A DNA stretch of 64,000 nucleotides, taken from contig NC_015388.1 in the NCBI RefSeq assembly GCF_000195295.1, forward strand, positions 2,108,001 through 2,172,000, written 5' to 3'. Below are positions 1-64,000 of the stretch, piece by piece. The first letter of the stretch is position 1. The number at the start of each line of letters is the position of its first letter. The stretch is from Desulfobacca acetoxidans DSM 11109 (lineage in GTDB: Bacteria > Desulfobacterota > Desulfobaccia > Desulfobaccales > Desulfobaccaceae). The notes beneath the pieces are model-generated. The model worked only from the letters and a program-made list of their open reading frames with translations, had not been told where the DNA came from and made no database searches. Both the position numbers and the translations under genes were made by a program.

Positions 1-1
1 A

Positions 2-928
2 GAGGCTGGTGCTGATGCAGTAAAACTGCAGACCTACACCCCTGAGACGATGACCCTTAACCTTCCTCGGGCAGACTTTCAAATCGGTCCCGGAACTATC
101 TGGGCCGGACGCAATCTCCATGACCTCTACGCCGAGGCTTGCACACCCTGGGAGTGGCACCCCAAGCTCCAGAAAATCGCCGGGAATCTGGGGCTTGACC
201 TGTTCTCTTCGCCTTTTGACGCCAGCGCCGTGGATTTTCTGGAAGAACTCAAGGTCCCGGCGTATAAGATTGCCTCGTTTGAACTGGTGGACCTGCCTCT
301 CATCCGGCGGGTGGCCAAGACTGGTAAGCCGATCGTCATGTCGACAGGGATGGCTACATTGGGCGAAATTGAGGAAGCGGTCGTTGCTGCCAGGCAGGCC
401 GGGGCTGAGCAGATTGTCCTCCTGAAGTGTACCAGCGCCTATCCAGCCGCTCCGGAGGAGATGAATTTACGGACAATCCCGCATCTAGCGGCGGCCTTTG
501 GGGTACCGGTGGGACTTTCCGATCACAGCTTAGGCATTGCCGCCCCGGTGGCGGCAGTGGCGCTCGGGGCCTGTCTGATCGAAAAGCACTTCACCCTCTC
601 CCGTTCAGTTCCTGGTCCGGACAGCGCCTTTTCCTTGGAGCCGGAAGAATTTCGGGCCATGGCTCAGGCAGTCAGAACGGTAGAAAAAGCCTTAGGCCGG
701 GTGAGTTATGGGGCCAGTCCCCTTGAGGCGCAGAGCCGGGCCTTTCGCCGGTCACTCTTCGTGGCTCGGGATATCAAGGCCGGGGAAGTTTTTACTGCCG
801 CACATGTACGCTCTATCCGCCCCGGTCACGGATTGGCCCCGAAATATTTGGAGCAGGTTCTAGGCCGGCGGGCGGTACGGGACATCCCGGCGGGAACGCC
901 GGTAAGTTGGGAGCTGCTAGGGAATTAA
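2..928 (+). CDS. pseI: Pseudaminic acid synthase, 5' end outside window
   Basis: NeuB-family sialic/pseudaminic acid synthase, which condenses phosphoenolpyruvate with a 6-carbon amino sugar to give a nonulosonic acid in the cytoplasm. The frame is open from base 2 (AGADAVKLQTYTPETMT), so the apparent ATG at 50 is internal and the true start lies before the window. Visible family motifs are FSSPFD, YKIASFE, STGMAT, LKCTSAYP, GLSDHS, the EKHFTL strand, and a C-terminal SAF (antifreeze-like) domain from about residue 240 (RRSLFVARDIKAGE). The PseI subtype is inferred from resemblance to Campylobacter PseI and from the amidation and methylase genes just downstream. About 50 N-terminal residues are missing. 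Confidence 0.9.
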   Translation, partial: EAGADAVKLQTYTPETMTLNLPRADFQIGPGTIWAGRNLHDLYAEACTPWEWHPKLQKIAGNLGLDLFSSPFDASAVDFLEELKVPAYKIASFELVDLPLIRRVAKTGKPIVMSTGMATLGEIEEAVVAARQAGAEQIVLLKCTSAYPAAPEEMNLRTIPHLAAAFGVPVGLSDHSLGIAAPVAAVALGACLIEKHFTLSRSVPGPDSAFSLEPEEFRAMAQAVRTVEKALGRVSYGASPLEAQSRAFRRSLFVARDIKAGEVFTAAHVRSIRPGHGLAPKYLEQVLGRRAVRDIPAGTPVSWELLGN

Positions 929-1032
929 TGAACCGGGAAAACAAGGCAAGCTCCACCGAGGCGCTATAATATCTGTTGTAATAATAGGTAGATAACCGTA
1001 CAATAGAATCGAACGATGCGGGAGAACCGGGG

Positions 1033-1737
1033 ATGATCGCAATTATTGACTATGGGGCGGGTAATCTACGTTCAGTGGCTAAGGCTTTTGAGTCCCTGGG
1101 TTATGCATCTCATATTACCACAAGTCATCAGGATTTAGAGAAATCTGCGGCGATTGTTCTTCCTGGGGTAGGGGCCTTCGGGGATGGGATGGCCAATCTT
1201 GAGCGGCTTGGGTTAATCGAAGTTCTCAACCAACAGGTACTAGTTCATAAAAAACCATATCTGGGTATCTGTCTGGGAATGCAATTTTTAGCCGAAGAGA
1301 GTCTGGAGCACGGTTCGCATCGCGGCCTGGGTTGGATACCCGGAGTGGTCCGGAAGATTGTGCCTATGGATGCGGCCTATCGTATTCCACATATCGGTTG
1401 GAATAATATCAGCTTTCAAGATGGCAGTCCGTTATTTTTGAATCTTGAGGCCGAACCGGTTTTTTACTTTGTCCATAGTTATCATATGGTATTACAGGAG
1501 AATAACTGCCATTATATTACCTCTACATGTTGGCATGGAACTACTATTACGGCGAGTGTCCAGAAAGAAAATATTTTCGGTGTGCAATTCCACCCGGAAA
1601 AAAGCCAGCGAACCGGAATGACATTGCTGAGCAATTTCGCCAAAATTGTCTACGGAGAACACAGGGATGCTCAAAAAACGCCTCATACCAGTCCTGATTT
1701 TGCGAGATGGGATGGTGGTTCAAAGTGTAAGGTTTAA
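1033..1737 (+). CDS. HisH-like glutamine amidotransferase subunit of nonulosonate/sugar amidation
   Basis: Class I glutaminase of the imidazole-glycerol-phosphate synthase type, which would release ammonia from glutamine and pass it to the HisF-like partner. The nucleophile elbow GICLGMQ places the catalytic Cys at residue 80, and the FHPEKS motif supplies the His/Glu of the triad. GGAG stands upstream of the ATG. The C-terminal 71 bases overlap the hisF-like gene in another frame. In this context (pseI before, WbpG/PseA-type amidotransferase after) it most likely belongs to the HisH2/HisF set used for acetamidino-sugar formation and not to histidine synthesis. No other his genes are visible nearby. 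Confidence 0.85.
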   Translation: MIAIIDYGAGNLRSVAKAFESLGYASHITTSHQDLEKSAAIVLPGVGAFGDGMANLERLGLIEVLNQQVLVHKKPYLGICLGMQFLAEESLEHGSHRGLGWIPGVVRKIVPMDAAYRIPHIGWNNISFQDGSPLFLNLEAEPVFYFVHSYHMVLQENNCHYITSTCWHGTTITASVQKENIFGVQFHPEKSQRTGMTLLSNFAKIVYGEHRDAQKTPHTSPDFARWDGGSKCKV

Positions 1738-2425
1738 ACATACTAACGTGATTCATTGGAAGCCGCTGACGGCCGTAGATTTCTTTGATCGTTGGGCGGT
1801 GGATGAAATAATCGTTTTAGATGTCAGCCGGAATAAGAAGCAGCGGAATAAATTTTACCAGGTGGTGGAAGAGCTATCTCAAAAGTGTTTTGTTCCTCTG
1901 ACGGTTGGAGGTTGGATTGATTCGGTAAATGAAATTCGCAAGTTGTTGCGTTTAGGGGGCGATAAGGTCGTAATCAATACCGAAGCCGTCCGCCGCCCGA
2001 CTTTGATTGCCGAATGTGCGCAGGTTTTTGGCAGCCAATGTATCGTTGTCTCAATTGATGCACGCATGAAAGAAGACGGTACCTGTGAGGTTTATATCGA
2101 TCGGGGTCAAGAGGCAACCGGGTTGGACCCGGTTGGTTGGGCTCGGGAGGTTCAAAAACTGGGGGCAGGGGAGATATTCTTGAATTGTATCGAGAGAGAC
2201 GGGTTTCGGCAGGGATACGAGTTAGGCCTGCTGCAGCAGGTTACTGCAGCGGTCGATATTCCCGTCATTGCCATGGGCGGTGTTTTTTCTTGGCAGCACC
2301 TGGTAGATGGGATAACTTTAGGAGGGGCCGAGGCCGTTGCCGCAGCTAATATCTTCCATTATACCGAACATAGTACGAAAAAGGCCAAAGATTATTTAAG
2401 GCAAGCAGGCATTGATGTACGATAG
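1667..2425 (+). CDS. HisF-like cyclase subunit of sugar amidation
   Basis: TIM-barrel protein of the HisF family, predicted to channel ammonia from the HisH-like partner. Family features include the N-terminal KKRLIPVLILRDG strand, PLTVGGW, the phosphate-binding GGDKVVINTEA loop, and PVIAMGG near the C-terminus. I chose ATG 1667 because GGAG at 1654-1657 is well spaced and the protein then begins like HisF; the frame extends upstream to a TTG at 1646 without good support. It overlaps the hisH-like gene, which suggests translational coupling. The divergent sequence and the neighbours point to the WbuY/WbuZ or HisF2 group that works with WbpG/PseA enzymes. Confidence 0.83.
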   Translation: MLKKRLIPVLILRDGMVVQSVRFKHTNVIHWKPLTAVDFFDRWAVDEIIVLDVSRNKKQRNKFYQVVEELSQKCFVPLTVGGWIDSVNEIRKLLRLGGDKVVINTEAVRRPTLIAECAQVFGSQCIVVSIDARMKEDGTCEVYIDRGQEATGLDPVGWAREVQKLGAGEIFLNCIERDGFRQGYELGLLQQVTAAVDIPVIAMGGVFSWQHLVDGITLGGAEAVAAANIFHYTEHSTKKAKDYLRQAGIDVR

Positions 2426-2490
2426 AGAAATTCGAAACCAAAGACCAGGTGCCGCGGTTCATCTAAAATACCTCTAAAGGAAGCTGATTG

Positions 2491-3792
2491 ATGGAATATT
2501 GCAAACGTTGTCTTTATCCCGCAAATGCCAAGCCCGCCATTATCTTTGACGAAGAGGGGGTTTGTAGTGGCTGCCGATATCATGAGTCCCGCCAGAATAT
2601 CGATTGGCGGGAACGTGAGAAATTGCTTCGGGAATTTCTTGAGACCTATAAGAAGAAATTCAAAGAAAAGGGAAATCCCTACGACTGCATAATCCCGGTG
2701 AGCGGCGGTAAAGATAGTCACTATCAAACCTACCTGATGAAAGTGGTATATGGCATGAACCCCTTGTTAGTGACCTATAATCACGCTTTTAATACCCCTC
2801 TGGGAATTAGAAACCTCAATAATCTTGTCACTCAGTTCGGTTGTGATCTCATCCGTTTCACTGCCAATCCGACTTCGGTACGTAAAATATCGCGCTACAT
2901 GCTGAAAAAAGTAGGTGACCTGACATGGCATTATCATGCCGGCATCCGGACCTTCCCCTTTCAAGTTGCCGTAAAATATAAAATCCCTTTAATCGTTTGG
3001 GGAGAACATGGGTTCGCCGAATTGACGGGAATGTTTACTCTGGAAGATATGGTCGAATTTACCAAGTGGACTAGGCAAGAGCATGATATGCGAGGTTTCG
3101 AGCCGGACGATCTTATTAACGACGAAAGCGGGATTACCTGGAATGATCTTGCCCCCTATGTTTACCCAACCTATGAAGAAATCGAAGAGCTGGGCGTCAG
3201 AGGAATTTATTTAAGCAATTTTCTGTACTGGAATGCCAAAGAACAGGCCGATTTTGTGATCAGCAACTATAATTTTAAAACATTTTCAGGAAAAAGAGAC
3301 AGGACCTTTTCCCTCTATACCAAAACAGATGACCACGCCAATGATGTTCACGATTACCTGAAGTACTTAAAATTCGGCTATGGCCGCGCCACGGATGACG
3401 CCAGCATGGAAATTCGCCATGGCCGGATGTCCAGAGAAGAAGGAATTGAAATGGTCAAACAATATGACCATGTCAGACCCCGCACCTTAGATACCTATCT
3501 AAAGTTTTTGGAGATAACTGAGGCGGAATTCTACGATTGGATCGAACCGATGCGAGACCCGGATATTTGGGAAAAGAATGATCAGGGAAAGTGGGTGGTC
3601 AATGATTCGGTTGTTAACCATGCCCATGATGAGGGTATAGATCATGTTAGGGTGCAACAGGTAGGAGATAAAACTTTCAGCGAACATAATAAAGGGTTGT
3701 ATTATCACGATGGCCTGGAGGAAAACCGGGAAAGCAATGAAGTCGCAGTTCGCGCCAATCGGATGGATACCTTGGATTTTATCGTTTTATGA
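2491..3792 (+). CDS. N-acetyl sugar amidotransferase (WbpG/PseA family)
   Basis: Cytoplasmic ATP-dependent enzyme predicted to turn an N-acetyl group on a nucleotide- or nonulosonate sugar into an acetamidino group, with ammonia supplied by the HisH/HisF-like pair before it. The N-terminus carries a four-cysteine cluster (CKRC about residue 4, CSGC about 28). The PP-loop SGGKDS of N-type ATP pyrophosphatases lies near residue 71. Its 433 residues are usual for WbpG/PseA. ATG 2491 has AAAGGA upstream; the TTG three bases earlier is not needed. Next to pseI, the product would be an acetamidino-pseudaminic acid, as made by Campylobacter PseA; the exact substrate cannot be read from sequence. Confidence 0.85.
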   Translation: MEYCKRCLYPANAKPAIIFDEEGVCSGCRYHESRQNIDWREREKLLREFLETYKKKFKEKGNPYDCIIPVSGGKDSHYQTYLMKVVYGMNPLLVTYNHAFNTPLGIRNLNNLVTQFGCDLIRFTANPTSVRKISRYMLKKVGDLTWHYHAGIRTFPFQVAVKYKIPLIVWGEHGFAELTGMFTLEDMVEFTKWTRQEHDMRGFEPDDLINDESGITWNDLAPYVYPTYEEIEELGVRGIYLSNFLYWNAKEQADFVISNYNFKTFSGKRDRTFSLYTKTDDHANDVHDYLKYLKFGYGRATDDASMEIRHGRMSREEGIEMVKQYDHVRPRTLDTYLKFLEITEAEFYDWIEPMRDPDIWEKNDQGKWVVNDSVVNHAHDEGIDHVRVQQVGDKTFSEHNKGLYYHDGLEENRESNEVAVRANRMDTLDFIVL

Positions 3793-3858
3793 ATTATGGC
3801 GTTCAAAGTAGAAGGGTTGCAGCCTATGCCGCCAGGTAATTTGTCCGGAGGAGAGAAA

Positions 3859-4494
3859 ATGCCGGAAACACCGCAACTAAAGATGTGGCAGGGTGATTTC
3901 GGCGAACAATATGCGGAACGCAACGAATTTGCGGATTGGAAACTTGATATCGGAAAAAGAGTTTTTCGCCGTATCCTGAAAGACTTAGAGTTCGGATCAG
4001 TTCTTGAAGTCGGCAGTAACATCGGAATGAATCTATGGTTTATGAACGAACTGTTCAAGGGTAGGATAAAACTCGGCGCCGTAGAACCGAATCGAAAGGC
4101 CTTTGAAAGATTAACCACCCAGACCTATATGCAGATTAGTGAGGCCTACAATTGCAGCGTCTTCGATATGCCTCTGCCTGACGCAAGTATTGACCTGGTT
4201 TTCACCTCCGGAGTTTTGATCCATATCGGACCGGATGACTTGGAACGAGCAGTGGACGAGATATTTCGGGTAGCCCGAAGATATATCCTCTGCATCGAAT
4301 ATTTTTCCCATTCTCCGGTCGAAGTCACCTATAGAGGCCATCAGGGTTTGCTTTTTAAGAGGGATTTCGGAGCCTTCTATCTTGACCGGTTCCCTAATTT
4401 GAAATGGCTGGACTACGGCTTTCTCTGGCAGCGCGAATTTCCCATTTTTGATAATTTAAACTGGTGGCTGTTTCAGAAAAAGCCCGGTTGTTGA
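3859..4494 (+). CDS. Pseudaminic acid biosynthesis-associated methylase
   Basis: Class I SAM-dependent methyltransferase resembling the small clade seen in pseudaminic acid operons (TIGR03587 type). The N-terminal WxGxFGxxYxERN signature is present as WQGDFGEQYAERN. SAM motif I is LEVGSNIGMN, and VFTSGVLIHI marks the later motif. ATG 3859 is preferred over the in-frame ATG 3796 because GGAGGAGAG at 3847-3855 sits just before it and the family starts there. It follows the amidotransferase gene by 66 bases and ends the plus-strand operon. It may methylate the nonulosonic acid or an amidino derivative; the position is unknown. Confidence 0.78.
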   Translation: MPETPQLKMWQGDFGEQYAERNEFADWKLDIGKRVFRRILKDLEFGSVLEVGSNIGMNLWFMNELFKGRIKLGAVEPNRKAFERLTTQTYMQISEAYNCSVFDMPLPDASIDLVFTSGVLIHIGPDDLERAVDEIFRVARRYILCIEYFSHSPVEVTYRGHQGLLFKRDFGAFYLDRFPNLKWLDYGFLWQREFPIFDNLNWWLFQKKPGC

Positions 4495-4525
4495 AGATAT
4501 CACCATATTATGCCGGCTTGGCATC

Positions 4526-5869
4526 TTAAATTCGAGGTATCCCCGATTCCGCCTGCCTTATCTTATCTTGCCACCGTATGACATCGCTCGGAGTGATATA
4601 CTTGGATTCCAGGAAGTAGGGTTTTACCCAAGGCATCAGACTCCACAGTACTTTCCAGGGATTACTGCCATAAGCCAGTCCGAGGAAATTTTTCACCTTT
4701 AGTTTCAAGGCCCTCCGCCGATCTTCGAGGTTGAGGTTAAACCCAGGGTCCGGCTGTTTTTCCAAGGCCTCGGCAATACATCGGGCTACCTTCAAGGATG
4801 AATCACCTGCCGGCGAGGTGCACCATGTGGCCAGATGTAATTGACGGTTTTCCCGGAGGTCCTCCTGGCGTGGATGGGCGAGTATTTCACCAACCAGATC
4901 CGGCAATTTCTCCGGATCATCGCAGAGGCGGTTACATCTTGAGGTTGCTTCATCAAAAAAAAGCGGGTGTCGGTCAAAAACTAGCTCAATGGTGGGTTTG
5001 CCTAAAATCCAGGATTCCAAAGCCGTAGTGCATCGTTCACAAGAGATTTCCAGGTGGCATGCTGGCAGCAGTTCGAATATCGTTTCCCGAAGGCGTAGGG
5101 ATATCCTTTCCTTGTGAGCAGGAGACAGTCCTTTAAACCACTTTTTGTAAGGTTCATGATCTTCTGACGGGTGTGGCTTGAGATCTAAGCTGTAGTCGGT
5201 TCGCGTTATCAGAGTGTTCAAGAAATCAAAAAATCTGGCTCTGGATCTGGCATTTACTTCAATAAATTCCCAATAATTACTGTAGGAAGGTAATCTGTCT
5301 TTCCAGGGGCTAAAATGCCGGTCGGCGTCAATTTTCGGTAAATCCTTATATTGCGCAAAAACAAAATTAGTGCAGACTAGCAGATGAGGCTTATGAGAGA
5401 CAACTCTTTGGGGATTGAAGAATATGTTTATCCAAGGCTCAAAGTAATAATCAAATCTGGGTACCCCTACTATAAAAATATTTTCTTCATTAAGGTTCAT
5501 GATTGTCATTAAGGCTTTTTTATGAAACTCATTCCAACAGAAGAATTGGTCGATATGGGCATAACTGTGGTATCGGCCGGCGTTAAATTCCAAGTCATCC
5601 TGATTATAGTTGATACCTTCGTTGGGAAGCACTCCTACTAAAATGCCCATGTCTCTTAATCTAATGGAAAAATAGGCTAAGTGGCTTGCCGTCAGGTGGT
5701 TGAACAGGATATAGTTCGGTTTAAAAGCAGCCAGGCAGGAACGCCAGGACTCCAGTGGTTGCAGAACGCACTTGAGGTGAAATCTCGTTTCCAAATGATG
5801 CGCCACAAGGGCCGCCCCGGGAAGATCTCTTTTTTTATTGTCAACTAAAATAACGACTGTTTTTGCCAT
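4526..5869 (-). CDS. Surface carbohydrate biosynthesis protein
   Basis: A 447-residue cytoplasmic protein resembling the surface-polysaccharide biosynthesis family with an overall glycosyltransferase-B or capsule-export-like fold. The N-terminus KTVVILVDNKKRDLPGA and the later motifs LPNEG, FIVGVPRFDYY, LKPHPSED and SCERCTTALESWILGKPT are typical of nucleotide-sugar-using or CDP-glycerol-transferase-like enzymes. The HP/E and C-terminal ALESWILGKP motifs suggest a GT-B acceptor domain. It converges on the pseudaminic operon and overlaps the upstream GT4 gene by 25 bases. The donor and acceptor are unknown, but the neighbourhood points to glycan decoration of flagellin, LPS or an exopolysaccharide. 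Confidence 0.65.
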   Translation of the reverse strand: MAKTVVILVDNKKRDLPGAALVAHHLETRFHLKCVLQPLESWRSCLAAFKPNYILFNHLTASHLAYFSIRLRDMGILVGVLPNEGINYNQDDLEFNAGRYHSYAHIDQFFCWNEFHKKALMTIMNLNEENIFIVGVPRFDYYFEPWINIFFNPQRVVSHKPHLLVCTNFVFAQYKDLPKIDADRHFSPWKDRLPSYSNYWEFIEVNARSRARFFDFLNTLITRTDYSLDLKPHPSEDHEPYKKWFKGLSPAHKERISLRLRETIFELLPACHLEISCERCTTALESWILGKPTIELVFDRHPLFFDEATSRCNRLCDDPEKLPDLVGEILAHPRQEDLRENRQLHLATWCTSPAGDSSLKVARCIAEALEKQPDPGFNLNLEDRRRALKLKVKNFLGLAYGSNPWKVLWSLMPWVKPYFLESKYITPSDVIRWQDKIRQAESGIPRI

Positions 5870-6960
5870 GAAGTAATATCCTCTTGAGAGGCTGAAGTTT
5901 CATAAAGTTTGATGAGCGTCATAGTATTGTTGGATATCATGAATTTATTGCTTACTTTTTTACGCCAGGTCTCAAGATAGGCCAATCTTTGCGGCCAGAC
6001 GGCAGACAGGTGTATCCAAGTTCGGACCAGACTGTCCGAATCCCCAGGTATAAACGTCCAGGGGGAGCTTTCCCCCATGATTTCGGGAACGATGCCGGTG
6101 CGGCTGGCCAACAGCGGTATACCGGCCGCAATAGTTTCGATGACGGCCATCCCAAAACTTTCCTGCCGGGAAGGTAATACGATCAAGTCTTGTTGGCGGA
6201 GCAGACTGTTTAAATTATTTTCCACATGCCCCTGAAAAACAACATCTAGCTCCACAGGCAGCATGTGCCGCAGTACGAGTTGTGAAGATATTTCGGCCTT
6301 GCCAAAAAATGTGATCCGGATCGGAAGTTGTCCACCACTTTTCTGGACTCTTTGCATCGCCGCAGCCAGATCCCGCCAACCTTTGAGCTCGCCGTCATGT
6401 CCGATGACCCCTATCTGCTGGGGAAAGGGGCATTCCTCATTTTTTACCGGCAGCCAATCTTCTTCATCTAATCCCTCGGGAATATATGCCAGGCGTTTAT
6501 GAGGCCACTGCCGCACAGTTTCATGGATCAGAGGGGATACGGCAATAACGGCCTGAGCGCGGTCTCCGTGATACTTCAAGTACAACGGTTGCGTGGGGAG
6601 GGTGCGAAGATGCATGAGCCAAGGGACCTGCCATCTTTTGGCCAGCCATTCGGCCAGCAGGGCCTCCCAGATATCATTGGCATGGATTAACTGGAAAGGA
6701 CCCTGATGTTGCCAGACTTCCTTCACATAATCCGCCAACCGACCGATCTTGACCCATTTTGAGAGAGGAGAACGGAATGAGGGAAATGGGGAGATCCCGG
6801 CCAAGGCATCCATCTCGGTTAATCTATCGGTTAGCCAGCCCCTCTCACCCATGAGCACCTTGACGTCGATGCTTAACTTCCGCAAGGTCCTGACAGTTTT
6901 TGCCAGACAGACCTGCGCCCCCGCCTTGCCAGCCCTTTTCTGGACACACAGGACCTTCAT
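5845..6960 (-). CDS. Glycosyltransferase family 4 protein
   Basis: GT-B-fold glycosyltransferase. The N-terminal half begins MKVLCVQKRAGKAGAQVCL; the C-terminal Rossmann half contains VIGHDGELKGWRDL and the EX7E region as QESFGMAVIETIAAGIPLLA, which binds the donor nucleotide. The frame reads back to 7110, but ATG 6960 gives the normal N-terminus and the extra 50 residues include part of a dispersed repeat, so 6960 is the better start. Its 3' end overlaps the next gene by 25 bases, which implies one operon. It probably adds a sugar to a surface glycan; the donor is not predictable. Confidence 0.85.
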   Translation of the reverse strand: MKVLCVQKRAGKAGAQVCLAKTVRTLRKLSIDVKVLMGERGWLTDRLTEMDALAGISPFPSFRSPLSKWVKIGRLADYVKEVWQHQGPFQLIHANDIWEALLAEWLAKRWQVPWLMHLRTLPTQPLYLKYHGDRAQAVIAVSPLIHETVRQWPHKRLAYIPEGLDEEDWLPVKNEECPFPQQIGVIGHDGELKGWRDLAAAMQRVQKSGGQLPIRITFFGKAEISSQLVLRHMLPVELDVVFQGHVENNLNSLLRQQDLIVLPSRQESFGMAVIETIAAGIPLLASRTGIVPEIMGESSPWTFIPGDSDSLVRTWIHLSAVWPQRLAYLETWRKKVSNKFMISNNTMTLIKLYETSASQEDITSWQKQSLF

Positions 6961-7037
6961 ATTACCTGCTTTACGAAAATCCGGCAAAAATCTACCTGTT
7001 GCATGCCGCTGATCTTTAAAAAACCGGTAACTCTTCA

Positions 7038-7123
7038 GTTGTTTCGGGCGAATACAAGATTCTCCCCTATGGATGGGCCTTTCGGTGATGTAGGGCTGTC
7101 GGGTGGGCACTGCCCATCATTCC
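7038..7123. repeat. Dispersed intergenic repeat B, copy 1
   Basis: About 86 bases that recur, diverged, at 54881-54966. Shared blocks include GTTGTTT, GGGCGAATAC, GATTC, CCCCTAT, GGTGGGCACT and CCATTCC-type ends. It lies upstream of the GT4 gene, and a spurious open frame runs through it. Confidence 0.7.
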
Positions 7124-7203
7124 TTGATCTATTCCCTCAGATAGTTGAAGTATCACAAAAACCAGAGGATCTTATTTTTAATCATTGAGTTCCTCTACAT
7201 CGT

Positions 7204-8931
7204 TCAGACTTGATTTCGGGTTCCGACGATAAAGCGGTCAAAGATAACGTAATCCACCCGATTCTGCTGCAGTGCGGTGAGGGCCTCTTGAGGTGTCCTG
7301 ATGATCGGTTCCTCGTGGGCGTTGAAACTGGTATTCACCAGGCAGGGCAACCCGGTGGCTTTTTCATATTCCCATAAGATATCATAGTAAAGTGGATTGT
7401 CCTCACGCCTGATGGTTTGCGGCCGCGCTGTACCGTCTATGTGGATCACGGCAGGAATCTTATCGGCCCATTCGGAGCGGACCCGGCAGGTGATAGTCAT
7501 GTATTGCATAGCCGCCAGGTTGGCGCCGGTGACCTCAAAGACCTCAGCGGCGCGCTCTAACCGAACAACCGGGGCAAAAGGCATAAATTCGGTACGCGAC
7601 AGCCTCTTGTTGATGGTGTCATTGATATTGCGGTCAACCGGGCTGATGAGGATGCTGCGGGCGCCCAGGGCTCGCGGGCCATACTCCATACCCCGGGTAA
7701 ACAGGGCGCAGACCTTTTCGTCCTGCAGTAATTTCACTGCCGCCGGAACAATCTCATCTCTGGCAACAACCTCGAATCTTTCATCCAACCAGGATTCCTC
7801 CGGTGGAAATTCATCTCCCCAATACAGATGTCCCAATTCTCGTCGGTGATTGAGGAAATAGTCAAAGCCGTGCTCTTGAATGACCACGTCCATCACCGCC
7901 CCGATGACAAGTCCTTCGTCAGTCATCGGCGGAACGATAAAGACGTCCTCGATTCCCGGCAGTTCAGACAGGACTTGATTCAGTCTCACATTTGAGAACA
8001 CTCCGCCGCTCAGACCCAGATTGCAGAAGGGGTGCAACTTTTGCGAAGTCTGAACCGATTCTGCCAGGACGTCCTCCAATACTCTCTGTCCGGAGGCGGC
8101 CAGGTTTTCGATGGGGCACTTTTTTGAAAGCTCCCGGAGGAAATGCTCAAGCGAGTTGTAGTCAGCGAAATGTGACCGCACAACGCCATCAGGGCGGATA
8201 TAATATTGAGAGCGCAAGGCTTCGTAGACGGTCGGCTTGCCATAGGCCGCCAGTCCGGTGATCTTGCCTTCATGGCGCATCCGCTTGAACCCGGCAATCT
8301 CGGTGATAATAGAATACATCTGGCCCAAGGAATGGCGGCCTTCGCTGTGGCTCCGGTCAAAAATATGTGCATCTCCGCCGAAGAGGGTGCGCCAACAGGA
8401 GTTATAAAAGTGATAGAGGCCGTAGTGGTCATAGTCGCCGCCGCCATCTGCCGTGTAGATGAGGGCGTTATCCCAATGGGGTTTAAAAAAGAGGGCCGGC
8501 AGGGCGTGGCAGTAGTGGTGATTGCTGAAAAAAAATCTGCTATCAAGGGGGATGCCAAATTCTTCTCGCATCAGAGGCAGATTGAGCAGTTCCGATTCGG
8601 GTTTTTGATACTTACGCATCCGGCTGATAAGGTCATAGTGCGTGCGCTGTCTCCCGATAATTGACTTGAGGCCTTCCGAGATCCTCTTACGCAGAGGAAA
8701 ATAACGGTAATAACGCCGCGGCAGAAACGTCCGGGTCATAACTACCGCTTCAACCTTGCCCAAATCAAAACGATGGCCTAGCTGGTTGAAAGAAAGCCTG
8801 GGTAACTCCCCCTTGCTGTTATAGCATTTAATGCGGTTGAACCGTTCCTCCTTGGCAATATACAGCCGCTCGAAATCGTCGTAGAGGGCAATCTGGCTGT
8901 CATGACCGAGATGCAGTGCTAATATATGCAT
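7204..8931 (-). CDS. Carbamoyltransferase (NodU/CmcH family)
   Basis: A 575-residue O-carbamoyltransferase that would move a carbamoyl group from carbamoyl phosphate to a hydroxyl of a sugar or small molecule. The N-terminal Kae1-like half opens with MHILALHLGHDSQIAL, carries the metal-binding HHYCHA motif and the TADGGGD nucleotide loop. The C-terminal domain has the family signature EYGPRALGARSIL, then NDTINKR, EFMPFAP and LVNTSFN. Length and motifs are standard and apparently complete. It sits among glycan genes, so carbamoylation of a glycan or nonulosonate is a fair inference; an antibiotic-like or Nod-factor-like substrate is less likely. Confidence 0.92.
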   Translation of the reverse strand: MHILALHLGHDSQIALYDDFERLYIAKEERFNRIKCYNSKGELPRLSFNQLGHRFDLGKVEAVVMTRTFLPRRYYRYFPLRKRISEGLKSIIGRQRTHYDLISRMRKYQKPESELLNLPLMREEFGIPLDSRFFFSNHHYCHALPALFFKPHWDNALIYTADGGGDYDHYGLYHFYNSCWRTLFGGDAHIFDRSHSEGRHSLGQMYSIITEIAGFKRMRHEGKITGLAAYGKPTVYEALRSQYYIRPDGVVRSHFADYNSLEHFLRELSKKCPIENLAASGQRVLEDVLAESVQTSQKLHPFCNLGLSGGVFSNVRLNQVLSELPGIEDVFIVPPMTDEGLVIGAVMDVVIQEHGFDYFLNHRRELGHLYWGDEFPPEESWLDERFEVVARDEIVPAAVKLLQDEKVCALFTRGMEYGPRALGARSILISPVDRNINDTINKRLSRTEFMPFAPVVRLERAAEVFEVTGANLAAMQYMTITCRVRSEWADKIPAVIHIDGTARPQTIRREDNPLYYDILWEYEKATGLPCLVNTSFNAHEEPIIRTPQEALTALQQNRVDYVIFDRFIVGTRNQV

Positions 8932-9041
8932 GAGAACAATTTCCCTTGCCTAGGAATGATCCTACCAGGCCGCAGTAAGCAGTAGCCAGACAGAGGCCAT
9001 TTTCGGAAGATGTGCAAGATGGTTCAATATCGGCTTAATAT

Positions 9042-9821
9042 CTAAGTTATAGGAGTAAGTTCAAATACAAAGCTCCGCGTCAACAGGGAAGGGCTAAAGG
9101 TCGGCGATAGCCAGCGCGCTTTTTTTGCCCGGCGGGCTATGAGCTGACAGTCATATCCGAGTGCTGCGGTCCATTGTCTAAAACCTTTCAGGGTCCAATT
9201 GTTCGTCCTCCACGACAGATCAAATTGCAGATAATTGTCTTTTGATGGCCGACAATTTGGCCAATCCTGCATTTTACCCAATAACCCTTTAATTCTTCTA
9301 TTAAAATGGGCGCTGTTGGAAACGGTAAGAATAATCTTGCCTACGCGGTCTGACAGCGCAGATAAAATCAGCGCCGGATACATCCAATATGATATGGTGT
9401 CGACGGCAATGACGATATCCCAGGGCTGCGAAAAGACCCAGCGTAACGCTGGGCTGCTGATGTAATTAAGGTCAGCGTCTAATACCCATAATCCCTTCTG
9501 GCGCAGGGAGGACAGGAACTCGGGCTCACGTTCGACACAAAGCACCTGGGCGTTTCTATAGGCCTCGAGGGAAAAAGCAATTTCACCATATCCGGCCCCC
9601 AGATCGAGCACCTTGGCATTCTGAGGCACCTTCTCCAATAGGAATTCAATCCGTTGAGTCAGCTTATCCGGTCTTGAGATTTCAGATCGTTGTTGACGAT
9701 GGGGAACGTCAAATATTTCGGGTGGAGAACGCAGAAAGACTAGCTGCTGCAAGAAACCATCGGTAAAGGTCGATTTGATTCTTCCGGGGTTATGCATCTG
9801 AGCCCATTTCTCACATGGCAT
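9042..9821 (-). CDS. Class I SAM-dependent methyltransferase
   Basis: Methyltransferase with motif I VLDLGAGYGEIA and the acidic VLCVERE strand end, followed by DIVIAVDTISYW. The frame allows starts at 9839 (TTG), 9836 (ATG) and 9821 (ATG). GAGG six bases before ATG 9821 makes that the best choice and gives 259 residues. The rest of the protein has no specific signature; MetW- or UbiG-like domains are similar. It lies between a carbamoyltransferase and a heptosyltransferase, so its acceptor may be a surface glycan. Confidence 0.75.
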   Translation of the reverse strand: MPCEKWAQMHNPGRIKSTFTDGFLQQLVFLRSPPEIFDVPHRQQRSEISRPDKLTQRIEFLLEKVPQNAKVLDLGAGYGEIAFSLEAYRNAQVLCVEREPEFLSSLRQKGLWVLDADLNYISSPALRWVFSQPWDIVIAVDTISYWMYPALILSALSDRVGKIILTVSNSAHFNRRIKGLLGKMQDWPNCRPSKDNYLQFDLSWRTNNWTLKGFRQWTAALGYDCQLIARRAKKARWLSPTFSPSLLTRSFVFELTPIT

Positions 9822-9887
9822 ATTTAACCTCAGCATCAATATCGCTTTTTAAATTAAGAAGGTACGCTATTAATAACATTATTCTCT

Positions 9888-11033
9888 CTAGGAGGGAATT
9901 GTTTTCAGAATCATCTTCTTAACTTCCTCCACGGTGATATCTTCCAGACAGCGGCTGCGTTTGCTGCCGTCACAGCCGTCCCGGCGACAGGGGACACACT
10001 CCCAGTCCCTTTGAATGACGGTGTGTATTCCTAAATGATAAGCGCCGTTTCGGTAAACCCTCTGGTAATCGGAATCACTGGTGATCTGGAGCATGGCCTC
10101 GGACCAGGGAGCCCAGCGATGGAGGATGCTGGGGCCGAACAGGGCCAGTACCGGGGTGCCGACGGCCGCGGCCAGGTGCATAGGCATGGAGTCCACGCCG
10201 AAAAATAACCGGGCCGCCCCCGAAATTGCCGCCAACTGATCTACGTCGGTCTGTCCGCAAAGATTGATCAGATTGGCGTCAAGTGCTGCTGATGAGGGGA
10301 TGGCGGAGACGATGGCCTTAGCCTTGGACAGCTCCTTTACATTAGGGGCCGAGGTCAGGATCACCTTTATTCCCTGATCCAGCAGCCAATGGATCAGCTC
10401 TGCCATGGCTTCATCCCGCCAGCACTTAAAGAGCCAGGCCGAAGTGGGGTGAACATGGATGATGATATCACTGTCGCGGAAACAGCGTTGGCAAAATAGA
10501 TCGTTTACAAAGCCTAGAGCCGCAGGAGGAATGAAAAAGTCGACCCTGGCATTATCAGTCGTGATGCTGAACTGTCCCACCACGTTCAGGTTCTGCAAAA
10601 CTATGTGTCGGCTGCCGTCGTTCGTCGCCAGGTGGGTGTAAAGGTGAGGTTTGCCCCAGAATCCCACCCGGCATAGGTCAGTACCGATACGGTATCTCGC
10701 CCCTGACAGGAATGACATAATAGCAGCCCGGTCACCGCTCGAGAGGTCAACGGTCAGATCAAAACGAGACCGGCGGATATCCCGGAGGAAAGTCAATTCG
10801 TTACGCCACTTCTGTAGTTTTCCCACTCCCCTGTTTTTCCTGTTTAAAACAATAATCTCATCTAACAGCGGATTTCCGGCCAACATCCCCTCAGTACCCG
10901 AGTTGACCAGGGCGGCGATATGGGCATGCGGAAAATGTTCCCGGAGAGCCCGGAAGACCGGCACAGTGAGCAGGACGTCGCCGAGCTGACGCAGTTTGAT
11001 GACCAGGATCTTGTTTAGATCTCGGAAGTTCAT
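9888..11033 (-). CDS. Heptosyltransferase (GT9, RfaQ/WaaQ-like)
   Basis: ADP-heptose:LPS heptosyltransferase family, acting at the inner face of the cytoplasmic membrane on the LPS core. The GT9 N-terminus ILVIKLRQLGDVLLT is followed by a C-terminal donor domain with HPTSAWLFKCW, LCGQTDVDQLAAISGAARLFFGVDSMPMHLAA and ALFGPS. The Cys-rich tail (CVPCRRDGCDGSKRSRC) is typical of the RfaQ-like subgroup. ATG 11033 is preferred to the TTG at 11039. It is the distal end of the minus-strand glycan block and implies an LPS core with heptose. Confidence 0.9.
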   Translation of the reverse strand: MNFRDLNKILVIKLRQLGDVLLTVPVFRALREHFPHAHIAALVNSGTEGMLAGNPLLDEIIVLNRKNRGVGKLQKWRNELTFLRDIRRSRFDLTVDLSSGDRAAIMSFLSGARYRIGTDLCRVGFWGKPHLYTHLATNDGSRHIVLQNLNVVGQFSITTDNARVDFFIPPAALGFVNDLFCQRCFRDSDIIIHVHPTSAWLFKCWRDEAMAELIHWLLDQGIKVILTSAPNVKELSKAKAIVSAIPSSAALDANLINLCGQTDVDQLAAISGAARLFFGVDSMPMHLAAAVGTPVLALFGPSILHRWAPWSEAMLQITSDSDYQRVYRNGAYHLGIHTVIQRDWECVPCRRDGCDGSKRSRCLEDITVEEVKKMILKTIPS

Positions 11034-11100
11034 GGACAATAAGCGTATGTCTTAATCTTATAATCCCATGAGGTTCGGGCAAAACTCATCTTACCCTCCC

Positions 11101-11174
11101 TTGTCATTTTGAGCGTCGCGAAGAACCTAATATTTCCATGGGGTTAAGAGCCTTCAGTTCGTTCAGGATGACAA
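11101..11174. repeat. MITE-like element with terminal inverted repeats
   Basis: Bounded by TTGTCATTTTGAGC (11101-11114) and GTTCAGGATGACAA (11161-11174), imperfect inverted repeats of the widespread TCATTCTGAG/CTCAGGATGA type. It fills much of the 200-base gap between the heptosyltransferase and ymdB genes. Confidence 0.6.
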
Positions 11175-11234
11175 ACATAAGATATGTTGTCAGAACCTCC
11201 CATAACAGAAAGGTATTATTGCCGCGTTTAATTT

Positions 11235-12014
11235 TTACTTCAGCGCCATCTGAATGCGTCTCAACTCCTGGCATTGCCCGGTGGCGGCAATATCGAGGAC
11301 TACCCCCTGTAGTTGCAGGTTGTGGCTGGCAACCTTGAATCTCTGCGGCAGGTGAGTGAGAAAGCGGTGAATGATCACCTGTCGGTCCATACCGATGACG
11401 CCATCGGCAGGACCGGTCATGCCGGCATCGGTAAGGTAGCCTAAACCACCGGGTAAAATACGCTCATCTGCGGTTTGGACGTGCGTATGAGTGCCGATGA
11501 CGGCACTGGCTCGGCCGTCCAGATACCATGCGAGCGCCAGTTTTTCGCTGGTGGCTTCGGCATGCATGTCCACCAGGATGATTTTTATCGTGGAAGGAAG
11601 GGAAGCTAATTCTCGATCGGCAGTCCGGAAGGGGCAATCCAGCGGATTCATAAAAATCCGACCCTCAAGATTTAAAACCGCGACCGATTCTCCGACTGCG
11701 GTCTCAATGACCGTAAGGCCCTGGCCCGGGGCACCCTCAGGATAGTTGGCCGGCCGCAAGATGCGGTCATTGGCATCCAGATAGGGCATTATCTCTTTGT
11801 GCTTCCAGATATGGTTGCCGGAGGTCATAATGTCAATACCCATCTGGAAAAGCTGTTCCGCTACTTCCGGGGTGACGCCGATGCCACCGGAGGCGTTTTC
11901 GACGTTGGCAATGACCAGATCGATCTGATGTTTATCTACTACCTTATGGAGCAGTCCCGCAACCGCCTTGCGGCCGGGCGATCCCATGATGTCTCCAATA
12001 AAAAAAATTTTCAT
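11235..12014 (-). CDS. ymdB: YmdB-type metallophosphoesterase
   Basis: Binuclear-metal phosphodiesterase of the TIGR00282 family; the Bacillus homologue hydrolyses 2',3'-cyclic nucleotides. Signature motifs are present in order: FIGDIMGSPGRKA at the N-terminus, NVENASGG, TSGNHIWKHKEI, PANYPEG, and the C-terminal IGTHTHVQTADERILP with GMTGP. Length (259) is normal. It follows rny on the same strand after a 108-base gap, the conserved rny-ymdB order. The role is likely linked to RNA turnover or cyclic nucleotide signalling. Confidence 0.93.
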   Translation of the reverse strand: MKIFFIGDIMGSPGRKAVAGLLHKVVDKHQIDLVIANVENASGGIGVTPEVAEQLFQMGIDIMTSGNHIWKHKEIMPYLDANDRILRPANYPEGAPGQGLTVIETAVGESVAVLNLEGRIFMNPLDCPFRTADRELASLPSTIKIILVDMHAEATSEKLALAWYLDGRASAVIGTHTHVQTADERILPGGLGYLTDAGMTGPADGVIGMDRQVIIHRFLTHLPQRFKVASHNLQLQGVVLDIAATGQCQELRRIQMALK

Positions 12015-12122
12015 CCAAAAACCTTTTTTGACACAAGGACTCCTGACCTGCGGCTCAGGGTGACAGAAGAATCAATTATTTCCCTCTTCCCTTTTCCCGC
12101 ATCTCTCTTCCCTGCAGTTCAG

Positions 12123-13694
12123 CTAGCGGGCGTATTCCACTGCCCGGGTCTCCCGGATGACGGTAACTTTAACCTGTCCCGGATAGGTCAATTCTGTTTC
12201 GATCTTTTTGGCCGCCTCCCGACACAACAGAAAGGCCTCTTCATCACTGACCTTGTCGCTGTCAACGATGAGGCGGATCTCCCGGCCGGCCTGGATGGCA
12301 TAGGTTTTATTGACCCCGTTAAAATTACGGGCGATCCGCTCTAGTTCTTCCAAACGCCGGACGTAGGTTTCCAGCATCTCCCGGCGTGCTCCGGGACGGG
12401 CGCCGGATAGGGTATCTGCCGCCTGCACCAGAACTGCCAGCACGGATTCGGGAGGCACATCCTCATGATGCGCTTGGATGGCATGAATAACCTTGACCGA
12501 TTCCCCAAAGCGTTTTGCCAGCTCTGCGCCGATCATGGCGTGAGGGCCCTCAACTTCATGGTCAACCGCCTTGCCGATGTCATGCAGCAGTCCGGCCCGT
12601 TTGGCATGTTTGGCGTTCAAACCAAGTTCCGCCGCCATAATGCCGCAGAGATAGCTCACCTCAATGGAATGCTGCAATACATTCTGGGCAAAGCTGGTGC
12701 GATAGCGGAGTTTGCCCAATAGCTTGATCAGCTCCGGGTGCAATCCATGCACTCCGGCGTCGAAAGCGGCTTCTTCGCCGGCTTCCCTGATGTTGGCCTC
12801 GACTTCCTGGCCGATCTTCTCTACCACTTCTTCAATACGGGCCGGGTGGATGCGGCCATCGGTAATCAGATGCTCCAGGGAGCGGCGGGCAATCTCGCGC
12901 CGGATAGGGTTGAAAGCCGAAAGAATGACCGCCTCGGGGGTATCATCGATAATAACGTCCACGCCGGTGGCTGCCTCCAAAGCTCGGATATTCCGTCCCT
13001 CACGGCCGATGATCCGTCCCTTCATCTCTTCGTTGGGAAGATTGACTACCGATACGGTCTGCTCCGCCACATATTCGCTGGCATACCGTTTTATGGCCAG
13101 ACCGATGATCTCTTTGGCTTTCTTGTCTGCCACTTCTCGAGCATCGGTTTCAATCCGTTTCACCAGCCGAGCAGCATCGGTTCGCACCTCCCGCTCCAAA
13201 GTTTTTAGCAACAGATTGCGGCCCTCTTCAGAACTCATTCCGGCCAACCGCTCCAAATTATGCCTCTGTTCCTGGATGAGGTTTTGATATTGGATTTCTT
13301 TTTCTTTAAGTGTTTTTTCCGTAGCATCAATGAGTTTCTGGCGATTGTTGATCTCGGACTCCTTACTATCCAGGATGCTGATTTTCTTTTCTAAATGTTC
13401 CTCTTTCTGTAGCAGTCGCTTTTCCAAAATGTTTAATTCCGAACGGCGCTCCTTGCTTTCCTTGTCAAACTCAACTTTCATCTGGAAGAGCTGGTCCTTG
13501 GCTCGCAAGGCCTCTTCCTTCTTTATGGTTTCAGCCTCTTTCCTGGCTTCGTCTAGGATCTTTTTGGCTAAATTTTCCACCGAATCGATCCTTGATTCGA
13601 TGATCATGCGCCTCAGGTAAAATCCGGCGAGAACCCCTAAACCGCCGCTCAATCCCACTGCCAGGAAAGAAATAGATTCCACCGGCAATCCCAT
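12123..13694 (-). CDS. rny: Ribonuclease Y
   Basis: Membrane-anchored endoribonuclease that starts decay of many mRNAs. It has one N-terminal transmembrane segment (about residues 8-27), a long charged coiled coil (about 30-190), a KH RNA-binding domain (GRIIGREGRNIRALE, about 228-242) and an HD domain with HSIEVSYL and HDIGKAVDHE. At 523 residues it is full length. It lies downstream of 6S RNA and zapA and upstream of ymdB. The roughly 500 bases before it hold no gene but carry a dispersed repeat. Confidence 0.96.
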   Translation of the reverse strand: MGLPVESISFLAVGLSGGLGVLAGFYLRRMIIESRIDSVENLAKKILDEARKEAETIKKEEALRAKDQLFQMKVEFDKESKERRSELNILEKRLLQKEEHLEKKISILDSKESEINNRQKLIDATEKTLKEKEIQYQNLIQEQRHNLERLAGMSSEEGRNLLLKTLEREVRTDAARLVKRIETDAREVADKKAKEIIGLAIKRYASEYVAEQTVSVVNLPNEEMKGRIIGREGRNIRALEAATGVDVIIDDTPEAVILSAFNPIRREIARRSLEHLITDGRIHPARIEEVVEKIGQEVEANIREAGEEAAFDAGVHGLHPELIKLLGKLRYRTSFAQNVLQHSIEVSYLCGIMAAELGLNAKHAKRAGLLHDIGKAVDHEVEGPHAMIGAELAKRFGESVKVIHAIQAHHEDVPPESVLAVLVQAADTLSGARPGARREMLETYVRRLEELERIARNFNGVNKTYAIQAGREIRLIVDSDKVSDEEAFLLCREAAKKIETELTYPGQVKVTVIRETRAVEYAR

Positions 13695-13990
13695 AGGACA
13701 ATTCCCCTTGTATATATCTTCGCCTGCCGTAGCGCAGCAGCACGATAGAATGTGAAATATTTATCAAACGATAATTTTAATTCTTAATGAAAAAGAGAGA
13801 AGCGGCGACCAGCCACAATGGATTGAATAAGGGGGCCGAAGATGGGAAAGATCGAATACGGTTACTCTGTTAACCTAAAACGGACACTGTTGATGAATAA
13901 TGTTCTGCTGCTCAGGCAACCTCCTGTAAGAACACAAGGCATTATCCACTCTTAGAAGCGGCAATGGTACAATGGCAGAACCATTTTGTA

Positions 13991-14076
13991 TGAAAACAGT
14001 GAGCAGTGAGCGGTGAGCAGAAAAAGCATTATTGTGAGCAGCAGCCACGGTTCTGTTTTCATATTTCGTTGTGATC
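13991..14076. repeat. Dispersed repeat A, copy 1, in the rny upstream gap
   Basis: A block with GCAGTGAGCGGTGAGCAG and AAAAAGCATTATTGTGAGCAG, ending in ATTTCGTTGTG, which is repeated at 35641-35754 between groES and groEL. The copy there has about 30 extra bases holding a hairpin. The remaining 13695-13990 and 14077-14211 show no gene that I can support. Confidence 0.75.
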
Positions 14077-14211
14077 ACCAGAATATGCCAATTTATATAA
14101 ATAACCCCAGGTTTTTTAGGGCAGGGTTAAGCTCTCTCTACAATAGTACTTTATCAGACCCTTCGGGTTTCCCTTATTATCTACCAAGCGGTTGGCGGTA
14201 TATCTTAAAAC

Positions 14212-14403
14212 GTTCACTCCCCCGCGAAAGTGCCGTGTCGACAGTACGTTCTTGAACCGACGCTAGTCATGTGGGTCTACCATGATTCTCCTTTAGGCTA
14301 TCCCGGTAGGGATCTGCACACGGGAGTCTGACTGGTGTCCCGGTTCAAAATTGTTGGATCAATAATGGTTCTGCCAATCACGATCACCGCAGGGGAAGTG
14401 AAC
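14212..14403 (-). ncRNA. ssrS: 6S RNA
   Basis: A 192-base RNA that would bind RNA polymerase holoenzyme and damp sigma-70 transcription. The 5' end (GTTCACTTCCCCTGCGGTG, read on the minus strand from 14403) pairs with the 3' end (CACTTTCGCGGGGGAGTGAAC, ending at 14212) with a few wobbles, giving the closing stem. A U-run (GTTTTAAG) follows the 3' end. Internal parts such as GCCTAAAGGAGAA, GGTTCAAG and ACGGCAC resemble 6S consensus blocks. Position directly after zapA is the conserved proteobacterial arrangement. The first 20 bases overlap the 3' end of zapA, so its promoter must lie inside zapA. Confidence 0.85.
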
Positions 14404-14683
14404 TTTTGGTCTCTATCAGATGAATAAGATGCTTTGACTTGGATTCAATCTCCAAGTGGAGTTTTTGGTTATCCTCCTTGATCTCTAAATAATCAAAGGC
14501 TAAATTGAGCGCAGTCATTATAACAATTTCTTCATTTGATGCCTTTGGTAGCGCCCTTCGAATCTCCCGTATTTTCTCATCAACCAGTTGAACGACGCTC
14601 TCCAATCGGGATTGAGTCGTATCGCTCTTCAAGGTTAGCGGTCGTCCGAGTATTTCAAATCGTTTGGTGATTGGCGTAGAAAT
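14384..14683 (-). CDS. zapA: Cell division protein ZapA, probable AUU start
   Basis: Small FtsZ-bundling protein at the division ring. The recognisable core runs KRFEILGRPLTLKSD, followed by a coiled-coil C-terminal half. The first ordinary start in frame is TTG at 14632, which would cut off the conserved N-terminal beta strand. In-frame codons extend upstream to a stop at 14689-14687 with no ATG, GTG or TTG. ATT at 14683-14681 lies eight bases after GGAG (14695-14692), which overlaps the zapB stop codon. The AUU start is therefore inferred; ACG or AUC nearby are alternatives. This gives 99 residues, normal for ZapA. Confidence 0.85.
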   Translation of the reverse strand: MSTPITKRFEILGRPLTLKSDTTQSRLESVVQLVDEKIREIRRALPKASNEEIVIMTALNLAFDYLEIKEDNQKLHLEIESKSKHLIHLIETKSSLPLR

Positions 14684-14694
14684 AGATTACTCTC

Positions 14695-14925
14695 CTATTT
14701 CTCTTTGCCCAACACTTCTAATTTATTTAACAATTGGTCAATACGCTGCCGTACTACATCCCGTTCTTTGCTCATTTTATTGAGGGCTTCCCGGGTTTCT
14801 CCCAAGGCCTTCTCTTGTTCATCCAACATCTTCATCAAGGTGGCATTTTCAGTCTGCAAGGCCTGATACTGTGCCAGTATCTGCTCTAATTTACCTTCCA
14901 AAACCTCGAATAGCTTTAAAGCCAC
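14695..14925 (-). CDS. zapB: ZapB-like cell division coiled-coil protein
   Basis: A 76-residue, almost wholly coiled-coil protein beginning LKLFEVLEGKLEQIL, like ZapB, which links ZapA-FtsZ to the chromosome terminus region. GTG is the start, with GAGG seven bases upstream. Its TAG stop overlaps the Shine-Dalgarno of zapA, so the two are almost surely co-translated. Assignment rests on size, heptad pattern and neighbour. The 270 bases upstream of it hold no gene I can support. Confidence 0.75.
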   Translation of the reverse strand: MALKLFEVLEGKLEQILAQYQALQTENATLMKMLDEQEKALGETREALNKMSKERDVVRQRIDQLLNKLEVLGKEK

Positions 14926-15194
14926 TAGGATTCCTCTCTTTTCCTTGGTGCTTTGATTTTATTCTTTGCAGAGAAAAAGTCAAGGAATTTCCCAGAAATG
15001 GTCGATTGGGGAGTGGGGAGCCAGAGAGGCATTCGGTGGGCAGACTTCAGCCAACAGTATTCGAGTCGGATGGCATGACTTGGAAAACATACTCAGGTCA
15101 CTTTTTAACCACCGACAAGCCAAGAAAATATTTCTTATAAAAACAAACCCTGTGTTTGTCTTCTCCCGTTACTTACCACCTGACGATAGTCAAA

Positions 15195-15506
15195 CTAACC
15201 GGCGTCCTTGATTGCCTTTTCCCAACAGGGACATATCTTTTTATTGCAGCGCCCGTCGCCGGCTGGCAGGGCCAGAATCTTCTGGCTGACACAGCCGCCT
15301 AATATCAAACGGCAGCCGTTGAGGCCGATTACCAGTGAATTGCCATTATTTTGACAGATAGTGATTCGCTGTCCGGGATAAAGGCCCAGAGCCACGACCC
15401 GCTCCTGCATTCTCCGGCCACCGGTAAAACCCGTGATCATGGCGGCCTGCCCGGCAGAAAAAAGAGTAAGCGGCTGCACCACCTGGGGGGTTGGGGTATC
15501 AGGCAT
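15195..15506 (-). CDS. feoA: FeoA-domain protein
   Basis: A 103-residue protein with an SH3-like FeoA domain (residues about 12-82: RMQERVVALGLYPGQRI, GCRLILG). FeoA proteins assist FeoB ferrous iron uptake; no feoB is adjacent in this window. The C-terminus adds a short Cys pair (CPCW) and there are further cysteines at GGC and GRC, a possible metal or redox feature. Its start overlaps the end of fur by eight bases, so both are in one transcript and probably iron-regulated. Confidence 0.8.
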   Translation of the reverse strand: MPDTPTPQVVQPLTLFSAGQAAMITGFTGGRRMQERVVALGLYPGQRITICQNNGNSLVIGLNGCRLILGGCVSQKILALPAGDGRCNKKICPCWEKAIKDAG

Positions 15507-15963
15507 GTTTGGCCTCCAGACCCCGGTTAGCAGCAGCTTCTTGGCAGCGCGGGCATAGACCTTGAACCTCTAAAACATGTTTACTGATCTTGTAGCCGTA
15601 GGTATAAGACAACTTTCTTTCCACCACATTCATAAGCGGTTCTTCAAATTCCACTATTGCTCCACAGCAAAGACAGCGTAAGTGGCAATGGTGCGGTTGG
15701 CCGTAAGTCTGTTCATAGTGCCAATGACCATCTGAGAAATTCACCTCACGAATGAGTCCGCAATCTTTTAGCAATGGCAGGGTGCGATAGATAGAGGCCT
15801 TGGAGATTTTTTTGCCCTGTGTCCGCAGACGCATAAATAACTCATCGACGTTAAAATGTTCCTTTTTCCGGAAGATTTCGGCAACGATGCACTGCCGCTC
15901 CGGTGTCTGCCTGAGGCCTCGAGACCGGATAAATTCCTGAAATATTTTGAGTTCAGGTTTCAT
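15499..15963 (-). CDS. fur: Fur-family metal-responsive repressor
   Basis: Winged-helix regulator of the Fur family: recognition region RQTPERQCIVAEIF and ISKASIYRTLPLLKDCGLI, then a metal-binding dimerisation domain with HHCHLRCLCCG and a C-terminal CPRC. The four cysteines would hold a structural zinc. ATG 15963 is used because the sigma-70-like promoter at 15998-16025 lies just upstream, and a longer frame to 15996 would overlap it. The protein is 154 residues. Fur versus PerR or Zur cannot be decided, although the neighbouring FeoA gene favours iron. Confidence 0.85.
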   Translation of the reverse strand: MKPELKIFQEFIRSRGLRQTPERQCIVAEIFRKKEHFNVDELFMRLRTQGKKISKASIYRTLPLLKDCGLIREVNFSDGHWHYEQTYGQPHHCHLRCLCCGAIVEFEEPLMNVVERKLSYTYGYKISKHVLEVQGLCPRCQEAAANRGLEAKHA

Positions 15964-15997
15964 TTCCGCATTAAAGATATTGAGATACAATAACAAT

Positions 15998-16025
15998 AAT
16001 ATAACCCAAACTCTGACATTGTCAA
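15998..16025 (-). promoter_or_regulatory. Sigma-70-like promoter of fur-feoA
   Basis: On the minus strand, TTGACA (16025-16020) and TATATT (16003-15998) are 16 bases apart, about 35 bases before fur ATG 15963. The AT-rich stretch downstream could hold a Fur box, but I see no clear match. Confidence 0.65.
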
Positions 16026-16036
16026 GGCGAGTTGTC

Positions 16037-17149
16037 TTAGAAATGTCTCTGGTAGCGACTGGCCTGGCGCACCCGGTCCTGGGCCAGGCGATAGGCGGCT
16101 TCTCGGGGAGATAGGTTATCTCTCTGTACCGAATGCAGCACGGTCCGGCAATTTTCCTTAATCTTTTCCGTTATCGTCTGAAATGCTTCGGCTGCGGAAC
16201 CACGGCGGTACTCTACGGCGGTGCAAATTACTCCTCCGGCATTGACGATGAAATCCGGCAGGGTAGAGATGCCGCATTTTTGGAAATAGCTTTCGGCTTC
16301 CGGGGTTACCGGAATATTGGCCCCCTGCAGAACGATCCTGGCCTGGACACAGGAGGCATTTGCCATCGTGATGGCATCGGGCCGAGCGGCTGGGACCAGA
16401 ATATCGCAGGGCAGGGTGAAAAGTGTTTCCAGGGGTATGGCATCAGCATCGGGGTAGTTCAAAACTCTACCGCGGTCTTTTTTCACGGCAATCAATCGGG
16501 CTGGGTCGATTCCTTTCGGATTATAAATTGCGCCGGTCGAATCACTGGCGGCCACCAGCAGGCACCCTCGCTGCTCCAGAAACCTTGCCACCGCCCGGCC
16601 AACGCTGCCGAAACCTTGCACCGCCACTCGCAGTCCCCGCAGACTGATGCCCAGATGATCCGCAATCTGTTCCGCCGCCACCGCAAGACCGAAACCGGTG
16701 ACGCCTAATTCGTCCAGGGGAATACCACCGGTAATTTTAGGGCGTCCCACACTGCGCTGGATTTCATCATAGATATATGCCATACAGGTTTCATCGGTAC
16801 CCATGTCCGGGCCGGGAATATATTCTTTCAGATCAGCAATGGCTCGGGCAAATCCCCGGATAGCCCTCTCTTTTTCCGACCCGGCCACTGTTGAAGCCAT
16901 AACGATCCCGGCTTTACCGCCCCCATGGGGCAGTCCGGCGGCGGCGTTCTTCCAGGTCATGGTTCGGGCCAGGCGGAAGACTTCTTCGGTGCTCAGGTCT
17001 GGCGCTATCCGGACCCCACCAATGGCTGGTCCCAGGGCAATGTTGTCGATTACCACAATGGCCTTAAGTGGGAGAGAAGGTTCAAAAAGGTGAACGATTT
17101 TAGCCGGTCCCCACTCATCGGCAAAGGTATTGCAATAGATGGTCTCCAT
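16037..17149 (-). CDS. Glu/Leu/Phe/Val dehydrogenase family protein
   Basis: NAD(P)-dependent amino acid dehydrogenase, most likely acting on glutamate or a branched-chain amino acid. The catalytic region is GLPHGGGKAGI (lysine in GGGK) with GPDMGTDE following; the Rossmann motif is VQGFGSVG near residue 187, and LPDFIVNAGG lies in the C-terminal half. At 370 residues it is shorter than typical hexameric glutamate dehydrogenases (about 410) and closer to leucine-dehydrogenase length, so substrate is uncertain. It stands alone, 74 bases from the fur gene in the same direction. Confidence 0.85.
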   Translation of the reverse strand: METIYCNTFADEWGPAKIVHLFEPSLPLKAIVVIDNIALGPAIGGVRIAPDLSTEEVFRLARTMTWKNAAAGLPHGGGKAGIVMASTVAGSEKERAIRGFARAIADLKEYIPGPDMGTDETCMAYIYDEIQRSVGRPKITGGIPLDELGVTGFGLAVAAEQIADHLGISLRGLRVAVQGFGSVGRAVARFLEQRGCLLVAASDSTGAIYNPKGIDPARLIAVKKDRGRVLNYPDADAIPLETLFTLPCDILVPAARPDAITMANASCVQARIVLQGANIPVTPEAESYFQKCGISTLPDFIVNAGGVICTAVEYRRGSAAEAFQTITEKIKENCRTVLHSVQRDNLSPREAAYRLAQDRVRQASRYQRHF

Positions 17150-17219
17150 AATTGTTCCTAAAGCAGATACCGTGCAATAAACCTGATCGGCATAGGTCAG
17201 ACGCTAAACCACTAGTCCC

Positions 17220-18065
17220 TTAATTGCCGAAAAGATTTTTAAAATGATAGGTAAACCCAAATACCAGGCGGTGATTTGGTACATCGAAAGAGACAATACC
17301 GACCTGGTCGGGGGGTATCTGTTTCCGCTCATATTCGGCGTTAAATTGATAACTAAACTTGTATTCGCAAAAAATACTTATATTTGCCGCAGCCATGAAG
17401 CGCAGGCCGGTTAAGGTTTCAACGGCAAAATTTTTGGCTGAATCAGTCACGCCGTATAAGACCTCAAAACCGGGACCGATCCCGACATAGGGTTGCAGAC
17501 GGCCAAATGGAGTCTCCTTAGTAGGCAGGAAGCCATAGCGGGCCAGAATGTTGGTCTGCAGACACCAGATATAAAATCGATCGCGTGGAATTAAGACGTT
17601 TCCGACGCCGGAAGGTAAAGGTTGAGATAGCGTGACGTTCTGTTCTTTGATGATATGTTTGGAGAAATTGGTTTCTAGTTCTACCCCGAGCCAGGGCAGA
17701 GAATCAAAGAAACGGCCGAACTTCATACCCCCCGTGACGCCTGGCTGAAGCGAAACGTCTTGGGCGGTAAGACCTTTCAGAGGTGGATTGAACCCCTTGG
17801 AAAAGGTCCAATCCTGGGAGGGCAGGATGGCCGCTCCTGCATACCCGCCCCAATACCATTCGCCCAGGGTAAGATTTTCCGGGTAACCCCGCATCCGCTC
17901 CGCCGGACTGTTTTTCCACAGATAATAAGCCAGGGCACTGAACCCGGTAGTTCCCAAGGAGAAGATCGTCAGGGCGAAGGCCTTTTGACTGATAGTTGCC
18001 TGGGACGGGACCGCAGAGGTTAGGAGCAGACAGATAATGGTTACAAGAATAATAGTTTGCCGCAC
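17220..18065 (-). CDS. Outer-membrane beta-barrel protein, paralogue of 24052-24906
   Basis: Secreted protein with an N-terminal signal peptide (hydrophobic stretch to SQA) and alternating aromatic beta strands ending in HLVFGFTYHFKNLF-like barrel closure, here RLVFGFTYHF. Start is GTG 18065. It shares a clear pattern with the protein at 24052-24906: a short YYLWKN/YLLYKN segment, GYAGAAILPS/GFVGAGFIPH, PGVTGGMKFG/PGVTGGIKLG, and FGRLQPYVGIGPG/FGRLQPYVGVGPG. Both look like small OmpA- or OmpW-like barrels. The link to the upstream SLBB export gene, 18 bases away, suggests a role in glycan export or the envelope. Confidence 0.7.
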   Translation of the reverse strand: MRQTIILVTIICLLLTSAVPSQATISQKAFALTIFSLGTTGFSALAYYLWKNSPAERMRGYPENLTLGEWYWGGYAGAAILPSQDWTFSKGFNPPLKGLTAQDVSLQPGVTGGMKFGRFFDSLPWLGVELETNFSKHIIKEQNVTLSQPLPSGVGNVLIPRDRFYIWCLQTNILARYGFLPTKETPFGRLQPYVGIGPGFEVLYGVTDSAKNFAVETLTGLRFMAAANISIFCEYKFSYQFNAEYERKQIPPDQVGIVSFDVPNHRLVFGFTYHFKNLFGN

Positions 18066-18083
18066 CGTAAGCCCCAGCCCGAT

Positions 18084-20396
18084 TTATTTGGCAGCGGCGA
18101 CCACCACGCCTGCCATAAGCGCAATCTGGCCCAGAATCGTAGCGATGTCCTTGATTTCTTTGATCCAGTTGATGCGTTCCAAATCCTCCGGCACAATAAC
18201 GGAATCTCCCGGACCCAACCGCAAAGACTTGATTCCTCCCATGTGAAACGCCTGTTCCGAACCGGTCCAACCGGCGCCGAACCATTTGAAACTTTTCCGA
18301 CTGACGGCGCTGCCGTTGGCTTTGATCACGAAAGTCTCTTTCGGATCAGCGTATTTGGCCGTACCACCAGCTCGCACAATATAATCATTGACCGATAGAT
18401 GCGGATCATAAACGATAGCTGTGGGGTTGATCACCGAGCCCATAACATTAACCGTCTGTTGAACCTGGGGTACGATCAGGGTATCTCCTTCCTGCATCTC
18501 CAGGTCCCAGGGAGTACCCCGCAACCGCTCCGGGTCGTCCAGGCGGATCACCACCCGGCCCAAAGGGACAATCTCCCGCAGTTTGGTAATAAGCTGCCGC
18601 TGTTGTTGGTAAACCAGAGCAGAACGTTGGGCCTCCTTGGGATCCATTTCAGCCTGGGTCTTAACCGACGCGGCAGCAATCATATCTGCTTCCATTCGGT
18701 CGATGGCCTGTCTCAAGTGCTGGGCCTGTTGCTGTTTAACTGCGGTACGGCTGAAAAAGGCGCCTTGGGGAAATGCTTTGTCCGAGAAACCGCCGGCCCG
18801 GGCCAGCACCGAGCTGAGGGTTTCCCCTTTTCTGATGGTGTATGCTCCGGGATACTTCAATTCTCCCTTGACTTCCACCATCTTATAGAGATCCCAGTCC
18901 GGAATGGTCCGGACAAAGAGGTAATCGTTGGGTTTCAAGAGAATGTTGTCTTTGGGTTTGCCAGTCATAGCCTTGCGTAAACTGATATAGATGCGGTTGG
19001 TTTGGGGACCTTGGGGAGTGGGTGTAACCCGGGTGATCTCGGCCTCATCCAAATTTGAGGATAATATGAAACCGCCAGCGAAGACGATCAGGTCGCTCAC
19101 CCGCATACCGTCCCGCATACCGAACTCGCCCGGATTTTGTACCGCCCCGCCGATGCGCACCATCTTGATATTCTGGCTGGGTACCGGAAAAATCTTCACC
19201 AGGTCGCCTCCCTGTAGGACGATGTCCGGACGCCGTTTATCTAAAAAGAGTTCCAGATCATCTTCCACCAGGACCATCTCTTTCCGGTCTTGAATCCGCA
19301 TCATCTGGACCCGGCTTTTAAAAGCGGTGGCTGCCAGACCGCCGGCAATTCTGATCAGATCGGTAAGGGTGCGCTCCTGCTTGAGCTCATAAATGGCCGG
19401 ATTTTTGACCGGCCCGCCGATGCCGACGCGGTCGCCGGCTATCGGGATGAAAATCACGTCCTCAGGCATCAAACGGATATCTTTGGTCTTATCTCCCCGC
19501 AGCAGGAGATCATAGAGATCAAAACGGACGATGGTGCGCCCACTCCGCCGCACCTCGATGTGGCGCATAGAGCCTTTTTTACTAGGGCCGCCAGCGGCAA
19601 ACAGGGCATTCACCAAGGTGGAGAGCGAAGAAATGGAATAGCTTCCCGGCGCCCGGGCATTTCCAACCACATATATAGTTATCGTCCGCAAATTATCCAG
19701 GGTAACGTTCATTTGAAAATTGGTGTATTGCCGGGCAAACTCCCGATCCAACACCTCGCGCAGCTGCTTGAAGGTCAGACCGCTTACCTGTACCACCCCG
19801 ATTTTTGGAATAGCAATCTGGCCGTTGCGGTCAACCACAATAGCATGTTCGCCCTGGATACTGCCCCAGAGGACAATGCGCACGGTGTCTCCTGGCCCGA
19901 TCAGGTAATCCGGGCCCACCGGCGTCTGGGTGACCGGCAGGAAAGAAGTGGGTGGCCGGCGGAAGAAGTTATAGCCGAAAAGAGGCAGCGCAATGCCTTG
20001 AATTCTGGCCCGCTGTTCCAACTCAATCGGTTCCTCGGTCGACTCAGGCGCCTGTTCCGTTACCGGCGTTGTTGGCGCAGTAGGTGGGGGCTGAGTTTCG
20101 GGGCCACTGGGGGGTGTGACTTTTTGGATCTCCGGTGGGCCCAAAGTTGGGGAGGTCTTTTGGAGATAAAATTGGGCTTGGGAGGATAAATCAGGTGTGG
20201 TCGGCCCGATGCCGCTAGAAGTCCCTGGAGCTGCCGGCCCGGCCGGACTTGCGGCCGGCCCGGTGGGGGTGCCGCCTCCCAAACCGGTAGTGCCTGATCC
20301 ACTTGGGCCAGCGCCGCTGTCCTGACACCAGATGGCAGGCGGCGGCAGCAAGAAACAAACAATCAACACCAAACTGATAATTTTCTTCCCAGACAT
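18084..20396 (-). CDS. SLBB-domain polysaccharide export protein (Wza-like)
   Basis: Periplasmic or outer-membrane polysaccharide export protein. The chosen ATG 20396 gives a signal peptide (KKIISLVLIVCFLLPPPA); the frame reads back to 20468 but that adds a non-signal leader. After a Pro/Gly-rich linker comes the Poly_export domain (YLIGPGDTVRIVLWG), then a series of SLBB repeats (GGPSKKGS, GGLAATAFKS, GGFILSSNLDEAEI, GGFSDKAF, GGTAKYADP) and a C-terminal hydrophobic helix (GQIALMAGVVVAAA). The many SLBB copies suggest a long periplasmic channel. It heads an operon with the outer-membrane barrel gene. Confidence 0.9.
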   Translation of the reverse strand: MSGKKIISLVLIVCFLLPPPAIWCQDSGAGPSGSGTTGLGGGTPTGPAASPAGPAAPGTSSGIGPTTPDLSSQAQFYLQKTSPTLGPPEIQKVTPPSGPETQPPPTAPTTPVTEQAPESTEEPIELEQRARIQGIALPLFGYNFFRRPPTSFLPVTQTPVGPDYLIGPGDTVRIVLWGSIQGEHAIVVDRNGQIAIPKIGVVQVSGLTFKQLREVLDREFARQYTNFQMNVTLDNLRTITIYVVGNARAPGSYSISSLSTLVNALFAAGGPSKKGSMRHIEVRRSGRTIVRFDLYDLLLRGDKTKDIRLMPEDVIFIPIAGDRVGIGGPVKNPAIYELKQERTLTDLIRIAGGLAATAFKSRVQMMRIQDRKEMVLVEDDLELFLDKRRPDIVLQGGDLVKIFPVPSQNIKMVRIGGAVQNPGEFGMRDGMRVSDLIVFAGGFILSSNLDEAEITRVTPTPQGPQTNRIYISLRKAMTGKPKDNILLKPNDYLFVRTIPDWDLYKMVEVKGELKYPGAYTIRKGETLSSVLARAGGFSDKAFPQGAFFSRTAVKQQQAQHLRQAIDRMEADMIAAASVKTQAEMDPKEAQRSALVYQQQRQLITKLREIVPLGRVVIRLDDPERLRGTPWDLEMQEGDTLIVPQVQQTVNVMGSVINPTAIVYDPHLSVNDYIVRAGGTAKYADPKETFVIKANGSAVSRKSFKWFGAGWTGSEQAFHMGGIKSLRLGPGDSVIVPEDLERINWIKEIKDIATILGQIALMAGVVVAAAK

Positions 20397-20484
20397 CCGC
20401 ACTTGTTCCCTCAATCGGTAGAAGTTGATAATAGCTCTTTTCTTTTCAAGTCGAAACTCGAAACTCAAATCCCCTTATATCCTG

Positions 20485-21333
20485 TTACGGTAAAGCATCC
20501 CCGATCAGATGCCAAAGGCGGCAACGGAGATTCCGCAACATAATGCGATGCACCATAGCCGGGTCGGTCCAGTAATCCCGGTCTGTCGGTCCCGGCGGGC
20601 ATTCTGCTATTGCCGGGCGGATTCTGCCCCAAACATTGGCGTCCGCCGTCATCCATAGAGGCTGCCAATTTCGGGCGTTGAATAATGTCATGCTGAAGTA
20701 AATGAAGGCATGGGTGATGGCCCTTGGAGGTGCCTGACTCTGGCGTTGTCCCGACCAGATGAAGTCGGCAGCGCTCGGGTCCAGTGCCCCGGCCAGTTCA
20801 TATAAACCGACTGACCTGCGATTGGCCCCCTCGGGGAGGAATGTACTATTGGCAACGAAAAGCGTCGGGGTGTAGTAGCAGAAGAGAAACCCGTCCACCT
20901 CATCATCGACAAGACGATATCGGGCCATCAGACTGTTTGTGGTGAGCTTTTCCTGCGGACTGGGCAACACCGACACGAGATAGGGGTCATACCCCTTATC
21001 GATCATAACCTCCATGATTGACTGAGCAATATCAGCATCAGTGATGTCAAGCACATCCATAGCCCTTGGATTGATGCGGTCGGCTGGCTTGAATGGACCT
21101 AAAAACAGGGTCTGATCTCTGATAAACCCGTCGCCCGCAGCATTCTGATCGTCACGAGACAGAAAATGCGGCCAACGTTGGAGGAAAACCGCTATCCGAA
21201 CTACTCCCCGTGCCGGGGCCGCCTTCTGGGCATATTCACGGTTGCCGAGCATAACACAAGAGGACGCTGAAAAGATAAAATAGATCAGGAGTAATACTGT
21301 CCAATGGTTTTGTCTATTGACTGCTGGCGCCAT
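20485..21333 (-). CDS. Uncharacterised lipoprotein upstream of SLBB export gene
   Basis: I do not recognise the family. ATG 21333 gives a lipoprotein signal (hydrophobic run then FSASSC, cysteine about residue 26); ATG 21354 and TTG 21369 are alternative starts in the same frame. The mature part carries stretches such as RIAVFLQRWPHFLSRDDQ, DADIAQSIMEVMIDKGYDPYLV and AITHAFIYFSMTLFNARNWQPLW. The pattern is that of an envelope lipoprotein that may partner the export system, but nothing fixes its job. It ends 88 bases before the SLBB gene. Confidence 0.65.
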   Translation of the reverse strand: MAPAVNRQNHWTVLLLIYFIFSASSCVMLGNREYAQKAAPARGVVRIAVFLQRWPHFLSRDDQNAAGDGFIRDQTLFLGPFKPADRINPRAMDVLDITDADIAQSIMEVMIDKGYDPYLVSVLPSPQEKLTTNSLMARYRLVDDEVDGFLFCYYTPTLFVANSTFLPEGANRRSVGLYELAGALDPSAADFIWSGQRQSQAPPRAITHAFIYFSMTLFNARNWQPLWMTADANVWGRIRPAIAECPPGPTDRDYWTDPAMVHRIMLRNLRCRLWHLIGDALP

Positions 21334-21583
21334 GCCTTTTCTCTCATTCCCCATTTCCGTATATGACAACGACCTGCCCGCTACTCCGTTTACAGCAGAG
21401 CGGAAAGGAACGAAGCCAAGATACTATTCGGATCATACACTGAGGGGAGAATTAAATTCCTCGGCGAAGGGGAATTATTAGACTAGTTACGGGTACATCA
21501 AATTTTATTGAACCCTATCATAACATAACGCAGAACAGGTTGCCACCATAGAAAATTAAGTTTCCGGTTGTTGGTCAGAAAAT

Positions 21584-21638
21584 AAGTTTCGAGTTTCGAG
21601 ATAAAAAATGACTGCTGCACAGGTTAGAAAACCTATGC
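21584..21638. repeat. Heptamer motif and hairpin in the ssb upstream gap
   Basis: The 530-base gap 21334-21866 holds no gene I can support. It contains AAGTTTCGAGTTTCGAG (21584-21600) and a hairpin 21617-21638 with nine-base arms and a four-base loop. A related hairpin lies at 35704-35725 with paired changes in the stem. Confidence 0.7.
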
Positions 21639-21866
21639 TACCGGCAGCTGATTTACATGGATCGCGGGTGCTTTTTGAAGCATGACAATTAGTTGAATTC
21701 TTCCTGATAATGTGCCTTAGAGGTTTTGTTATTGCAAAACGATTGCTGAGGACCACAGGCCGACCAAAATATAATCCTGGGGATGATGCTTGCTTCCACC
21801 TGATTTTTGTGGTAGAGAATACACGGGAATAACAGTAGCTCCTGCACCGCTGAGAAGGGATCGAGT

Positions 21867-22280
21867 ATGAGCAGAGGGATAAATAAAGTCATTCTTATCG
21901 GTAACTTAGGGTCGGATCCCGAAATGAGATATACGGCCAATGGTGCCGCCATAGCCAGATTTAATATCGCCACCTCGGAAAGCTATACCGATAAAGAAGG
22001 CAATCGCCAGGACCGGACCGAGTGGCACCGTATTGTTGCCTGGCGCAAATTGGCGGAGATCTGTGGGCAATATCTCTCCAAAGGGAGATTGGTCTATATT
22101 GAAGGGCGTCTTCGGACTACCTCTTGGGAAAAAGACGGAGTGAAACGATATACTACAGAAATCGAAGCGCGCGACATGCAAATGCTGGGCCCTGCCGGAG
22201 AACGGCCGCTGAAAGAAGCGGAAGAGCCTTTTCCGCCGCCACCGGGAGGTCCTATGGAAGAGGATGATTTTCCTTTCTAG
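21867..22280 (+). CDS. ssb: Single-stranded DNA-binding protein
   Basis: Homotetrameric ssDNA-binding protein for replication and repair. The OB fold is standard: [18 protein letters not shown] at the start, [20 protein letters not shown], and [16 protein letters not shown] short acidic tail ending in EEDDFPF matches the conserved DDxPF tip that docks partner proteins. At 137 residues it is near the usual size. GGGATCGAG stands just before ATG, and the next gene starts 41 bases later. Confidence 0.96.
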
Positions 22281-22321
22281 CAGCCGCCACGTTCAATCCT
22301 TTTACGGTTTCTAAAAATCAT

Positions 22322-22987
22322 ATGATGGTTGACACACGTAAATCCAAACGCGATCAGATCACTCACCTGTTGAGGGTAAGTGATTTTCAGGCCCTGGCGA
22401 ACCTGGCCGGCAGGGGCGGGGGAGTGGTGACCACCTTGGTGCAGATGCTCTATCAACCCGATGATCTGCTTCATTGGCGGGCCGCTGAAGCCCTGGGTTT
22501 TATCGCTCAAGCTCATCCTAAGCGCATCGAAAAGATTATCGGTCGGCTCCTCTGGTCATTGAACGAGGACTCTGGCAGTTTCGGTTGGGGGGCCGCTGCC
22601 GTCTTGGGCGAGATCGGCAGAAATAACATAAAATTGGTTGAAGAAATTATCCTGATGCTGTTTAATTGTCTGGAGGAGGAATTCTCACGGGAAGGTATGC
22701 TCTGGGGTCTGGGGCGGTTGGGCCAGGTACACCCCCAAGTGGTACGTCAGGCCGCTCCGCGCATCCAGGCCTGCCTAGCCGATTCGAATCCTCAGGTAAT
22801 AACTCACGCGGTCTGGTGTTTGGGAATTATCGGGGTTCAGGAGGCTTCTTCGGACATCCGCCGTCTGGTGGACAACCCGCAGCCGGTCAAGCTGTATGAA
22901 GATGGCGTGTTGCGGGATACCACCGTGGGTCAAATCTCAGCAGAGGCTTTGGAACGTCTGGCATCCTACCCTGAGACAGATATCTAA
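22322..22987 (+). CDS. HEAT-repeat protein (DVU0298-like)
   Basis: A 221-residue all-helical protein made of about five to six HEAT-like pairs: LLHWRAAEALGFIAQ, FGWGAAAVLGEIGR, GMLWGLGRLGQ and ITHAVWCLGIIG are clear repeats. Such proteins act as scaffolds; the family is common in sulfate-reducing bacteria as DVU0298-like proteins. Two adjacent ATG codons (22322 and 22325) could start it. It is co-directional with ssb and with the small membrane gene at 23017, but the function is unknown. Confidence 0.75.
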   Translation: MMVDTRKSKRDQITHLLRVSDFQALANLAGRGGGVVTTLVQMLYQPDDLLHWRAAEALGFIAQAHPKRIEKIIGRLLWSLNEDSGSFGWGAAAVLGEIGRNNIKLVEEIILMLFNCLEEEFSREGMLWGLGRLGQVHPQVVRQAAPRIQACLADSNPQVITHAVWCLGIIGVQEASSDIRRLVDNPQPVKLYEDGVLRDTTVGQISAEALERLASYPETDI

Positions 22988-23016
22988 TATTATAGCTAAG
23001 GAAAGGAAAGAATACC

Positions 23017-23166
23017 ATGTGGTTTGGCATTTTGACATTTATTGTAGGGGTGTACGTCGGATACAAATATCCTCAGCAGGTTCAGCAGGTCATCGAATCT
23101 GCCAAGAAGCTATTCGGTGACGTCAAGGATAAAATGTCCAAAAAGAACGAACCTCCCCAAGCCTAA
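23017..23166 (+). CDS. Small membrane protein, 49 residues
   Basis: A short frame beginning MWFGILTFIVGVYVGYKYP, then QQVQQVIESAKKLFGDVKDK. There is one N-terminal transmembrane helix and an amphipathic, positively charged C-terminal helix. GGAAAGGAAAG lies nine bases before the ATG, 29 bases after the HEAT gene. It resembles short YtxH-like or signal-anchored proteins. A function cannot be assigned. Confidence 0.7.
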   Translation: MWFGILTFIVGVYVGYKYPQQVQQVIESAKKLFGDVKDKMSKKNEPPQA

Positions 23167-23260
23167 GCGCTTAATAATATATGTGCTGCCGCTGATAAGA
23201 GAATCAACGTTGGCAGGGGGGGGGAGGGGTTCACGTTAGCCCTTTCCCCTCTTGTCGTGT

Positions 23261-24037
23261 TTAACTCGGGTGCAGTGCCACTACGGTGCCGTTTCTGCCG
23301 GTAATCCTATCGCGCCGGTAGGAGAAAAAATCTCCCGCCTGACAGCGGGTGCATAGTGCAGCTACCTGGATGTGTTCCGATCTCAGCCCCGCAGCGATGA
23401 GTTGGTCGCAACTGAGGCGCCAGAGGTCAAAGAACATCGGTTTGATTTGGTAGGTCCAAAACGCCTCGGGAAATTCCTCTCGGTAGTGAGTGAATTCGGC
23501 GCAGCAAGGACCGAGCGACGGACTGATGCCAGCCCGCAGCGACTCCGGCCGGCAGCCGAAGACCTCCCGCAATTGATCGACCGCCTGCCCTAAAACATTC
23601 TGCACGTTGCCACGCCAACCGCAATGGACGTTGGCAATCACCCGCGTTTCCGGGTCATAAAGAATCACTGCCTGGCAGTCCGCCTGCTTAATCAACAGAC
23701 CGACGCCGGGAATATCGGTAATGAGAATGTCAATGCCCTGAATCTCCCGGTCATAGTGCAGCCGGTTTTGGGAAGAGAGGATCAGGGTGTTTTTGCTATG
23801 GATCTGGCCGACGCTGACAAGTTCCGTCACTCCCATGGCCTGCTGTATCAAGGAACGGTTGCGGCTTACCCGCTTGGGGTTGTCTCCCACTGAAAAGCTG
23901 AGATTGAGTCCCTCATAAGGAGGTTGACTGACTCCGCCGCACCGGGTCCAGAGGCGGTGTTCCAGTTCCGGAAATTGATCTAATAAAGCCAAACGAAACC
24001 AGGCCAACCCATCCTGTTGCACCCGCCTGCATATCAC
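23261..24037 (-). CDS. pgeF: Laccase-domain multicopper/peptidoglycan editing factor
   Basis: YfiH/PgeF family protein (258 residues), a purine nucleoside phosphorylase or N-acetylmuramic-L-Ser peptide editing enzyme. Conserved elements are TRCGGVS, NLSFSVGDNPKRV, QIHSKNTL, ADCQAVILYDP (Cys ligand), NVHCGWRGNV with the His and Cys, ISPSLGPCCAEF, and the C-terminal CTRCQAGDFFSYRRD. GTG 24037 is the start, supported by AGGAG nine bases upstream. It follows the barrel gene by 14 bases and may be co-transcribed with it. Confidence 0.9.
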   Translation of the reverse strand: MICRRVQQDGLAWFRLALLDQFPELEHRLWTRCGGVSQPPYEGLNLSFSVGDNPKRVSRNRSLIQQAMGVTELVSVGQIHSKNTLILSSQNRLHYDREIQGIDILITDIPGVGLLIKQADCQAVILYDPETRVIANVHCGWRGNVQNVLGQAVDQLREVFGCRPESLRAGISPSLGPCCAEFTHYREEFPEAFWTYQIKPMFFDLWRLSCDQLIAAGLRSEHIQVAALCTRCQAGDFFSYRRDRITGRNGTVVALHPS

Positions 24038-24051
24038 GCCGGTAACTCCTG

Positions 24052-24906
24052 CTAAAAATGATAGGCCAGACCCACCACCGCCTGATGGCGGTCAAAGTCA
24101 AAGACGCCTCTGCCCGAGGCACTGCCGATGGTATTCAAAAAGACCTGCTGAGACTCCAATTCCACACTCCACTGTTTGCTGAATTTATATTCCAGGAAGC
24201 CCCCGAAATGTTTGGTAAACATGTAACGCAGGCCAGCTTCCAGTTCCAGAGAAAAATTCTTGGCGGAGTCAGCTTCGGCATAGAGCATGACCAAGCCGGG
24301 TCCGACGCCTACGTAAGGCTGGAGACGGCCGAAGGGAACCTCTGCGTCCTGATAGAAACCATAACGTCCCAGGAGATGAAAGGCCATGGTCCAGGCAAGA
24401 AGGGTTTGTCCAGGGACCCTCAAGGCTGTGGCTCCGGCCTGCGGGGGGTTGACGGCCAGCGTCTGGGAGGGCTGGCGCTGACTGCCGATGCTTCCCTCGG
24501 CTTCCACTCCGAAGTACGGGAAACTTTCCAGGAAATAGCCCAGTTTGATACCGCCGGTGACTCCGGGGTCAATCTTCATGGCGTCGGCTGAATAGTTTAT
24601 TCCTCCCACCCGATAGGTCCAGGTGCTATGAGGGATGAAGCCAGCGCCGACAAAGCCGCCGATAAAGAATTCCCCCGGTCCGCGATAACCCAGGCAGCCC
24701 TTGGCGTCGGCCGGTTGGGCGAGGCGGTTCTTATAGAGCAGGTAACTCGCCGCCGTTGCCCCCAACACCACCCCGAGGGGCACAAACGTCGCGACAATCG
24801 CATCGCCGGAGGACATGGCCGAGGCCGGTGGCGCTGGGATTGACAAGAACAGGGCGAAAGCCATGGTAATTACCACACCAGTCCGAAATCTCTGTCTTTT
24901 TAACAT
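24052..24906 (-). CDS. Outer-membrane beta-barrel protein, paralogue of 17220-18065
   Basis: A 284-residue protein with a signal peptide (RTGVVITMAFALFLSIPAPPASA) and an OmpA/OmpW-like beta barrel. It shares SYLLYKN, GFVGAGFIPHSTW, PGVTGGIKLG, LGRYGF and FGRLQPYVGVGPGLVMLY with its paralogue at 17220-18065, about 7 kb away, and ends in AVVGLAYHF, a typical outer-membrane barrel C-terminus with a terminal Phe. The precise role is unknown. Confidence 0.72.
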   Translation of the reverse strand: MLKRQRFRTGVVITMAFALFLSIPAPPASAMSSGDAIVATFVPLGVVLGATAASYLLYKNRLAQPADAKGCLGYRGPGEFFIGGFVGAGFIPHSTWTYRVGGINYSADAMKIDPGVTGGIKLGYFLESFPYFGVEAEGSIGSQRQPSQTLAVNPPQAGATALRVPGQTLLAWTMAFHLLGRYGFYQDAEVPFGRLQPYVGVGPGLVMLYAEADSAKNFSLELEAGLRYMFTKHFGGFLEYKFSKQWSVELESQQVFLNTIGSASGRGVFDFDRHQAVVGLAYHF

Positions 24907-25021
24907 AGGCCTACCTCAAGCGTTCTTTTATCCACCATACCACAAGAAAAGAGCAGGAGGGAAGTTTTTTGCTGATTTGTGGGAGACAGCAATTATCCTC
25001 GTAAGACTACTACAACCGGTT

Positions 25022-25825
25022 TTATAGCTGTATTACTTCGGCTTGGATGGCCTCGCCCATAAAGAGACTGGCCAGATCCTGGAAACGGGGCGTTAGATCG
25101 GTGGTGAGATAGTGTCTCTGGCCCGTGCGGCTCAAGCGCTGATTGATTTCCGGATGTCGCCGGAGATAGTCCGCCAGTTTCACCGCTGTCACCTCGCCGG
25201 AACAGATAATCTGAATTTTTTGGCCCAGAAGGTTTTTTATCTTTGTTTTCAAAATAGAATAGTGTGTACAGCCTAAAATCAAGGTGTCGATTCGGTGGGC
25301 CTCGAAGGGGCCAAGATATTTGTTTAACATCAGGTCTGCCACCTCGCCGTCCTGCTCGCCGGCCTCAATGATGGGGACCAGCAGCGGACAGGCCTGTTGG
25401 AATACCTGAACACCAGGGTTGAGCTTATGCAATTCGATCGGAAAGGAGTTGGAAGCCACCGTCCCTTCAGTGCCGATGATGCCGATCCGGCCGCTCACCG
25501 TCCGGCTCAGGGCCTCTTCCACGGTGGGGATGACCACCCCCAGGACGCGGTTGTTGGGATAGTGCACCGGCAGATAGTATTGCTGAATGGTCCGCAGGGC
25601 CTTGGAGGAGGCGGTGTGGCAGGCCAGGATGATAAGTATACACCCCTGCCGGAAGAGATAATCCACCGCCTGCCGGGTAAACTTCAATACCACCTGATCA
25701 GAGCGGGTGCCGTAGGGAATGCGGGCATTGTCGCCCAGATAAAGGTAATCATAGTCCGGCAAGGCCTGCAAGAATTCCCGCAGTACCGCCAGCCCGCCAA
25801 AACCTGAATCAAAAACGCCGATCAT
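25022..25825 (-). CDS. murI: Glutamate racemase
   Basis: Converts L- to D-glutamate for peptidoglycan. Motifs are present in order: GVFDSGFGGLAVLRE with the first catalytic region, YLGDNARIPYG, LACHTASSKALR with the first catalytic Cys, GTEGTVASNSF, and GCTHYSILK with the second Cys. The usual ACNTA motif reads ACHTA here, an odd substitution. Length 267 is normal. ATG 25825 is immediately preceded by a GTTTCGAG heptamer stretch that leaves no clear Shine-Dalgarno. Confidence 0.95.
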   Translation of the reverse strand: MIGVFDSGFGGLAVLREFLQALPDYDYLYLGDNARIPYGTRSDQVVLKFTRQAVDYLFRQGCILIILACHTASSKALRTIQQYYLPVHYPNNRVLGVVIPTVEEALSRTVSGRIGIIGTEGTVASNSFPIELHKLNPGVQVFQQACPLLVPIIEAGEQDGEVADLMLNKYLGPFEAHRIDTLILGCTHYSILKTKIKNLLGQKIQIICSGEVTAVKLADYLRRHPEINQRLSRTGQRHYLTTDLTPRFQDLASLFMGEAIQAEVIQL

Positions 25826-25828
25826 GGT

Positions 25829-25860
25829 AAGTTTCGAGTTTCGAGTTTTGAGTTTCGAGA
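25829..25860. repeat. Heptamer repeat (GTTTCGA-type) before murI
   Basis: AAGTTTCGAGTTTCGAG, then TTTTGAGTTTCGAG, a degenerate run of the heptamer GTTTCGA. The same motif occurs at 20451-20466 (as its complement, before the SLBB gene) and 21584-21600. Its role is unknown. Confidence 0.7.
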
Positions 25861-25911
25861 AAAAGCATATGACACTCGTCGTTCCATGCTAAAGACTCCA
25901 CAGCAGGTACT

Positions 25912-26706
25912 CTATTCCGACAATTTCAACAAGGTGCCCCGCTTCCGGGCCAACCTGAGGCTCAGAGTAATTAGAATGTAGCCCCCGGCCAGATAGGCCA
26001 GGCTGAGACCAAAGCCCCGCCATAACGGCCAGGAGGCGGACAGAGGGAAGCCGTAAAAATGCCGGAAATACTCTAAAAAATGAGTCAAGGGAAAGACCTG
26101 GGCCACGGTCTGCAAGATGGGCGGCAGAAGCGTCACCGGATAATACATCCCCGAGAGGAGCAGTACAAGATAGGAAACGGCCCAGGCGGTGATTTCCGCC
26201 CGGTGTCCGAACAGGAGCACCAGGGACAACACTATTACCCCTTCGATCACCGCCACCAGGAACAGCCCGATAAAAAAAATCAGGAGGGCCGGCCAGCCCT
26301 GGCGGCTTAAATCCATCCCAAAGGCCCAGATGCTTAAACCCAGCATAACTCCAAAGACCACCAGACCCCGGATCAGACCCACCAGTCCGGACCCGAGCAC
26401 AACGTGCACCAGGTTGATAGGGGCAATAAGAGCGTGTTTCAAACTTTTGCCCCAGACATCGTAGAGCAGGGCATAGGACACATCCAGTTGGGCGATCTGC
26501 ACCGTGTTCATGGCTACTGCGCCGATGAGCACAAAGGAAACCGTCTCCGGCCCTAACTCGAGGAAGCGGGTCAGCAGCCCCACGGAGAACAGACCCATTA
26601 AAGGCCAGAACAGCATTTCGAAGACCGCAAAGACATTGCGGCGGTTCATAATGCCGCCCCGGGCGGTAAAGGCCCAGACCTTGATCGCCTCATTGACTAA
26701 ATTCAC
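25912..26706 (-). CDS. ABC-2 type exporter permease
   Basis: About six transmembrane segments (for example RNVFAVFEMLFWPLMGLFSVG, SFVLIGAVAMNTV, GLVGLIRGLVVFGVMLGLS, PALLIFFIGLFLVAVIEGVI, AVSYLVLLLSGMYYPVTLL). The frame reaches 26772, but GTG 26706 (VNLVNEAIK) is likelier, 17 bases inside the end of the ATPase gene. Together they form a two-gene ABC transporter of the Nod-J/DRA or drug-export kind. The substrate is unknown; no other gene in the operon tells it. Confidence 0.75.
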   Translation of the reverse strand: MNLVNEAIKVWAFTARGGIMNRRNVFAVFEMLFWPLMGLFSVGLLTRFLELGPETVSFVLIGAVAMNTVQIAQLDVSYALLYDVWGKSLKHALIAPINLVHVVLGSGLVGLIRGLVVFGVMLGLSIWAFGMDLSRQGWPALLIFFIGLFLVAVIEGVIVLSLVLLFGHRAEITAWAVSYLVLLLSGMYYPVTLLPPILQTVAQVFPLTHFLEYFRHFYGFPLSASWPLWRGFGLSLAYLAGGYILITLSLRLARKRGTLLKLSE

Positions 26707-27631
26707 GGTAGAGATCCTCCAAGTCCACCTCTTGCACCCTGATCTGGCTGAGATCACCCCCGGCTGCGTCAATCTCCCGTATGATCCCGGGCAGGCGGCT
26801 GTCGCTATGATCCAACACCAGCTCCACTTCAGGCGATTGCAGCCGCCATTCCAACACTCCGGGCAAGCCCTGGAAGTTCATTTCCGGAGGCTTTCCGGCA
26901 AACAACAGGGTGACCCGGTCCCCCAACGCCAGTTGGGCCTGGAGAGCGGGGATGCCGCCCTGGGCCAGAATCTGGCCTTCCCCCAGAAACCCCACCTCAT
27001 GGCACAACATTTCCGCCTCCCGCATATTGTGGGTGGTGAGGATAATGGTCATGCCGCTCTGGCGGTTCAGGCGGGCGATCTCCTCCCGGGTGTGCTGGGC
27101 CGCCACCGGATCCAAGCCGTTGGTAGGTTCGTCCAGGAAGAGCAGCTCCGGCCTGCTGATCAAGGCCTTGGCCAGGGCCAGCCGCTGTTTCAGACCCGAA
27201 GACAGGGTTTCAAAGGGGCTGCGCCGCCAAGCCTCCAGTTCAAAAAGGGCCACCACCTCCCGGACCCGCTCAGTCAGGCTATCGCCCCGGAGGCCATACA
27301 GACGGCCATAAAAACGGAGATTTTCCTCAACGGTCAGGGACCAGACAAATTTGGCGGCGCCGCTGGCCAGATTGATCCGTTGCCGCAGTTGGGCCGCCTG
27401 CTGTAAGGCGTCCAAACCCAGCACCCGGACTGAGCCGGCGTCCGGCAAGAGCAGTGTGGCCATGATAGAAATAAGGGTGGTCTTGCCGGCGCCGTTAGGA
27501 CCTAAGATCCCGAAGATGATCCCGGCGGGGATCCTCAGGTGCAAATCCCGGAGCACCGGCTGCCGACGCCGGCGCAGCATGCCGCGGTAATACGCTTTTC
27601 TAAGCCCTTCCAGTTGAATGGCTGTTTTCAT
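26690..27631 (-). CDS. ABC transporter ATP-binding protein
   Basis: Nucleotide-binding domain with Walker A GPNGAGKTT, signature LSSGLKQRLALAKAL (LSGGQ variant), Walker B ELLFLDEPTNGLDP, and the H-loop LTTHNM. The 313-residue length includes a C-terminal extension of about 80 residues beyond the core domain, typical of exporters of the DrrA/CcmA/NatA kind. It overlaps the permease gene start by 17 bases. The signature has SSG for the usual SGG. Confidence 0.93.
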   Translation of the reverse strand: MKTAIQLEGLRKAYYRGMLRRRRQPVLRDLHLRIPAGIIFGILGPNGAGKTTLISIMATLLLPDAGSVRVLGLDALQQAAQLRQRINLASGAAKFVWSLTVEENLRFYGRLYGLRGDSLTERVREVVALFELEAWRRSPFETLSSGLKQRLALAKALISRPELLFLDEPTNGLDPVAAQHTREEIARLNRQSGMTIILTTHNMREAEMLCHEVGFLGEGQILAQGGIPALQAQLALGDRVTLLFAGKPPEMNFQGLPGVLEWRLQSPEVELVLDHSDSRLPGIIREIDAAGGDLSQIRVQEVDLEDLYREFSQ

Positions 27632-27696
27632 ATTGCTTCTCTCAAGAAATTTGGAGTTTATCAGAGGGGATTACGGCCCGCAAGACGCAAGGTCCA

Positions 27697-27737
27697 TGAT
27701 CTTTCAGGACCAACAAGGTATTTTATTTTTTGATGGT
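27697..27737. repeat. Dispersed repeat C, copy 1, in the DUF389 upstream gap
   Basis: TGATCTTTCAGGACCAACAA and the T-rich stretch after it recur, diverged, at 30969-31008. The roughly 500-base gap 27632-28138 also carries a short GGCAGG/CCTGCC hairpin near 28069-28083, and no gene I can support. Confidence 0.65.
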
Positions 27738-28138
27738 GGATTTGGATTAAGGATTCAGGCGGCCAATCATTGCTACATAATCACCTTCACCTTTCGGAGG
27801 AATGCTGGATTTTTTCCTCCAATCTAAATATTATATATTATTTACCTGGTTTAGGCGTACATTTGATAAAAAAGTGGACAGGTGCTTCCTCAAGAACGAT
27901 CCTCCGAAATCGTTCAGAAAAGAAAGACAAACATGTTCAACAGAAGCCAAACCCGAAGTGTTGTTTTATTGATCCCCAGCGGCATCAAGGAAACAATAGT
28001 CGGAATTTACGACGTGACCTTTTCAACCCGCTAAGGTATTTATATTTATGAAGAAATAACTGTAGGAAGGGGCAGGACCCCTGCCGCCATGAAGTGCGTC
28101 GCCGGTATCCGAATCTCTACTAATTAACGGAGGAAGAT

Positions 28139-29836
28139 ATGGAACATCAAGGTATGTACAAAGAAAACCAAGAAGATCGTGCTGGCAGGTTCCAATGGCT
28201 GCAGACGACTCCGGAACGCCTCCTGCACGTGACAGAAGAAATATCTCAAGGCTCAGAACCAAAGATAAGTTTCTATGCCCTCCTGGCCTCCGCCTCGCTT
28301 ATTGCCAGCTTCGGTCTTATTGCCAACAGTACGGCGGTAATCATCGGCGCCATGCTTGTGTCCCCTCTAATGACCCCCATTATCGGTATTTCTCTGGCCC
28401 TGGTCTTAGGGGATACGTCCCTCTTGGGGCGGGCGTTACGGGCCGAGGCCATGGGCGTGGCTTTAGCCATTGGCATTGCCGCCTTTCTGGGGGTATTCCC
28501 CTTAGCTCTGGAAGTGACGCCAGAAATGCTGTCTCGCACCGAACCAAATCTGCTGGACCTCCTGGTGGCGGTGTTGGCGGGATTTGCCGGTACCTATGCC
28601 TTGATTGACGCTAGGTTGTCTCCGGCGCTGCCGGGGGTGGCCATCGCTACGGCAATTGTCCCTCCCCTGGCTAACTCCGGTCTATGTCTGGCTATGGGGG
28701 CATTTCACGGTGCCTGGGGGTCGTTTCTATTATTTTTTGCCAACTTTTTGGCCATCTTATTGGTTTCTGCCGGCACTTTCGTCGCCGCCGGCATGGCTCC
28801 TCGCATTCCCTGGTCCAATAAATGGGAATTTGCCCGAACCTTCGGGGTGGCAGTGGCAGGATTCTTAATAGTGGCCTTATTGCTTACCCACACGTTGGTA
28901 CGCATTGTCAAGGAGCGTTATCTGAACAACGCCATCCGGGAGAACCTTACGGAAGAGCTATCGGGTTTCCCCTCTACTTCACTCGTGGAACTCTGGCAGA
29001 AACAATTCGAGGATAAGCTCTATATCCTGGCTACGGTTCGAACCCCAAGCATTATATCCCCCGATAAAGTCACGGCTATACAAGAGGTACTCAGCCGCCG
29101 GTTGGACATTCCCACTGAACTCATCATACGAGCGATCCTGGCCAAAGACGTCAGCGCCACCGGTTCCACCAGTCAGGTGACAGCTCAAAACCTGGACGGC
29201 TTTTTCATATCAAGGAAACTCAATCCTGAGGTTATGCGGATTCAATTAGCGGAACAGGCATTGCGGGAAGTATTAATTCATCGGCCCGATATTATCCTCT
29301 CCGAAGTGAAGATAGTGCAGTTTCCCCGCGGACCGGTGGTGGTGGCGAACTTGCAAACTTCCAGGCCGCTCACTCCCGAAGAGGTTAAGGAATTGGAAGA
29401 AAAGATACAGGAGCGTTTGTTCGAACCCAATATTCGGCTGTTGACCCGCTGTTTGAGCACCATTGACATCGATGCCCACGGCCGGATTCTTTACGCCTGG
29501 TCCCACTTCGGTTCCCAGTCCCCGGTCGATGCAGCCCTTCAGGACAAGGTGGAAAAGGCGGTAGCTACAGAGCTGGGGAAATTCCCTGGCCTCTTTGTCA
29601 ATAACGTGGATGCCCTGGCAGAGGATGACCGCTGGAGCGTCCGGGTAGAGGCCTCCGGGATAAAAATCCCCACTTCCAAGGAGTTGAACCAGGTTGAAAA
29701 ATCGGTGTCCCGGCGGGTGAACCGAAACACTTTTATTTACCTGTGGTTCCGGAGTGAGACCATGCTCACCCGGGAGGGCCTCCTATCAGTAGAAGATTTT
29801 ACCAATAATCAGCTAAGAGAAAGGAAGAGACAATAA
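28139..29836 (+). CDS. DUF389 / TIGR00341-type membrane protein
   Basis: A 565-residue integral membrane protein. The first half holds about six membrane segments (ALLASASLIASFGLI, NSTAVIIGAMLVSPLMTPI, ALAIGIAAFLGVFPLA, LLVAVLAGFAGTYALI, FLLFFANFLAILLVSAGTF, VAVAGFLIVALLLTHTLV). The DUF389 core is marked by NSTAVIIGAMLVSPLM and the PGVAIATAIVPPL motif. The soluble second half (about residues 290-565) has no motif I recognise. ATG 28139 has GGAGGAAG upstream. DUF389 proteins lack a settled function; some are linked to ion or exopolysaccharide transport. Confidence 0.8.
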   Translation: MEHQGMYKENQEDRAGRFQWLQTTPERLLHVTEEISQGSEPKISFYALLASASLIASFGLIANSTAVIIGAMLVSPLMTPIIGISLALVLGDTSLLGRALRAEAMGVALAIGIAAFLGVFPLALEVTPEMLSRTEPNLLDLLVAVLAGFAGTYALIDARLSPALPGVAIATAIVPPLANSGLCLAMGAFHGAWGSFLLFFANFLAILLVSAGTFVAAGMAPRIPWSNKWEFARTFGVAVAGFLIVALLLTHTLVRIVKERYLNNAIRENLTEELSGFPSTSLVELWQKQFEDKLYILATVRTPSIISPDKVTAIQEVLSRRLDIPTELIIRAILAKDVSATGSTSQVTAQNLDGFFISRKLNPEVMRIQLAEQALREVLIHRPDIILSEVKIVQFPRGPVVVANLQTSRPLTPEEVKELEEKIQERLFEPNIRLLTRCLSTIDIDAHGRILYAWSHFGSQSPVDAALQDKVEKAVATELGKFPGLFVNNVDALAEDDRWSVRVEASGIKIPTSKELNQVEKSVSRRVNRNTFIYLWFRSETMLTREGLLSVEDFTNNQLRERKRQ

Positions 29837-29947
29837 CGTTTAGCACAACAATAAGTAACAGGAATAATCGGTCCGCATGGCTTCTTAGCCCGATTTGGTT
29901 GCTACCAGTCAATGCAAGTAAGAGGCTGATTCTTTTCCAGGTTCCCG

Positions 29948-30664
29948 CTACAAGGGTTCAAACATGCCTGGTTTGGCCTTGTGAGGCTCGGCGGCAGGAG
30001 CCGGTTTAGCTGGAGGCGTTGCTGCAGCCGCAGGTTTTGGTTCTAACAGACTGGGAACACCAGAAGGAGGAGCTTCCTCCGGGATCGTTCCTGCTTCTTC
30101 TACAACCTCTTCCGTAGCCGCGGACGCGGTCCCACCGCTTTTGGAACGGATTACCCGGCGCACCGCTACCTTAGTAAGAGACAGATCGCTGAGCTCCAAC
30201 CACCCGGTTTTGCCAGTGCGAGGCACGGAAATTTTGACCCAGCCCTTTGGTTTTTCCTCCAGCAGAGTCACCTGGTCGTTGGTGCGCAGTCGAACCAAGC
30301 TTTTGCTGCTCTTCTGGGGCTCAGCTCTCAATGAGACCCCCCAACGCCGGACGTACAACTCTGATATGGGTCTAAGTTCCAAGTCCCGATCATTGGCCCA
30401 TCCCTGGCGGCCATCTTCGGAACGGACGAGAAACCAACTCCCCCGCCGTTCTAGCTGCTGCACCCGATCGTTAAGACTTACGCTAGCAACAATGCTGCTA
30501 TCCGGCTCTGGGGAGCTTTTTAACGGCAATTCGATGGCACCAACATAGAAAAAGGTTTCTCGTTCCACTGGTGCAGTTTCCACCTTTACCGGTTCTGTTG
30601 TGGCACAACCCCACACTCCCAAAGCCAAGGATATCAGCATAAGCAACCGTGGAAACATGCTCAT
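29948..30664 (-). CDS. SH3-domain lipoprotein
   Basis: A 238-residue lipoprotein with lipobox LGVWGC (cysteine at residue 20). Two bacterial SH3 domains follow: LPLKSSPEPDSSIVASV with WFLVRSEDGRQGWAND, and VSLRAEPQKSSKSLVRL with WVKISVPRTGKTGWLE. The C-terminal quarter is Pro/Ala-rich and unstructured. SH3b domains bind peptidoglycan or peptides, so it may be anchored near the cell wall. GGAGG lies just before ATG 30664. The neighbours give no pathway. Confidence 0.8.
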   Translation of the reverse strand: MSMFPRLLMLISLALGVWGCATTEPVKVETAPVERETFFYVGAIELPLKSSPEPDSSIVASVSLNDRVQQLERRGSWFLVRSEDGRQGWANDRDLELRPISELYVRRWGVSLRAEPQKSSKSLVRLRTNDQVTLLEEKPKGWVKISVPRTGKTGWLELSDLSLTKVAVRRVIRSKSGGTASAATEEVVEEAGTIPEEAPPSGVPSLLEPKPAAAATPPAKPAPAAEPHKAKPGMFEPL

Positions 30665-30968
30665 GGTGAAGCCTCCCTGTCATCAATGGAGAAACAATGT
30701 AATAGTTGGGAATTATCGATGTTGAATGGGTCTACGCGATTATACCAGAATATTTAAACCATAAGATAATCAAAAAATCAATTGAATTATCAATCCCAAA
30801 TTCAAGCGCTGCTTTGGCGACAGGCTTGGAGTTAGCGGTGCTGACAGCTTTGTGAGATTGTTGAAGGCTTAGAAAAGTGGTTTCTTTCTAGTAAGGCGTA
30901 AAGCGGGTGGCATAATAGATTCATAGCGCTGATGACCGGCAGACTGCTGTTACCTTATCCTATCTCCC

Positions 30969-31008
30969 TGATCTTTCAGGATCAACGAGTTTTTTATCTT
31001 TTTATGGT
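30969..31008. repeat. Dispersed repeat C, copy 2
   Basis: TGATCTTTCAGGATCAACGAG and a T-rich tail, related to 27697-27737. The gap 30665-31114 before ruvB shows no other feature. Confidence 0.65.
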
Positions 31009-31114
31009 TTTTTAAGGTCCAAGGGGGTGCGGGTTAGGGGTTGAAGGAAATATTCTCGGTCGGATGAGAGGAGGCTTGCAATACCTTAGGAAGTGCGGTA
31101 AGCTGTGGGTAATT

Positions 31115-32143
31115 ATGGAAGAACAGGAACGTTTTGTCAGTTCCCGGCGCCATCCCGAGGATCTGGGACTGGAAATCGGTCTCAGACCGCGGTCGCTGCG
31201 GGAGTTTGTCGGTCAGGACGAGGTCAAGCGCAGTCTGGAGCTAGCCATTACCGCGGCCAAGGGGCGGAGTGAAGCCCTGGACCATATCCTCCTGCACGGC
31301 CACCCCGGTTTAGGTAAAACCACCCTCGCTACTATCATTGCCCAGGAGCTGGGAGCAGGTCTGAGAACCACCTCCGGTCCGGTGATCGAACGTCCAGGGG
31401 ACCTAGCGGCGCTGCTTACCAACCAGAAGCCTGGAGACGTCCTCTTCATCGACGAAATCCACCGCCTGCCGCACGTAGTGGAAGAGGTCCTTTATCCGGC
31501 CATGGAAGATTATAAACTGGACCTGATCATCGGCCAGGGACCGGGTGCCAGGGCAATTCGCCTGGATATTCCTCGTTTTACCCTGGTGGGGGCGACCACT
31601 CGGGCGGGGCTGTTGACCCCGGCCCTGCGGGACCGTTTCGGGCTGATGCTGCGGGTGGAATTTTACCACCCGGATCATCTCCAGGCCATTGTTACCCGAT
31701 CCGCCGGGGCGCTGCAGATCGACATTGAGGTTGCCGGAGCTGCAGAGATCGCCCGGCGGTCCCGGGGCACACCGCGCATTGCCAACCGCCTGCTGAAGCG
31801 GGTGCGGGATTTCGCTCAGGTTCATGGCGACGGCCGCATTACCCGGCAGATCGCCGATGCCGCCTTGAATCTGCTTGAGGTCGATAACCGTGGTTTTGAC
31901 CGCATGGATCGACGGATCCTTCTGACCATCATCGAAAAATTCGACGGCGGCCCCGTGGGGGTAGATACTCTGGCAGCCGCCCTGTGCGAGGAACGCGATA
32001 CCCTGGAAGATGTCTACGAACCCTTCCTCATTCAGTGCGGCTTCCTGAACCGCACTCCACGCGGACGCGTCGCCACCCGCCTAGCCCAGGAATATTTCGA
32101 CCGGAAGCCGAAAAAGGGCAAACAGCCGTCGTTGGAATTCTAG
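31115..32143 (+). CDS. ruvB: Holliday junction branch migration DNA helicase RuvB
   Basis: AAA+ motor of the RuvAB branch-migration complex. Walker [13 protein letters not shown], Walker [13 protein letters not shown], sensor 1 [12 protein letters not shown], the arginine finger region ALRDRFG, and the C-terminal winged helix [22 protein letters not shown] and [14 protein letters not shown] are all present. The frame opens at 31064, but ATG 31115 (MEEQERFVS) matches the usual N-terminus. No ruvA or ruvC lies beside it, unlike in many genomes. Length 342 is normal. Confidence 0.96.
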
Positions 32144-32198
32144 CTATTTGGTTGATAATGCTATGAGAATTAGACCGAAGGGATAAAAAAAAGGGATT

Positions 32199-32480
32199 TT
32201 AGAGAAGTTTAACGAGAGCCGCGACCACGGCGATGCCGCCAGCCAACATGCCTCCCAGTCGCAAGGTGAGGTCATGTTTGAGGCGCAGTTCGGTCTCCCG
32301 GATATCTCGCTGCAACATGGCAATATCTCGCTGCAACATGGCGATATCTTCTTTGGTGGCCAGGCGGGCTTCAATAATTTCTGAAACGGCAGTGGCCAAG
32401 GTTTCAGCCTGCTGATCGGTAAAATCAGCAGCTTTTAGTTTTTTGGCGAATTCCAAGGTGTCAAAAATCGCGGTTCGCAT
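32199..32480 (-). CDS. Small coiled-coil membrane protein (DUF1640-like)
   Basis: A 93-residue protein: a helical N-terminus (FAKKLKAADFTDQQAETLA), a coiled coil with a heptad duplication (IAMLQRD twice), and a C-terminal transmembrane helix (GGMLAGGIAVVAALVKLL). This is the plan of CCDC90/DUF1640 proteins; the role is unknown. It is convergent with ruvB. A perfect 21-base tandem duplication at 32302-32343 encodes the repeated heptad. Confidence 0.7.
   Translation of the reverse strand: MRTAIFDTLEFAKKLKAADFTDQQAETLATAVSEIIEARLATKEDIAMLQRDIAMLQRDIRETELRLKHDLTLRLGGMLAGGIAVVAALVKLL
32302..32343 (-). repeat. Tandem 21-base duplication encoding a coiled-coil heptad
   Basis: Two copies of a 21-base unit (32302-32322 and 32323-32343) differing at one base. 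They keep frame and each encode IAMLQRD, so one heptad has been duplicated. Confidence 0.9.
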
Positions 32481-32574
32481 TGCAGCCTCTCTTTTACTAT
32501 TTTATAGTAAAAGCTTAATAATGTCAATCAATTCATCGCTTCCGAACAAAGCTTCACATTAACCGGAATATCTT

Positions 32575-33159
32575 ATGAACGCCATCTGGATGGTGCTTAT
32601 CTGCCTCAGTGTCCTGTTCGCCGTCGTGAACGGTAGCATTGGCGGATTTACTCAGGCCCTGTTCGAGGCCGGCAAGGCCGCCGTGGAGGTCTGCATCTAT
32701 CTCCTGGGGATTGTCTCACTGTGGCTGGGGCTGACGAAAATCCTGGAAGATTGCGGTATAATCTATAAAATGTCCAACTTCTTCCGACCGGTTATCTCAC
32801 TGTTGTTCCGCAACATCCCGAAGGGCCATCCGGCCGTCACCAACATCACCCTGAACCTGCTGGCCAACGTTCTGGGTATTGGCAACGCCGCGACACCATT
32901 AGGGATCAAGGCCATGGAGGACCTCCAGACGCTCAACCCCAAACCCGACACGGTCACCTTTGAGATGATGCTCTTCATTGTCATCAATACGGCCAGCGTG
33001 CAGTTGATTCCCTTTACGGTCATCGGCCTCCTGGCCAGCTACGGCTCCAAAAACCCGAACCAGGTCATGCTGCCCACCTTCATCGCCACGATCATCTCAG
33101 CAGCTACAGCCGTGGTCATTCTCTATGTATTTAAAGTATTGAACAGCAGAAAGCCCTGA
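32575..33159 (+). CDS. spmA: Nucleoside-recognition membrane protein SpmA
   Basis: A 194-residue membrane protein of the SpmA (spore maturation A, Gate domain) family. Motifs include GIVSLWLGLTKILEDCG, NITLNLLANVLGIGNAATPLG and NTASVQLIPFTVIGL. It is common in bacteria that do not sporulate. Here it is followed, one base later, by spmB; the two form a likely heteromeric transporter or gate. The substrate is unknown. Confidence 0.88.
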   Translation: MNAIWMVLICLSVLFAVVNGSIGGFTQALFEAGKAAVEVCIYLLGIVSLWLGLTKILEDCGIIYKMSNFFRPVISLLFRNIPKGHPAVTNITLNLLANVLGIGNAATPLGIKAMEDLQTLNPKPDTVTFEMMLFIVINTASVQLIPFTVIGLLASYGSKNPNQVMLPTFIATIISAATAVVILYVFKVLNSRKP

Positions 33160-33160
33160 C

Positions 33161-33688
33161 ATGGAAAAGCTACAAGTTTCCTTTCAGTATATTATCCCGT
33201 TGTTTATTTTTTTCACCGTTGCCTACGGCTTCGCCAGGAAGACGCCGGTTTACGAGTCTTTTGTTTCGGGCGCTAAAGATGGCATTAATATTATCGTTGG
33301 GATTTTTCCCTATGTCCTGGCCATCTTCATCATGGTCAAGACCTTGCAGGCCTCGGGGGCGCATGATTTTTTCAAAAAAGTTTTTGCTGCAGTAGCAGCG
33401 CCACTGCATCTCCCCCCTGAAATCTTTTCCATCGCCCTGGTTAAACCGATGTCCAACGCCGCTACCCTGGGCATCTTCACTGAAATTCTGAAAACTACCG
33501 GCCCCGACTCTCTAGCCAGCATTATTTCGGCGGTGATTATGGGGAGCGCCGAGACCACTTTTTACGTTATTGCCGTCTATTTAGGCTCGGTTGGCATCCG
33601 CAAGTCAAGGTACCTGGTGCCGGTATGCCTGACGGCGGACTTGGTAGGGATTGCGGTGGCAGTCACCGTGGTGATGCTGCTGTTTTAA
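33161..33688 (+). CDS. spmB: Nucleoside-recognition membrane protein SpmB
   Basis: A 175-residue membrane protein of the SpmB family. It shows GIFPYVLAIFIMVKTLQASGA, the VKPMSNAATLGIF loop and the GSAETTFYVIAVYLGSVG motif. It starts one base after the spmA stop codon, so the genes are translationally linked. As with SpmA, the family is known from Bacillus spore maturation but is widespread in deltaproteobacteria. Confidence 0.88.
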   Translation: MEKLQVSFQYIIPLFIFFTVAYGFARKTPVYESFVSGAKDGINIIVGIFPYVLAIFIMVKTLQASGAHDFFKKVFAAVAAPLHLPPEIFSIALVKPMSNAATLGIFTEILKTTGPDSLASIISAVIMGSAETTFYVIAVYLGSVGIRKSRYLVPVCLTADLVGIAVAVTVVMLLF

Positions 33689-33820
33689 TTCCCCTGAGCG
33701 GTTTCGGTGTTCAAAAGTTTTCAATAACCTGATAATATTTGGCATTTTTGCCATGGAAACGATGGGTTTTGAACGTGGCAAAATTTGTAGAGAAGAAATC
33801 ATAAATTTTAATGATCGAAA

Positions 33821-33948
33821 CCTAAATTGAGCGATTTATAGCCGAAACAATTAGTTGCGCTCAATGGCGGGGACCCATGAGGTTGGGGCAAGCGCAGGCT
33901 ACAGCCTGCGGCTACAATGAGATCATTCCAGAGATCGCTCAATTTAGG
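33821..33948. mobile_element. MITE-like element with perfect 15-base terminal inverted repeats
   Basis: CCTAAATTGAGCGAT at 33821-33835 and its exact reverse complement at 33934-33948 flank a 98-base middle, which itself has a GCAGGCT/GCCTGC hairpin near 33894-33908. No coding frame lies inside. It sits in the 320-base gap after spmB and fills most of it. Confidence 0.7.
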
Positions 33949-34011
33949 CAAAAGATTCAGTAGAGTGTTTTAGTTAGGGGGGGCAATATCGCTCTGCTCT
34001 TAAGAAAAATA

Positions 34012-34269
34012 TTATTTTTCTTTAATTGGATTAACTTTGGCAGCATCTACAGCTAAATTACTCGGCTCTTCAAACTTTTGAAGTCCAATTTTTTTGACCG
34101 GGACGATGGCTGTTGGAAAAACATCCCCTCCCGGCTCAGGTCCCACATTTGCTGCACCTAAACCAAATTCAATATAGATTCCCCATAATCCTTCATGAAT
34201 GTCATTATATCGTATGAGTGCTTCGGCCACTTCCTTGTAGGAAAAAGCAATCTGTTTGGTCTCCGGCAT
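34012..34269 (-). CDS. Small uncharacterised protein overlapping the hicB-like gene
   Basis: An 85-residue protein: YKEVAEALIRYNDIHEGLWGIYIEFGLGAANVGP. ATG 34269 is supported by GGAGG nine bases upstream; the frame reads further back. Its start overlaps the end of the hicB-like gene by 65 bases, so it is part of the same operon. I do not recognise the family. Its link to toxin-antitoxin genes suggests an accessory role, without direct evidence. Confidence 0.6.
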   Translation of the reverse strand: MPETKQIAFSYKEVAEALIRYNDIHEGLWGIYIEFGLGAANVGPEPGGDVFPTAIVPVKKIGLQKFEEPSNLAVDAAKVNPIKEK

Positions 34270-34771
34270 TGGAACGAACCTCCTCTTTCCAACCAATTTT
34301 TTCTGGATCTATATTTAGATATTTTTCCACGGTATTAGCAGCTATATTCATAGCTAACATACATATTCTTTGATCAAGTTTTTTAGTAACTTTTTCATAT
34401 AGGCTAAAAGAGCCAATTTTTTCTGCAAGAGAATAGACTATAAATTGGTTTAAACTAACACCTTCTCTATGGGCAGTTATTGATAATTGTCTATGCAGGC
34501 TTTTAGGTAATCTAAGAAGAATTCTTCCCCCAAATGACATGGATTGTGATGGAGAAGGAATTTCCTGTTGAAGATTAATCGCTGTCTTTATCCAATCATT
34601 TGCAGAATCTTCTAAATGTTCATAAGCCTCTGATGGTGTATCCCCTTGAGCAATACAACCTGGAAACTCCAATATTAATGCAGTATATGTTCCACTTTCT
34701 TCATCAGGAATTAGAATGCGGGAATATGGTTTTTTCAAATAATCCTCTGGCTCTTTCATTATCTTTTTCAT
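34205..34771 (-). CDS. hicB: HicB-like antitoxin with RHH DNA-binding domain
   Basis: A 188-residue antitoxin-like protein. The N-terminal HicB fold contains YSRILIPDEESGTYTALILEFPGCIAQGDTPSEAYEHLED, then a ribbon-helix-helix or Arc-type region FGGRILLRLPKSLHRQLSITAHREGVSLNQFIVYSL. ATG 34771 has GGGAGG ten bases upstream; an earlier frame start to 34804 is not needed. The C-terminal 60 residues extend past the typical HicB length and carry Cys residues. It lies 19 bases after the hicA-like gene. Confidence 0.78.
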   Translation of the reverse strand: MKKIMKEPEDYLKKPYSRILIPDEESGTYTALILEFPGCIAQGDTPSEAYEHLEDSANDWIKTAINLQQEIPSPSQSMSFGGRILLRLPKSLHRQLSITAHREGVSLNQFIVYSLAEKIGSFSLYEKVTKKLDQRICMLAMNIAANTVEKYLNIDPEKIGWKEEVRSNAGDQTDCFFLQGSGRSTHTI

Positions 34772-34790
34772 AATGGATATACCTCCCGAG

Positions 34791-35075
34791 CTATTCTTCG
34801 ACAATTTCTTCTTCTATTTTTTCAAGATCGAATTCCAATTGGTCAAGAATACTATTTTTTGTAATTTTATTTAGATCCTTTGAACCATGGCGTGGTATGC
34901 TAATTGGACGAAGATCGGGAAACCTCTTGTTAATCCATGTCTGATGCTTTCCCCGGTCACTTGGAACCCTCCCAAGAGCACTGGCTAAAGACTCAAGTTC
35001 GGAACTATTAACTCCCCCTTTTTCCCTTAATTCTTTAACCCAACTTCGAAGTTTGTCAAGTTTTGCCCAATTCAT
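34791..35075 (-). CDS. hicA: HicA-like mRNA interferase toxin
   Basis: A 94-residue protein whose second half is HicA-like: KHQTWINKRFPDLRPISIPRHGSKDLNKITKNSILDQL, with the conserved catalytic-like histidine in HGSKDL, the HicA dsRNA-binding fold. The first 40 residues (about LRSWVKELREKGG) are an extra segment. HicA toxins cleave mRNA and are neutralised by HicB. The toxin-first order is typical. I infer, not see, that it is active. Confidence 0.72.
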   Translation of the reverse strand: MNWAKLDKLRSWVKELREKGGVNSSELESLASALGRVPSDRGKHQTWINKRFPDLRPISIPRHGSKDLNKITKNSILDQLEFDLEKIEEEIVEE

Positions 35076-35214
35076 AATAGCGTAAATGATATCATCACTT
35101 TTTCTTTCATGTCAAATATATTTTTGCATCTACGGGTGCGGAGAGCTTTGGCCTCCCGTGGATGCTGGGCGGCGCCTTTTTTTTCACTCCCGGAAAAATT
35201 TCCTTCCTTCCCTC

Positions 35215-35242
35215 TTGACATCCGAATAAATCAGCTTAAATT
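35215..35242 (+). promoter_or_regulatory. Sigma-70-like promoter of groESL
   Basis: TTGACA at 35215-35220 and TAAATT at 35237-35242, spacing 16 bases. The CIRCE element follows directly. Confidence 0.75.
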
Positions 35243-35249
35243 AACGTTG

Positions 35250-35276
35250 TTAGCACTCAATGCCTGTGAGTGCTAA
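35250..35276 (+). promoter_or_regulatory. CIRCE operator (HrcA-binding)
   Basis: TTAGCACTC, nine bases, GAGTGCTAA: the consensus CIRCE inverted repeat with standard spacing. It shows that groESL is repressed by HrcA and released on heat shock. It covers the region just downstream of the -10 box. Confidence 0.97.
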
Positions 35277-35328
35277 TTAATGTGTCCCTCATATAAGAAT
35301 TATCAATAATATACCAGGAGGTTGTAGC

Positions 35329-35619
35329 ATGAAGGTTATCCCCTTGAACGATCGCGTTCTGGTGAAGCGGACCGAAGAGTTGCAAGTGACCAAAGGCGGC
35401 ATCTATATCCCCGACACCGCCAAAGAGAAACCCATTGAGGGCCGGATCATAGCGGTAGGTTCCGGTAAGATTGCCGATAACGGCGAACGTGTTCCCCTGA
35501 CCGTAAAACCCGGCGACCGCGTCCTGTTTGGCAAATACGCCGGTACCGAGATCAAGGTCGAAGGCGAAGAGCACCTGATGATGCGGGAAGATGATATTCT
35601 GGCCATACTCGAAGATTAA
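35329..35619 (+). CDS. groES: Co-chaperonin GroES
   Basis: The 96-residue lid of the GroEL folding chamber. It begins [14 protein letters not shown], has the mobile loop [15 protein letters not shown] and [15 protein letters not shown] lies nine bases before ATG. The gene is under the CIRCE promoter. An unusual 190-base gap holding a dispersed repeat separates it from groEL. Confidence 0.97.
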
Positions 35620-35640
35620 CTCTCTAGACTCGCCTTTTAT

Positions 35641-35754
35641 AAAAACAGTGGGCAGTGGGCGGTGAGCAGAAAAAGCATTAGTGTGAGCAGCCGGCACGCT
35701 GATGCACAGGCCAGGAGGCCTATGCCACCAATCATTCTTTCAAATTTCGTTGTG
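35641..35754. repeat. Dispersed repeat A copy 2 within groES-groEL gap, with hairpin
   Basis: It shares its first block (GGTGAGCAG, AAAAAGCATTA, TGTGAGCAG) and its end (ATTTCGTTGTG) with 13991-14076. The middle includes the hairpin 35704-35725 (GCACAGGCC, loop AGGA, GGCCTATGC), related to the hairpin at 21617-21638. The element lies inside the groESL transcript. Confidence 0.75.
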
Positions 35755-35796
35755 TTCTTGAAAACATGTGAACCTTATAAAAATTTTTCCTTTTGA

Positions 35797-37452
<1,656 letters not shown>

Positions 37453-37495
37453 ACCGCCCAACTGCCCGAGTTGTATTGAGTGTTAATTAATAGAG

Positions 37496-37530
37496 AGCCG
37501 GAGCGGGTTGAAGACCTGTTCCGGCTTTTA
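37496..37530 (+). terminator. Rho-independent terminator of groESL
   Basis: AGCCGGA (37496-37502) pairs with TCCGGCT (37520-37526), followed by TTT. It lies 44 bases after the groEL stop codon. Confidence 0.75.
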
Positions 37531-37689
37531 TCATGATAATCGGAAGGGTATATCGGTCCCCATGGCCGGGTAACCTTCAGTCTGAACATTGTGAGGAAGG
37601 GAAAGGATTTCTCAGGAAAAGGGAAAGGGCAAGAAAGCTGGCGTCTCCTGCCCCCGGTTAAAAGTCTACAAGTTTGTAAATAATCTGAA

Positions 37690-39267
37690 CTAGCGCCGGT
37701 ACCCTAAAATCTTTTCGACTTCATCGGCATCAGCATCCATGACGTAGGGAATGCCGGAGATTTTGGCGGCTTCTTCGGTCAGGGCAAACAGGTCGTCGCG
37801 GGTGATATGTTTCAGGGCGAATTTCCGCGCCCCGGCCATGAACTGCTGCAGACCCTGGGTCAGTCGGCTGATATAGCTGTACATGCCGATGGCGCCAGGC
37901 GGGATGATGCCGTGTTCCCCTAAAGGAAACCGGCGGCGCAGGGTGGCGGCCTCGGCAAAATGCTCTACATAGGCCTCCTTGCAATCACGTTCTTCCCGTT
38001 GGCACATGGCCTCCAGCTTACGCCCTTCATTAGTGCCCACCATAGAGGCGGTCATGATCGAACGGCCCATGCAGACCAGTTTGACGTAGGGGGCGCCCAG
38101 GGCCAGGCCCTTGAAGATATGGTCTTCAAGGGAGAGACCGCCGGCGATGGCGCAGTCCGGCACAAATTCACCCTTACCGTCCAGGTATTTGAGATATTCA
38201 TAGAGCAGACATTCGATGTAGACCGTGGGAACGCCCCATTCGTTCATCATGCGCCAGGGGCTCATGCCGGTGCCCCCGCCGGCGCCGTCTACCGTTAACA
38301 GATCGATCTTGGCCTGGGAGGCGAATTTAACCGCCCGGGCCAGGTCAGCGGGACGATAAGCGCCGGTTTTGAGGGAAATCCGTTTAGCGCCTACCCGGCG
38401 CAGATGCTCCACGGTTTTATAGAATTCATCTTCATCGACCATGCCCAACCGGGAATGGCGTTCGAATTCCTTGATGCCCTTGGCTATCCACCGTTCTTCG
38501 GTAGCCGAGTTTTGGGGATCGGGAAGCACGATATAGCCGCGGTCCCGGAGCAGCTTGGCGCGCTCCAGGGTATGCAGTTTGACTTCGCCGCCGATATTCT
38601 TGGCACCCTGGCCCCACTTCAGTTCGAAGAACTCTACTCCGAGCTTTTCAATCACGTACTCGGGGACGCCCAGACGGCCGTCCTCGACATTGGCCTGAAC
38701 GATGATATCGCCCTTGCCCTGGTACCAATCTTTGAAGATCTTTACCCGCCGCGCCATCTCCGGCGAGTGTACCACGCGACCGTTTTTAATCTCCGCCTGA
38801 GGGTCCATGCCGCAGACGTTCTCGCCGCAGACAATGATAATGCCGCTGATGGCGGCGCCGATGGCCATGGCTTCCCAATGTACGCGAGCAATCTCGGTAG
38901 ATCCCAAGGCACCGGTAAAACAGGGGAAATCTAGTTGTACCTTGGCGTTGACGCCGATTTCAGCGCTTACATCCACCGCCGGAAAAGTAGCCTTATCTGA
39001 ATTCGCCTCAATACCCACGGCGCCAACACAGGTGCCTTGTACATTGAAATGAGAAAGATCCACCGGATAGTCTTTATCGGCCCCGGCGGTGACGTTGCCG
39101 AACGGTTGGGGGTAGAGCATTTCCCGACCGCGAATGGCAGAGCGGCCGATTTCACACGGTCCGGGGCAGCTATCCAAACAGGTGACACAGATGCCGGAAA
39201 TCGGCGCGGGCTTCACCCGAGTCTTGGTCAGCGTTGCCGGGCTGCGATTCGGATTGCTAAAAGTCAT
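37690..39267 (-). CDS. FMN-binding glutamate synthase-like protein
   Basis: A 525-residue protein of the GltB2-like (FMN-binding glutamate synthase family) group. The central TIM barrel has GVEFFELKWGQGAKNIGG, RISLKTGAYRPADLARA, DLLTVDGAGGGTGMSP, and AIAGGLSLEDHIFKGLALGA with the phosphate site. The N-terminal cysteine cluster CVTCLDSCPGPCEIG is consistent with an iron-sulfur site. Full glutamate synthases carry further domains; here it stands alone with no small subunit nearby. The reaction may be 2-oxoglutarate amination or something related. AGGAGG lies 12 bases before ATG 39267. Confidence 0.85.
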   Translation of the reverse strand: MTFSNPNRSPATLTKTRVKPAPISGICVTCLDSCPGPCEIGRSAIRGREMLYPQPFGNVTAGADKDYPVDLSHFNVQGTCVGAVGIEANSDKATFPAVDVSAEIGVNAKVQLDFPCFTGALGSTEIARVHWEAMAIGAAISGIIIVCGENVCGMDPQAEIKNGRVVHSPEMARRVKIFKDWYQGKGDIIVQANVEDGRLGVPEYVIEKLGVEFFELKWGQGAKNIGGEVKLHTLERAKLLRDRGYIVLPDPQNSATEERWIAKGIKEFERHSRLGMVDEDEFYKTVEHLRRVGAKRISLKTGAYRPADLARAVKFASQAKIDLLTVDGAGGGTGMSPWRMMNEWGVPTVYIECLLYEYLKYLDGKGEFVPDCAIAGGLSLEDHIFKGLALGAPYVKLVCMGRSIMTASMVGTNEGRKLEAMCQREERDCKEAYVEHFAEAATLRRRFPLGEHGIIPPGAIGMYSYISRLTQGLQQFMAGARKFALKHITRDDLFALTEEAAKISGIPYVMDADADEVEKILGYRR

Positions 39268-39979
39268 GCTATTTCCTCCTGATGATAGTTTAAGATCGTA
39301 TCTCGGTCAAAACCGAGTGTATTTACAAATATGTTGATTATTGGATCTATGGGTCTTCCTAAGATATGGTTGATATATTTATAACATATAGATATGATTA
39401 GCTTATTATCTTGTTGAGATCACCCCCCACAGGCTGGCAATTTTAAGCAGCTATCGTTGGTTCAGAATATGTCAGACCGGCATTTCTTTAAGATCATATA
39501 TTTCGTTGATATTACTGATTATATTGTCTTGATCGACTTAGTTATACAATATTGTAATTAAAGCTATTTTTATTCGACATAATTGTAACTCTACAACCGC
39601 TACCAACCCCCATTGTTGTTCTTCTGATTTGCATCTGCTTCAGGGGAATTGTCGTTTCCGGCAGTGAGGTGGACTTGACCTTAAGAACAGGAACTGAGAA
39701 TCTTTGAAGCCCCGGGTGGCCGTCAGATCCTTAAGTTCGCCTCGCAACAGCATTGCTTCCGTATACCGATGATATTTTGAGGAATAACGTGTATCCCGCG
39801 ATGAAGCGCCATCTTGGTCGGGCATCACAATTCTCAATTGACGGCCTGGTTCCTCTCCGGCTCCACTTGAATTGAGAGTCTGCCCAGACAGGCAATTTCT
39901 GATTATTTGAGCAAGAAGTATTCCATTTCCGGCACTAGTGGAATTATGTCGGTTTTGAGTCACAAGATTAAAATACGGT
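39268..39979. other. Intergenic region upstream of the glutamate synthase-like gene
   Basis: A 700-base AT-rich stretch. A small hairpin CTCGGT/ACCGAG lies at 39302-39317 close to the gene. The rest, including the last 320 bases beside the transposase remnant, shows no convincing gene or RNA. The frame at 39640-39963 is not supported. Confidence 0.5.
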
Positions 39980-40660
39980 TCATCCGACTAAAGCGTACTT
40001 CGCATTGTGAAGTGCCAAGATTTTGAGTTTGAAAAATTCCAGGTCTCGAAGACCATAGGCCTGCCGTTTCATCGTTTTGATTTTATTGTTGGTGCCCTCA
40101 AGGCAGCCGGTAGATATAGGATAGTCATAATAGGCTCGTATGCCTGAACGATACATGGCCACAGTCTTGGCGAACTTGATGAGCGTAGAGATACCTGAGG
40201 CAAAGGCCCTTTGCACCCAATCGTGTAAGATTTTGGTGGCTGTGGTTCTATCGGATTGCATCCAAATCTGGCGCAGGTCTTCTTTCATATAGTAGGCCAG
40301 TGCCAAGGGTTGATTGAGTTCCAACACCGCCTTAGGAAGGTGACTAGGGACGGCACTGATATAGGCCGGGGACAGGTCGGTGGCCACGGCTTCAATATGC
40401 ACCTTTTGCCGCTTGAGGATTTTCCAGAACCGTTTCAGGACTTCGGCACCTTTGCCCTCCCCGACATAGACGACGGCACCACTTTTCAAGTCAAGTACGA
40501 TGGTCAGGTAGCGATGGCCTTTGCCAATGCTGATTTCATCGATGGCGATCTGCTTAAGTTTATGGAACCGGGGGAAGCAAAACGTCTCATCAGGTTTCGT
40601 TTCCGAATATCTTTGATGACTGTCAAGGCATTGCGATTCTCGAAAATAGTTCTTGAAGTT
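39980..40660 (-). pseudogene. ISL3-family transposase, N-terminally truncated and internally deleted
   Basis: An open stretch of 227 codons with no plausible start at its 5' edge (a stop at 40663). It carries the ISL3 DDE motifs IAIDEISIGKGHRY, VYVGEGKGAE, and the C-terminal YYDYPISTGCLEGTNNKIKTMK. The N-terminal zinc ribbon and HTH domains are missing. The middle jumps straight from SHLPKA to LELNQPLA where the family has a longer stretch including the conserved DHFHV motif, so the second catalytic Asp region is deleted in frame. It is an inactive relic. Confidence 0.85.
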
Positions 40661-40705
40661 CTATTCTTGATTGCATATCATCTCAACGGGTTTCGATAAG
40701 AAAGG

Positions 40706-41002
40706 ATGCCCATGCGACCGTCCGTTGTGCTCGACATGAAGCGAAGCGCGGTGCGCGAAGCGGTAAGCCGCTTCCGCACGGCGAACCCGCGCGTCTTCAG
40801 TTCGGTGCTGCATGGCACCGACCGGGACGGCAGCGACCTCGACCTGTTGGTTGACGCGCTGCCTGGTGCCACGTGGTTGAACTTGGGCGATTTGGAAGAA
40901 GAACTGAAATTGCTGCTCGGCGTTGACGTTGATTTGCTGACGTCTAGCGACCTGCCGCCGAAGTTCCGGGCCAAGGTGCTCGCGGAGGCGCAGCCGGTAT
41001 GA
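40706..41002 (+). CDS. mntA: MntA-like nucleotidyltransferase antitoxin
   Basis: A 98-residue minimal nucleotidyltransferase of the MntA/HepT toxin-antitoxin type. The active-site stretch is RVFSSVLHGTDRDGSDLDLLVD, where the usual GS (VFGS) is SS and the DLD acid pair remains. MntA transfers AMP to the HepT toxin tyrosine to silence it. Its base composition is clearly more GC-rich than the flanking island, a sign of transfer. Its stop overlaps the hepT start by four bases. Confidence 0.78.
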   Translation: MPMRPSVVLDMKRSAVREAVSRFRTANPRVFSSVLHGTDRDGSDLDLLVDALPGATWLNLGDLEEELKLLLGVDVDLLTSSDLPPKFRAKVLAEAQPV

Positions 41003-41199
41003 GCGAAAACCGTCTGCCCGATTACCTCGATCACATACAGCAGGCCGCGACCGAAGCCTGTGGCTTCGTGGAAGGCTTGGGCAAGGACAACTTCCTGGCT
41101 GACAAGCGCACCCAGCAGGCCGTCATCATGAGCCTCATCATCATCGGCGAGGCCGCCACAAAGGTGTTAGGCCCTGACCGAATCTATTTACACCCGTAA
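40999..41199 (+). pseudogene. hepT: HepT-like HEPN toxin, C-terminally truncated
   Basis: 66 residues that match the first half of HepT/DUF86 toxins (SENRLPDYLDHIQQAATEAC, AVIMSLIIIGEAATKVL). Full HepT proteins run past 110 residues and carry the catalytic R-x4-6-H motif near the end. Here the frame ends at GPDRIYLHP, so that motif is absent. The toxin is therefore probably inactive, leaving mntA as a remnant. The breakpoint lies directly before the methyltransferase gene. Confidence 0.82.
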
Positions 41200-41213
41200 G
41201 GAAATTTTCTACA

Positions 41214-41960
41214 GTGGACATTCCACGAATATTCAACATCACTGAAAGTGCTCACCGCATCCACAACCCGATCACACCCGAAAAGCTCGCCACTCTCGGC
41301 GCGGCGCTGCGCCTGGAATCGGGGACTCGTGTGCTCGACCTCGGCAGCGGTTCGGGGGAGATGCTATGCACCTGGGCACGCGATCACGGCGTCATCGGCA
41401 CCGGCATCGACATGAGCCAGTTGTTCACCGAGCAAGCGAAACTCCGCGCTGAAGAACTCGGGGTCGCCGATCGAGTCGAGTTCATCCACGGCGACGCTGT
41501 CGGCTACGTCGCCGACGAAAAGGTCGGAGTGGCAGCCTGTCTCGGTGCCACGTGGATCGGTGGGGGAGTCGTCGGCACTATCGAGCTTCTGGCGCAGAGC
41601 TTGCGCACCGGAGGGATCATCCTCATCGGCGAGCCCTACTGGCGGCAGTTACCGCCGACGGAAGATGTTGCCAAGGGGTGTCTTGCCAACTCAATCTCCG
41701 ACTTTCTCATGCTTCCGGAACTTCTTGCGTCTTTCGGCCACCTTGGCTACGACGTCGTTGAAATGGTTCTGGCTGACCAAGACGGCTGGGATAGATACGA
41801 GGCGGCCAAATGGCTCACCATGCGCCGATGGCTTGAAGCCAATCCCGACGACGAGTTCGCCAAAGATGTTCGAACCAAACTGACCTCGGAACCCGAGCGC
41901 TACGCCGCTTATACGCGTGAATACCTGGGTTGGGGTGTGTTCGCGCTGATGCCGCGGTGA
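41214..41960 (+). CDS. Class I SAM-dependent methyltransferase
   Basis: A 248-residue methyltransferase: motif I VLDLGSGSGEMLCTWA, GIDMSQLFTEQAK and FIHGDAVGYV. The start is GTG 41214 with AAGGAAA at a normal distance. GC-rich composition matches the mntA piece, so both may have arrived together. A partner and substrate are not evident. It ends 70 bases before a transposase remnant. Confidence 0.75.
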   Translation: MDIPRIFNITESAHRIHNPITPEKLATLGAALRLESGTRVLDLGSGSGEMLCTWARDHGVIGTGIDMSQLFTEQAKLRAEELGVADRVEFIHGDAVGYVADEKVGVAACLGATWIGGGVVGTIELLAQSLRTGGIILIGEPYWRQLPPTEDVAKGCLANSISDFLMLPELLASFGHLGYDVVEMVLADQDGWDRYEAAKWLTMRRWLEANPDDEFAKDVRTKLTSEPERYAAYTREYLGWGVFALMPR

Positions 41961-42048
41961 GGCGTTGACGCACCCGGCGGATCCTCAACGGCTGTGCCGC
42001 GCCACAGCTGGTGGCTCGCCGAGATGTGATTGCGCCTAAATTCATTTC

Positions 42049-42177
42049 TTATGGTCTAGTTATCCGTGCAATCAACCCGACGCTGGTACGCTGGACGGGT
42101 GCAGTCAGGCCTCGCCAGTAAGGAAATTTGGTCTTGAGTTGCTTAACCACGATCCGCTTGATATCTTTTTCTTGCAT
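42049..42177 (-). pseudogene. Short transposase N-terminal remnant
   Basis: A 42-codon frame beginning MQEKDIKRIVVKQLKTKFPYW, with AGGAG before the ATG. The start resembles N-termini of ISNCY-type transposases, but the frame stops after about 40 residues. It lies beside the inverted repeat at 42173-42235. The assignment is tentative. Confidence 0.35.
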
Positions 42178-42235
42178 GGAAAGCTCCTGGTATTTATTAA
42201 GATCGACCATCTCAATTATACCAGCTTTCCATGCA
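42173..42235. repeat. Imperfect inverted repeat near transposase remnant
   Basis: TGCATGGAAAGCTCCTGGTAT (42173-42193) matches the reverse complement of ATACCAGCTTTCCATGCA (42218-42235) apart from three extra bases. It may be an insertion-sequence end or a transcription-stop hairpin. Confidence 0.6.
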
Positions 42236-42296
42236 TAACTCTATAATATAATTAATTATATTGTATTTTTCTTAACAGGCTTTTCAAATGATTTTT

Positions 42297-42755
42297 CTAA
42301 AAAGGCGAACAAAGAGTTACTCTCCCCCTTGTTAATATTTTTTCGGTCACAGAGAGTAATTGTCGTTCTCGTTCCGTTAAAAATATCCCTTGATCGATCT
42401 GAGATGGATAATCAATTCGCAATTGGGAGAATCCTAACTTAAATTCTTTTCCGATTGAGTCATCAATCATTTTTTCTAAAACTAGTGATGGGACCGCTAC
42501 GGATTCAAGGAAACGAACCTGATAACCCTTAAATTTACTGCGTGCAATTAGTGTTCGGGGTAAATCCAGTTGGCGGGAATGAATTGGCTTTGCTGTCTCG
42601 GTTACGGAATCAGAACCATCATGCTCAAACGGCATGGTTCCTTTACAGCTTGGGTATCTTGAGCAACCATAAAATTTATTCCCCGCATGAATTCCTCTCC
42701 TGGCAGTTCTTAATACCATCGGGGAGTTGCACTTTGGGCACTTGGGTTCAACCAT
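42297..42755 (-). CDS. Topoisomerase-type C4 zinc-ribbon protein
   Basis: A 152-residue protein with an N-terminal zinc ribbon: PKCPKCNSPMVLRTARRG and FYGCSRYPSCKG, the four-cysteine topoisomerase-I type finger. The rest (from about residue 55) has no motif I recognise. It may be a fragment of a larger nucleic-acid enzyme such as a helicase or nuclease. Start ATG 42755 has AGGA nine bases upstream. The IS4 element ends 35 bases upstream of its start, so its promoter may have been cut off. Confidence 0.55.
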   Translation of the reverse strand: MVEPKCPKCNSPMVLRTARRGIHAGNKFYGCSRYPSCKGTMPFEHDGSDSVTETAKPIHSRQLDLPRTLIARSKFKGYQVRFLESVAVPSLVLEKMIDDSIGKEFKLGFSQLRIDYPSQIDQGIFLTERERQLLSVTEKILTRGRVTLCSPF

Positions 42756-42787
42756 AAAGAAATCCTGAATTTATTTATTTTCAATCA

Positions 42788-43949
42788 TTAGTGTCCGGCA
42801 CAATAATTGAGTAAGTCCATCTGGTTATTTATGGAGGTAGGCGGACGTTTTTTTGGACAAATGGTTTCCCAAAGTGAACGTCGTTCCATCAATGTGGCTT
42901 GAATGAGTCGAGACGATTCTAAGATGCCGATATTTATGGTGGTTTTTATTTTTAACCAGATGAGCAGCAAATAGGCTATTAAAGCAGTCCAGATTTGGAT
43001 TAAGACGGCATTTCGGGAAGTGCCATAAAAGGTTTTGATTTTCAGATTCTGTTTGACCCACTTGAAAAAAAGCTCTATCTGCCAACGTTGTCGGTAAAGA
43101 TCTGCGATGGCGAGGGCAGACAGGTCAAAGCGATTGGTTAAAAAGACATATTCTTTGCCAGTTTCAGGGTCTCGGTAGTGCACCCGGCGCAGGGTGCCTT
43201 GATAGCTATGAAGACCATGCTCGGAGTTCAAACGGATGATCTCGTCAGTTAGAACCCTGTCAGGAGCGGGATTTTTCAACGTTTCGATGACCTCGAAGCA
43301 GGCATTGGATTTCAGTCGGGTCACAAACCAGACGCCTTTCTGGTGGAGGCGATGCAGCCAGGCATAATCGATGTAACCACGGTCAAAAATTAATAAATCA
43401 CCTGGATCGAATTGCAGCGTTTTGGCAATTTGCATGTCGTGAATCTTGGCTTCGGTCAGGATGACGCATTTCGGCAGCATATCCGTTATCACCGTATGCA
43501 ACTTAATGCCAGCCTTGCGGGCTCGAAAGTAAGTCCAGGGGAAAACGCTGGCACAGAGATCAATGGTGGTCGAATCAAGGATTTTTATCTTGGACTGCCG
43601 TTTATTGTTACGGGTCATCTCGCTATAGAAGCGGTGCAATAATTTGTGATAAACCTCTTCAAAAATAATGGCCGGACATTGTTCATTAGCCTCTGCCAGG
43701 GTAGAGCGTTTCACCTCGGACTGGCCCAAGTGATAAAGTTTCTTGACGTGTTGATCGAGACTAAACACCAAATCCCGGAGACTCTTGCGACTACTGAATT
43801 GGGCGTATAGCATGGCGCCAAACTGTGACCAATATGAAAATGTTCTGGGCTTCGGGCCTGCCCAGGAATGGGTATCAACGATATGGTCGAAAACATGTCT
43901 CGGTACTAGTTGTAGCATTTGCCCCAAAGATTGTGTTAAGATGTGCCAT
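42788..43949 (-). CDS. IS4-family transposase with N-terminal frameshift
   Basis: DDE transposase of the IS4 family. The conserved core includes ILDSTTIDLC, IFDRGYIDYAW, FVTRLKSNA and the YREK-like YRQRWQIELFFKWVKQNL. The frame read as one piece starts at TTG 43927 or ATG 43918. The better start is ATG 43949, preceded by AAGGGGG, which encodes MAHLNTIFG; but a run of four G (43922-43925) shifts the frame there, and with one G removed the sequence reads on as QMLQLVPRH. The element is therefore probably frameshifted, or the run is a sequencing error. Confidence 0.85.
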
Positions 43950-44070
43950 AGCCCCCTTAACTCTCCTATGTTATTTGGTTTTTAGGTAAAACGTTATAAC
44001 AAAAATGGCGGTTATGGGGACTTTTTTATTAAATATTATTTGACTTTTTTACGTATCATCTACCGGACAG
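42791..44070 (-). mobile_element. IS4-family insertion sequence
   Basis: A 1.28-kb element. Its ends carry TGTCCGGCA (42792-42800) and, in the opposite strand, TGTCCGGTA (from 44069), imperfect inverted repeats. The transposase fills the element. No clear target duplication is seen. One end supplies the last codons of the neighbouring ATPase gene. Confidence 0.75.
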
Positions 44071-45556
44071 CAGTGATTTTTTTTAATAATTCTTTGCAAT
44101 ATCCTCCAGCAAGATCGCGTTCATGTTCATACAGTGCTGCATCTCTATTGTGAGCTAATGGTGTCCTGATCTTTGCCAGCAAGTTGCTGTGAGGATTCCA
44201 ATACTTTGTATCCTTTCCCATTATCGATTTAAAGACATCCCATTCAGCAAAAATAATGGCAAATAAATCTTTTGGATAAGAAAAATCTAGCAAAGAATTT
44301 GATGCCCTGCTACCAAAAGTTTTTTCTTCTTTTTTTTGGGCTACCTGGCATTGTTCGAATATGTTTTTCAGATGTGGCCGTGCCTTTAATAATTTTTCAA
44401 CCCAGTTATCTCCATATTTTTTAATCATGGTATTGGTAATAAAATTTCGGAGAGTAATTTCTGTTTCCCTCCATAATGACCAAAGATCGCTCTGACGTTC
44501 TATCATCTTTAAATAGTCTTGAAAGTGTTTTGAAAATGCGACATATTCTCCTTGGTCAGAGACTAATATTAAAGAATAACGAAGTAATTCCTCCGCATCA
44601 GTTTGCTTGACATCAAAAACAGGCCCAAAGAGAATTTGAAGCATTTTATCAAGGGTACCATCTTCTTTTAAGATATTGATCATATGATCATAGTGATCGA
44701 GGAAAGATCCTCTAACGCGAAGAGCAGCTTTATCTATATCTATTCCTTGATTTTCTCTAAGTGCTTCGACAAGTTCATACCCTATCATTTCTAACAGATA
44801 AGGATGTCCACCGCATATGATATTCAGATCCTCTTGCTGATCGGTTGTCATATTTATTCCGACATTTGAAAAACACTTAAAATACTGTTGCAAATCTTCT
44901 TGATTAAACATGCCCAAATAATGTTTATGAAAAATCCCATCAAGAGTTGAAATAGCCTTAGTTTGTAATTCAATTTCCCGAAGTGAGCGTCTTGAGGTAG
45001 TAATAAAGGTTACACGCCATTCTGGTCGATAAGAAAGTTCCCGTAATCCCTGAAAACCGGAAATATCTCCTTTAAATAAGAGCCTGGCATGGTCAAATTC
45101 GTCTAATATAAATATAATGCGATAACCATATTGACGAACCTTTTCAAAATATCTTTGAATTCTTCTATAGCCTTCACCCCAGGATAATTCATCCTCTAAA
45201 GCACGGTTAGCAGCAACTTTGATTGTATCAGTGACCAATCCCAAGTCATCCATTTCATCATAGCAACTAGTAACGAGGGAACGAAAAAATATTGCAGCTC
45301 TATCATAAGTTGCTAAATTGATCCAAATTGGAAGCATGTTTTTAGCCTGGAGATCAATTCGACGTTCCATAGTCGCTTTATAAACCAGACTACTCTTCCC
45401 TATGCGATAATCTCCTATTATTGCAAGATTACCAGATTCAAAGGGACGAATAACTCTATTTTCTATGGCTTCCAAGCTTTCTCGACGTCCGATAAATCGA
45501 TTACCGCTAACTATTCCACCGTAATCAGAAAAAGGATTTTCAAAATAAGATGACAT
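44060..45556 (-). CDS. STAND-type ATPase with C-terminal HEPN-like domain
   Basis: A 498-residue protein and second gene of the operon. Residues about 20-345 form an AAA/STAND NTPase: FIGRRESLEAI, Walker A GDYRIGKSSL (48-57), Walker B IIFILDEFDH (147-156), TTSRRS (sensor) and the GGHPYLLEMIG helix. Residues about 358-498 look like a Swt1-type HEPN domain, WRETEITLRNFIT, then NLLAKIRTPLAHNR with R464-x4-H469, the catalytic motif of HEPN RNases. ATG 45556 follows TAGGAAT, so the gene is coupled to the stop of the upstream gene. The stop codon comes from the IS4 end. Nuclease activity is inferred. Confidence 0.8.
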   Translation of the reverse strand: MSSYFENPFSDYGGIVSGNRFIGRRESLEAIENRVIRPFESGNLAIIGDYRIGKSSLVYKATMERRIDLQAKNMLPIWINLATYDRAAIFFRSLVTSCYDEMDDLGLVTDTIKVAANRALEDELSWGEGYRRIQRYFEKVRQYGYRIIFILDEFDHARLLFKGDISGFQGLRELSYRPEWRVTFITTSRRSLREIELQTKAISTLDGIFHKHYLGMFNQEDLQQYFKCFSNVGINMTTDQQEDLNIICGGHPYLLEMIGYELVEALRENQGIDIDKAALRVRGSFLDHYDHMINILKEDGTLDKMLQILFGPVFDVKQTDAEELLRYSLILVSDQGEYVAFSKHFQDYLKMIERQSDLWSLWRETEITLRNFITNTMIKKYGDNWVEKLLKARPHLKNIFEQCQVAQKKEEKTFGSRASNSLLDFSYPKDLFAIIFAEWDVFKSIMGKDTKYWNPHSNLLAKIRTPLAHNRDAALYEHERDLAGGYCKELLKKITAVR

Positions 45557-45564
45557 TTTTATTC

Positions 45565-48500
45565 CTATTGATGGGCAATTAGCCATTCATTAAAGAGGCC
45601 GACTTGGATTAAATAATATTGGCCTCCCTCTCGTTCAATAACTTCTCGTTTGACAAGATCGTCGAGTATTTCATCAACGGGCTTAGAGGTTTCACAAAGA
45701 ATATTATAACGATTACAGGGACCCGTTTTACTGTTGAAAGCTATTGCTGTTAATACTTTATTGGCATCTTCGTTACTAATGGCGTCTTCAGAGGTATCGC
45801 CAGAATTTAAAAGATTATCAAATTTATCAAGATCTAAGGCATTAGGCCCTCGAATTAGATCATCTTTTACTTGCTCAATATCTGCTTCGGTAACTAAACG
45901 GGCATGCTTCCTATTCATATAATCTACCAAGCGATTACAAAGGATTTGAATGTAAAAAGGACTACCAGCCGTTAAATTAATTATACGGTCCATCGCCTTT
46001 TCCCGGTAGCGACTTTCACCTTGACGACCGCCTATACGAATCGGTTCATCAATAAGCTTAATTGCATCTTCGCGCTTTAGATAGGTAACCCGTTCATCTT
46101 GTGCTATTCCGAACTCATTAGGAAAGCGCTGTTTGAATTTTGGCATAACATCTTGACCTACAAGAACAGCACTAAAATAGTTTTCCTGTAATAACGCTTT
46201 CCAATTTTTCATAAAGTTTTCAGGAAGACTTCCTGCCGTAATATAACCATAAATATAAGAAAATTCATCTATAAGTAAAATAATTCGGGAATTGCGCCAC
46301 TCTTGTGATTTTTCACAAGAACGTCTAAATTTTTCAAATATATTTCTAAAGAGGCTGAGTGGACTATGATGTTCATAAAATCCTTTTTCACTAGGGATAG
46401 TAATTCCTAATGAAGCAAATCCATTACTCACCTTATCTTCAAGAGCATATTCTAATTTTCTTAATATCTCGAAAAGTATTTGATATAATAGAGGTATTTT
46501 TGAATGATCATCCAATATTTTTCCTATATTTCCTATATCAATAATTAATAATTCTTTATTAGAAGTTAGTTTGGTTTTAAGATGATGCAAAATTGATGAT
46601 TTGCCTGCACGAGCCTGGCCAAAAATGACAACACATTTACTTTGTAGGCGAGATTCCATAATGGTTTTCGCCACATTTATAATCAGCTCCTCCCTACCGT
46701 AAAACATTCTTGGATCACCGACAATCCCTCCCTCAGCATAAGCTGCATAAGGATTATCTATTTTTTCAAATTCAGTCTCGGAATAAAGACGTATTGAGAA
46801 ATTTTTGATGGAAGTCGATATGACCTCCCCAGATCTAGTTCTATATTGAGTATATACCGGTAAGGAAAATGTCTGAGAATTTATTGTCTCTTTGCTTAAA
46901 TGAAGCGGCACCCGGAGAATGAATTGTTCCGCTCCCCTCAGAGAGCGGTCCAGTTTGATATCAGGCACTTTGAGATCAAAGGCTGCTTCATGTTCCTGTT
47001 GTTGTATAATTAATTCTAATGCTTCAGCTGGACTACATCCGATCCGATTGTTAACGGCAATTTGAACTTCAATATCTTGATTGTTATCAGGAAAATATGA
47101 TTCAACCGGTAATCGGAGGGTTAACTGAGGCATAGAGCTTTTATATAGTTCTTCTAAATATGAGGCAGCTTTATTTTTGATTTCCCAAATGACTGGGAAT
47201 AAATCTTCAACGGAAAATTTTGTTGGACTATTTTCAATTTCCATTAGTAAATCTTGACAGCGATTGCCAATTTGAAGAGAAAGACGTTCTTTTTCTTCAA
47301 ATGTTGTTTGATTACACAATTCTAACGAAGTTTCAAATATATTACGCAATTGGAGCATTCTTTCTTGGTCGAGATCTATAGAGGGTCTTTCACTAAGCTT
47401 TTTGATCACTTGCAAAATATTTTCTAAGGATGCTGTAGTAAATTCCATATTGGACAATAAGCGAACTTCGTTAGAAACATTACGTGCAGCTTCTGCACTC
47501 TTTTTTTGCAGCATATTCCACAATGTCACAAAATCATTTAATTTCATTGATGACTTACCAGCTGATATTTCTGCACTTTTCAAGAATTCTAAAGCCATCG
47601 CCTGGTGAGATGCTTTGTCATAAAGTCGGTTTAATATCCGATTTGCAGCATATCGGCTACGAAATACAAGATAAGCAATTGAATTGAATACTTTAACCCC
47701 TTCTGGGTGATTTGTCAGAACAAAATCTAATGTTTCATCAATAGAAGGAATATTTGGCTTCATTGGAATATTGGTTTGTCCTAAGGTAGAATATAAAAAT
47801 CTAACTAACGCATTTACGGCATCTTGTTCATCCTTGCTCTTTCTATCCCCATCATATGCGCTCAGAGCTTCAGCGTAATATGCCCGGGCTGCAGCCAGAG
47901 GTCTGCCTTCAATGACAATAGCATCACCCTTTGAAGCGAAGCAACGACCAAGATACCGTGAAAAATAATTAGGATCACCCTCTTCTAAAAGTGATGCTAT
48001 TTTAGCTGCAGAAAGGTAATATGCAGCACGATCTGATGGTCTGCTAGTACCCAACTTAGTTGCCAGTTCTTCTAACTTTTTTATATCATGCGGGCTGAAG
48101 GTTTGTTTTTGAACTCGATCAGCTTGCACTCCCTCATATTTACAACGATCAAGAAAAAACCTTGTAAACCTTGAAATATCTCCTGAAAAAGCTGTTAGTG
48201 TTGTTTCGATGACAATTTCGTCAATTTTTACAGGTTGTCCTGCTATGGCTTGATTGATTGCTTCGAGTATCTCTGCCGACTTAACATCAGTAGAGATATT
48301 AAGGATTTTTTGAAGCAATTTTTTTGCTTCGTCATAATGGCCTTGCTTTGATAAACATATAGCGATGTTTCTTTGTACCGTTACATTATCAGGCTGCTTG
48401 GTAAGGATTTTTCTAAAAAATTGCTCGGATTGACCGTAGTCTCCCTTTTTTAAATTCATAAGTGCAATCTGAAATAAATAAGGTGCCCTTTTAATCTCAT

Positions 48501-50271
48501 TATCAGCCTGTTTAAGTTTTTTCTGAAGGAGGGTTATGGCATGATCATATTGACCAGCATTTTGATACGAAGTAATTAATAAGTTATCTATGGATTTAGG
48601 ATCACTACTTACCTGCTTATGGCTTTCTAATGTTTTAATAGCTTCTTCTGGTTTGCCTTGTTGGACTAATACTGATGCTAAATCTTTAACTGCACTTTCG
48701 GTATTATCTCCTCTTTTAATAGCTTCACGTAGTAATTGAACAGCCTTGTCGAGATCTTTTTCGATTAGTTGTGCCCTTTTTGCCCTAGCATAAGGAGTAC
48801 TCCCTTTTGGTACACCAGTCACTCGTGTGTATTCACGCCACTTATTCTGTAATTCCTTAGCGCTAGGGTATTCTGGGTCAATTTCTATAAGTTTATTAAT
48901 CTGGGCAATGGCTTGGGGATAATCACCTTCATTAGCGTATTCTGACGCTCGACTTAACATCTCATCCATGGTTCGAAACATCAATATCCTAATTGCTACA
49001 GGTCCTTTTATACCTTGGGCAACATCAAATATTACTGGTATCCTTTCCCCTGGATTCAGATAAAGGACTTTGTCCAATAATTCATTATCTAAAATTGCAC
49101 TTCGATGAAAAAAGTAATCATCTCCATCGATACCCTCTAAAAATCCATAATTTCTATCTCGTTTAAAATTATATATGTATCCTTGAGGTTGGTGATTATC
49201 TTCTTTTTCAAGGTGGTTATCCTCCTCTAATTCAGTTAACTCTGATTTTATAATTTGATAACCCTCGCCTAATTGTTCCCCTAAAAAGTTGAGCATATTC
49301 TTTATTATGGTTATTGCTTCTTTATTCTCTGACCTGTCTCTCAAAATGTTTATTGCAGAATCGTTATTATTGATACATAAAAGTAAGTATATTCCTGTTT
49401 CTATCATGATATTTATTTCTTCATCAGAGATATTGGTTCCTTTATTAATTAATATATTGTTCAATATTCCGTAATTTGAATGCTCATTAATTAACTTAAC
49501 CAAGACATACCACGCCTTCATTTCTTGAAAAAATTTTACATTATAAAAATAATTTTCTAATCCATAGCATGCCAATTCTTCATTCCCATTTATAATTCCC
49601 AAGACGGCCAAATTATACCAATCTATTAATTCTTTTGATTTCGCTGCCGTTTCTTTATAGAGGTCCAAAGCCTTCTTATAATCTTTACAAAGCCATAAAA
49701 TATAGGCTAACTGTCTTTTAATACTTGGAGAATTAGGAAATCGACCCGAAAGAGCTATCATTTCATGGAGAATCGGTTGAATTCTACCGAATTTTTCACT
49801 TAGTTCATTTACTTTTACTGCGTAATTATATTTTTCCCTAAGTTTATTCCAAATGTTCTTAGCATCATGGGCCTGTTTGCCTATAATTTCGTCATCGGGT
49901 AATATAAAATCAGGATTTTTGAGTTCATTAATATTTGCTACCTGAAGCTCAGCATTAAAACGAGCCTTTATTTCAATAAGTTGCTTATCTAATTCTTGAT
50001 TGGTAATATCCTGAGATTGGGGAACGTCTTTCAGTTTATTGGTCTTATCATAAGCAAATGATTCAATTTGATCACTTGAATCTGTCAGTTCTTCCCACAT
50101 TCCAATCATTTCTGCAATAATCGTCTTAATCTGACCTTCAGATTTTAATGTGACATGATTAAGACTAATTTCCGTCAATATGCCCGATACCTCTTTACCA
50201 GTTTTAAGATGTAAGGTTATATTAGTTCCCAAGGGAATTTGTTTTTGAATCAATCGAATAATCTCTTCCAT
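45565..50271 (-). CDS. Large Sm-like/cold-shock/TPR/STAND ATPase protein
   Basis: A 1568-residue cytoplasmic protein, first gene of an operon with the STAND-HEPN gene. Visible parts are: an Sm-like domain (1-62: GTNITLHLKTGKEVSGILTE); a helical region (80-350); a cold-shock-like domain (364-430: YNFKRDRNYGFLEG and DDYFFHRSAI, akin to RNP1 and RNP2); TPR repeats (432-680); a helical middle (690-1045); a beta-rich segment (1050-1165); a STAND/AAA ATPase (1185-1480: FYGREELI, Walker A GQARAGKSS at 1218, Walker B ILLIDEF at 1331, GSPFYIQILC); and a winged helix (1500-1568). RNA-binding parts beside an ATPase suggest an RNA sensor. I know of no named family with this order. Confidence 0.85.
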   Translation of the reverse strand: MEEIIRLIQKQIPLGTNITLHLKTGKEVSGILTEISLNHVTLKSEGQIKTIIAEMIGMWEELTDSSDQIESFAYDKTNKLKDVPQSQDITNQELDKQLIEIKARFNAELQVANINELKNPDFILPDDEIIGKQAHDAKNIWNKLREKYNYAVKVNELSEKFGRIQPILHEMIALSGRFPNSPSIKRQLAYILWLCKDYKKALDLYKETAAKSKELIDWYNLAVLGIINGNEELACYGLENYFYNVKFFQEMKAWYVLVKLINEHSNYGILNNILINKGTNISDEEINIMIETGIYLLLCINNNDSAINILRDRSENKEAITIIKNMLNFLGEQLGEGYQIIKSELTELEEDNHLEKEDNHQPQGYIYNFKRDRNYGFLEGIDGDDYFFHRSAILDNELLDKVLYLNPGERIPVIFDVAQGIKGPVAIRILMFRTMDEMLSRASEYANEGDYPQAIAQINKLIEIDPEYPSAKELQNKWREYTRVTGVPKGSTPYARAKRAQLIEKDLDKAVQLLREAIKRGDNTESAVKDLASVLVQQGKPEEAIKTLESHKQVSSDPKSIDNLLITSYQNAGQYDHAITLLQKKLKQADNEIKRAPYLFQIALMNLKKGDYGQSEQFFRKILTKQPDNVTVQRNIAICLSKQGHYDEAKKLLQKILNISTDVKSAEILEAINQAIAGQPVKIDEIVIETTLTAFSGDISRFTRFFLDRCKYEGVQADRVQKQTFSPHDIKKLEELATKLGTSRPSDRAAYYLSAAKIASLLEEGDPNYFSRYLGRCFASKGDAIVIEGRPLAAARAYYAEALSAYDGDRKSKDEQDAVNALVRFLYSTLGQTNIPMKPNIPSIDETLDFVLTNHPEGVKVFNSIAYLVFRSRYAANRILNRLYDKASHQAMALEFLKSAEISAGKSSMKLNDFVTLWNMLQKKSAEAARNVSNEVRLLSNMEFTTASLENILQVIKKLSERPSIDLDQERMLQLRNIFETSLELCNQTTFEEKERLSLQIGNRCQDLLMEIENSPTKFSVEDLFPVIWEIKNKAASYLEELYKSSMPQLTLRLPVESYFPDNNQDIEVQIAVNNRIGCSPAEALELIIQQQEHEAAFDLKVPDIKLDRSLRGAEQFILRVPLHLSKETINSQTFSLPVYTQYRTRSGEVISTSIKNFSIRLYSETEFEKIDNPYAAYAEGGIVGDPRMFYGREELIINVAKTIMESRLQSKCVVIFGQARAGKSSILHHLKTKLTSNKELLIIDIGNIGKILDDHSKIPLLYQILFEILRKLEYALEDKVSNGFASLGITIPSEKGFYEHHSPLSLFRNIFEKFRRSCEKSQEWRNSRIILLIDEFSYIYGYITAGSLPENFMKNWKALLQENYFSAVLVGQDVMPKFKQRFPNEFGIAQDERVTYLKREDAIKLIDEPIRIGGRQGESRYREKAMDRIINLTAGSPFYIQILCNRLVDYMNRKHARLVTEADIEQVKDDLIRGPNALDLDKFDNLLNSGDTSEDAISNEDANKVLTAIAFNSKTGPCNRYNILCETSKPVDEILDDLVKREVIEREGGQYYLIQVGLFNEWLIAHQ

Positions 50272-50302
50272 GGGAAAATATCTCTCTTTTATTATTTCAA
50301 TT

Positions 50303-50308
50303 ATTATA
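50303..50308 (-). promoter_or_regulatory. Possible -10 box of the STAND operon
   Basis: On the minus strand, TATAAT at 50308-50303 stands about 32 bases before the ATG, in an AT-rich stretch. Eighteen bases upstream is TTCATA, a weak -35. The SD is a GAGAG near 50283. The promoter is uncertain. Confidence 0.4.
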
Positions 50309-50387
50309 TCAAAAAATAATTGTTATTATGAATGATATTATGATCATTATCTCTGGGAAAACAGAATCAAGATTCTCGAGATAATTT

Positions 50388-50932
50388 AAGACTGTTGCAA
50401 AACGTATCGAAAATACTACGTGAAATTGATATCAAAAAGGCTCGTGAAATTGCCTAACATGTGGTAATATCAAGGAAATACATTTTCCGAGGTTGATATG
50501 ACCAATAAAGGCGGAGCCAACGGTTCATTTTTTGGCAACCATATTTATGAAAACCTCCTAGCCCGGCGATCGCACCTCCAGTATGAACTGAGTCAGGTGG
50601 TGGATTTCAGTTTTGTTCGAAATATCTGCCGGGATTTTTATGTTGATTGGGGCAGGTACGCTTGGGATCCGGTGCTGATGTTCAAGATGGTCTTTCTCCA
50701 ATTTCTCTATGATCTTTCCGATCGCGAGGTAAAAGAGCAGATTACCTTCAACATGGCCTTCAAGTGGTTTCTGGGTCCGAGTGCTGAGGAGTTCCCGCCG
50801 GACCACACCACCTTGTGCCGCTTCCGGCAACGTTTGGGGGCCGATGGTTTCCGGACCTTTTTCAACGCGGTGGTGGAGCAAGCCAGAAGCCAGGGCTTTG
50901 TTTCTGATCGACTGCATATCCTGGATGTGTAA
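50388..50932 (+). mobile_element. IS1182/IS5-like element remnant, left part
   Basis: Begins near AGACTGTTGCAAAACG, an inverted-repeat-like end as found in IS5/IS1182 elements, and holds a cut-off transposase. The right end was not found. It lies upstream of the STAND operon and marks one border of the island. Confidence 0.6.
50498..50932 (+). pseudogene. IS1182-like transposase fragment (N-terminal)
   Basis: 144 residues of the DUF772-type N-terminus of IS1182/IS5-group transposases: YELSQVVDFSFVRNIC, DPVLMFKMVFLQFLYDLSDREVKEQI and FPPDHTTLCRFRQRLG. The frame ends right after LHILDV, where family members continue for about 300 more residues with the catalytic core. It is inactive. Confidence 0.82.
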
Positions 50933-51067
50933 ATGTCATAATTATAAGATATAAACATAATTTCTCAAGATAATTCCTATGTATAAAATTGGTTGTCTTC
51001 ATATTGTAATAACCCAGAGCGAAGTCTTTAATTGAACTTTCGAAATCAAGTATATTTAGCTAAATAT

Positions 51068-51385
51068 TCAATGCTTCCTCTCCAACCGATACCGCAGCCG
51101 GTAATCCCTATCATACACCTTATCGCCACCCGTCCGATATTTTAATCGGTATTCCCGATCATAAATTTTACCATCATCAACCCGGTAGCGCAGCGTATAA
51201 TCCCGGTCGTAGATTTTGTTGCCATCGATGCGATATTGCTGGCGGTAATTTCGGTCATAAACTTTTCCGCCCCGGATGCGGTATTGGAGGCGGTAATTAT
51301 CATCATAGACATCCACATCTTCCGCTGCTGCAGTAGGAAATACCCCAGAGATAATTGCCAGCAGCAAAAATATCGTCAGACCCAT
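51068..51385 (-). CDS. Secreted YDRxYR-repeat protein
   Basis: A protein of about 105 residues. ATG 51385 gives a signal peptide (LTIFLLLAIISGVFPTAAA); an earlier ATG at 51421 is possible. The mature part is five copies of a 16-residue unit of the form VYDRxYRxxYRxxGxK, for example VYDRNYRQQYRIDGNK and IYDREYRLKYRTGGDK. The unit is rich in Tyr, Arg and Asp. I do not recognise a family function. Such repeats may bind surface polymers or form a beta-solenoid. It is the last gene before the IS1182 fragment. Confidence 0.7.
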   Translation of the reverse strand: MGLTIFLLLAIISGVFPTAAAEDVDVYDDNYRLQYRIRGGKVYDRNYRQQYRIDGNKIYDRDYTLRYRVDDGKIYDREYRLKYRTGGDKVYDRDYRLRYRLERKH

Positions 51386-51439
51386 ATAACCAAATGTATC
51401 GGCTCGGCTGTGGCTCCACATAAGCTTTTATACCTCGCG

Positions 51440-52447
51440 TTATCTCACCAGGTTATGGCGTCTCCCAGAAGCCCGGCGCAAGGGTCTTCCATTATTGCCG
51501 GTTCTCTGACCGATATCTTTCTGAAAAAGGCTCAATTGCAAAATCTGCTCCTCAAACTCCAAACCGGCACCAACGACGTTCTCTGATTCAAGCCGCATAT
51601 CCCACCCGAGAGAAACAGATTTTCTCCTATCCAGAGGGGATTTAGCCGCATCTGCCAGAAAGCCGATTAATATATTAAACGAACGGGAAGTCTGTTCTTT
51701 CGGAGCCTCAATATCATTTTCGAGAGCATCCATGACATAACTCGAGACCAATTTATGGTAGAGGAGTTGAAATTTGTCATGGTTCCCTAAATATTCGACC
51801 CCGGCTATATTGCCATCAATAAACACCGCCAGGCCCATTTGTTTATCCACCAGGGAAAAGTTTTTCAGATAATCTTCGGTGATATCTTTTTTGGCTTCAC
51901 AGAGATCGGACAAGGCCATGGTGGGAGAGGGGGGTGCCTGACAGCGGACAAATTTCCGCTCAATCTCTTGCCAAATCTCACCCTGGTCCGAAGCAAAGGA
52001 ACCTGATTGACGCACCCTTTCATGGACAGATTGTGCTTTACTCTTGCGCAAACAAGCGCTCATGGTTCGGTTGGCGCTGCTGAATTCCCGGCTTTTATAT
52101 GACCAACGTCCCTGCTCGATACAGGAAACCGGAATTAAAGACTCAGAATTGGGAGCCAATAAAATCGTGACATTCAAGACCCGATTCTGCTTAGCCCCTA
52201 CCAGTTCCTCTCCATCCAATAATAAAATTTTCTGCTTGGAATTATTGACCACCTTTAATTCGGGAACCCGGCCTGATTCATCGATTTCCGTGATAACCAA
52301 GGCGCTCAGGGCCAGGGCCTCATCCAGGGTAATAAATTCCACCTGAGCACCTTGGTTAGCCAGTAAAGGGAAGATAGCCATATTTTTATAGAACTGCTCC
52401 GGGCCTACCGATATATCGGCCAGAAATGACGCCAGAATATTTTCCAT
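51440..52447 (-). CDS. ARPP-1/DUF6569-type protein
   Basis: A 335-residue protein of the ARG and Rhodanese-Phosphatase-superfamily-associated (ARPP-1) group. The core has FITLDEALALSALVITEI, then KILLLDGEELVGAKQNRVLNVTILL, IPVSCIEQGRW. The domain is linked to phosphatase-type proteins but its reaction is not established. GGGAGG precedes ATG 52447. It is 36 bases downstream of the Cys-rich membrane gene, so they are likely one operon. Confidence 0.7.
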   Translation of the reverse strand: MENILASFLADISVGPEQFYKNMAIFPLLANQGAQVEFITLDEALALSALVITEIDESGRVPELKVVNNSKQKILLLDGEELVGAKQNRVLNVTILLAPNSESLIPVSCIEQGRWSYKSREFSSANRTMSACLRKSKAQSVHERVRQSGSFASDQGEIWQEIERKFVRCQAPPSPTMALSDLCEAKKDITEDYLKNFSLVDKQMGLAVFIDGNIAGVEYLGNHDKFQLLYHKLVSSYVMDALENDIEAPKEQTSRSFNILIGFLADAAKSPLDRRKSVSLGWDMRLESENVVGAGLEFEEQILQLSLFQKDIGQRTGNNGRPLRRASGRRHNLVR

Positions 52448-52483
52448 ATCTTGATACCTCCCATAGTCTGCTCAAGTTTCCAA

Positions 52484-52810
52484 TTAGTAATTTGTGGAAA
52501 TCATCTCCTGTTCGGTTCCCTGATAGAATCCCGCATAGTGGATGGAAGCACATTCAGGGCAAAAAGTATGGCTGAAAATCACTCCTTGATAATCAGCCTG
52601 ATAATCATTCCTCTCATGCCAATTCCCTTTTTCATCCCTGATTTTAAGGCAAATACAGCAGGTGGGAAGGATGACCGGTGATTTTTCTGTCCGGAGATTT
52701 TCTGGTGAATACATTTTCTTTTCTATGGTCGGTGAATAAATATCCAGCAGCCAGCATACTAATATTGCGAAGGCGCCAATTATGCCGTATATGACAATCT
52801 CCATATCCAT
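52484..52810 (-). CDS. Membrane-anchored Cys-rich small protein
   Basis: A 108-residue protein: an N-terminal transmembrane helix (EIVIYGIIGAFAILVCWLLDI), then a Cys/His cluster (CCICLKIRDEKGNWH, HTFCPEC). The CxxC pairs and histidines fit a zinc-ribbon-like site. Unknown family. It reads away from the WYL regulator, with a shared intergenic region that holds a direct repeat. Confidence 0.6.
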   Translation of the reverse strand: MDMEIVIYGIIGAFAILVCWLLDIYSPTIEKKMYSPENLRTEKSPVILPTCCICLKIRDEKGNWHERNDYQADYQGVIFSHTFCPECASIHYAGFYQGTEQEMISTNY

Positions 52811-52841
52811 TGCCTTTCTCCTGTCTTCATGTTTTTACCCT

Positions 52842-52900
52842 AACCGTTGCTTTCCCAACGTAGCTGAAAAGAATATAACTCATTAGAAAGTCAACCGTTG
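52842..52900. promoter_or_regulatory. Direct repeat in divergent promoter region
   Basis: AACCGTTG at 52842-52849 is repeated at 52893-52900, 51 bases apart, with a partial inverted match CAACG at 52856-52860. It lies between the WYL regulator and the membrane gene and may be the regulator's operator. The assignment is a guess. Confidence 0.3.
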
Positions 52901-52932
52901 TCTTATGAGCTGGGCTATGCTAAAAAATAATT

Positions 52933-53946
52933 ATGAACGAGAAAAGGCGACCGACCTATCCGGCAGCATTGAATATGGCCAAGTTGATTTATACGCTGGC
53001 TATGCAAGGCCGCTCTCTGACCCTGGAAGATATCCTGAGAATTCTTGACATCTCTGAAAGAACGGCCAGGCGCTATCTCAAGGCCATGAATGAATTTCTC
53101 AGCAACCGCCAAGGAGAGCCTTTAATTAGGGTTACCAGAACCGGTGGGGTGGAACGATGGCGATTGAACGAAACCATGCCCTTGGAAGCCACGCCCTATC
53201 AATTGATGTCGCTCTACCTGGGCTCAATCCTCATGTCCTCTTTAGACCAAACAGTGGTTCGGGATGGATTGATGGATATGTTTGCTGATCTGGAAGAGAC
53301 AATTCCTCTGGCACAACGGGCTCTTTTGAAAAATTACCAGAAGAAATTTTATACCACCGGGTTTGGCAGCAGGAGTTATGAAGAGGTGGATGAACATATT
53401 GATGTGGTTCTCCGAGGACTTTTAAATCAGTTTAAGCTGGAATTATTTTACCGATCTCAGAAAGGCGAAAGGCAGTATTTGATTCAGCCTTATACTTTGG
53501 TGATGCACCGGGATGCCCTTTATCTGAATGCCTGGGTAGAGAATTATCGGGAAATCAGGACGTTCAGAGTTGATAATATTTTAACGGCCAGATTGACCAA
53601 AGATTATTTTGACTATCCTACAGATTATTCACCAGAATCATTTTATGAAAGGTCGTTTGGAGTATTTAAGGGAGACGAAGCCAATCAAATTACCGTGACA
53701 ATAGAATTTCCCGAAATCCTTTATGATTATGTGGCTAATCGCTCTTGGATTGCCAACCAAGAAATTAGCCCTGTCCAAGATGGCAAATTCCTAATGAAAG
53801 TCGTGGTCAGCAATCTCTTTGAAATTTTCCATTGGGTAATGAGTATTGGGAGTGAAGCCAGGGTTATCGAACCTGGCGAATTAATAGAGATGGTTAAGGG
53901 AGAGGCGCATAAGATATTGGATGGGTATGGCAACTATAGTCGTTAG
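52933..53946 (+). CDS. WYL-domain transcriptional regulator
   Basis: A 337-residue DNA-binding protein. The N-terminal HTH has ILRILDISERTARRYLKAM (about 35-55). The WYL domain is near residues 170-240 (LELFYRSQKGERQYLIQPYTLVMHRDALYLNAW) with a C-terminal WCX-like region. WYL regulators often sense ligands and control phage-defence or DNA-damage genes. It faces away from the Cys-rich membrane gene, so it may control that operon. No defence gene sits right beside it; the STAND operon is over 2 kb off. Confidence 0.85.
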   Translation: MNEKRRPTYPAALNMAKLIYTLAMQGRSLTLEDILRILDISERTARRYLKAMNEFLSNRQGEPLIRVTRTGGVERWRLNETMPLEATPYQLMSLYLGSILMSSLDQTVVRDGLMDMFADLEETIPLAQRALLKNYQKKFYTTGFGSRSYEEVDEHIDVVLRGLLNQFKLELFYRSQKGERQYLIQPYTLVMHRDALYLNAWVENYREIRTFRVDNILTARLTKDYFDYPTDYSPESFYERSFGVFKGDEANQITVTIEFPEILYDYVANRSWIANQEISPVQDGKFLMKVVVSNLFEIFHWVMSIGSEARVIEPGELIEMVKGEAHKILDGYGNYSR

Positions 53947-54229
53947 TCCGGTCAGACCTAATGGGGCGCTGAGATTTAAAACGAGCTGTGGTTCGCTTTA
54001 GTCTATATTTGACAAGCGCACTCACTTGCCATAATTGATTAAAACACCGGTAATCAAGGGGAAAAATAGCAAAAATCAGTGGAGGTTAATTTTGGCGTAT
54101 CTTGTTAATAACACTCTAAATTAGATATTTATAGTTTCCCTTGGTTACCAGTAGTTTTTTACCCTTCACGCATTCCTCATCAGCAGGTCCGGAATTTAAA
54201 TCCCCTTGCCGCCTCCAGTAAATGAGCAT

Positions 54230-54282
54230 AAATAGGGACAGACATTATCATCTGATGATAATTAATATCTGTCCCTATTTTT
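54230..54282. repeat. Nested hairpin, REP-like or terminator
   Basis: AAATAGGGACAGA (54230-54242) pairs with TCTGTCCCTATTT (54268-54280). The middle has its own palindrome (ATTATCAT, CTG, ATGATAAT). A T-run follows. It lies in the 440-base gap between the WYL gene and ihfA, which otherwise shows no gene. Confidence 0.7.
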
Positions 54283-54385
54283 CCGGCCAAGACGGCGGTC
54301 AAATTTTTCCTAAGAAATCCCTTGCATAAGACCAGTGCTTTTTTTATATTTCACTATATCAATGATTATTGTTAAAGGAGGAGCT

Positions 54386-54682
54386 ATGCCGCTCACTAAG
54401 GCTTCCTTGGTACAGGTGCTCTTTGAGAAAGAGATCTTATCCAAGGCCGAAGCGGCCAAGGTTGTTGATGCCGTGTTTCGGATCATCAAGCAGACTTTGG
54501 CAGAAAAGGAAGACGTGCTTATAAGCGGTTTCGGCAAATGGTTGGTAAAAACTAAGAAGGAACGGCGGGGCCGAAATCCTCAGACAGGGCAGGATTTAAC
54601 CATCGATGCCCGACGGGTGGTAACCTTTCGTGCTTCCGGAGTATTGCGCCGATTGATCAACCAGGAGCCTTCCTCCAGGTGA
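54386..54682 (+). CDS. ihfA: IHF/HU-family DNA-binding protein, IHF-alpha-like
   Basis: A 98-residue nucleoid protein of the HU/IHF family. The dimer core LVQVLFEKEILSKAEAAKVVDAVF is followed by the DNA arm ISGFGKWLVKTKKERRGRNPQTGQDLTI with the conserved GRNPQTG loop, and VTFRASGVLRRLI. ATG 54386 has AAAGGAGGAG upstream, better than the frame start at 54335. It resembles IHF alpha more than HU. Only 10 bases separate its stop from the tRNA-Gln gene. Confidence 0.88.
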   Translation: MPLTKASLVQVLFEKEILSKAEAAKVVDAVFRIIKQTLAEKEDVLISGFGKWLVKTKKERRGRNPQTGQDLTIDARRVVTFRASGVLRRLINQEPSSR

Positions 54683-54692
54683 TAACGCCGAT

Positions 54693-54766
54693 TGGGGGAT
54701 CGTCCAATGGCAGGACAGCGGCCTTTGGAGTCGCCGATAGAGGTTCGAATCCTCTTCCCCCAGCCA
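54693..54766 (+). tRNA. tRNA-Gln (UUG)
   Basis: A 74-base tRNA with encoded CCA. The acceptor stem TGGGGGA pairs with TCCCCCA, the anticodon loop reads CTTTGGA (anticodon TTG), and the T loop has GGTTCGAATCC. It follows ihfA closely. Such genes often serve as integration sites, but no att duplication is seen here. Confidence 0.95.
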
Positions 54767-54880
54767 GATATTTACTGAAATAATTTTACAGGCATTAAAC
54801 AGACTGCTTTTCCCCGGTTTCTGCCGTACCTTTCAAGCAATTTCTTAAAATAATTTCGATATAATTGCCGTAACGCTTCT

Positions 54881-54966
54881 GTTGTTTGGGGCGAATACCA
54901 GATTCGCCCCTATCGGATGGCCTGTCGATGCTGTAGTGCTGAAAGGTGGGCACTACCCACCATTCC
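54881..54966. repeat. Dispersed intergenic repeat B, copy 2
   Basis: Diverged second copy of 7038-7123 after the tRNA-Gln gene; an apparent open frame through it is not a gene. The rest of the 250-base gap is featureless. Confidence 0.7.
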
Positions 54967-55021
54967 TTTCTTCCCTAGCGGGTGTGCTTCTCTTTTCAGG
55001 GCGTCATCGATGGCTAGAGGA

Positions 55022-56032
55022 TTACATCCTCAACGTGCGGTGGGCGGGTATTCTCTCTACCAGTTGGAAATCTTGCCGCATTCTTGAAACAGCCTCTCCT
55101 CGCTGCCGAATCCGAGAAGTTGCCACCGGCCCCAAGAAACCATCGGCCTTCGCCAGATATTCGACCCGATAGGGATCGATGCCCATGAGGCGTGTACAAG
55201 TGGCGTCTACGGCTGTTAAGTTGCGGCCCATAACCAGCGCCCGCACCTCTTTGGGCGTCCCCATAATCGGGCCGTCTCCCTCCATGCCGACGATGCCGTC
55301 CACGATCGCCAAATGGGGTTTCAAGGTTGCGGCTATATCAAGAATACATTCACTAATTCCGGCCCTATGAAGTACGTTTTTGGGCCAGCCGTAATATATG
55401 CCTGGCATAACACCGAAGAGATTCTTCAGGGACAGGGTCACCCCGGCCCAGTGGTGGGTCTTAAGCTTGGCCACTGAAACGATCCAGTCTACCTGGGACA
55501 AGGTGGCCGGAAACGTCAAGGTCTTTAGACAGGAAAAGCCACCGGCGTTAACCAAGGGAAACCCTCGATCGTAATTGAGGTCTACGAAAGGTATCCGATC
55601 TTCCTGGAGTACCTCAACAAATCCTGATTCTTCCAGGACCATGAGAGTATCATGGTTATGTCCGGGGCCTTCGGCTACTATTACCTTAGCCGCGCCCAAC
55701 TTCATAAAGGCCTCAACTGCCCCCCGAATGACTAAAGGGTGGGTGTTGATGTGGGGTGCCCCTAAACTGGTTTCCACCAGGTTAGGTTTGAGCAGAATCC
55801 GCCTGCCTCGAATCTCCTGACGCTGTATACCGAGCTCTTTAAGACCCGTTAGGAGCACAGCGGCTAGATCGGCCTTGTACGAATGGGCCTGGGCGATAAA
55901 AACTGATTCCTCCCTGACTGGACGGAAGAACCTTTTTCCCAAATAATAGCCAACTGCGGTCAGGCCGGTTGCCCCAATCAGCCCTTGGAGGAAGGTTCGG
56001 CGGGAGATGGTCATCTTTCTTCCAAAATTCAT
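55022..56032 (-). CDS. DUF362-family protein with Tat signal
   Basis: A 336-residue exported protein. The N-terminal TISRRTFLQGLIGATGL is a twin-arginine signal with the RR-x-FL pattern and a hydrophobic core. The DUF362 core has RILLKPNLVET, INTHPLVIRGAVEAF, AKLKTHHWAGVTLSLKNLFG, AIVDGIVGMEGDGPIMG and a conserved AVDATCTRLMGIDP. DUF362 proteins may bind iron-sulfur clusters or iron; the role is not fixed. It ends 36 bases before the terpene-cyclase-like gene would end in the same direction, so both are probably one operon. Confidence 0.82.
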   Translation of the reverse strand: MNFGRKMTISRRTFLQGLIGATGLTAVGYYLGKRFFRPVREESVFIAQAHSYKADLAAVLLTGLKELGIQRQEIRGRRILLKPNLVETSLGAPHINTHPLVIRGAVEAFMKLGAAKVIVAEGPGHNHDTLMVLEESGFVEVLQEDRIPFVDLNYDRGFPLVNAGGFSCLKTLTFPATLSQVDWIVSVAKLKTHHWAGVTLSLKNLFGVMPGIYYGWPKNVLHRAGISECILDIAATLKPHLAIVDGIVGMEGDGPIMGTPKEVRALVMGRNLTAVDATCTRLMGIDPYRVEYLAKADGFLGPVATSRIRQRGEAVSRMRQDFQLVERIPAHRTLRM

Positions 56033-56067
56033 GGTTTATCTGGGAGACTTGACAAATTCAGCCGGAC

Positions 56068-57015
56068 TTAGCCGACTTCCGGCGGCAGTTCCTTGCCGTA
56101 TTCCGGTGTAAACCGGGTACAGAGAGAATGTATGTCCTTGGATGTCGTTAAAGCCAGCAGCATCTGGGATATGGCGCTGGCATCGTATGTTCCATACAAT
56201 TGTTGCCGTTGCCAACATTCATAAAGCAATTCCACTTTTTTGGGTAGCTTTTCTCCCCAGGCCTCCAAACCCATCAAACCCCAACTCAAGGAAAGGGGCG
56301 TGCGTATCCGGGATATCCGGTTCCTGAGATATGTCAGGCTGGAGGCGACTTCATTGCTAGTGGCAATATCTGCCAAGGCATTGAGCGCCACGCCGGTGCT
56401 CTCCGGCATGGGGTGTAGCTTTTGCCCAAAGACCGAGGTGTTGCCATAATTCCATCCCCCGTCAGGCAACTGCCGGTCCAGAAGCAGGCGTTTGGCTTCT
56501 ACTACCCTGACATGATCGCCCCATCCCGCTCCTTTGAGGGCAATGACGGTTAGGGAGGTTGGTATCACCCAGGAATGCGTTGCTTCGATCCAAGGCCAGC
56601 CTTTGAGGGCGGAGTCGTGTCCGATGATGCCACCGCTCGGTCTGGGAAAATGATAACCGGTGGCATTCAATAGAAAAGTGATGGCCCGAAGTTGGGCCTC
56701 CTGGAACTCCGGTGCCTGATTCCAGGCCAGTACAGCCAAGGGAGTTGGCCAAAAGGCAGTGGGATGATCGCTCCCAAGGCTCACCCGACCATCCGGCCAT
56801 TGGTTTGCAATAAGCCGGTTTCGGAGGGGATGAAGTTCTTCAGCTCCAGCACCCGCAGCCTGCAATGCCAATATGGTCCAGGCCTGGAGATCAGGTCGGC
56901 TATGGGTATGGGACTGATTCTCAAGGCTTTGATCAACAACGAGTTTACCTCTGAGCGCCGATATCAGGGTTGCGGTTAATATATCCATGTTATTAATATT
57001 ATTATTAATTAGCAT
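56068..57015 (-). CDS. Prenyltransferase/squalene-cyclase fold protein
   Basis: A 315-residue alpha-alpha-barrel-like protein. Repeat signatures include QLPDGGWNYGN (the QxxDGGW motif of terpene cyclase and prenyltransferase beta-subunit repeats) and WPDGRVSLG. The catalytic DXDD motif of squalene-hopene cyclases is not seen, so cyclase activity is doubtful. ATG 56988 is another possible start. It is followed by the DUF362 gene, a pairing that hints at a joint function. Confidence 0.65.
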   Translation of the reverse strand: MLINNNINNMDILTATLISALRGKLVVDQSLENQSHTHSRPDLQAWTILALQAAGAGAEELHPLRNRLIANQWPDGRVSLGSDHPTAFWPTPLAVLAWNQAPEFQEAQLRAITFLLNATGYHFPRPSGGIIGHDSALKGWPWIEATHSWVIPTSLTVIALKGAGWGDHVRVVEAKRLLLDRQLPDGGWNYGNTSVFGQKLHPMPESTGVALNALADIATSNEVASSLTYLRNRISRIRTPLSLSWGLMGLEAWGEKLPKKVELLYECWQRQQLYGTYDASAISQMLLALTTSKDIHSLCTRFTPEYGKELPPEVG

Positions 57016-57265
57016 ATTGCAAAAAATTAAAGTCTCATTATTAGCGGCCGATAAATATCATAAGGAGGGAGCGTGTTAAATTAATATCGGCAAAGATCAT
57101 GGTAACTTCAATTTCATTAAAGGTGAACTCACCTGGTTATTAAGCTAACCTGTTTTAGTAACTGCGAACGCCTGGAGTGAGCTGCTCAACAGCCAAGTTT
57201 CGCCCATCAAGTGTGCAGGTAAACGTGTAGAAACTTGGCATCTTAAGGCAGGAGGGGAAATTGAG

Positions 57266-57709
57266 ATGAAGAAGATATTGTTCCCGGCAGACAGGTTTGA
57301 CCGCCGTCAGGAGGGTGCCGTTTCGGTTGAGTTTGCTATAGTTTTACCCGTGCTACTATTATTAATACTGGGGGGCATGGATTTAGGTCATATGCTTTAC
57401 ATAAAACATATTATTACTAATGCCAGCCGAGAGGGGGCTCGTTTTGCTGCGAAGTATACCGGAAACAATATCTCTCCGACCTCTGAAGACATCTCTAATT
57501 ATGTAAAATCAACATCAGGGCTTAACTATGACAGCTTCAATTTGGATAACTTGGTTGTTGCCGGAAGCTACAGTGGTACGTCTCCAAATAGAATTGCCAC
57601 TATTACTGTTCAGGCAGATAAGTATTGGTGGATACTCGGCAGCGTACCGGGATTTATCAATCCGAAACAACTCACAGCCACGACGGCTATGGTGTTGGAA
57701 GGGCCCTGA
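57266..57709 (+). CDS. tadE: TadE-like pseudopilin
   Basis: A 147-residue TadE-family protein: a short leader then EGAVSVEFAIVLPVLLLLILGGMDLGHMLY, the N-terminal hydrophobic helix with a conserved glutamate, and GARFAAKYTG in the body. GGAGG lies just before ATG. It is the first gene of a tight pair with the Tad-domain gene (11 bases apart). In the Tad system it is a minor pseudopilin for adhesive fimbriae. Confidence 0.87.
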   Translation: MKKILFPADRFDRRQEGAVSVEFAIVLPVLLLLILGGMDLGHMLYIKHIITNASREGARFAAKYTGNNISPTSEDISNYVKSTSGLNYDSFNLDNLVVAGSYSGTSPNRIATITVQADKYWWILGSVPGFINPKQLTATTAMVLEGP

Positions 57710-57720
57710 AGGAGAACGAG

Positions 57721-58722
57721 ATGCAAAATAGAAGCGTGAAAAAGAAGTTTAAACTAGTTCGTGATGCATCAGGAGCTGTTGCTATAAGTTTTGCCCTCAC
57801 TCTCGCCATACTCTGCGGGTTCGTAGCGCTGGCATTTGATATCGGCCATTTGGTAATGGTAAAGGCTGAATTGCAGAGAACGGCGGATGCCGGCGCACTG
57901 GCTGGTGCAACGGGATTGGTGCCCTACACCGGTCCGGTGACAAGTCAAACGCCGGACTGGCTTCAAGGGCAGAGTAAGGCCCAGACATTAATCAATAACA
58001 CAGCTAACCTAGCTGATAACCAGGTATTCACCACAACTGATAGTGCAGTTACCTATGGATACTGGTTGTTAAACCCGCCGGAAGGTTATGTCCAATCGCT
58101 GCCTACGGTTCGCCCCACTACATCGGCCTATCTACCTCAGCCGGCTATCAGAGTGACATTAAGTAGGAATGTAGATTTGTACTTTGCACCGTTATTGGGG
58201 GTATCTAGTCCAAAAACAGTGAATGCCACAGCAACCGCAATTCTGCCCGAAACCTATCGAACGAAAAATACCCCCCCGATTGCAGTAGCCAGAGACATTG
58301 TTTATGATATTATCGGTGACAGTGTTGTAATAAACGTGGACGAGCAAACTATCACACCTAGGAGCAATGCAGGGAGTGCAGGATGGTTTAATCTAAGTGG
58401 TGAGAACAGTGCTCCCTCGGTTCGTATCAATGAAGCGCTGACTTCTCCAACAAGTGCAATCTATCTGCTTCCAGGGACGAAGGCGACCCTATTGGGACTT
58501 GTCACAGCAGGCGAGACAATTGTATTGCCGATAGTCGATGATGTTTCACAAAAAACTTGGATGTCAATTGTCGGGTTTGCGGCGTTTAAGGTCGATAACT
58601 TAAACGCCAACTCTTTAGAAGGGCATTTTGTCAATAAGTATTTTGATCCCAATGTTCTCCCTGCCGACGGAGCCGGAATATATTTAGGAGTTGCTGGTAC
58701 ACCAAGATTAGTCGGTCCATAA
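57721..58722 (+). CDS. Tad-domain pilus assembly protein (TadG-like)
   Basis: A 333-residue membrane-anchored protein: the N-terminal DASGAVAISFALTLAILCGFVALAFDIGHLV (Flp-leader-like helix with conserved Asp) and the Tad domain. The C-terminal 200 residues form an extracellular region with no clear motif. ATG 57721 is chosen over the frame reaching 57625 because AAGGAG is just upstream. TadG-like proteins help assemble Flp pili. A relic of an insertion element lies after it. Confidence 0.85.
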   Translation: MQNRSVKKKFKLVRDASGAVAISFALTLAILCGFVALAFDIGHLVMVKAELQRTADAGALAGATGLVPYTGPVTSQTPDWLQGQSKAQTLINNTANLADNQVFTTTDSAVTYGYWLLNPPEGYVQSLPTVRPTTSAYLPQPAIRVTLSRNVDLYFAPLLGVSSPKTVNATATAILPETYRTKNTPPIAVARDIVYDIIGDSVVINVDEQTITPRSNAGSAGWFNLSGENSAPSVRINEALTSPTSAIYLLPGTKATLLGLVTAGETIVLPIVDDVSQKTWMSIVGFAAFKVDNLNANSLEGHFVNKYFDPNVLPADGAGIYLGVAGTPRLVGP

Positions 58723-58728
58723 TATTAT

Positions 58729-59073
58729 GAGACCGCTGCAAAAAGTGAAATTTTCCGGAAGCTCCATTTGAGGCGGAATGTATCAGCTACAAGGGAACTA
58801 AATCTTCATAGCTAGCCTTATATCGGAATTATAGGCGGCTTCTATTCATCGAGTTGTTTACTTTCGGCCAGATGAATTCTTCCCTTTTGATCGGTTTCAG
58901 GCTGCGAGGAAAACGGATTGAATTGGAAACGTAATTGAAATTTTCCTATGCCAGCATCATTCAAACTGCCTACGCTTATCTCAAAAAAATTAATGCTTTC
59001 TGGAAATATACCGATCTAAAAAAAAGATGATTAGTTATCCTCGCCATTACTGCAAGTATAAGGGCAGATAAAA
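58729..59073. other. Gap with insertion-sequence-like remnant
   Basis: Begins GAGACCGCTGCAAAAAG, which resembles the left end at 50388 (AGACTGTTGCAAAACG). The last 150 bases, read in one frame, give YASIIQTAYAYLKKINAFW before a stop, like the tail of an IS5-type transposase. No full gene is present. The remnant assignment is tentative. Confidence 0.35.
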
Positions 59074-59481
59074 ATGTCAACCAAACTATGCCGGGTTGCA
59101 AGAATGAGGAAAGCGCAGGAAGGTGCAGCAGCAGTGGAGTTTGCTGTAATTCTGCCGATATTCTTATTGCTTATGCTGGGGATTATAGACTTTGGGAACT
59201 TATTTTATCAAATGCATGCAGTCAACGAGGCTGCCCGGGCGGCAGCGAGATATGCCACCACTCATCAAAATCTGGCAGGTATTTCCACAGATGTTGCTAA
59301 TTTTGTTCAAACCAATTATGGCGATCAATTTCAGGTGTCAGTAAGCCCCCCGGTTTCCAAAGGCAATATCACGGTGACAGTGACCACTACTGTCACTATA
59401 AGTACCCCAATCATCAGTTCATTTTTTCCCAGTAATCCCTATACCGTTACCGGCAGATGCGTAATGGGACTGGAAAATTAA
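59074..59481 (+). CDS. tadE: TadE-like pseudopilin, second copy
   Basis: A 135-residue TadE-family protein: EGAAAVEFAVILPIFLLLMLGIIDFGNLFY at the N-terminus, with the conserved glutamate, and VNEAARAAARYATTH. It is close to the copy at 57266 but separate, being most similar in the leader and first helix. It pairs with the Tad-domain gene 69 bases downstream. Duplicated TadE genes are common in Tad loci. Confidence 0.87.
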   Translation: MSTKLCRVARMRKAQEGAAAVEFAVILPIFLLLMLGIIDFGNLFYQMHAVNEAARAAARYATTHQNLAGISTDVANFVQTNYGDQFQVSVSPPVSKGNITVTVTTTVTISTPIISSFFPSNPYTVTGRCVMGLEN

Positions 59482-59550
59482 ACAGTTATTCTCCGAAATC
59501 GGGCGCAATGATCATGTATGTAGTATAACTCCATAAAAGGGATTAGGAAA

Positions 59551-60681
59551 ATGAAGGGCAATTTGGGGCGTCATGAAGAAGGCGCTATTGCTGTTATTAC
59601 CGCACTACTGCTCCCCGTGCTGATCGGCTTCACCGGATTGGCTATAGATATCGGCAATCTCTATGTCATAAAAACAAGGATGCAGAGCGCAGTAGATGCC
59701 GCAGTCTGTGGTGGTGGCCTGAAATTACCGAATCAGGGACTGGCAATGACAACAGCAAATTCCTTTATAACCAGTAATGGCTTTGATCCCAACGATGCCA
59801 CCATAACCTATACTCAAGATACCGTCAATAATCCAGCAGGCAGCCCCGAAATAAATTGTAGCATGACGAACCAGGTGCCAACATTTTTCCTGGGATTATT
59901 TGGTTATCCAAATATTTCTATCACCGTATCTGCCAAAGGCATATTGCAGACCGGCGGTGCCGGCGGACCATTTAATTATGCTATATTTTCTGATCAAAAT
60001 CTGCCCATAAGCGGTAACCAAAAAATCACCGGGTCGGTTCACACAAATCATCAGTTGACTATCAGCGGTAATACGAAAATTTCGGGAGCGGCGGAAGGTG
60101 CAACGGGAGTACGCTTAAGTGGGTCCAACACCATAGGTTCTGTGCAAGCCGATACCACGGCCAATATCCACGTAAGTGGATCAAACACAATCGGTTCCCA
60201 ATCGGGTGGGGCAACTCAAATCGCCATGCCCGATTTTACCTCGCAAATAGAAGCTGCTGCTCAGGCGCAGGGGACGGTTTATTATAGTGCGAAAATTCTT
60301 AGTGGAACAAACGACCTGGACGGCAATATATGGGTTCAAGGCGATATAACCATGAGTGGTATGACAACATCCGGCACCGGGGCTATCTTGGCTAATGGCA
60401 ATATAACGATTAGTGGAAATACCACCATCGGCGGCAATGGCCAAGTTTGTCTCTATTCAGCCAATGGCAATATTACCGTTAGTGGCTCATTCAATAATGG
60501 TAGTAATGGAAGCGAAATTATATACGCTCCCAATGGTAGCGTGACTATTAGCGGTAATTCAACCATCAATGGTTGCATCGTAGCAAAGAGAATTGTTATT
60601 TCGGGAAATCTTACCGTTAATGGCAATTACACGGTTGCGAGCGTGCCTCTCTCCAATAACCATGTCAAATTAATTCAATAA
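59551..60681 (+). CDS. Tad-domain protein with repetitive Ser/Gly/Asn-rich passenger
   Basis: A 376-residue protein. The N-terminus has the Tad-type helix (EEGAIAVITALLLPVLIGFTGLAIDIG) and RMQSAVDAAVCGG. From about residue 150 to the end it is a repeat region built around ISGNTKISG, VSGSNTIGS and SGNITVNG units, rich in Ser, Gly, Asn and Thr, which fits a right-handed beta-helix. Such a passenger is unusual for a Tad protein and may be an adhesin. The final repeats run to NGNYTVASV. Confidence 0.85.
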   Translation: MKGNLGRHEEGAIAVITALLLPVLIGFTGLAIDIGNLYVIKTRMQSAVDAAVCGGGLKLPNQGLAMTTANSFITSNGFDPNDATITYTQDTVNNPAGSPEINCSMTNQVPTFFLGLFGYPNISITVSAKGILQTGGAGGPFNYAIFSDQNLPISGNQKITGSVHTNHQLTISGNTKISGAAEGATGVRLSGSNTIGSVQADTTANIHVSGSNTIGSQSGGATQIAMPDFTSQIEAAAQAQGTVYYSAKILSGTNDLDGNIWVQGDITMSGMTTSGTGAILANGNITISGNTTIGGNGQVCLYSANGNITVSGSFNNGSNGSEIIYAPNGSVTISGNSTINGCIVAKRIVISGNLTVNGNYTVASVPLSNNHVKLIQ

Positions 60682-60721
60682 GTTCTCAATCCCCTCTGTA
60701 ATCCCAAGGCTTAGGTTTCTC

Positions 60722-60767
60722 CTGCCGCCTCGGAGCATTTCTGCCAAAATGCGGGAGATGGCGGCAG
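60722..60767. terminator. Hairpin between convergent genes
   Basis: CTGCCGCC (60722-60729) pairs with GGCGGCAG (60760-60767), with an inner GCATTT/AAATGC hairpin. It lies between the Tad gene and the opposite-facing small gene and may stop both transcripts. No T-run of normal length follows. Confidence 0.55.
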
Positions 60768-60792
60768 AAGTTGTTTCATCTGCTATGACCTA

Positions 60793-61083
60793 CTAATCTT
60801 GTTCCCAGTCGGGAAATTCTTCCTTTCCCTCTTCCTTCTCCCCCTCCGGTATCACCCAGACGATGTGGCTTTTATTGATCACCAGCACCTGGTTGATCAA
60901 TTCTCCCATGGAGGCCTCGAAAAGTACGACAAAGGGCTCTTCCCGGCCCACAAAGATATCGCTGACCCGGTGTTCGGTTTCACCCCGTTGAATCAGATTG
61001 ATCTTTCCTGTCACCATCGAGCCGTCGCTCAACTTGAGGGTGGCGCGCCGTACGTCCATATGGCCCCTGGTAATAATCTTCAT
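60793..61083 (-). CDS. Conserved small protein of unknown function
   Basis: A 96-residue cytoplasmic protein: RRATLKLSDGSMVTGKINLIQRGETEHRVSDIFVG, EEPFVVLFEASM, VLVINKSHIVWVIPEG, then an acidic tail. The beta-strand pattern looks like a small barrel or PilZ-like fold, but I cannot name a family. It starts four bases before the end of the upstream TPR lipoprotein gene and is probably co-translated with it. Confidence 0.6.
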   Translation of the reverse strand: MKIITRGHMDVRRATLKLSDGSMVTGKINLIQRGETEHRVSDIFVGREEPFVVLFEASMGELINQVLVINKSHIVWVIPEGEKEEGKEEFPDWEQD

Positions 61084-61086
61084 AGG

Positions 61087-62163
61087 CTACTCATCTTCTC
61101 CGGGCGTGGTTGGCAGACTCCTGGATAGTTGTGCGCCATTATGCCCCTGATGGTTAGATTGCGGAACTGTTTCTTGTCCGGCCTGCTCTTCCTGGAGTTT
61201 TTGGAGAGCTTTTTCCAGATTGAGTTTGGCTTCCTGATAGAACGTACTGCGCATTTCCAGGGCCTTCTGGAAACAACGGGCTGCTTTGCGGTAGCGTTGG
61301 GCTACGAAATAATGCACTCCGATATTATTGTAAGCCTGGGCCTCATCCCCTGCCTGGCGATACGCCGCCAGGGCTTCGGGGAATCTATTCAGGGTGGCAT
61401 AGACCTCGCCCAATCGGCGGTTAAGCTTCGGATCGTTAGGGTTGAGATTTTTGGCTTTGGTAAGCCACTGCAATCCCTGATCATAATTTTTCAATTTGAA
61501 ATAGGTCCAGCCCAGATCGCTCATGATTCGGGCGCTGTTCGGCGATGATGCTTGGGCCTGCTTGAATTCGCTCAGCGCCTGGGAATAGTTGTCGGCCCGC
61601 AGATACGCCACGCCCAAAAAATAGCGGGCTAATGGGCGTCGGGGTTCCAGGGCTAGGGCCGTCCGAAACTCATGCTGGGCTTCTGATAATTTGTCCTCTT
61701 GCAGGAAAACCAAACCCAAGGCTTCATGGGCCTCCACCAAATCTGTCTGGTAGGCGAGGACTTCAGCCAACTCCTTCTCGGCCTCGGCCAGCTTCCCCGT
61801 CAGGAGCAATATTACCCCGACCTTATAACGGATATCGTGGCGCAGTGGTTCTTGCGCCAAAATCTTATAATAATTTATGAGTGAGCTTTCATACTGCCGA
61901 CCCTGTAAAAAAAGATCGCCTTGACTGGCCAGTTCTTCCAGATTCAGATCTCGATCCACCTGATCGGACTTCGGCTCTTTTAGCCCAGGGCCGTATATTT
62001 CGGCCAGACGGCTGGACTCTGCCCCAGATAGACCCCGGAAACCCGGGGTTTGCGTCTTTGATTTGGTGCCGAGGCACTGACACAGAACAAGTGGCAAGCA
62101 GAGTGCCAGGAAGAGATGTTTGTTCCTGTAAATTATCCGCCAGGAGAGCATATTACATTTCAT
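61087..62163 (-). CDS. TPR lipoprotein (TadD-like)
   Basis: A 358-residue lipoprotein: lipobox LPLVLCQC, then about seven tetratricopeptide repeats (LVEAHEALGLVFLQED, PLARYFLGVAYLRADNYSQAL, SARIMSDLGWTYFKLKNYDQGL, AQAYNNIGVHYFVAQRYRKAA). TadD-type lipoproteins help mature or localise the Tad pilus machinery. It is the middle gene of a three- to four-gene minus-strand run. The C-terminal tail is Gln-rich and disordered. Confidence 0.78.
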   Translation of the reverse strand: MKCNMLSWRIIYRNKHLFLALCLPLVLCQCLGTKSKTQTPGFRGLSGAESSRLAEIYGPGLKEPKSDQVDRDLNLEELASQGDLFLQGRQYESSLINYYKILAQEPLRHDIRYKVGVILLLTGKLAEAEKELAEVLAYQTDLVEAHEALGLVFLQEDKLSEAQHEFRTALALEPRRPLARYFLGVAYLRADNYSQALSEFKQAQASSPNSARIMSDLGWTYFKLKNYDQGLQWLTKAKNLNPNDPKLNRRLGEVYATLNRFPEALAAYRQAGDEAQAYNNIGVHYFVAQRYRKAARCFQKALEMRSTFYQEAKLNLEKALQKLQEEQAGQETVPQSNHQGHNGAQLSRSLPTTPGEDE

Positions 62164-62190
62164 CGGCTGTCTCCGCTTAGGACCTCGGAG

Positions 62191-63489
62191 TTAATAGACC
62201 ACTAACTCGCGTTCCCTTGCTCCTAACATTTTCTTCGGATCGTGCACCAGGAGGAGATATCCCTGCAGCCATTTCGACGGACGGCGTGCTGAAAACCGGC
62301 AGGGTCGCGCTATTTTCTTTTTCGGTTTACCAACGTCATACTGCTGCTTGGCGATTCGGGGTGAATCGTCATTGCTGGTGGAGTCAATAAGGGGGCTCTC
62401 GAGGGTCTTGGGTTTTCGGGTGCTGATCGGCGCCATTGTCTCTTCCGTTGCAGCATCGATAGCCCGGCACAAGGGGAGTGCCCGAGATGCTGGAGACGGG
62501 CGTTGCTGTTCACTACGGTTTGCAGATTCCTGAACAATCTCGCCGTAACTCGCGAGTTTGATGCTTTCCAACGCAGAAAAACCGTTGCCTTCGTGATCAG
62601 GAGGTTTTTCGGATTCTGCCGCAGGACTGACTAACTCGGCCTTTTCCACCGGTCCAGGTTTCGGATGGCCGCCTTTTTTGGTCGGCGGCGGACCTGCCAT
62701 TACAGGCCGCGCCTTTTCTCCTTGGGAGGATTCGGAATCCGAGTTAAGGGTGAGCGAGCTATTGTTTTTGGACCGGGAGGTGGTGTTCTTAGGTTCTTGC
62801 GGCTGCAGTCGGTTTGGGTCTCCTGCTCTTTCCGGCGGTAGATTGGGATCTTTAGATAGGCTGGCTATTGAGGAGGCGCGGGGAGCAACCGGAGAATGAG
62901 GGCCAGACGTGGGCCTGCCCAAACCGGCCAGCACCTGGTTTAATTTTTCTCTGGCCGGCGCTTCGCCCTCGGTTTTGCGCCACAGGGCCAGGGCCTGATC
63001 ATCCCTGCCCTGCCGGCACCAGAGTAATCCGAGGTTATTACGGGCCAGGAGATAGTTTGGATCTCGATCCAGCACCATCCGGAAATGCTTTTCAGCCGCT
63101 TTATAATTGCCGGATAGATAGTTGGAGTAACCCAGGTTATTCATGGCACTCAGATTATCCGGATCTAGAGACAAGGCCTTTTCATAAAGGGATTGAGCTT
63201 TGGCGTAATCACCCAGGAAATCATAGCAGCTCCCCAAGACATTCAAAAGCCTGGTATTGGCCGGATCGTTCTCAGCGGCGGTGCTCAGTTCTTGCAGTGC
63301 CAGATCATACCGCCCCGAAAGCTTGAAATAATGAGCACTGCGAATGGCCCGCTCGCTGTCGGGAACAGCTCTCAAGGTGGAGAAGAATTTTTTCTCCATC
63401 TCCATAGTTGGCGACGCTCTATGCTGACATCCGCCAGCCAAGCCGAGCAGCATACCCAGACAGATAATAGTTAATTGAAAAGCTTTCAT
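62191..63489 (-). CDS. TPR lipoprotein with long disordered tail
   Basis: A 432-residue lipoprotein. ATG 63489 has AGGA eight bases upstream; the frame reads to 63525. Lipobox LGLAGGC is followed by about four TPRs (RLLNVLGSCYDFLGDYAKAQ, LSAMNNLGYSNYLSGNYKAAE, LLARNNLGLLWCRQGRDDQAL) up to about residue 180. The remaining 250 residues are Ser/Pro/Lys-rich and look disordered. It precedes the other TPR lipoprotein by 27 bases and is likely part of the Tad locus. Confidence 0.75.
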   Translation of the reverse strand: MKAFQLTIICLGMLLGLAGGCQHRASPTMEMEKKFFSTLRAVPDSERAIRSAHYFKLSGRYDLALQELSTAAENDPANTRLLNVLGSCYDFLGDYAKAQSLYEKALSLDPDNLSAMNNLGYSNYLSGNYKAAEKHFRMVLDRDPNYLLARNNLGLLWCRQGRDDQALALWRKTEGEAPAREKLNQVLAGLGRPTSGPHSPVAPRASSIASLSKDPNLPPERAGDPNRLQPQEPKNTTSRSKNNSSLTLNSDSESSQGEKARPVMAGPPPTKKGGHPKPGPVEKAELVSPAAESEKPPDHEGNGFSALESIKLASYGEIVQESANRSEQQRPSPASRALPLCRAIDAATEETMAPISTRKPKTLESPLIDSTSNDDSPRIAKQQYDVGKPKKKIARPCRFSARRPSKWLQGYLLLVHDPKKMLGARERELVVY

Positions 63490-63596
63490 GATAGGCATCC
63501 TGAACATTGCCGATTCTGGAAACATCGTTTTACCTGGGGGGGGGCGGCGGGTCTCAGGTATAAACGTTCTCTGGCAGACCTGGAAAGAAAATTGTC

Positions 63597-63923
63597 TTAT
63601 TTACCGCCCGTGCCTAATTGAATAAAACTGGCTGCAGCTTTTTCAGGCTGTTGACGTTCGAAACTCTTGTTAAAGCCCTCCATATTGGTAATCGCGGCTT
63701 TTGGACTCATCCCAGTAGTTGGAGATTCAGTCAGGGCGGCCTGGGGATTGACGATCTGCACAGCTTGATTATAAGCCCAAGAGGTGCCGTAATCATCTCT
63801 TAGGGCAGAATCTGGGGCACAGCCGGATATAGCAGCACCGATGAGCACCGCCAACATCGAGGTCAACAGGCGGCTCCTTCTGTAGGCTATTTTTCGGCAA
63901 TTAATCGGTTGTTCGTTCATCAT
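63597..63923 (-). CDS. Small lipoprotein of the Tad region
   Basis: A 108-residue lipoprotein: lipobox AAISGC (Cys about residue 35), then DYGTSWAYNQAVQIVNPQAAL, a stretch also seen in small Tad-locus or envelope lipoproteins. Two ATG codons stand next to each other; GGAG precedes them. The function is unknown. It is the first visible gene of the minus-strand group, which may extend beyond the window. Confidence 0.7.
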   Translation of the reverse strand: MMNEQPINCRKIAYRRSRLLTSMLAVLIGAAISGCAPDSALRDDYGTSWAYNQAVQIVNPQAALTESPTTGMSPKAAITNMEGFNKSFERQQPEKAAASFIQLGTGGK

Positions 63924-64000
63924 TAATTCTCCAACGGTTAAACGTGTCAGGTTATAATCGGTTATTCACCCCAAACGACTCTTCCTATTCCAGATGTCCG

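Follow-up and report, generated by a model that had tools for sequence, protein, structure and literature searches.

To our knowledge, few bacterial genes are known to begin with an AUU start codon. Such starts are invisible to gene callers that accept only ATG, GTG and TTG, and their number is therefore probably underestimated. Two examples from Escherichia coli, infC and pcnB, are cited in PMC1780047. The first gene, infC, carries a near-cognate, AU-type start behind a good Shine-Dalgarno sequence and is autoregulated by its own product, IF3, which rejects the start codon of its own gene. In the case of pcnB, AUU stands on a gene outside the translation machinery and probably limits the product (PMC1780047). 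In Staphylococcus aureus, cvfC1 (AUU) and ccpN (AUA) have conserved non-canonical starts with an output of about 10% of that of AUG in poor medium, as established by profiling and reporters (PMC13009471). With regard to the coupling of neighboring genes, two models are reviewed in PMC12548453, namely RNA unfolding and ribosome scanning (re-initiation).

The cell-division gene zapA of the sulfate-reducing bacterium Desulfobacca acetoxidans shares individual features with each of these systems. As in infC, a near-cognate start of the AU type follows a good Shine-Dalgarno sequence, but the zapA product is not an initiation factor; the comparison with infC drawn in an earlier note on this DNA consequently holds for the codon type and fails for autoregulation, as ZapA is not IF3. 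The likeness to pcnB lies in the use of AUU on a gene that does not serve translation, although gene and organism differ, and we know of no coupling hairpin for pcnB. Similar to cvfC1 and ccpN, the non-canonical start is conserved among relatives, whereas the S. aureus genes have an extended Shine-Dalgarno sequence and zapA has AGGAG alone (PMC13009471). The RNA-unfolding type of coupling has in common with zapA a short gap, a structure over the downstream start and a 5' arm within the upstream gene, while a near-cognate start serving as part of the stem, as predicted for zapA, is not described in the available text of that review (PMC12548453). AUU starts as such are already known; the zapA case appears to be new, possibly with a twist in its hairpin, and among the titles of the open-access literature no report of zapA with an AUU or other non-AUG start was found. 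If the conserved AUU is true, the level of this Z-ring protein would be governed by initiation fidelity (IF3) together with ZapB synthesis.

The locus lies on the minus strand of the window, that is, the whole 64,000-nucleotide stretch of D. acetoxidans DNA that was analysed, in the order zapB (14925-14695), zapA and 6S RNA. The frame of the partner gene zapB, which opens with GTG and ends with the stop TAG at 14697-14695, is located directly upstream of zapA and scores 36.1 bits against Pfam PF06005 (cut-off 31.5). The following frame is assigned to ZapA by a score of 64 bits against PF05164 (cut-off 23.8), with the match beginning at residue 11 when the frame is numbered from 14686. Read from ATT at 14681-14683, zapA occupies 14384-14683 and comprises 99 codons plus TGA. 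The gap between the zapB stop and this ATT is 11 nt, and it includes a TAA in the zapA frame (14687-14689), followed by TCT, just upstream of the start. The Shine-Dalgarno sequence AGGAG (14692-14696) overlaps the zapB stop, as the earlier note had described, lies 8 nt before ATT and is identical in all four genus members examined; an exact pattern of the common 16S tail, which includes the anti-Shine-Dalgarno sequence, had no match in the D. acetoxidans genome (G000), where the rRNA may be missing from the copy searched or may have a different tail. The first ordinary start in the frame, TTG at 14630-14632, is codon 18 and falls beyond the conserved N-terminal segment of the protein, and the sequence contains no ATG, GTG or TTG in the zapA frame before it, both in agreement with what had been noted earlier. 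A single-sequence structure model of ZapA was poor (mean pLDDT 67.2, below 50 at residues 1-6 and 12-14), with a pair of strands hinted at around residues 10-15.

The proposal that zapA begins at a rare AUU is supported by a comparison of four genomes of the genus, D. acetoxidans included. ATT occupies the start position in all four, within a site in which ATAGGAGA is followed by four bases with some variation and then by TCT, ATT and TC, and none of the four has an in-frame ATG, GTG or TTG upstream of the conserved ZapA core. An in-frame stop is found close upstream of zapA in two of the four species. The genes have diverged to pairwise nucleotide identities of 66-87%, and the proteins of the three relatives are 68-75% identical to that of D. 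acetoxidans. Across codons 2-8, variation affects six third, two first and three second codon positions, with ATT remaining invariant; such third-position-rich variation behind an unchanging ATT is as expected for coding from ATT. zapA thereby combines an AUU at Shine-Dalgarno spacing, the lack of a usable canonical start and retention of the AUU within the genus. On these sequences, no reading other than an AUU start yields a complete ZapA in each of the four species, and translation of zapA very probably starts at the AUU at 14683.

A wider survey located zapA in each of the family's seven genomes and in 28 of the order's 29, and a search of named genome contigs yielded three matches, all distant. 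Outside the genus, an ATT start was found in none of the 24 other loci of the order. In the sister genus (three loci), the start region reads CTG-GTG, with AGGAG 10 and 13 nt upstream. Of the 21 loci of the order's other family, 10 display TTG at -9 or -10 codons from the core, 3 have GTG at -6, and 8 combine ATA at -11 with a GTG or TTG adjacent to the core. An ATG within 20 codons before the core was detected in only 4 of 28 loci, one codon before it in each case. Among distant loci (23 given, of which 12 were unaligned and left out), all 11 that could be aligned have a canonical start 5-11 codons before the core, a range that compares with 8 codons for the ATT of D. acetoxidans. Given the TTG-, GTG- and CTG-type starts across these loci, weak zapA starts are, judging by their codons, usual in this order, and AUU is the extreme case.

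The ATA of the other family was considered as a possible second near-cognate zapA start. In 8 of its 21 loci (L008, L009, L011, L016-L019 and L028), ATA lies 7 nt after GGAG or AGGAG with no TTG nearby. However, the same stretch doubles as the end and stop of zapB, and in six of the eight loci a GTG is preceded at 9 nt by a GGAG or AGGAG of its own, so an AUA start in this family is only a lead, possible and not compelling. The zapB frames in this comparison were picked by a longest-frame rule, and the pick for L020 looks wrong.

As a control, infC was examined in the same order and found in 27 of 29 genomes, with no match in the genus member G002. A total of 28 infC loci were read, of which 26 cover the N-terminus (L034, which is D. 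acetoxidans, L035-L058 and L061). At the Shine-Dalgarno-spaced position, the start is ATC in 23 and ATA in 3 of these 26, with an ATG two codons upstream in one; in D. acetoxidans, ATC is located 7 nt after GGAGG. The presence of ATC or ATA in every readable locus indicates that near-cognate starts are in use in this order.

Beyond what the earlier note described, the whole zapA initiation site lies within a predicted hairpin. AGAAATAG, formed by the end of zapB and its stop, pairs with CTATTTCT, formed by the spacer, ATT and codon 2, giving a perfect stem of 8 bp around a 9-nt loop, which a G-U pair lengthens in the predicted fold. The 5' arm (14694-14702, minus strand) comprises the end of zapB, the stop TAG and one further G, and the 3' arm (14678-14686, minus strand) comprises the spacer TCT, ATT and TCT; their cores, GAAATAG and CTATTTC, are identical in all four species, so that a 7-bp core stem is present in each and the loop is partly variable. 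In random 40-nt segments of the window, perfect stems of at least 8 bp occur in 0.4% and of at least 7 bp in 1.8%. Folding predicts that the zapA start codon and the greater part of the Shine-Dalgarno sequence are paired in all four species, and the existence of a hairpin that encloses the zapB stop, the Shine-Dalgarno sequence and ATT appears quite probable on the basis of these models. Shuffling controls for the stretch -35 to +20 gave modest z values of -2.96, -1.65, -0.93 and -2.16 for the four genus loci, and -1.50, -0.07, -1.12 and -1.37 for -60 to +30, the signal depending on the stretch folded and fading when it is longer. When the sister genus is included, z for -35 to +20 is negative in all seven loci (-0.93 to -2.96), with a mean of 0.03 for 17 control starts of the window.

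Two features expected for coupling are seen at this locus, namely the 11-nt gap between stop and start and a predicted structure over the zapA start with one arm in zapB. The best overall explanation, to which a probability of roughly 0.6 is assigned, combines the AUU start, the hairpin and weak translation coupled to zapB. According to this model, AUU, the Shine-Dalgarno sequence and the zapB stop would be folded together, the end of zapB providing the 5' arm, and a free ribosome would meet a closed zapA site with a weak start codon. A ribosome arriving at the zapB UAG would have to open the stem, because the terminating UAG sits in it; once the hairpin is opened, either the same ribosome would re-initiate or another would initiate at AUU. 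ZapA output would then be low, proportional to completed ZapB synthesis and probably influenced by IF3. Sensitivity of zapA initiation to IF3, which is suggested by the known biology of AUU starts, is considered likely, and the available features lean slightly toward a weak translation of zapA that requires ribosomes to complete zapB.

The strongest competing explanation accepts the AUU start and regards the hairpin as incidental, with the weak codon keeping ZapA low as in pcnB and without strict coupling to zapB. It draws on the evidence for AUU given above and on the absence of covariation in the stem (0 of 9 pairs), the arms being invariant across only four species. Moreover, the order's other family commonly has weak starts (TTG, GTG) without such a hairpin, a comparable one not being evident in most of its zapA loci. 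On the other hand, both arms are invariant within the genus, in the form of GAGAAATAGGAGA and TCTATTTC, while the four intervening bases vary; even the non-coding spacer TCT does not change. Of 542 aligned bases in the four species, 58.7% are invariant, and two of the seven invariant runs of at least 8 bases hold the hairpin arms. This invariance argument is weakened by the observation that about one quarter of the codons with an invariant amino acid are also invariant as codons (12 of 52 in zapB, 15 of 55 in zapA).

Further evidence against an incidental hairpin comes from the start codon itself and from the sister genus. Among six codons tried at the start position, the local fold is most stable with ATT in each of the four species, with energies for ATT and ATG of -7.2 and -3.5 kcal/mol in D. 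acetoxidans, and of -8.4 and -5.7, -11.0 and -7.3, and -7.9 and -4.2 kcal/mol in the others. In all three loci of the sister genus, a second, unrelated stem encloses the Shine-Dalgarno sequence and the CTG/GTG start region. With these points in view, an incidental hairpin is regarded as unlikely, although it is the rival that survives best. A bolder extension of the coupled reading, offered tentatively, is that AUU may have been chosen because it also forms part of a helix, in which it pairs with the stop codon and the last lysine codon of zapB. With AUG, GUG or UUG in its place, the switch would be weaker, and in the sister genus a differently built hairpin would play the same role.

A second alternative keeps neither the AUU nor the complete N-terminus: translation would begin at TTG 14632 and give an 82-residue ZapA, the upstream frame being untranslated. 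In favor of this reading, TTG is one of the ordinary start codons, and the longest open reading frame listed by a standard caller begins here. However, no Shine-Dalgarno match of at least 4 bases precedes it, and the three sister species carry TTA, CTG and CTG at its position, their next ordinary start being codon 33 or 34. A start at the TTG would remove FEILGRPLT, a conserved segment that can be aligned with solved ZapA chains; since the best alignment to a solved chain begins at residue 9 as numbered from ATT, initiation at codon 18 would truncate the core of the family. The changes upstream of the TTG are also mostly at third positions or preserve the residue, in the manner of coding sequence. 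The earlier note had named a start at this TTG as one of two findings that would overturn the AUU reading, and such a start is judged very unlikely.

Another explanation assigns the hairpin to a repressor such as CsrA, which would bind there and block the Shine-Dalgarno sequence. The genome of D. acetoxidans contains a csrA gene, and the GGA inside the zapA Shine-Dalgarno sequence presumably resembles a CsrA site. Nevertheless, this GGA is the only one and is predicted to be mostly paired in three of the four genus species, and no other pointer to such a site was seen; repressor binding is accordingly rated still lower than the TTG start. Even less probable is the synthesis of ZapA as a fusion to ZapB through a frameshift or a bypass event at the zapB stop, an idea that draws on the position of zapA in a different frame just downstream of that stop and on the hairpin located at it. 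Considering that a TAA in the zapA frame separates the zapB stop from ATT in D. acetoxidans, and that L002 has a stop only a few codons farther upstream, a simple frameshift ahead of the zapB stop would yield no fusion, and a fusion would in addition leave the normally spaced Shine-Dalgarno sequence unexplained. A sequencing error that masks an ATG, or a broken zapA, has nothing in its favor beyond the absent ATG and comes close to being negligible, since the identical ATT in four separate genomes, with no ordinary in-frame start before the core, makes a read error very unlikely, the three sister species contradict the notion of an ATG at this place in close relatives, the frame is intact with 99 codons in all four members, and the published error rate of the D. 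acetoxidans sequence is below 1 in 100,000 at 350.7-fold coverage (PMC3156406).

The pattern found at zapA suggests a search rule for further genes of this kind, namely a conserved N-terminus without an ordinary start and with a Shine-Dalgarno-spaced AUU, AUC or AUA that is kept in relatives.

Several additional observations concern the downstream end of the locus. The 3' end of zapA, with its stop at 14386-14384, and the beginning of the 6S RNA gene (Rfam 6S match, 14398-14215) overlap at 14384-14398 on the minus strand, and the terminal part of zapA contains a 22-nt run that does not vary among the four genus members. The gathering score for 6S RNA is reached in six of the seven loci of the family, L002 being the exception. 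Between the 6S RNA and the next minus-strand gene, a short head-to-tail repeat, AGTGAGCAGTGAGCGGTGAGCAG, is present at 13998-14020.

Follow-up and report, generated by a model that had tools for sequence, protein, structure and literature searches.

Genetic organization of the locus

In Desulfobacca acetoxidans DSM 11109, two adjacent genes, here called A and B, lie on the reverse strand of the analyzed window (the whole stretch of 64,000 nucleotides, positions 2,108,001 to 2,172,000 of NC_015388.1), and each of them encodes a protein with a STAND ATPase domain (Table 1). A first reading, made from the sequence alone, had described two large coupled genes of 1568 and 498 residues, and both open reading frames are confirmed. 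The coupling is visible at their junction: the TAG stop of gene A sits within AATAGGAATAAAAATG, so that a TAGGA Shine-Dalgarno-like sequence overlaps this stop, as had been proposed, and a gap of 8 bases separates the two genes. An alternative start of gene B, the ATG at 45586, would give a protein of 508 residues.

The pair is flanked by insertion sequences (IS) that lie outside the system. IS remnants had been claimed on both sides, which holds for the right side, with its fragment of a DUF772 transposase; the left transposase frame, of 379 residues, is no remnant. Because the IS on the two sides differ in type, the A/B island is not a composite transposon, and this possibility was ruled out. 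The G+C content of the pair is 33–36%, against 52.9% genome-wide.

Table 1. Features of the A/B locus and its flanks (positions in the window; residue numbers refer to proteins A and B).
Feature	Positions	Strand	Description and basis
IS transposase	42788..43927	-	Flanks the pair, outside the system; 379 aa; Pfam DDE_Tnp_1 and DUF4372
Gene B	44060..45556	-	Effector-type STAND protein, 498 aa; ATG 45556, stop 44060-44062; ORF
Swt1-type HEPN domain	44063..44491	-	B 356-498; R464-x4-H469 (RTPLAH); Pfam HEPN_Swt1
STAND ATPase 2	44507..45556	-	B 1-350; Walker A GDYRIGKSS (K54), Walker B DEFD (D152-D155), GHP (250-252)
A/B junction	45554..45567	-	Shine-Dalgarno-like TAGGA, overlapping the TAG stop and preceding the ATG of gene B
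Gene A	45565..50271	-	Sensor-type STAND protein, 1568 aa; ATG start; ORF
STAND ATPase 1	45568..46725	-	A about 1183-1568; Walker A GQARAGKSS (K1224), Walker B LLIDEF (D1335 E1336), GSP (1436-1438)
Beta-sandwich linker	46774..47139	-	A 1045-1166; model strands 1050-1162; conserved beside STAND1
TPR array	48232..48969	-	A 435-680; Pfam TPR families; all-helical repeats in model
Cold-shock domain	48970..49194	-	A 360-434; Pfam CSD above cut-off; family profile
Sm-like small beta-barrel	50080..50271	-	A 1-64; AF2 model, profile matches, retention in homologues
Candidate promoter, sigma-70-like	50303..50332	-	5' of gene A; TTCATA-18-TATAAT with an extended -10; sole basis a pattern match that hardly exceeds chance
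Truncated DUF772 transposase	50498..50932	+	Other flank, outside the system; 144 aa; Pfam DUF772

The two STAND ATPases

The signature of STAND NTPases (Walker A, Walker B, GxP and winged-helix region) is found as motifs in both proteins and, for gene B, in the fold as well. The two Walker A/B pairs pointed out earlier are both genuine and kept in the relatives, as GQ[AK]R[AST]GKSS with LL(I/L/V)DEF in the ATPase of gene A (STAND1), which ends in a C-terminal winged-helix-like region, and as GxxRIGKSS with DEFD in the ATPase of gene B (STAND2). A damaged Walker A was seen in one relative. Both proteins give Pfam matches to STAND/AAA-type ATPases, each under Pfam's own cut-off. The AF2 model of gene B (mean pLDDT 84.9) compares with Pyrococcus 2qen at a Z score of 19.6 and with CED-4 at a Z score of about 16.

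The putative sensor parts of gene A

In the AF2 model, residues 2–61 of gene A form a helix and five strands (block pLDDT mostly 84–89), a predicted barrel with the layout of the Sm/LSm/Hfq proteins. Profile searches with this region found LSm4, Lsm and Hfq at E values of 0.002–0.1, with BirA-type SH3 barrels in between, and in the Pfam scan it stays under the cut-off. The fold search with the whole gene A model gave a list filled by TPR proteins, with nothing informative on the Sm-like domain. The cold-shock domain matches Pfam CSD above the cut-off (residues 363–429, E = 1.5e-6), and the family profile of this region matches solved CSD proteins at E = 6e-10. The RNA-binding-type module that the sequence-only reading had placed at the start of gene A is thus backed by a predicted Sm-like fold and by this match. 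Pfam TPR matches cover residues 435–660, and more helical repeats continue in the model up to about residue 1045. They are followed by a beta-sandwich, and a similar region precedes STAND1 in methylase- and TIR-linked relatives too.

RNA is a plausible ligand of this receptor, to which we give a fair but less than even chance. Every homologue whose N-terminus is complete keeps the Sm-like domain, irrespective of the effector, and the RNP-type aromatic and histidine residues of the cold-shock domain (G17, F18, Y27, F28, F29 and H30 in domain numbering) are invariant where this domain is present. Both observations argue against another possibility, to which we give about the same chance, namely that the receptor senses a phage structural or replication protein through its TPR and helical repeats, in an Avs-like manner, the Sm-like and cold-shock parts serving for assembly or localization. 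Several features fit such protein sensing: the TPR and helical repeats occupy most of gene A, a single glycine is the only fully invariant residue of the Sm-like barrel, and the cold-shock domain, found in 14 of the 22 sequences and missing in 8, is, on this count, dispensable to the family. Hence, RNA sensing through the cold-shock domain is not essential to the family.

The HEPN domain of gene B

Gene B ends in a Swt1-type HEPN domain. HEPN_Swt1 (PF18731) matches residues 368–493 with E = 1.6e-7 and a score of 32.1 bits (cut-off 27.5) and is found in 20 of 22 homologues at E <= 0.001, and the model of gene B is all helical at residues 358–497. Among the results of the fold search with this model, which ATPases filled, HEPN structures are absent, and the profile search with the HEPN region found no solved relative. 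The HEPN-like end claimed earlier is therefore upheld by Pfam, above cut-off, and is left unmatched by the structure search. The R-x4-H motif had been read exactly, and R464, P466 and H469 are invariant across the 22 aligned gene B sequences.

This domain probably cuts RNA. The idea that it is a regulatory RNA-binding or dimerization module devoid of nuclease activity, in line with the eukaryotic Swt1 HEPN domains, considered inactive (PMC3710099), appears to us quite improbable, since R-x4-H is invariant in 22 of 22 sequences and since, in L038 and L113, relatives that have lost R and H, a kinase or a HEPN-like segment has been added. Moreover, the 2013 survey of HEPN domains rates the Swt1-like group as mostly active (PMC3710099).

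The same survey lists Swt1-like HEPN domains fused to STAND-ATPase, TPR and S1 (Npun_F6454, MED222_16016 and Desac_1927), so that its Table 1 already holds the HEPN-STAND combination together with a likely RNase effector (PMC3710099). Gene B is almost certainly Desac_1927, because it carries the sole above-cut-off HEPN_Swt1 of the D. acetoxidans genome. Thus, the HEPN-STAND protein is not new, and the sequence-only reading, which had called the system possibly undescribed, was only partly right. However, the survey entry is a single table row, and the main text describes no STAND-STAND two-gene unit, no Sm-like domain and no swapped effectors (PMC3710099); with respect to that table and text, the pair, its conservation and the exchange of its effectors are new.

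Conservation of the pair and exchange of the effector

Gene A has 21 full-length homologues, with 31–59% identity along the whole length, and gene B has 21 homologues, with 36–64% identity. About 26 loci carry the pair; they belong to Chloroflexota, Poribacteria, Latescibacterota, Cyanobacteriota, Bacillota and archaea, and the unit spans about nine phyla. The two-gene system proposed earlier was to be abandoned if its homologues were always single and unlinked; as they are nearly always paired, the two genes mostly lying -21 to +19 bases apart, the proposal stands on this point. The distances of gene A and gene B correlate with r = 0.93 over 19 pairs (0 of 5000 permutations as high), a co-evolution signal that owes part to the shared descent of linked genes. 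The dN/dS values of 0.09–0.28 indicate purifying selection on both genes; identity is 35–50% in the sensor part versus 63% in STAND1. The Sm-containing clade is monophyletic (support 100/100). Broken relatives also occur, one of them frameshifted (L018) and another with a stop and R-x4-Y (L039). Across the homologues compared, A and B form a conserved, co-evolving two-gene unit, newly recognized here, in which the Sm-like domain always comes with a complete N-terminus.

The effector varies within this unit. In L038, from Thermogemmatispora, the HEPN is degenerate, both R and H being gone, and a Ser/Thr kinase is present (E = 2e-37), and in L113 a degenerate HEPN is accompanied by an extra HEPN-like segment bearing RNDRTH. 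In L034, from Methanoregula, A and B are fused and SLFN_AlbA_2 takes the place of HEPN, and in L035 an EAD1-trypsin gene lies directly downstream of gene A. STAND2 is homologous among the HEPN, kinase, SLFN, TIR and restriction-modification (R-M) versions. From these comparisons, the effector slot behind STAND2 is exchangeable, the receptor and both ATPases being retained. We therefore hold it as likely that the pair is a STAND receptor with an exchangeable effector, an RNase in D. acetoxidans. A toxin-antitoxin-like arrangement, with gene B kept in check by gene A and triggered when A is lost, would suit the tight coupling of the two genes and the toxicity that B alone could have; it is very improbable, given that A is three times the size of B, has its own ATPase, is kept when the effector of B changes, and is fused to B in L034.

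Neighborhoods, distribution and transfer

Some relatives adjoin cas1e, AbiLi, NERD-UvrD or CHAT genes, and others lie beside housekeeping genes such as infC, rplT and pheST. The proximity to defense genes, which the sequence-only reading had named as a check, is thus true of part of the loci; this result records the presence of some defense genes and carries no claim of enrichment. Unrelated loci have hardly any neighbors in common besides A and B, the exceptions being three Poribacteria and two Latescibacterota that are nearly identical. The chromosomal surroundings of the pair are conserved among the three Poribacteria, an observation that suits a resident stress system equally well. The occurrence of the pair is very patchy (1 genome in 297 and 6 in 301), and none of the remaining 296 genomes in the phylum sample has it, the sole genome of the same genus included. 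This absence and the low G+C content show, at the level of sequence, that D. acetoxidans acquired the pair horizontally. Searches of the plasmid and phage collections gave no match to gene B, and three scans of viral contigs found no close relative, results that count against a conflict system.

These data bear on a further explanation, that of a resident RNA quality-control or stress module, in which A would gather damaged or stalled RNA-ribosome complexes and license HEPN cleavage, phage not being the main target. The Sm-like and cold-shock parts, the Poribacteria context, the infC, rplT and pheST neighbors and the long-term constraint seen in dN/dS all accord with it. We nevertheless judge it unlikely: the occurrence is very patchy, the signs of transfer in D. 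acetoxidans are strong, HEPN has repeatedly been swapped for a kinase, SLFN or protease, and operons of the type I R-M and TIR kinds contain sister STAND pairs. Since patchiness, transfer, effector swaps and such sisters are typical of conflict systems, we favor a reading of that kind and regard A/B as a likely two-gene STAND-ATPase conflict system, of immune type and probably abortive.

Comparison with known systems

Avs and NLR-type STAND defense proteins combine a STAND ATPase, a repeat sensor and a swappable effector, and ATP-driven assembly is their expected logic. In Avs, effector, STAND and sensor are in one protein, whereas in A/B the sensor and the effector are on separate STAND ATPases. 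Membership in Avs was rejected, as there are two genes and two STAND domains, with the effector C-terminal on the second; none of the Avs models matched gene A or B. With the PADLOC candidate PDC-M34, the similarity is confined to the HEPN part of gene B, which matches PDC-M34B (E = 2.7e-9); gene A has no match to a PDC-M34A model. STAND1 matches mad8 of MADS weakly by profile (E = 0.0016), and this being the sole link, identity with MADS was rejected; no other MADS gene was recognized beside the pair in a Pfam scan of its neighbors in the window. CoCoNuTs, which are type IV restriction systems predicted to target RNA, combine cold-shock, HEPN and NTPase domains (PMC11090510). Their core is a McrB-type GTPase and a McrC-type nuclease, types that are absent from the Pfam and PADLOC matches of both proteins, and CoCoNuT membership was rejected too.

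Sister clades couple STAND pairs with type I R-M methylases or TIR. Type I R-M operons (L003 on an Acinetobacter plasmid, L069 and others) contain the same STAND1/STAND2 pair, with a methylase-STAND fusion and overlapping genes, but their sensor part is an N6-methylase with a specificity domain, and the C-terminus of their second gene either bears RNRTEH or no longer has the arginine. RNRTEH occurs in part of this clade; the identification of its HEPN with the domain of gene B was not supported (hhalign probability 0.1%). In the TIR-STAND pair (L007/L008/L066), a short gene with a sandwich and STAND1 overlaps a gene with TIR and STAND2; here TIR is at the N-terminus of the second gene, and there is no Sm-like, cold-shock or TPR sensor.

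Proposed mechanism and significance

We infer a path that would lead from ligand recognition through ATP-driven co-assembly and RNA cleavage to phage protection. The fast-changing front of gene A (Sm-like, cold-shock if present, TPR and helical repeats) would recognize a signal derived from an invader or from damage, for which RNA or an RNA-protein complex is a good possibility. Binding would be relayed via the beta-sandwich to STAND1, which would exchange its nucleotide and assemble with STAND2 of gene B. This assembly would unite the HEPN domains into an active dimeric ribonuclease, able to cut cellular and/or phage RNA, and growth would stop. In relatives, another effector occupies the HEPN slot, and the receptor and both ATPases are kept.

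A more general architecture may exist, to which we give slightly less than an even chance, in which paralogous STAND ATPases split sensing and killing and must co-assemble, the Sm branch being its RNA-sensing form with RNase, protease or kinase output. Around a constant STAND1/STAND2 core, the first gene would bring the sensors (Sm/cold-shock/TPR, methylase-specificity and others) and the second gene the weapons (HEPN, TIR, kinase, Schlafen or a second HEPN).

The known bacterial STAND defense proteins usually carry sensor, switch and effector in a single chain. In A/B, the switch appears split between two ATPases, a receptor and an executioner, which stay together across bacteria and archaea despite the exchange of weapons. 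If both ATPases form a mixed assembly, it would resemble the helper/sensor pairs of plant NLRs, and a receptor with Sm-like and cold-shock parts would make a candidate for a bacterial sensor of foreign RNA that consists of protein alone.

Organization and predicted domains of the gene pair

Gene A adjoins gene B and shares its direction. The sequence-only reading, which had placed the stop codon of gene A (TAG) inside a Shine-Dalgarno-like TAGGA, holds at this junction, and the ATG of gene B stands 8 bases past that sequence. The pair has a G+C content of 33-36%, against 52.9% for the genome, and is flanked by transposase genes.

Features of the gene pair, its surroundings and related loci
Feature	Location	Strand	Description
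Gene A	window 45565-50271	minus	1568 aa, open frame
Sm-like domain	gene A 2-61		helix then five strands, the Sm/LSm order (AF2)
Cold-shock domain	gene A 363-429		above cut-off (Pfam)
OB-like barrel	gene A 363-431		AF2
Beta-sandwich	gene A 1050-1162		directly before STAND1 (AF2)
ATPase_2 and nSTAND1 matches	gene A 1190-1430		sub-threshold (Pfam)
Gene B	window 44060-45556	minus	498 aa, open frame
HEPN_Swt1	gene B 368-493		E 1.6e-7, above curated cut-off (Pfam)
IS transposase frame	left flank of pair		379 aa, complete-looking
DUF772 transposase	right flank of pair		truncated
MNT-type nucleotidyltransferase	window 40706-41002	plus	98 aa, without obvious adjoining HEPN partner
Repeat frame	window 51068-51421	minus	117 aa, short YRxxxxKIYDRDYxLRYR-type repeats
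ARPP-1 domain protein	window 51443-52447	minus	strong match (Pfam E 4.7e-101)
L116, second site	own genome 2264500-2271500		retains both flanks
L002	Methanomethylovorans plasmid, 8959-19904		protein resembling the Sm-like/cold-shock front of gene A
L003	Acinetobacter plasmid, 6253-11779		type I R-M operon
L008	deltaproteobacterial MAG, 1836-5410		sandwich-STAND/TIR-STAND pair, overlapping

In gene B, AAA/STAND profiles of Pfam matched below threshold, and the PADLOC match (PDC-M34B) was confined to the HEPN region. The AF2 model (mean pLDDT 84.9) comprises a STAND ATPase followed by an all-helical domain. A fold search placed 2qen, an ATPase from Pyrococcus, nearest to the former (Z 19.6), whereas CED-4 and further ATPases of apoptosomes and resistosomes scored Z ~16. 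A 2013 HEPN survey (PMC3710099) lists Desac_1927 among the Swt1-like HEPN domains fused to 'STAND-ATPase, TPR, S1', in a group termed 'mostly active'. Since gene B is the sole frame of its genome above the HEPN_Swt1 cut-off, it is presumably Desac_1927; in the literature open to search, we found no other paper naming it.

Gene A matched many TPR families, and helical repeats are also predicted in the AF2 model of residues 1-1190 (mean pLDDT 83.5). The cold-shock family profile is unambiguous (E 6e-10) and its RNP-type residues are invariant wherever the domain is present. This domain is absent from 8 of 22 gene A sequences, unlike the Sm-like barrel, which occurs in every sequence with a complete N-terminus. 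When residues 1-64 were searched as a family profile, the best structures included LSm4, archaeal Lsm and Hfq, at E 0.002-0.1 and with BirA-type barrels interspersed; hence, we call this domain Sm-like only, and not a proven Sm protein. On the L002 plasmid, a separate protein resembles this front of gene A and is followed by a TPR protein, two helicase genes and an HSP90-like gene, with csa3 adjoining. The sensor module seems to be reused there with different machinery.

Around the pair, the repeat frame gave no match in the Pfam scan, and the ARPP-1 family takes its name from an association with ARG and rhodanese-phosphatase proteins. The second site, ~116 kb from the locus, consists in order of an IS fragment that matches window 42981-43521, 62 bases that match 44016-44077 and so end within gene B, ~1 kb of IS66-like remnants and 344 bases that match 50382-50725. 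The site retains no coding sequence of either gene; it could represent a second island copy that was deleted, or just a shared IS cluster.

A widespread but rare two-gene unit

A STAND1 profile run against 84,980 species genomes found 249 relatives; the best 80 of these were retrieved, and 30 of those 80 are close (identity 38-71%). In nearly all close loci with a viewable contig, gene A is followed by a ~500-aa gene with a gene B-like start, whose product ends in R-[NTD]-P-x-[AG]-H; the gap between the two genes is mostly -21 to +19 bases. Three loci of the Ruminococcus group carry a divergent version (~1700 aa and ~540 aa, the latter ending RNPLFH). Because the maximum-likelihood STAND1 tree is midpoint-rooted and has long branches, we relied only on well-supported groups. 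The window, its close relatives and the Ruminococcus group form one clade (34 rows, 100/100), spanning Chloroflexota, Cyanobacteriota, Poribacteria, Latescibacterota, Bacteroidota, Bacillota, Pseudomonadota and methanogenic archaea. The system is rare both in its own phylum (1/297 sampled genomes) and in Chloroflexota (6/301). Another clade of STAND1 relatives, from cyanobacteria and Chloroflexota (L045, L046, L052-L055, L061, L063, L064 and others), has N-terminal parts of membrane or beta-propeller type, and a second STAND gene is usually missing.

In 22 gene B sequences, the lysine and serine of Walker A, the DEFD of Walker B and the residues R464, P466 and H469 do not vary, although one Walker A has a damaged glycine; K1224, D1335 and E1336 are likewise invariant in 22 gene A sequences. 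Mean identity to the window gene A is 35-37% over the first 200 residues, 44-50% in the TPR and cold-shock parts and 63% in STAND1; the putative sensor part is thus the fastest-changing. Pairwise dN/dS is 0.09-0.28 for both genes, and their distance matrices correlate at 0.93. Neighbouring genes are hardly ever common to different loci, the exceptions being two Latescibacterota that are near-identical and three Poribacteria whose chromosomal context is conserved; therefore, A and B together are the minimal conserved unit.

Exchange of effectors

The strongest clue to function is the exchange of effectors among relatives. The gene B of Thermogemmatispora (L038) retains STAND2, has a HEPN region that can still be recognised although its R and H are lost, and has gained a Ser/Thr kinase. 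A further Chloroflexota genome (L113) combines a degenerate HEPN motif and a degenerate Walker A with an added segment at the C-terminus; this segment bears RNDRTH, and Pfam gives it no name. Methanoregula (L034) has A and B fused, with SLFN_AlbA_2 in place of HEPN. In Okeania (L035), the gene following gene A encodes EAD1-trypsin, and gene B was not found when looked for in that genome. Gene B of a Bacteroidales locus (L029) stops short of HEPN. Degraded copies occur at other loci: L018 is frameshifted, and L039 has a convergent gene B bearing a stop and R-x4-Y.

STAND1-STAND2 coupling also occurs in two further clades. In the first, found in Planctomycetota, proteobacteria and one Acinetobacter plasmid (L003), gene 1 encodes an N6-methylase, a specificity domain, a sandwich-like region and STAND1, and gene 2 encodes STAND2, whose C-terminus carries either RNRTEH or an arginine-less version (GDFGQH in part of the clade). 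These are type I R-M operons (L003, L069, L056, L067 and others) in which the second STAND gene overlaps the methylase-STAND gene. In the second clade, the gene for a short sandwich-STAND1 protein is coupled to, and overlaps, one for TIR-STAND2 (L066, L008; also L060). Profile comparison supports STAND2 homology across the HEPN, R-M and TIR versions (97-100% probability) and indicates that STAND1 and STAND2 are also related, though more remotely (97%); it did not support homology between the R-M clade C-terminus and the gene B HEPN.

A proposed two-part switch

The HEPN-STAND protein itself was already catalogued in 2013 (PMC3710099), and conflict systems built on STAND proteins with exchangeable effectors form a known class. 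In the literature open to search, we came across no two-gene system that combines these domains. Nor did we find in searchable papers any account of sensor and effector being divided between two STAND ATPases in two genes, of the pair occurring in about nine phyla, of the Sm-like part of the receptor or of effectors being replaced.

We propose that STAND1 and STAND2 co-assemble, because STAND1 nearly always accompanies STAND2 while sensor and effector vary. Gene A would be the receptor. Its Sm-like and cold-shock parts make RNA an attractive ligand, but a protein bound by the repeats is just as plausible. The neighbourhoods are mixed, which makes a resident stress system a serious rival to a role against infection: infC-rplT-pheST and other housekeeping genes lie beside some pairs, but defence-type neighbours are also present, namely NERD-UvrD beside L017, a CHAT protein near L015, and Cas1e and AbiLi elsewhere in the locus set. 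On our preferred reading, the two STAND ATPases would form a two-part ATP switch whose output is the STAND2-borne effector, in the window pair a putative HEPN RNase, and which would probably halt the growth of the infected or stressed cell.
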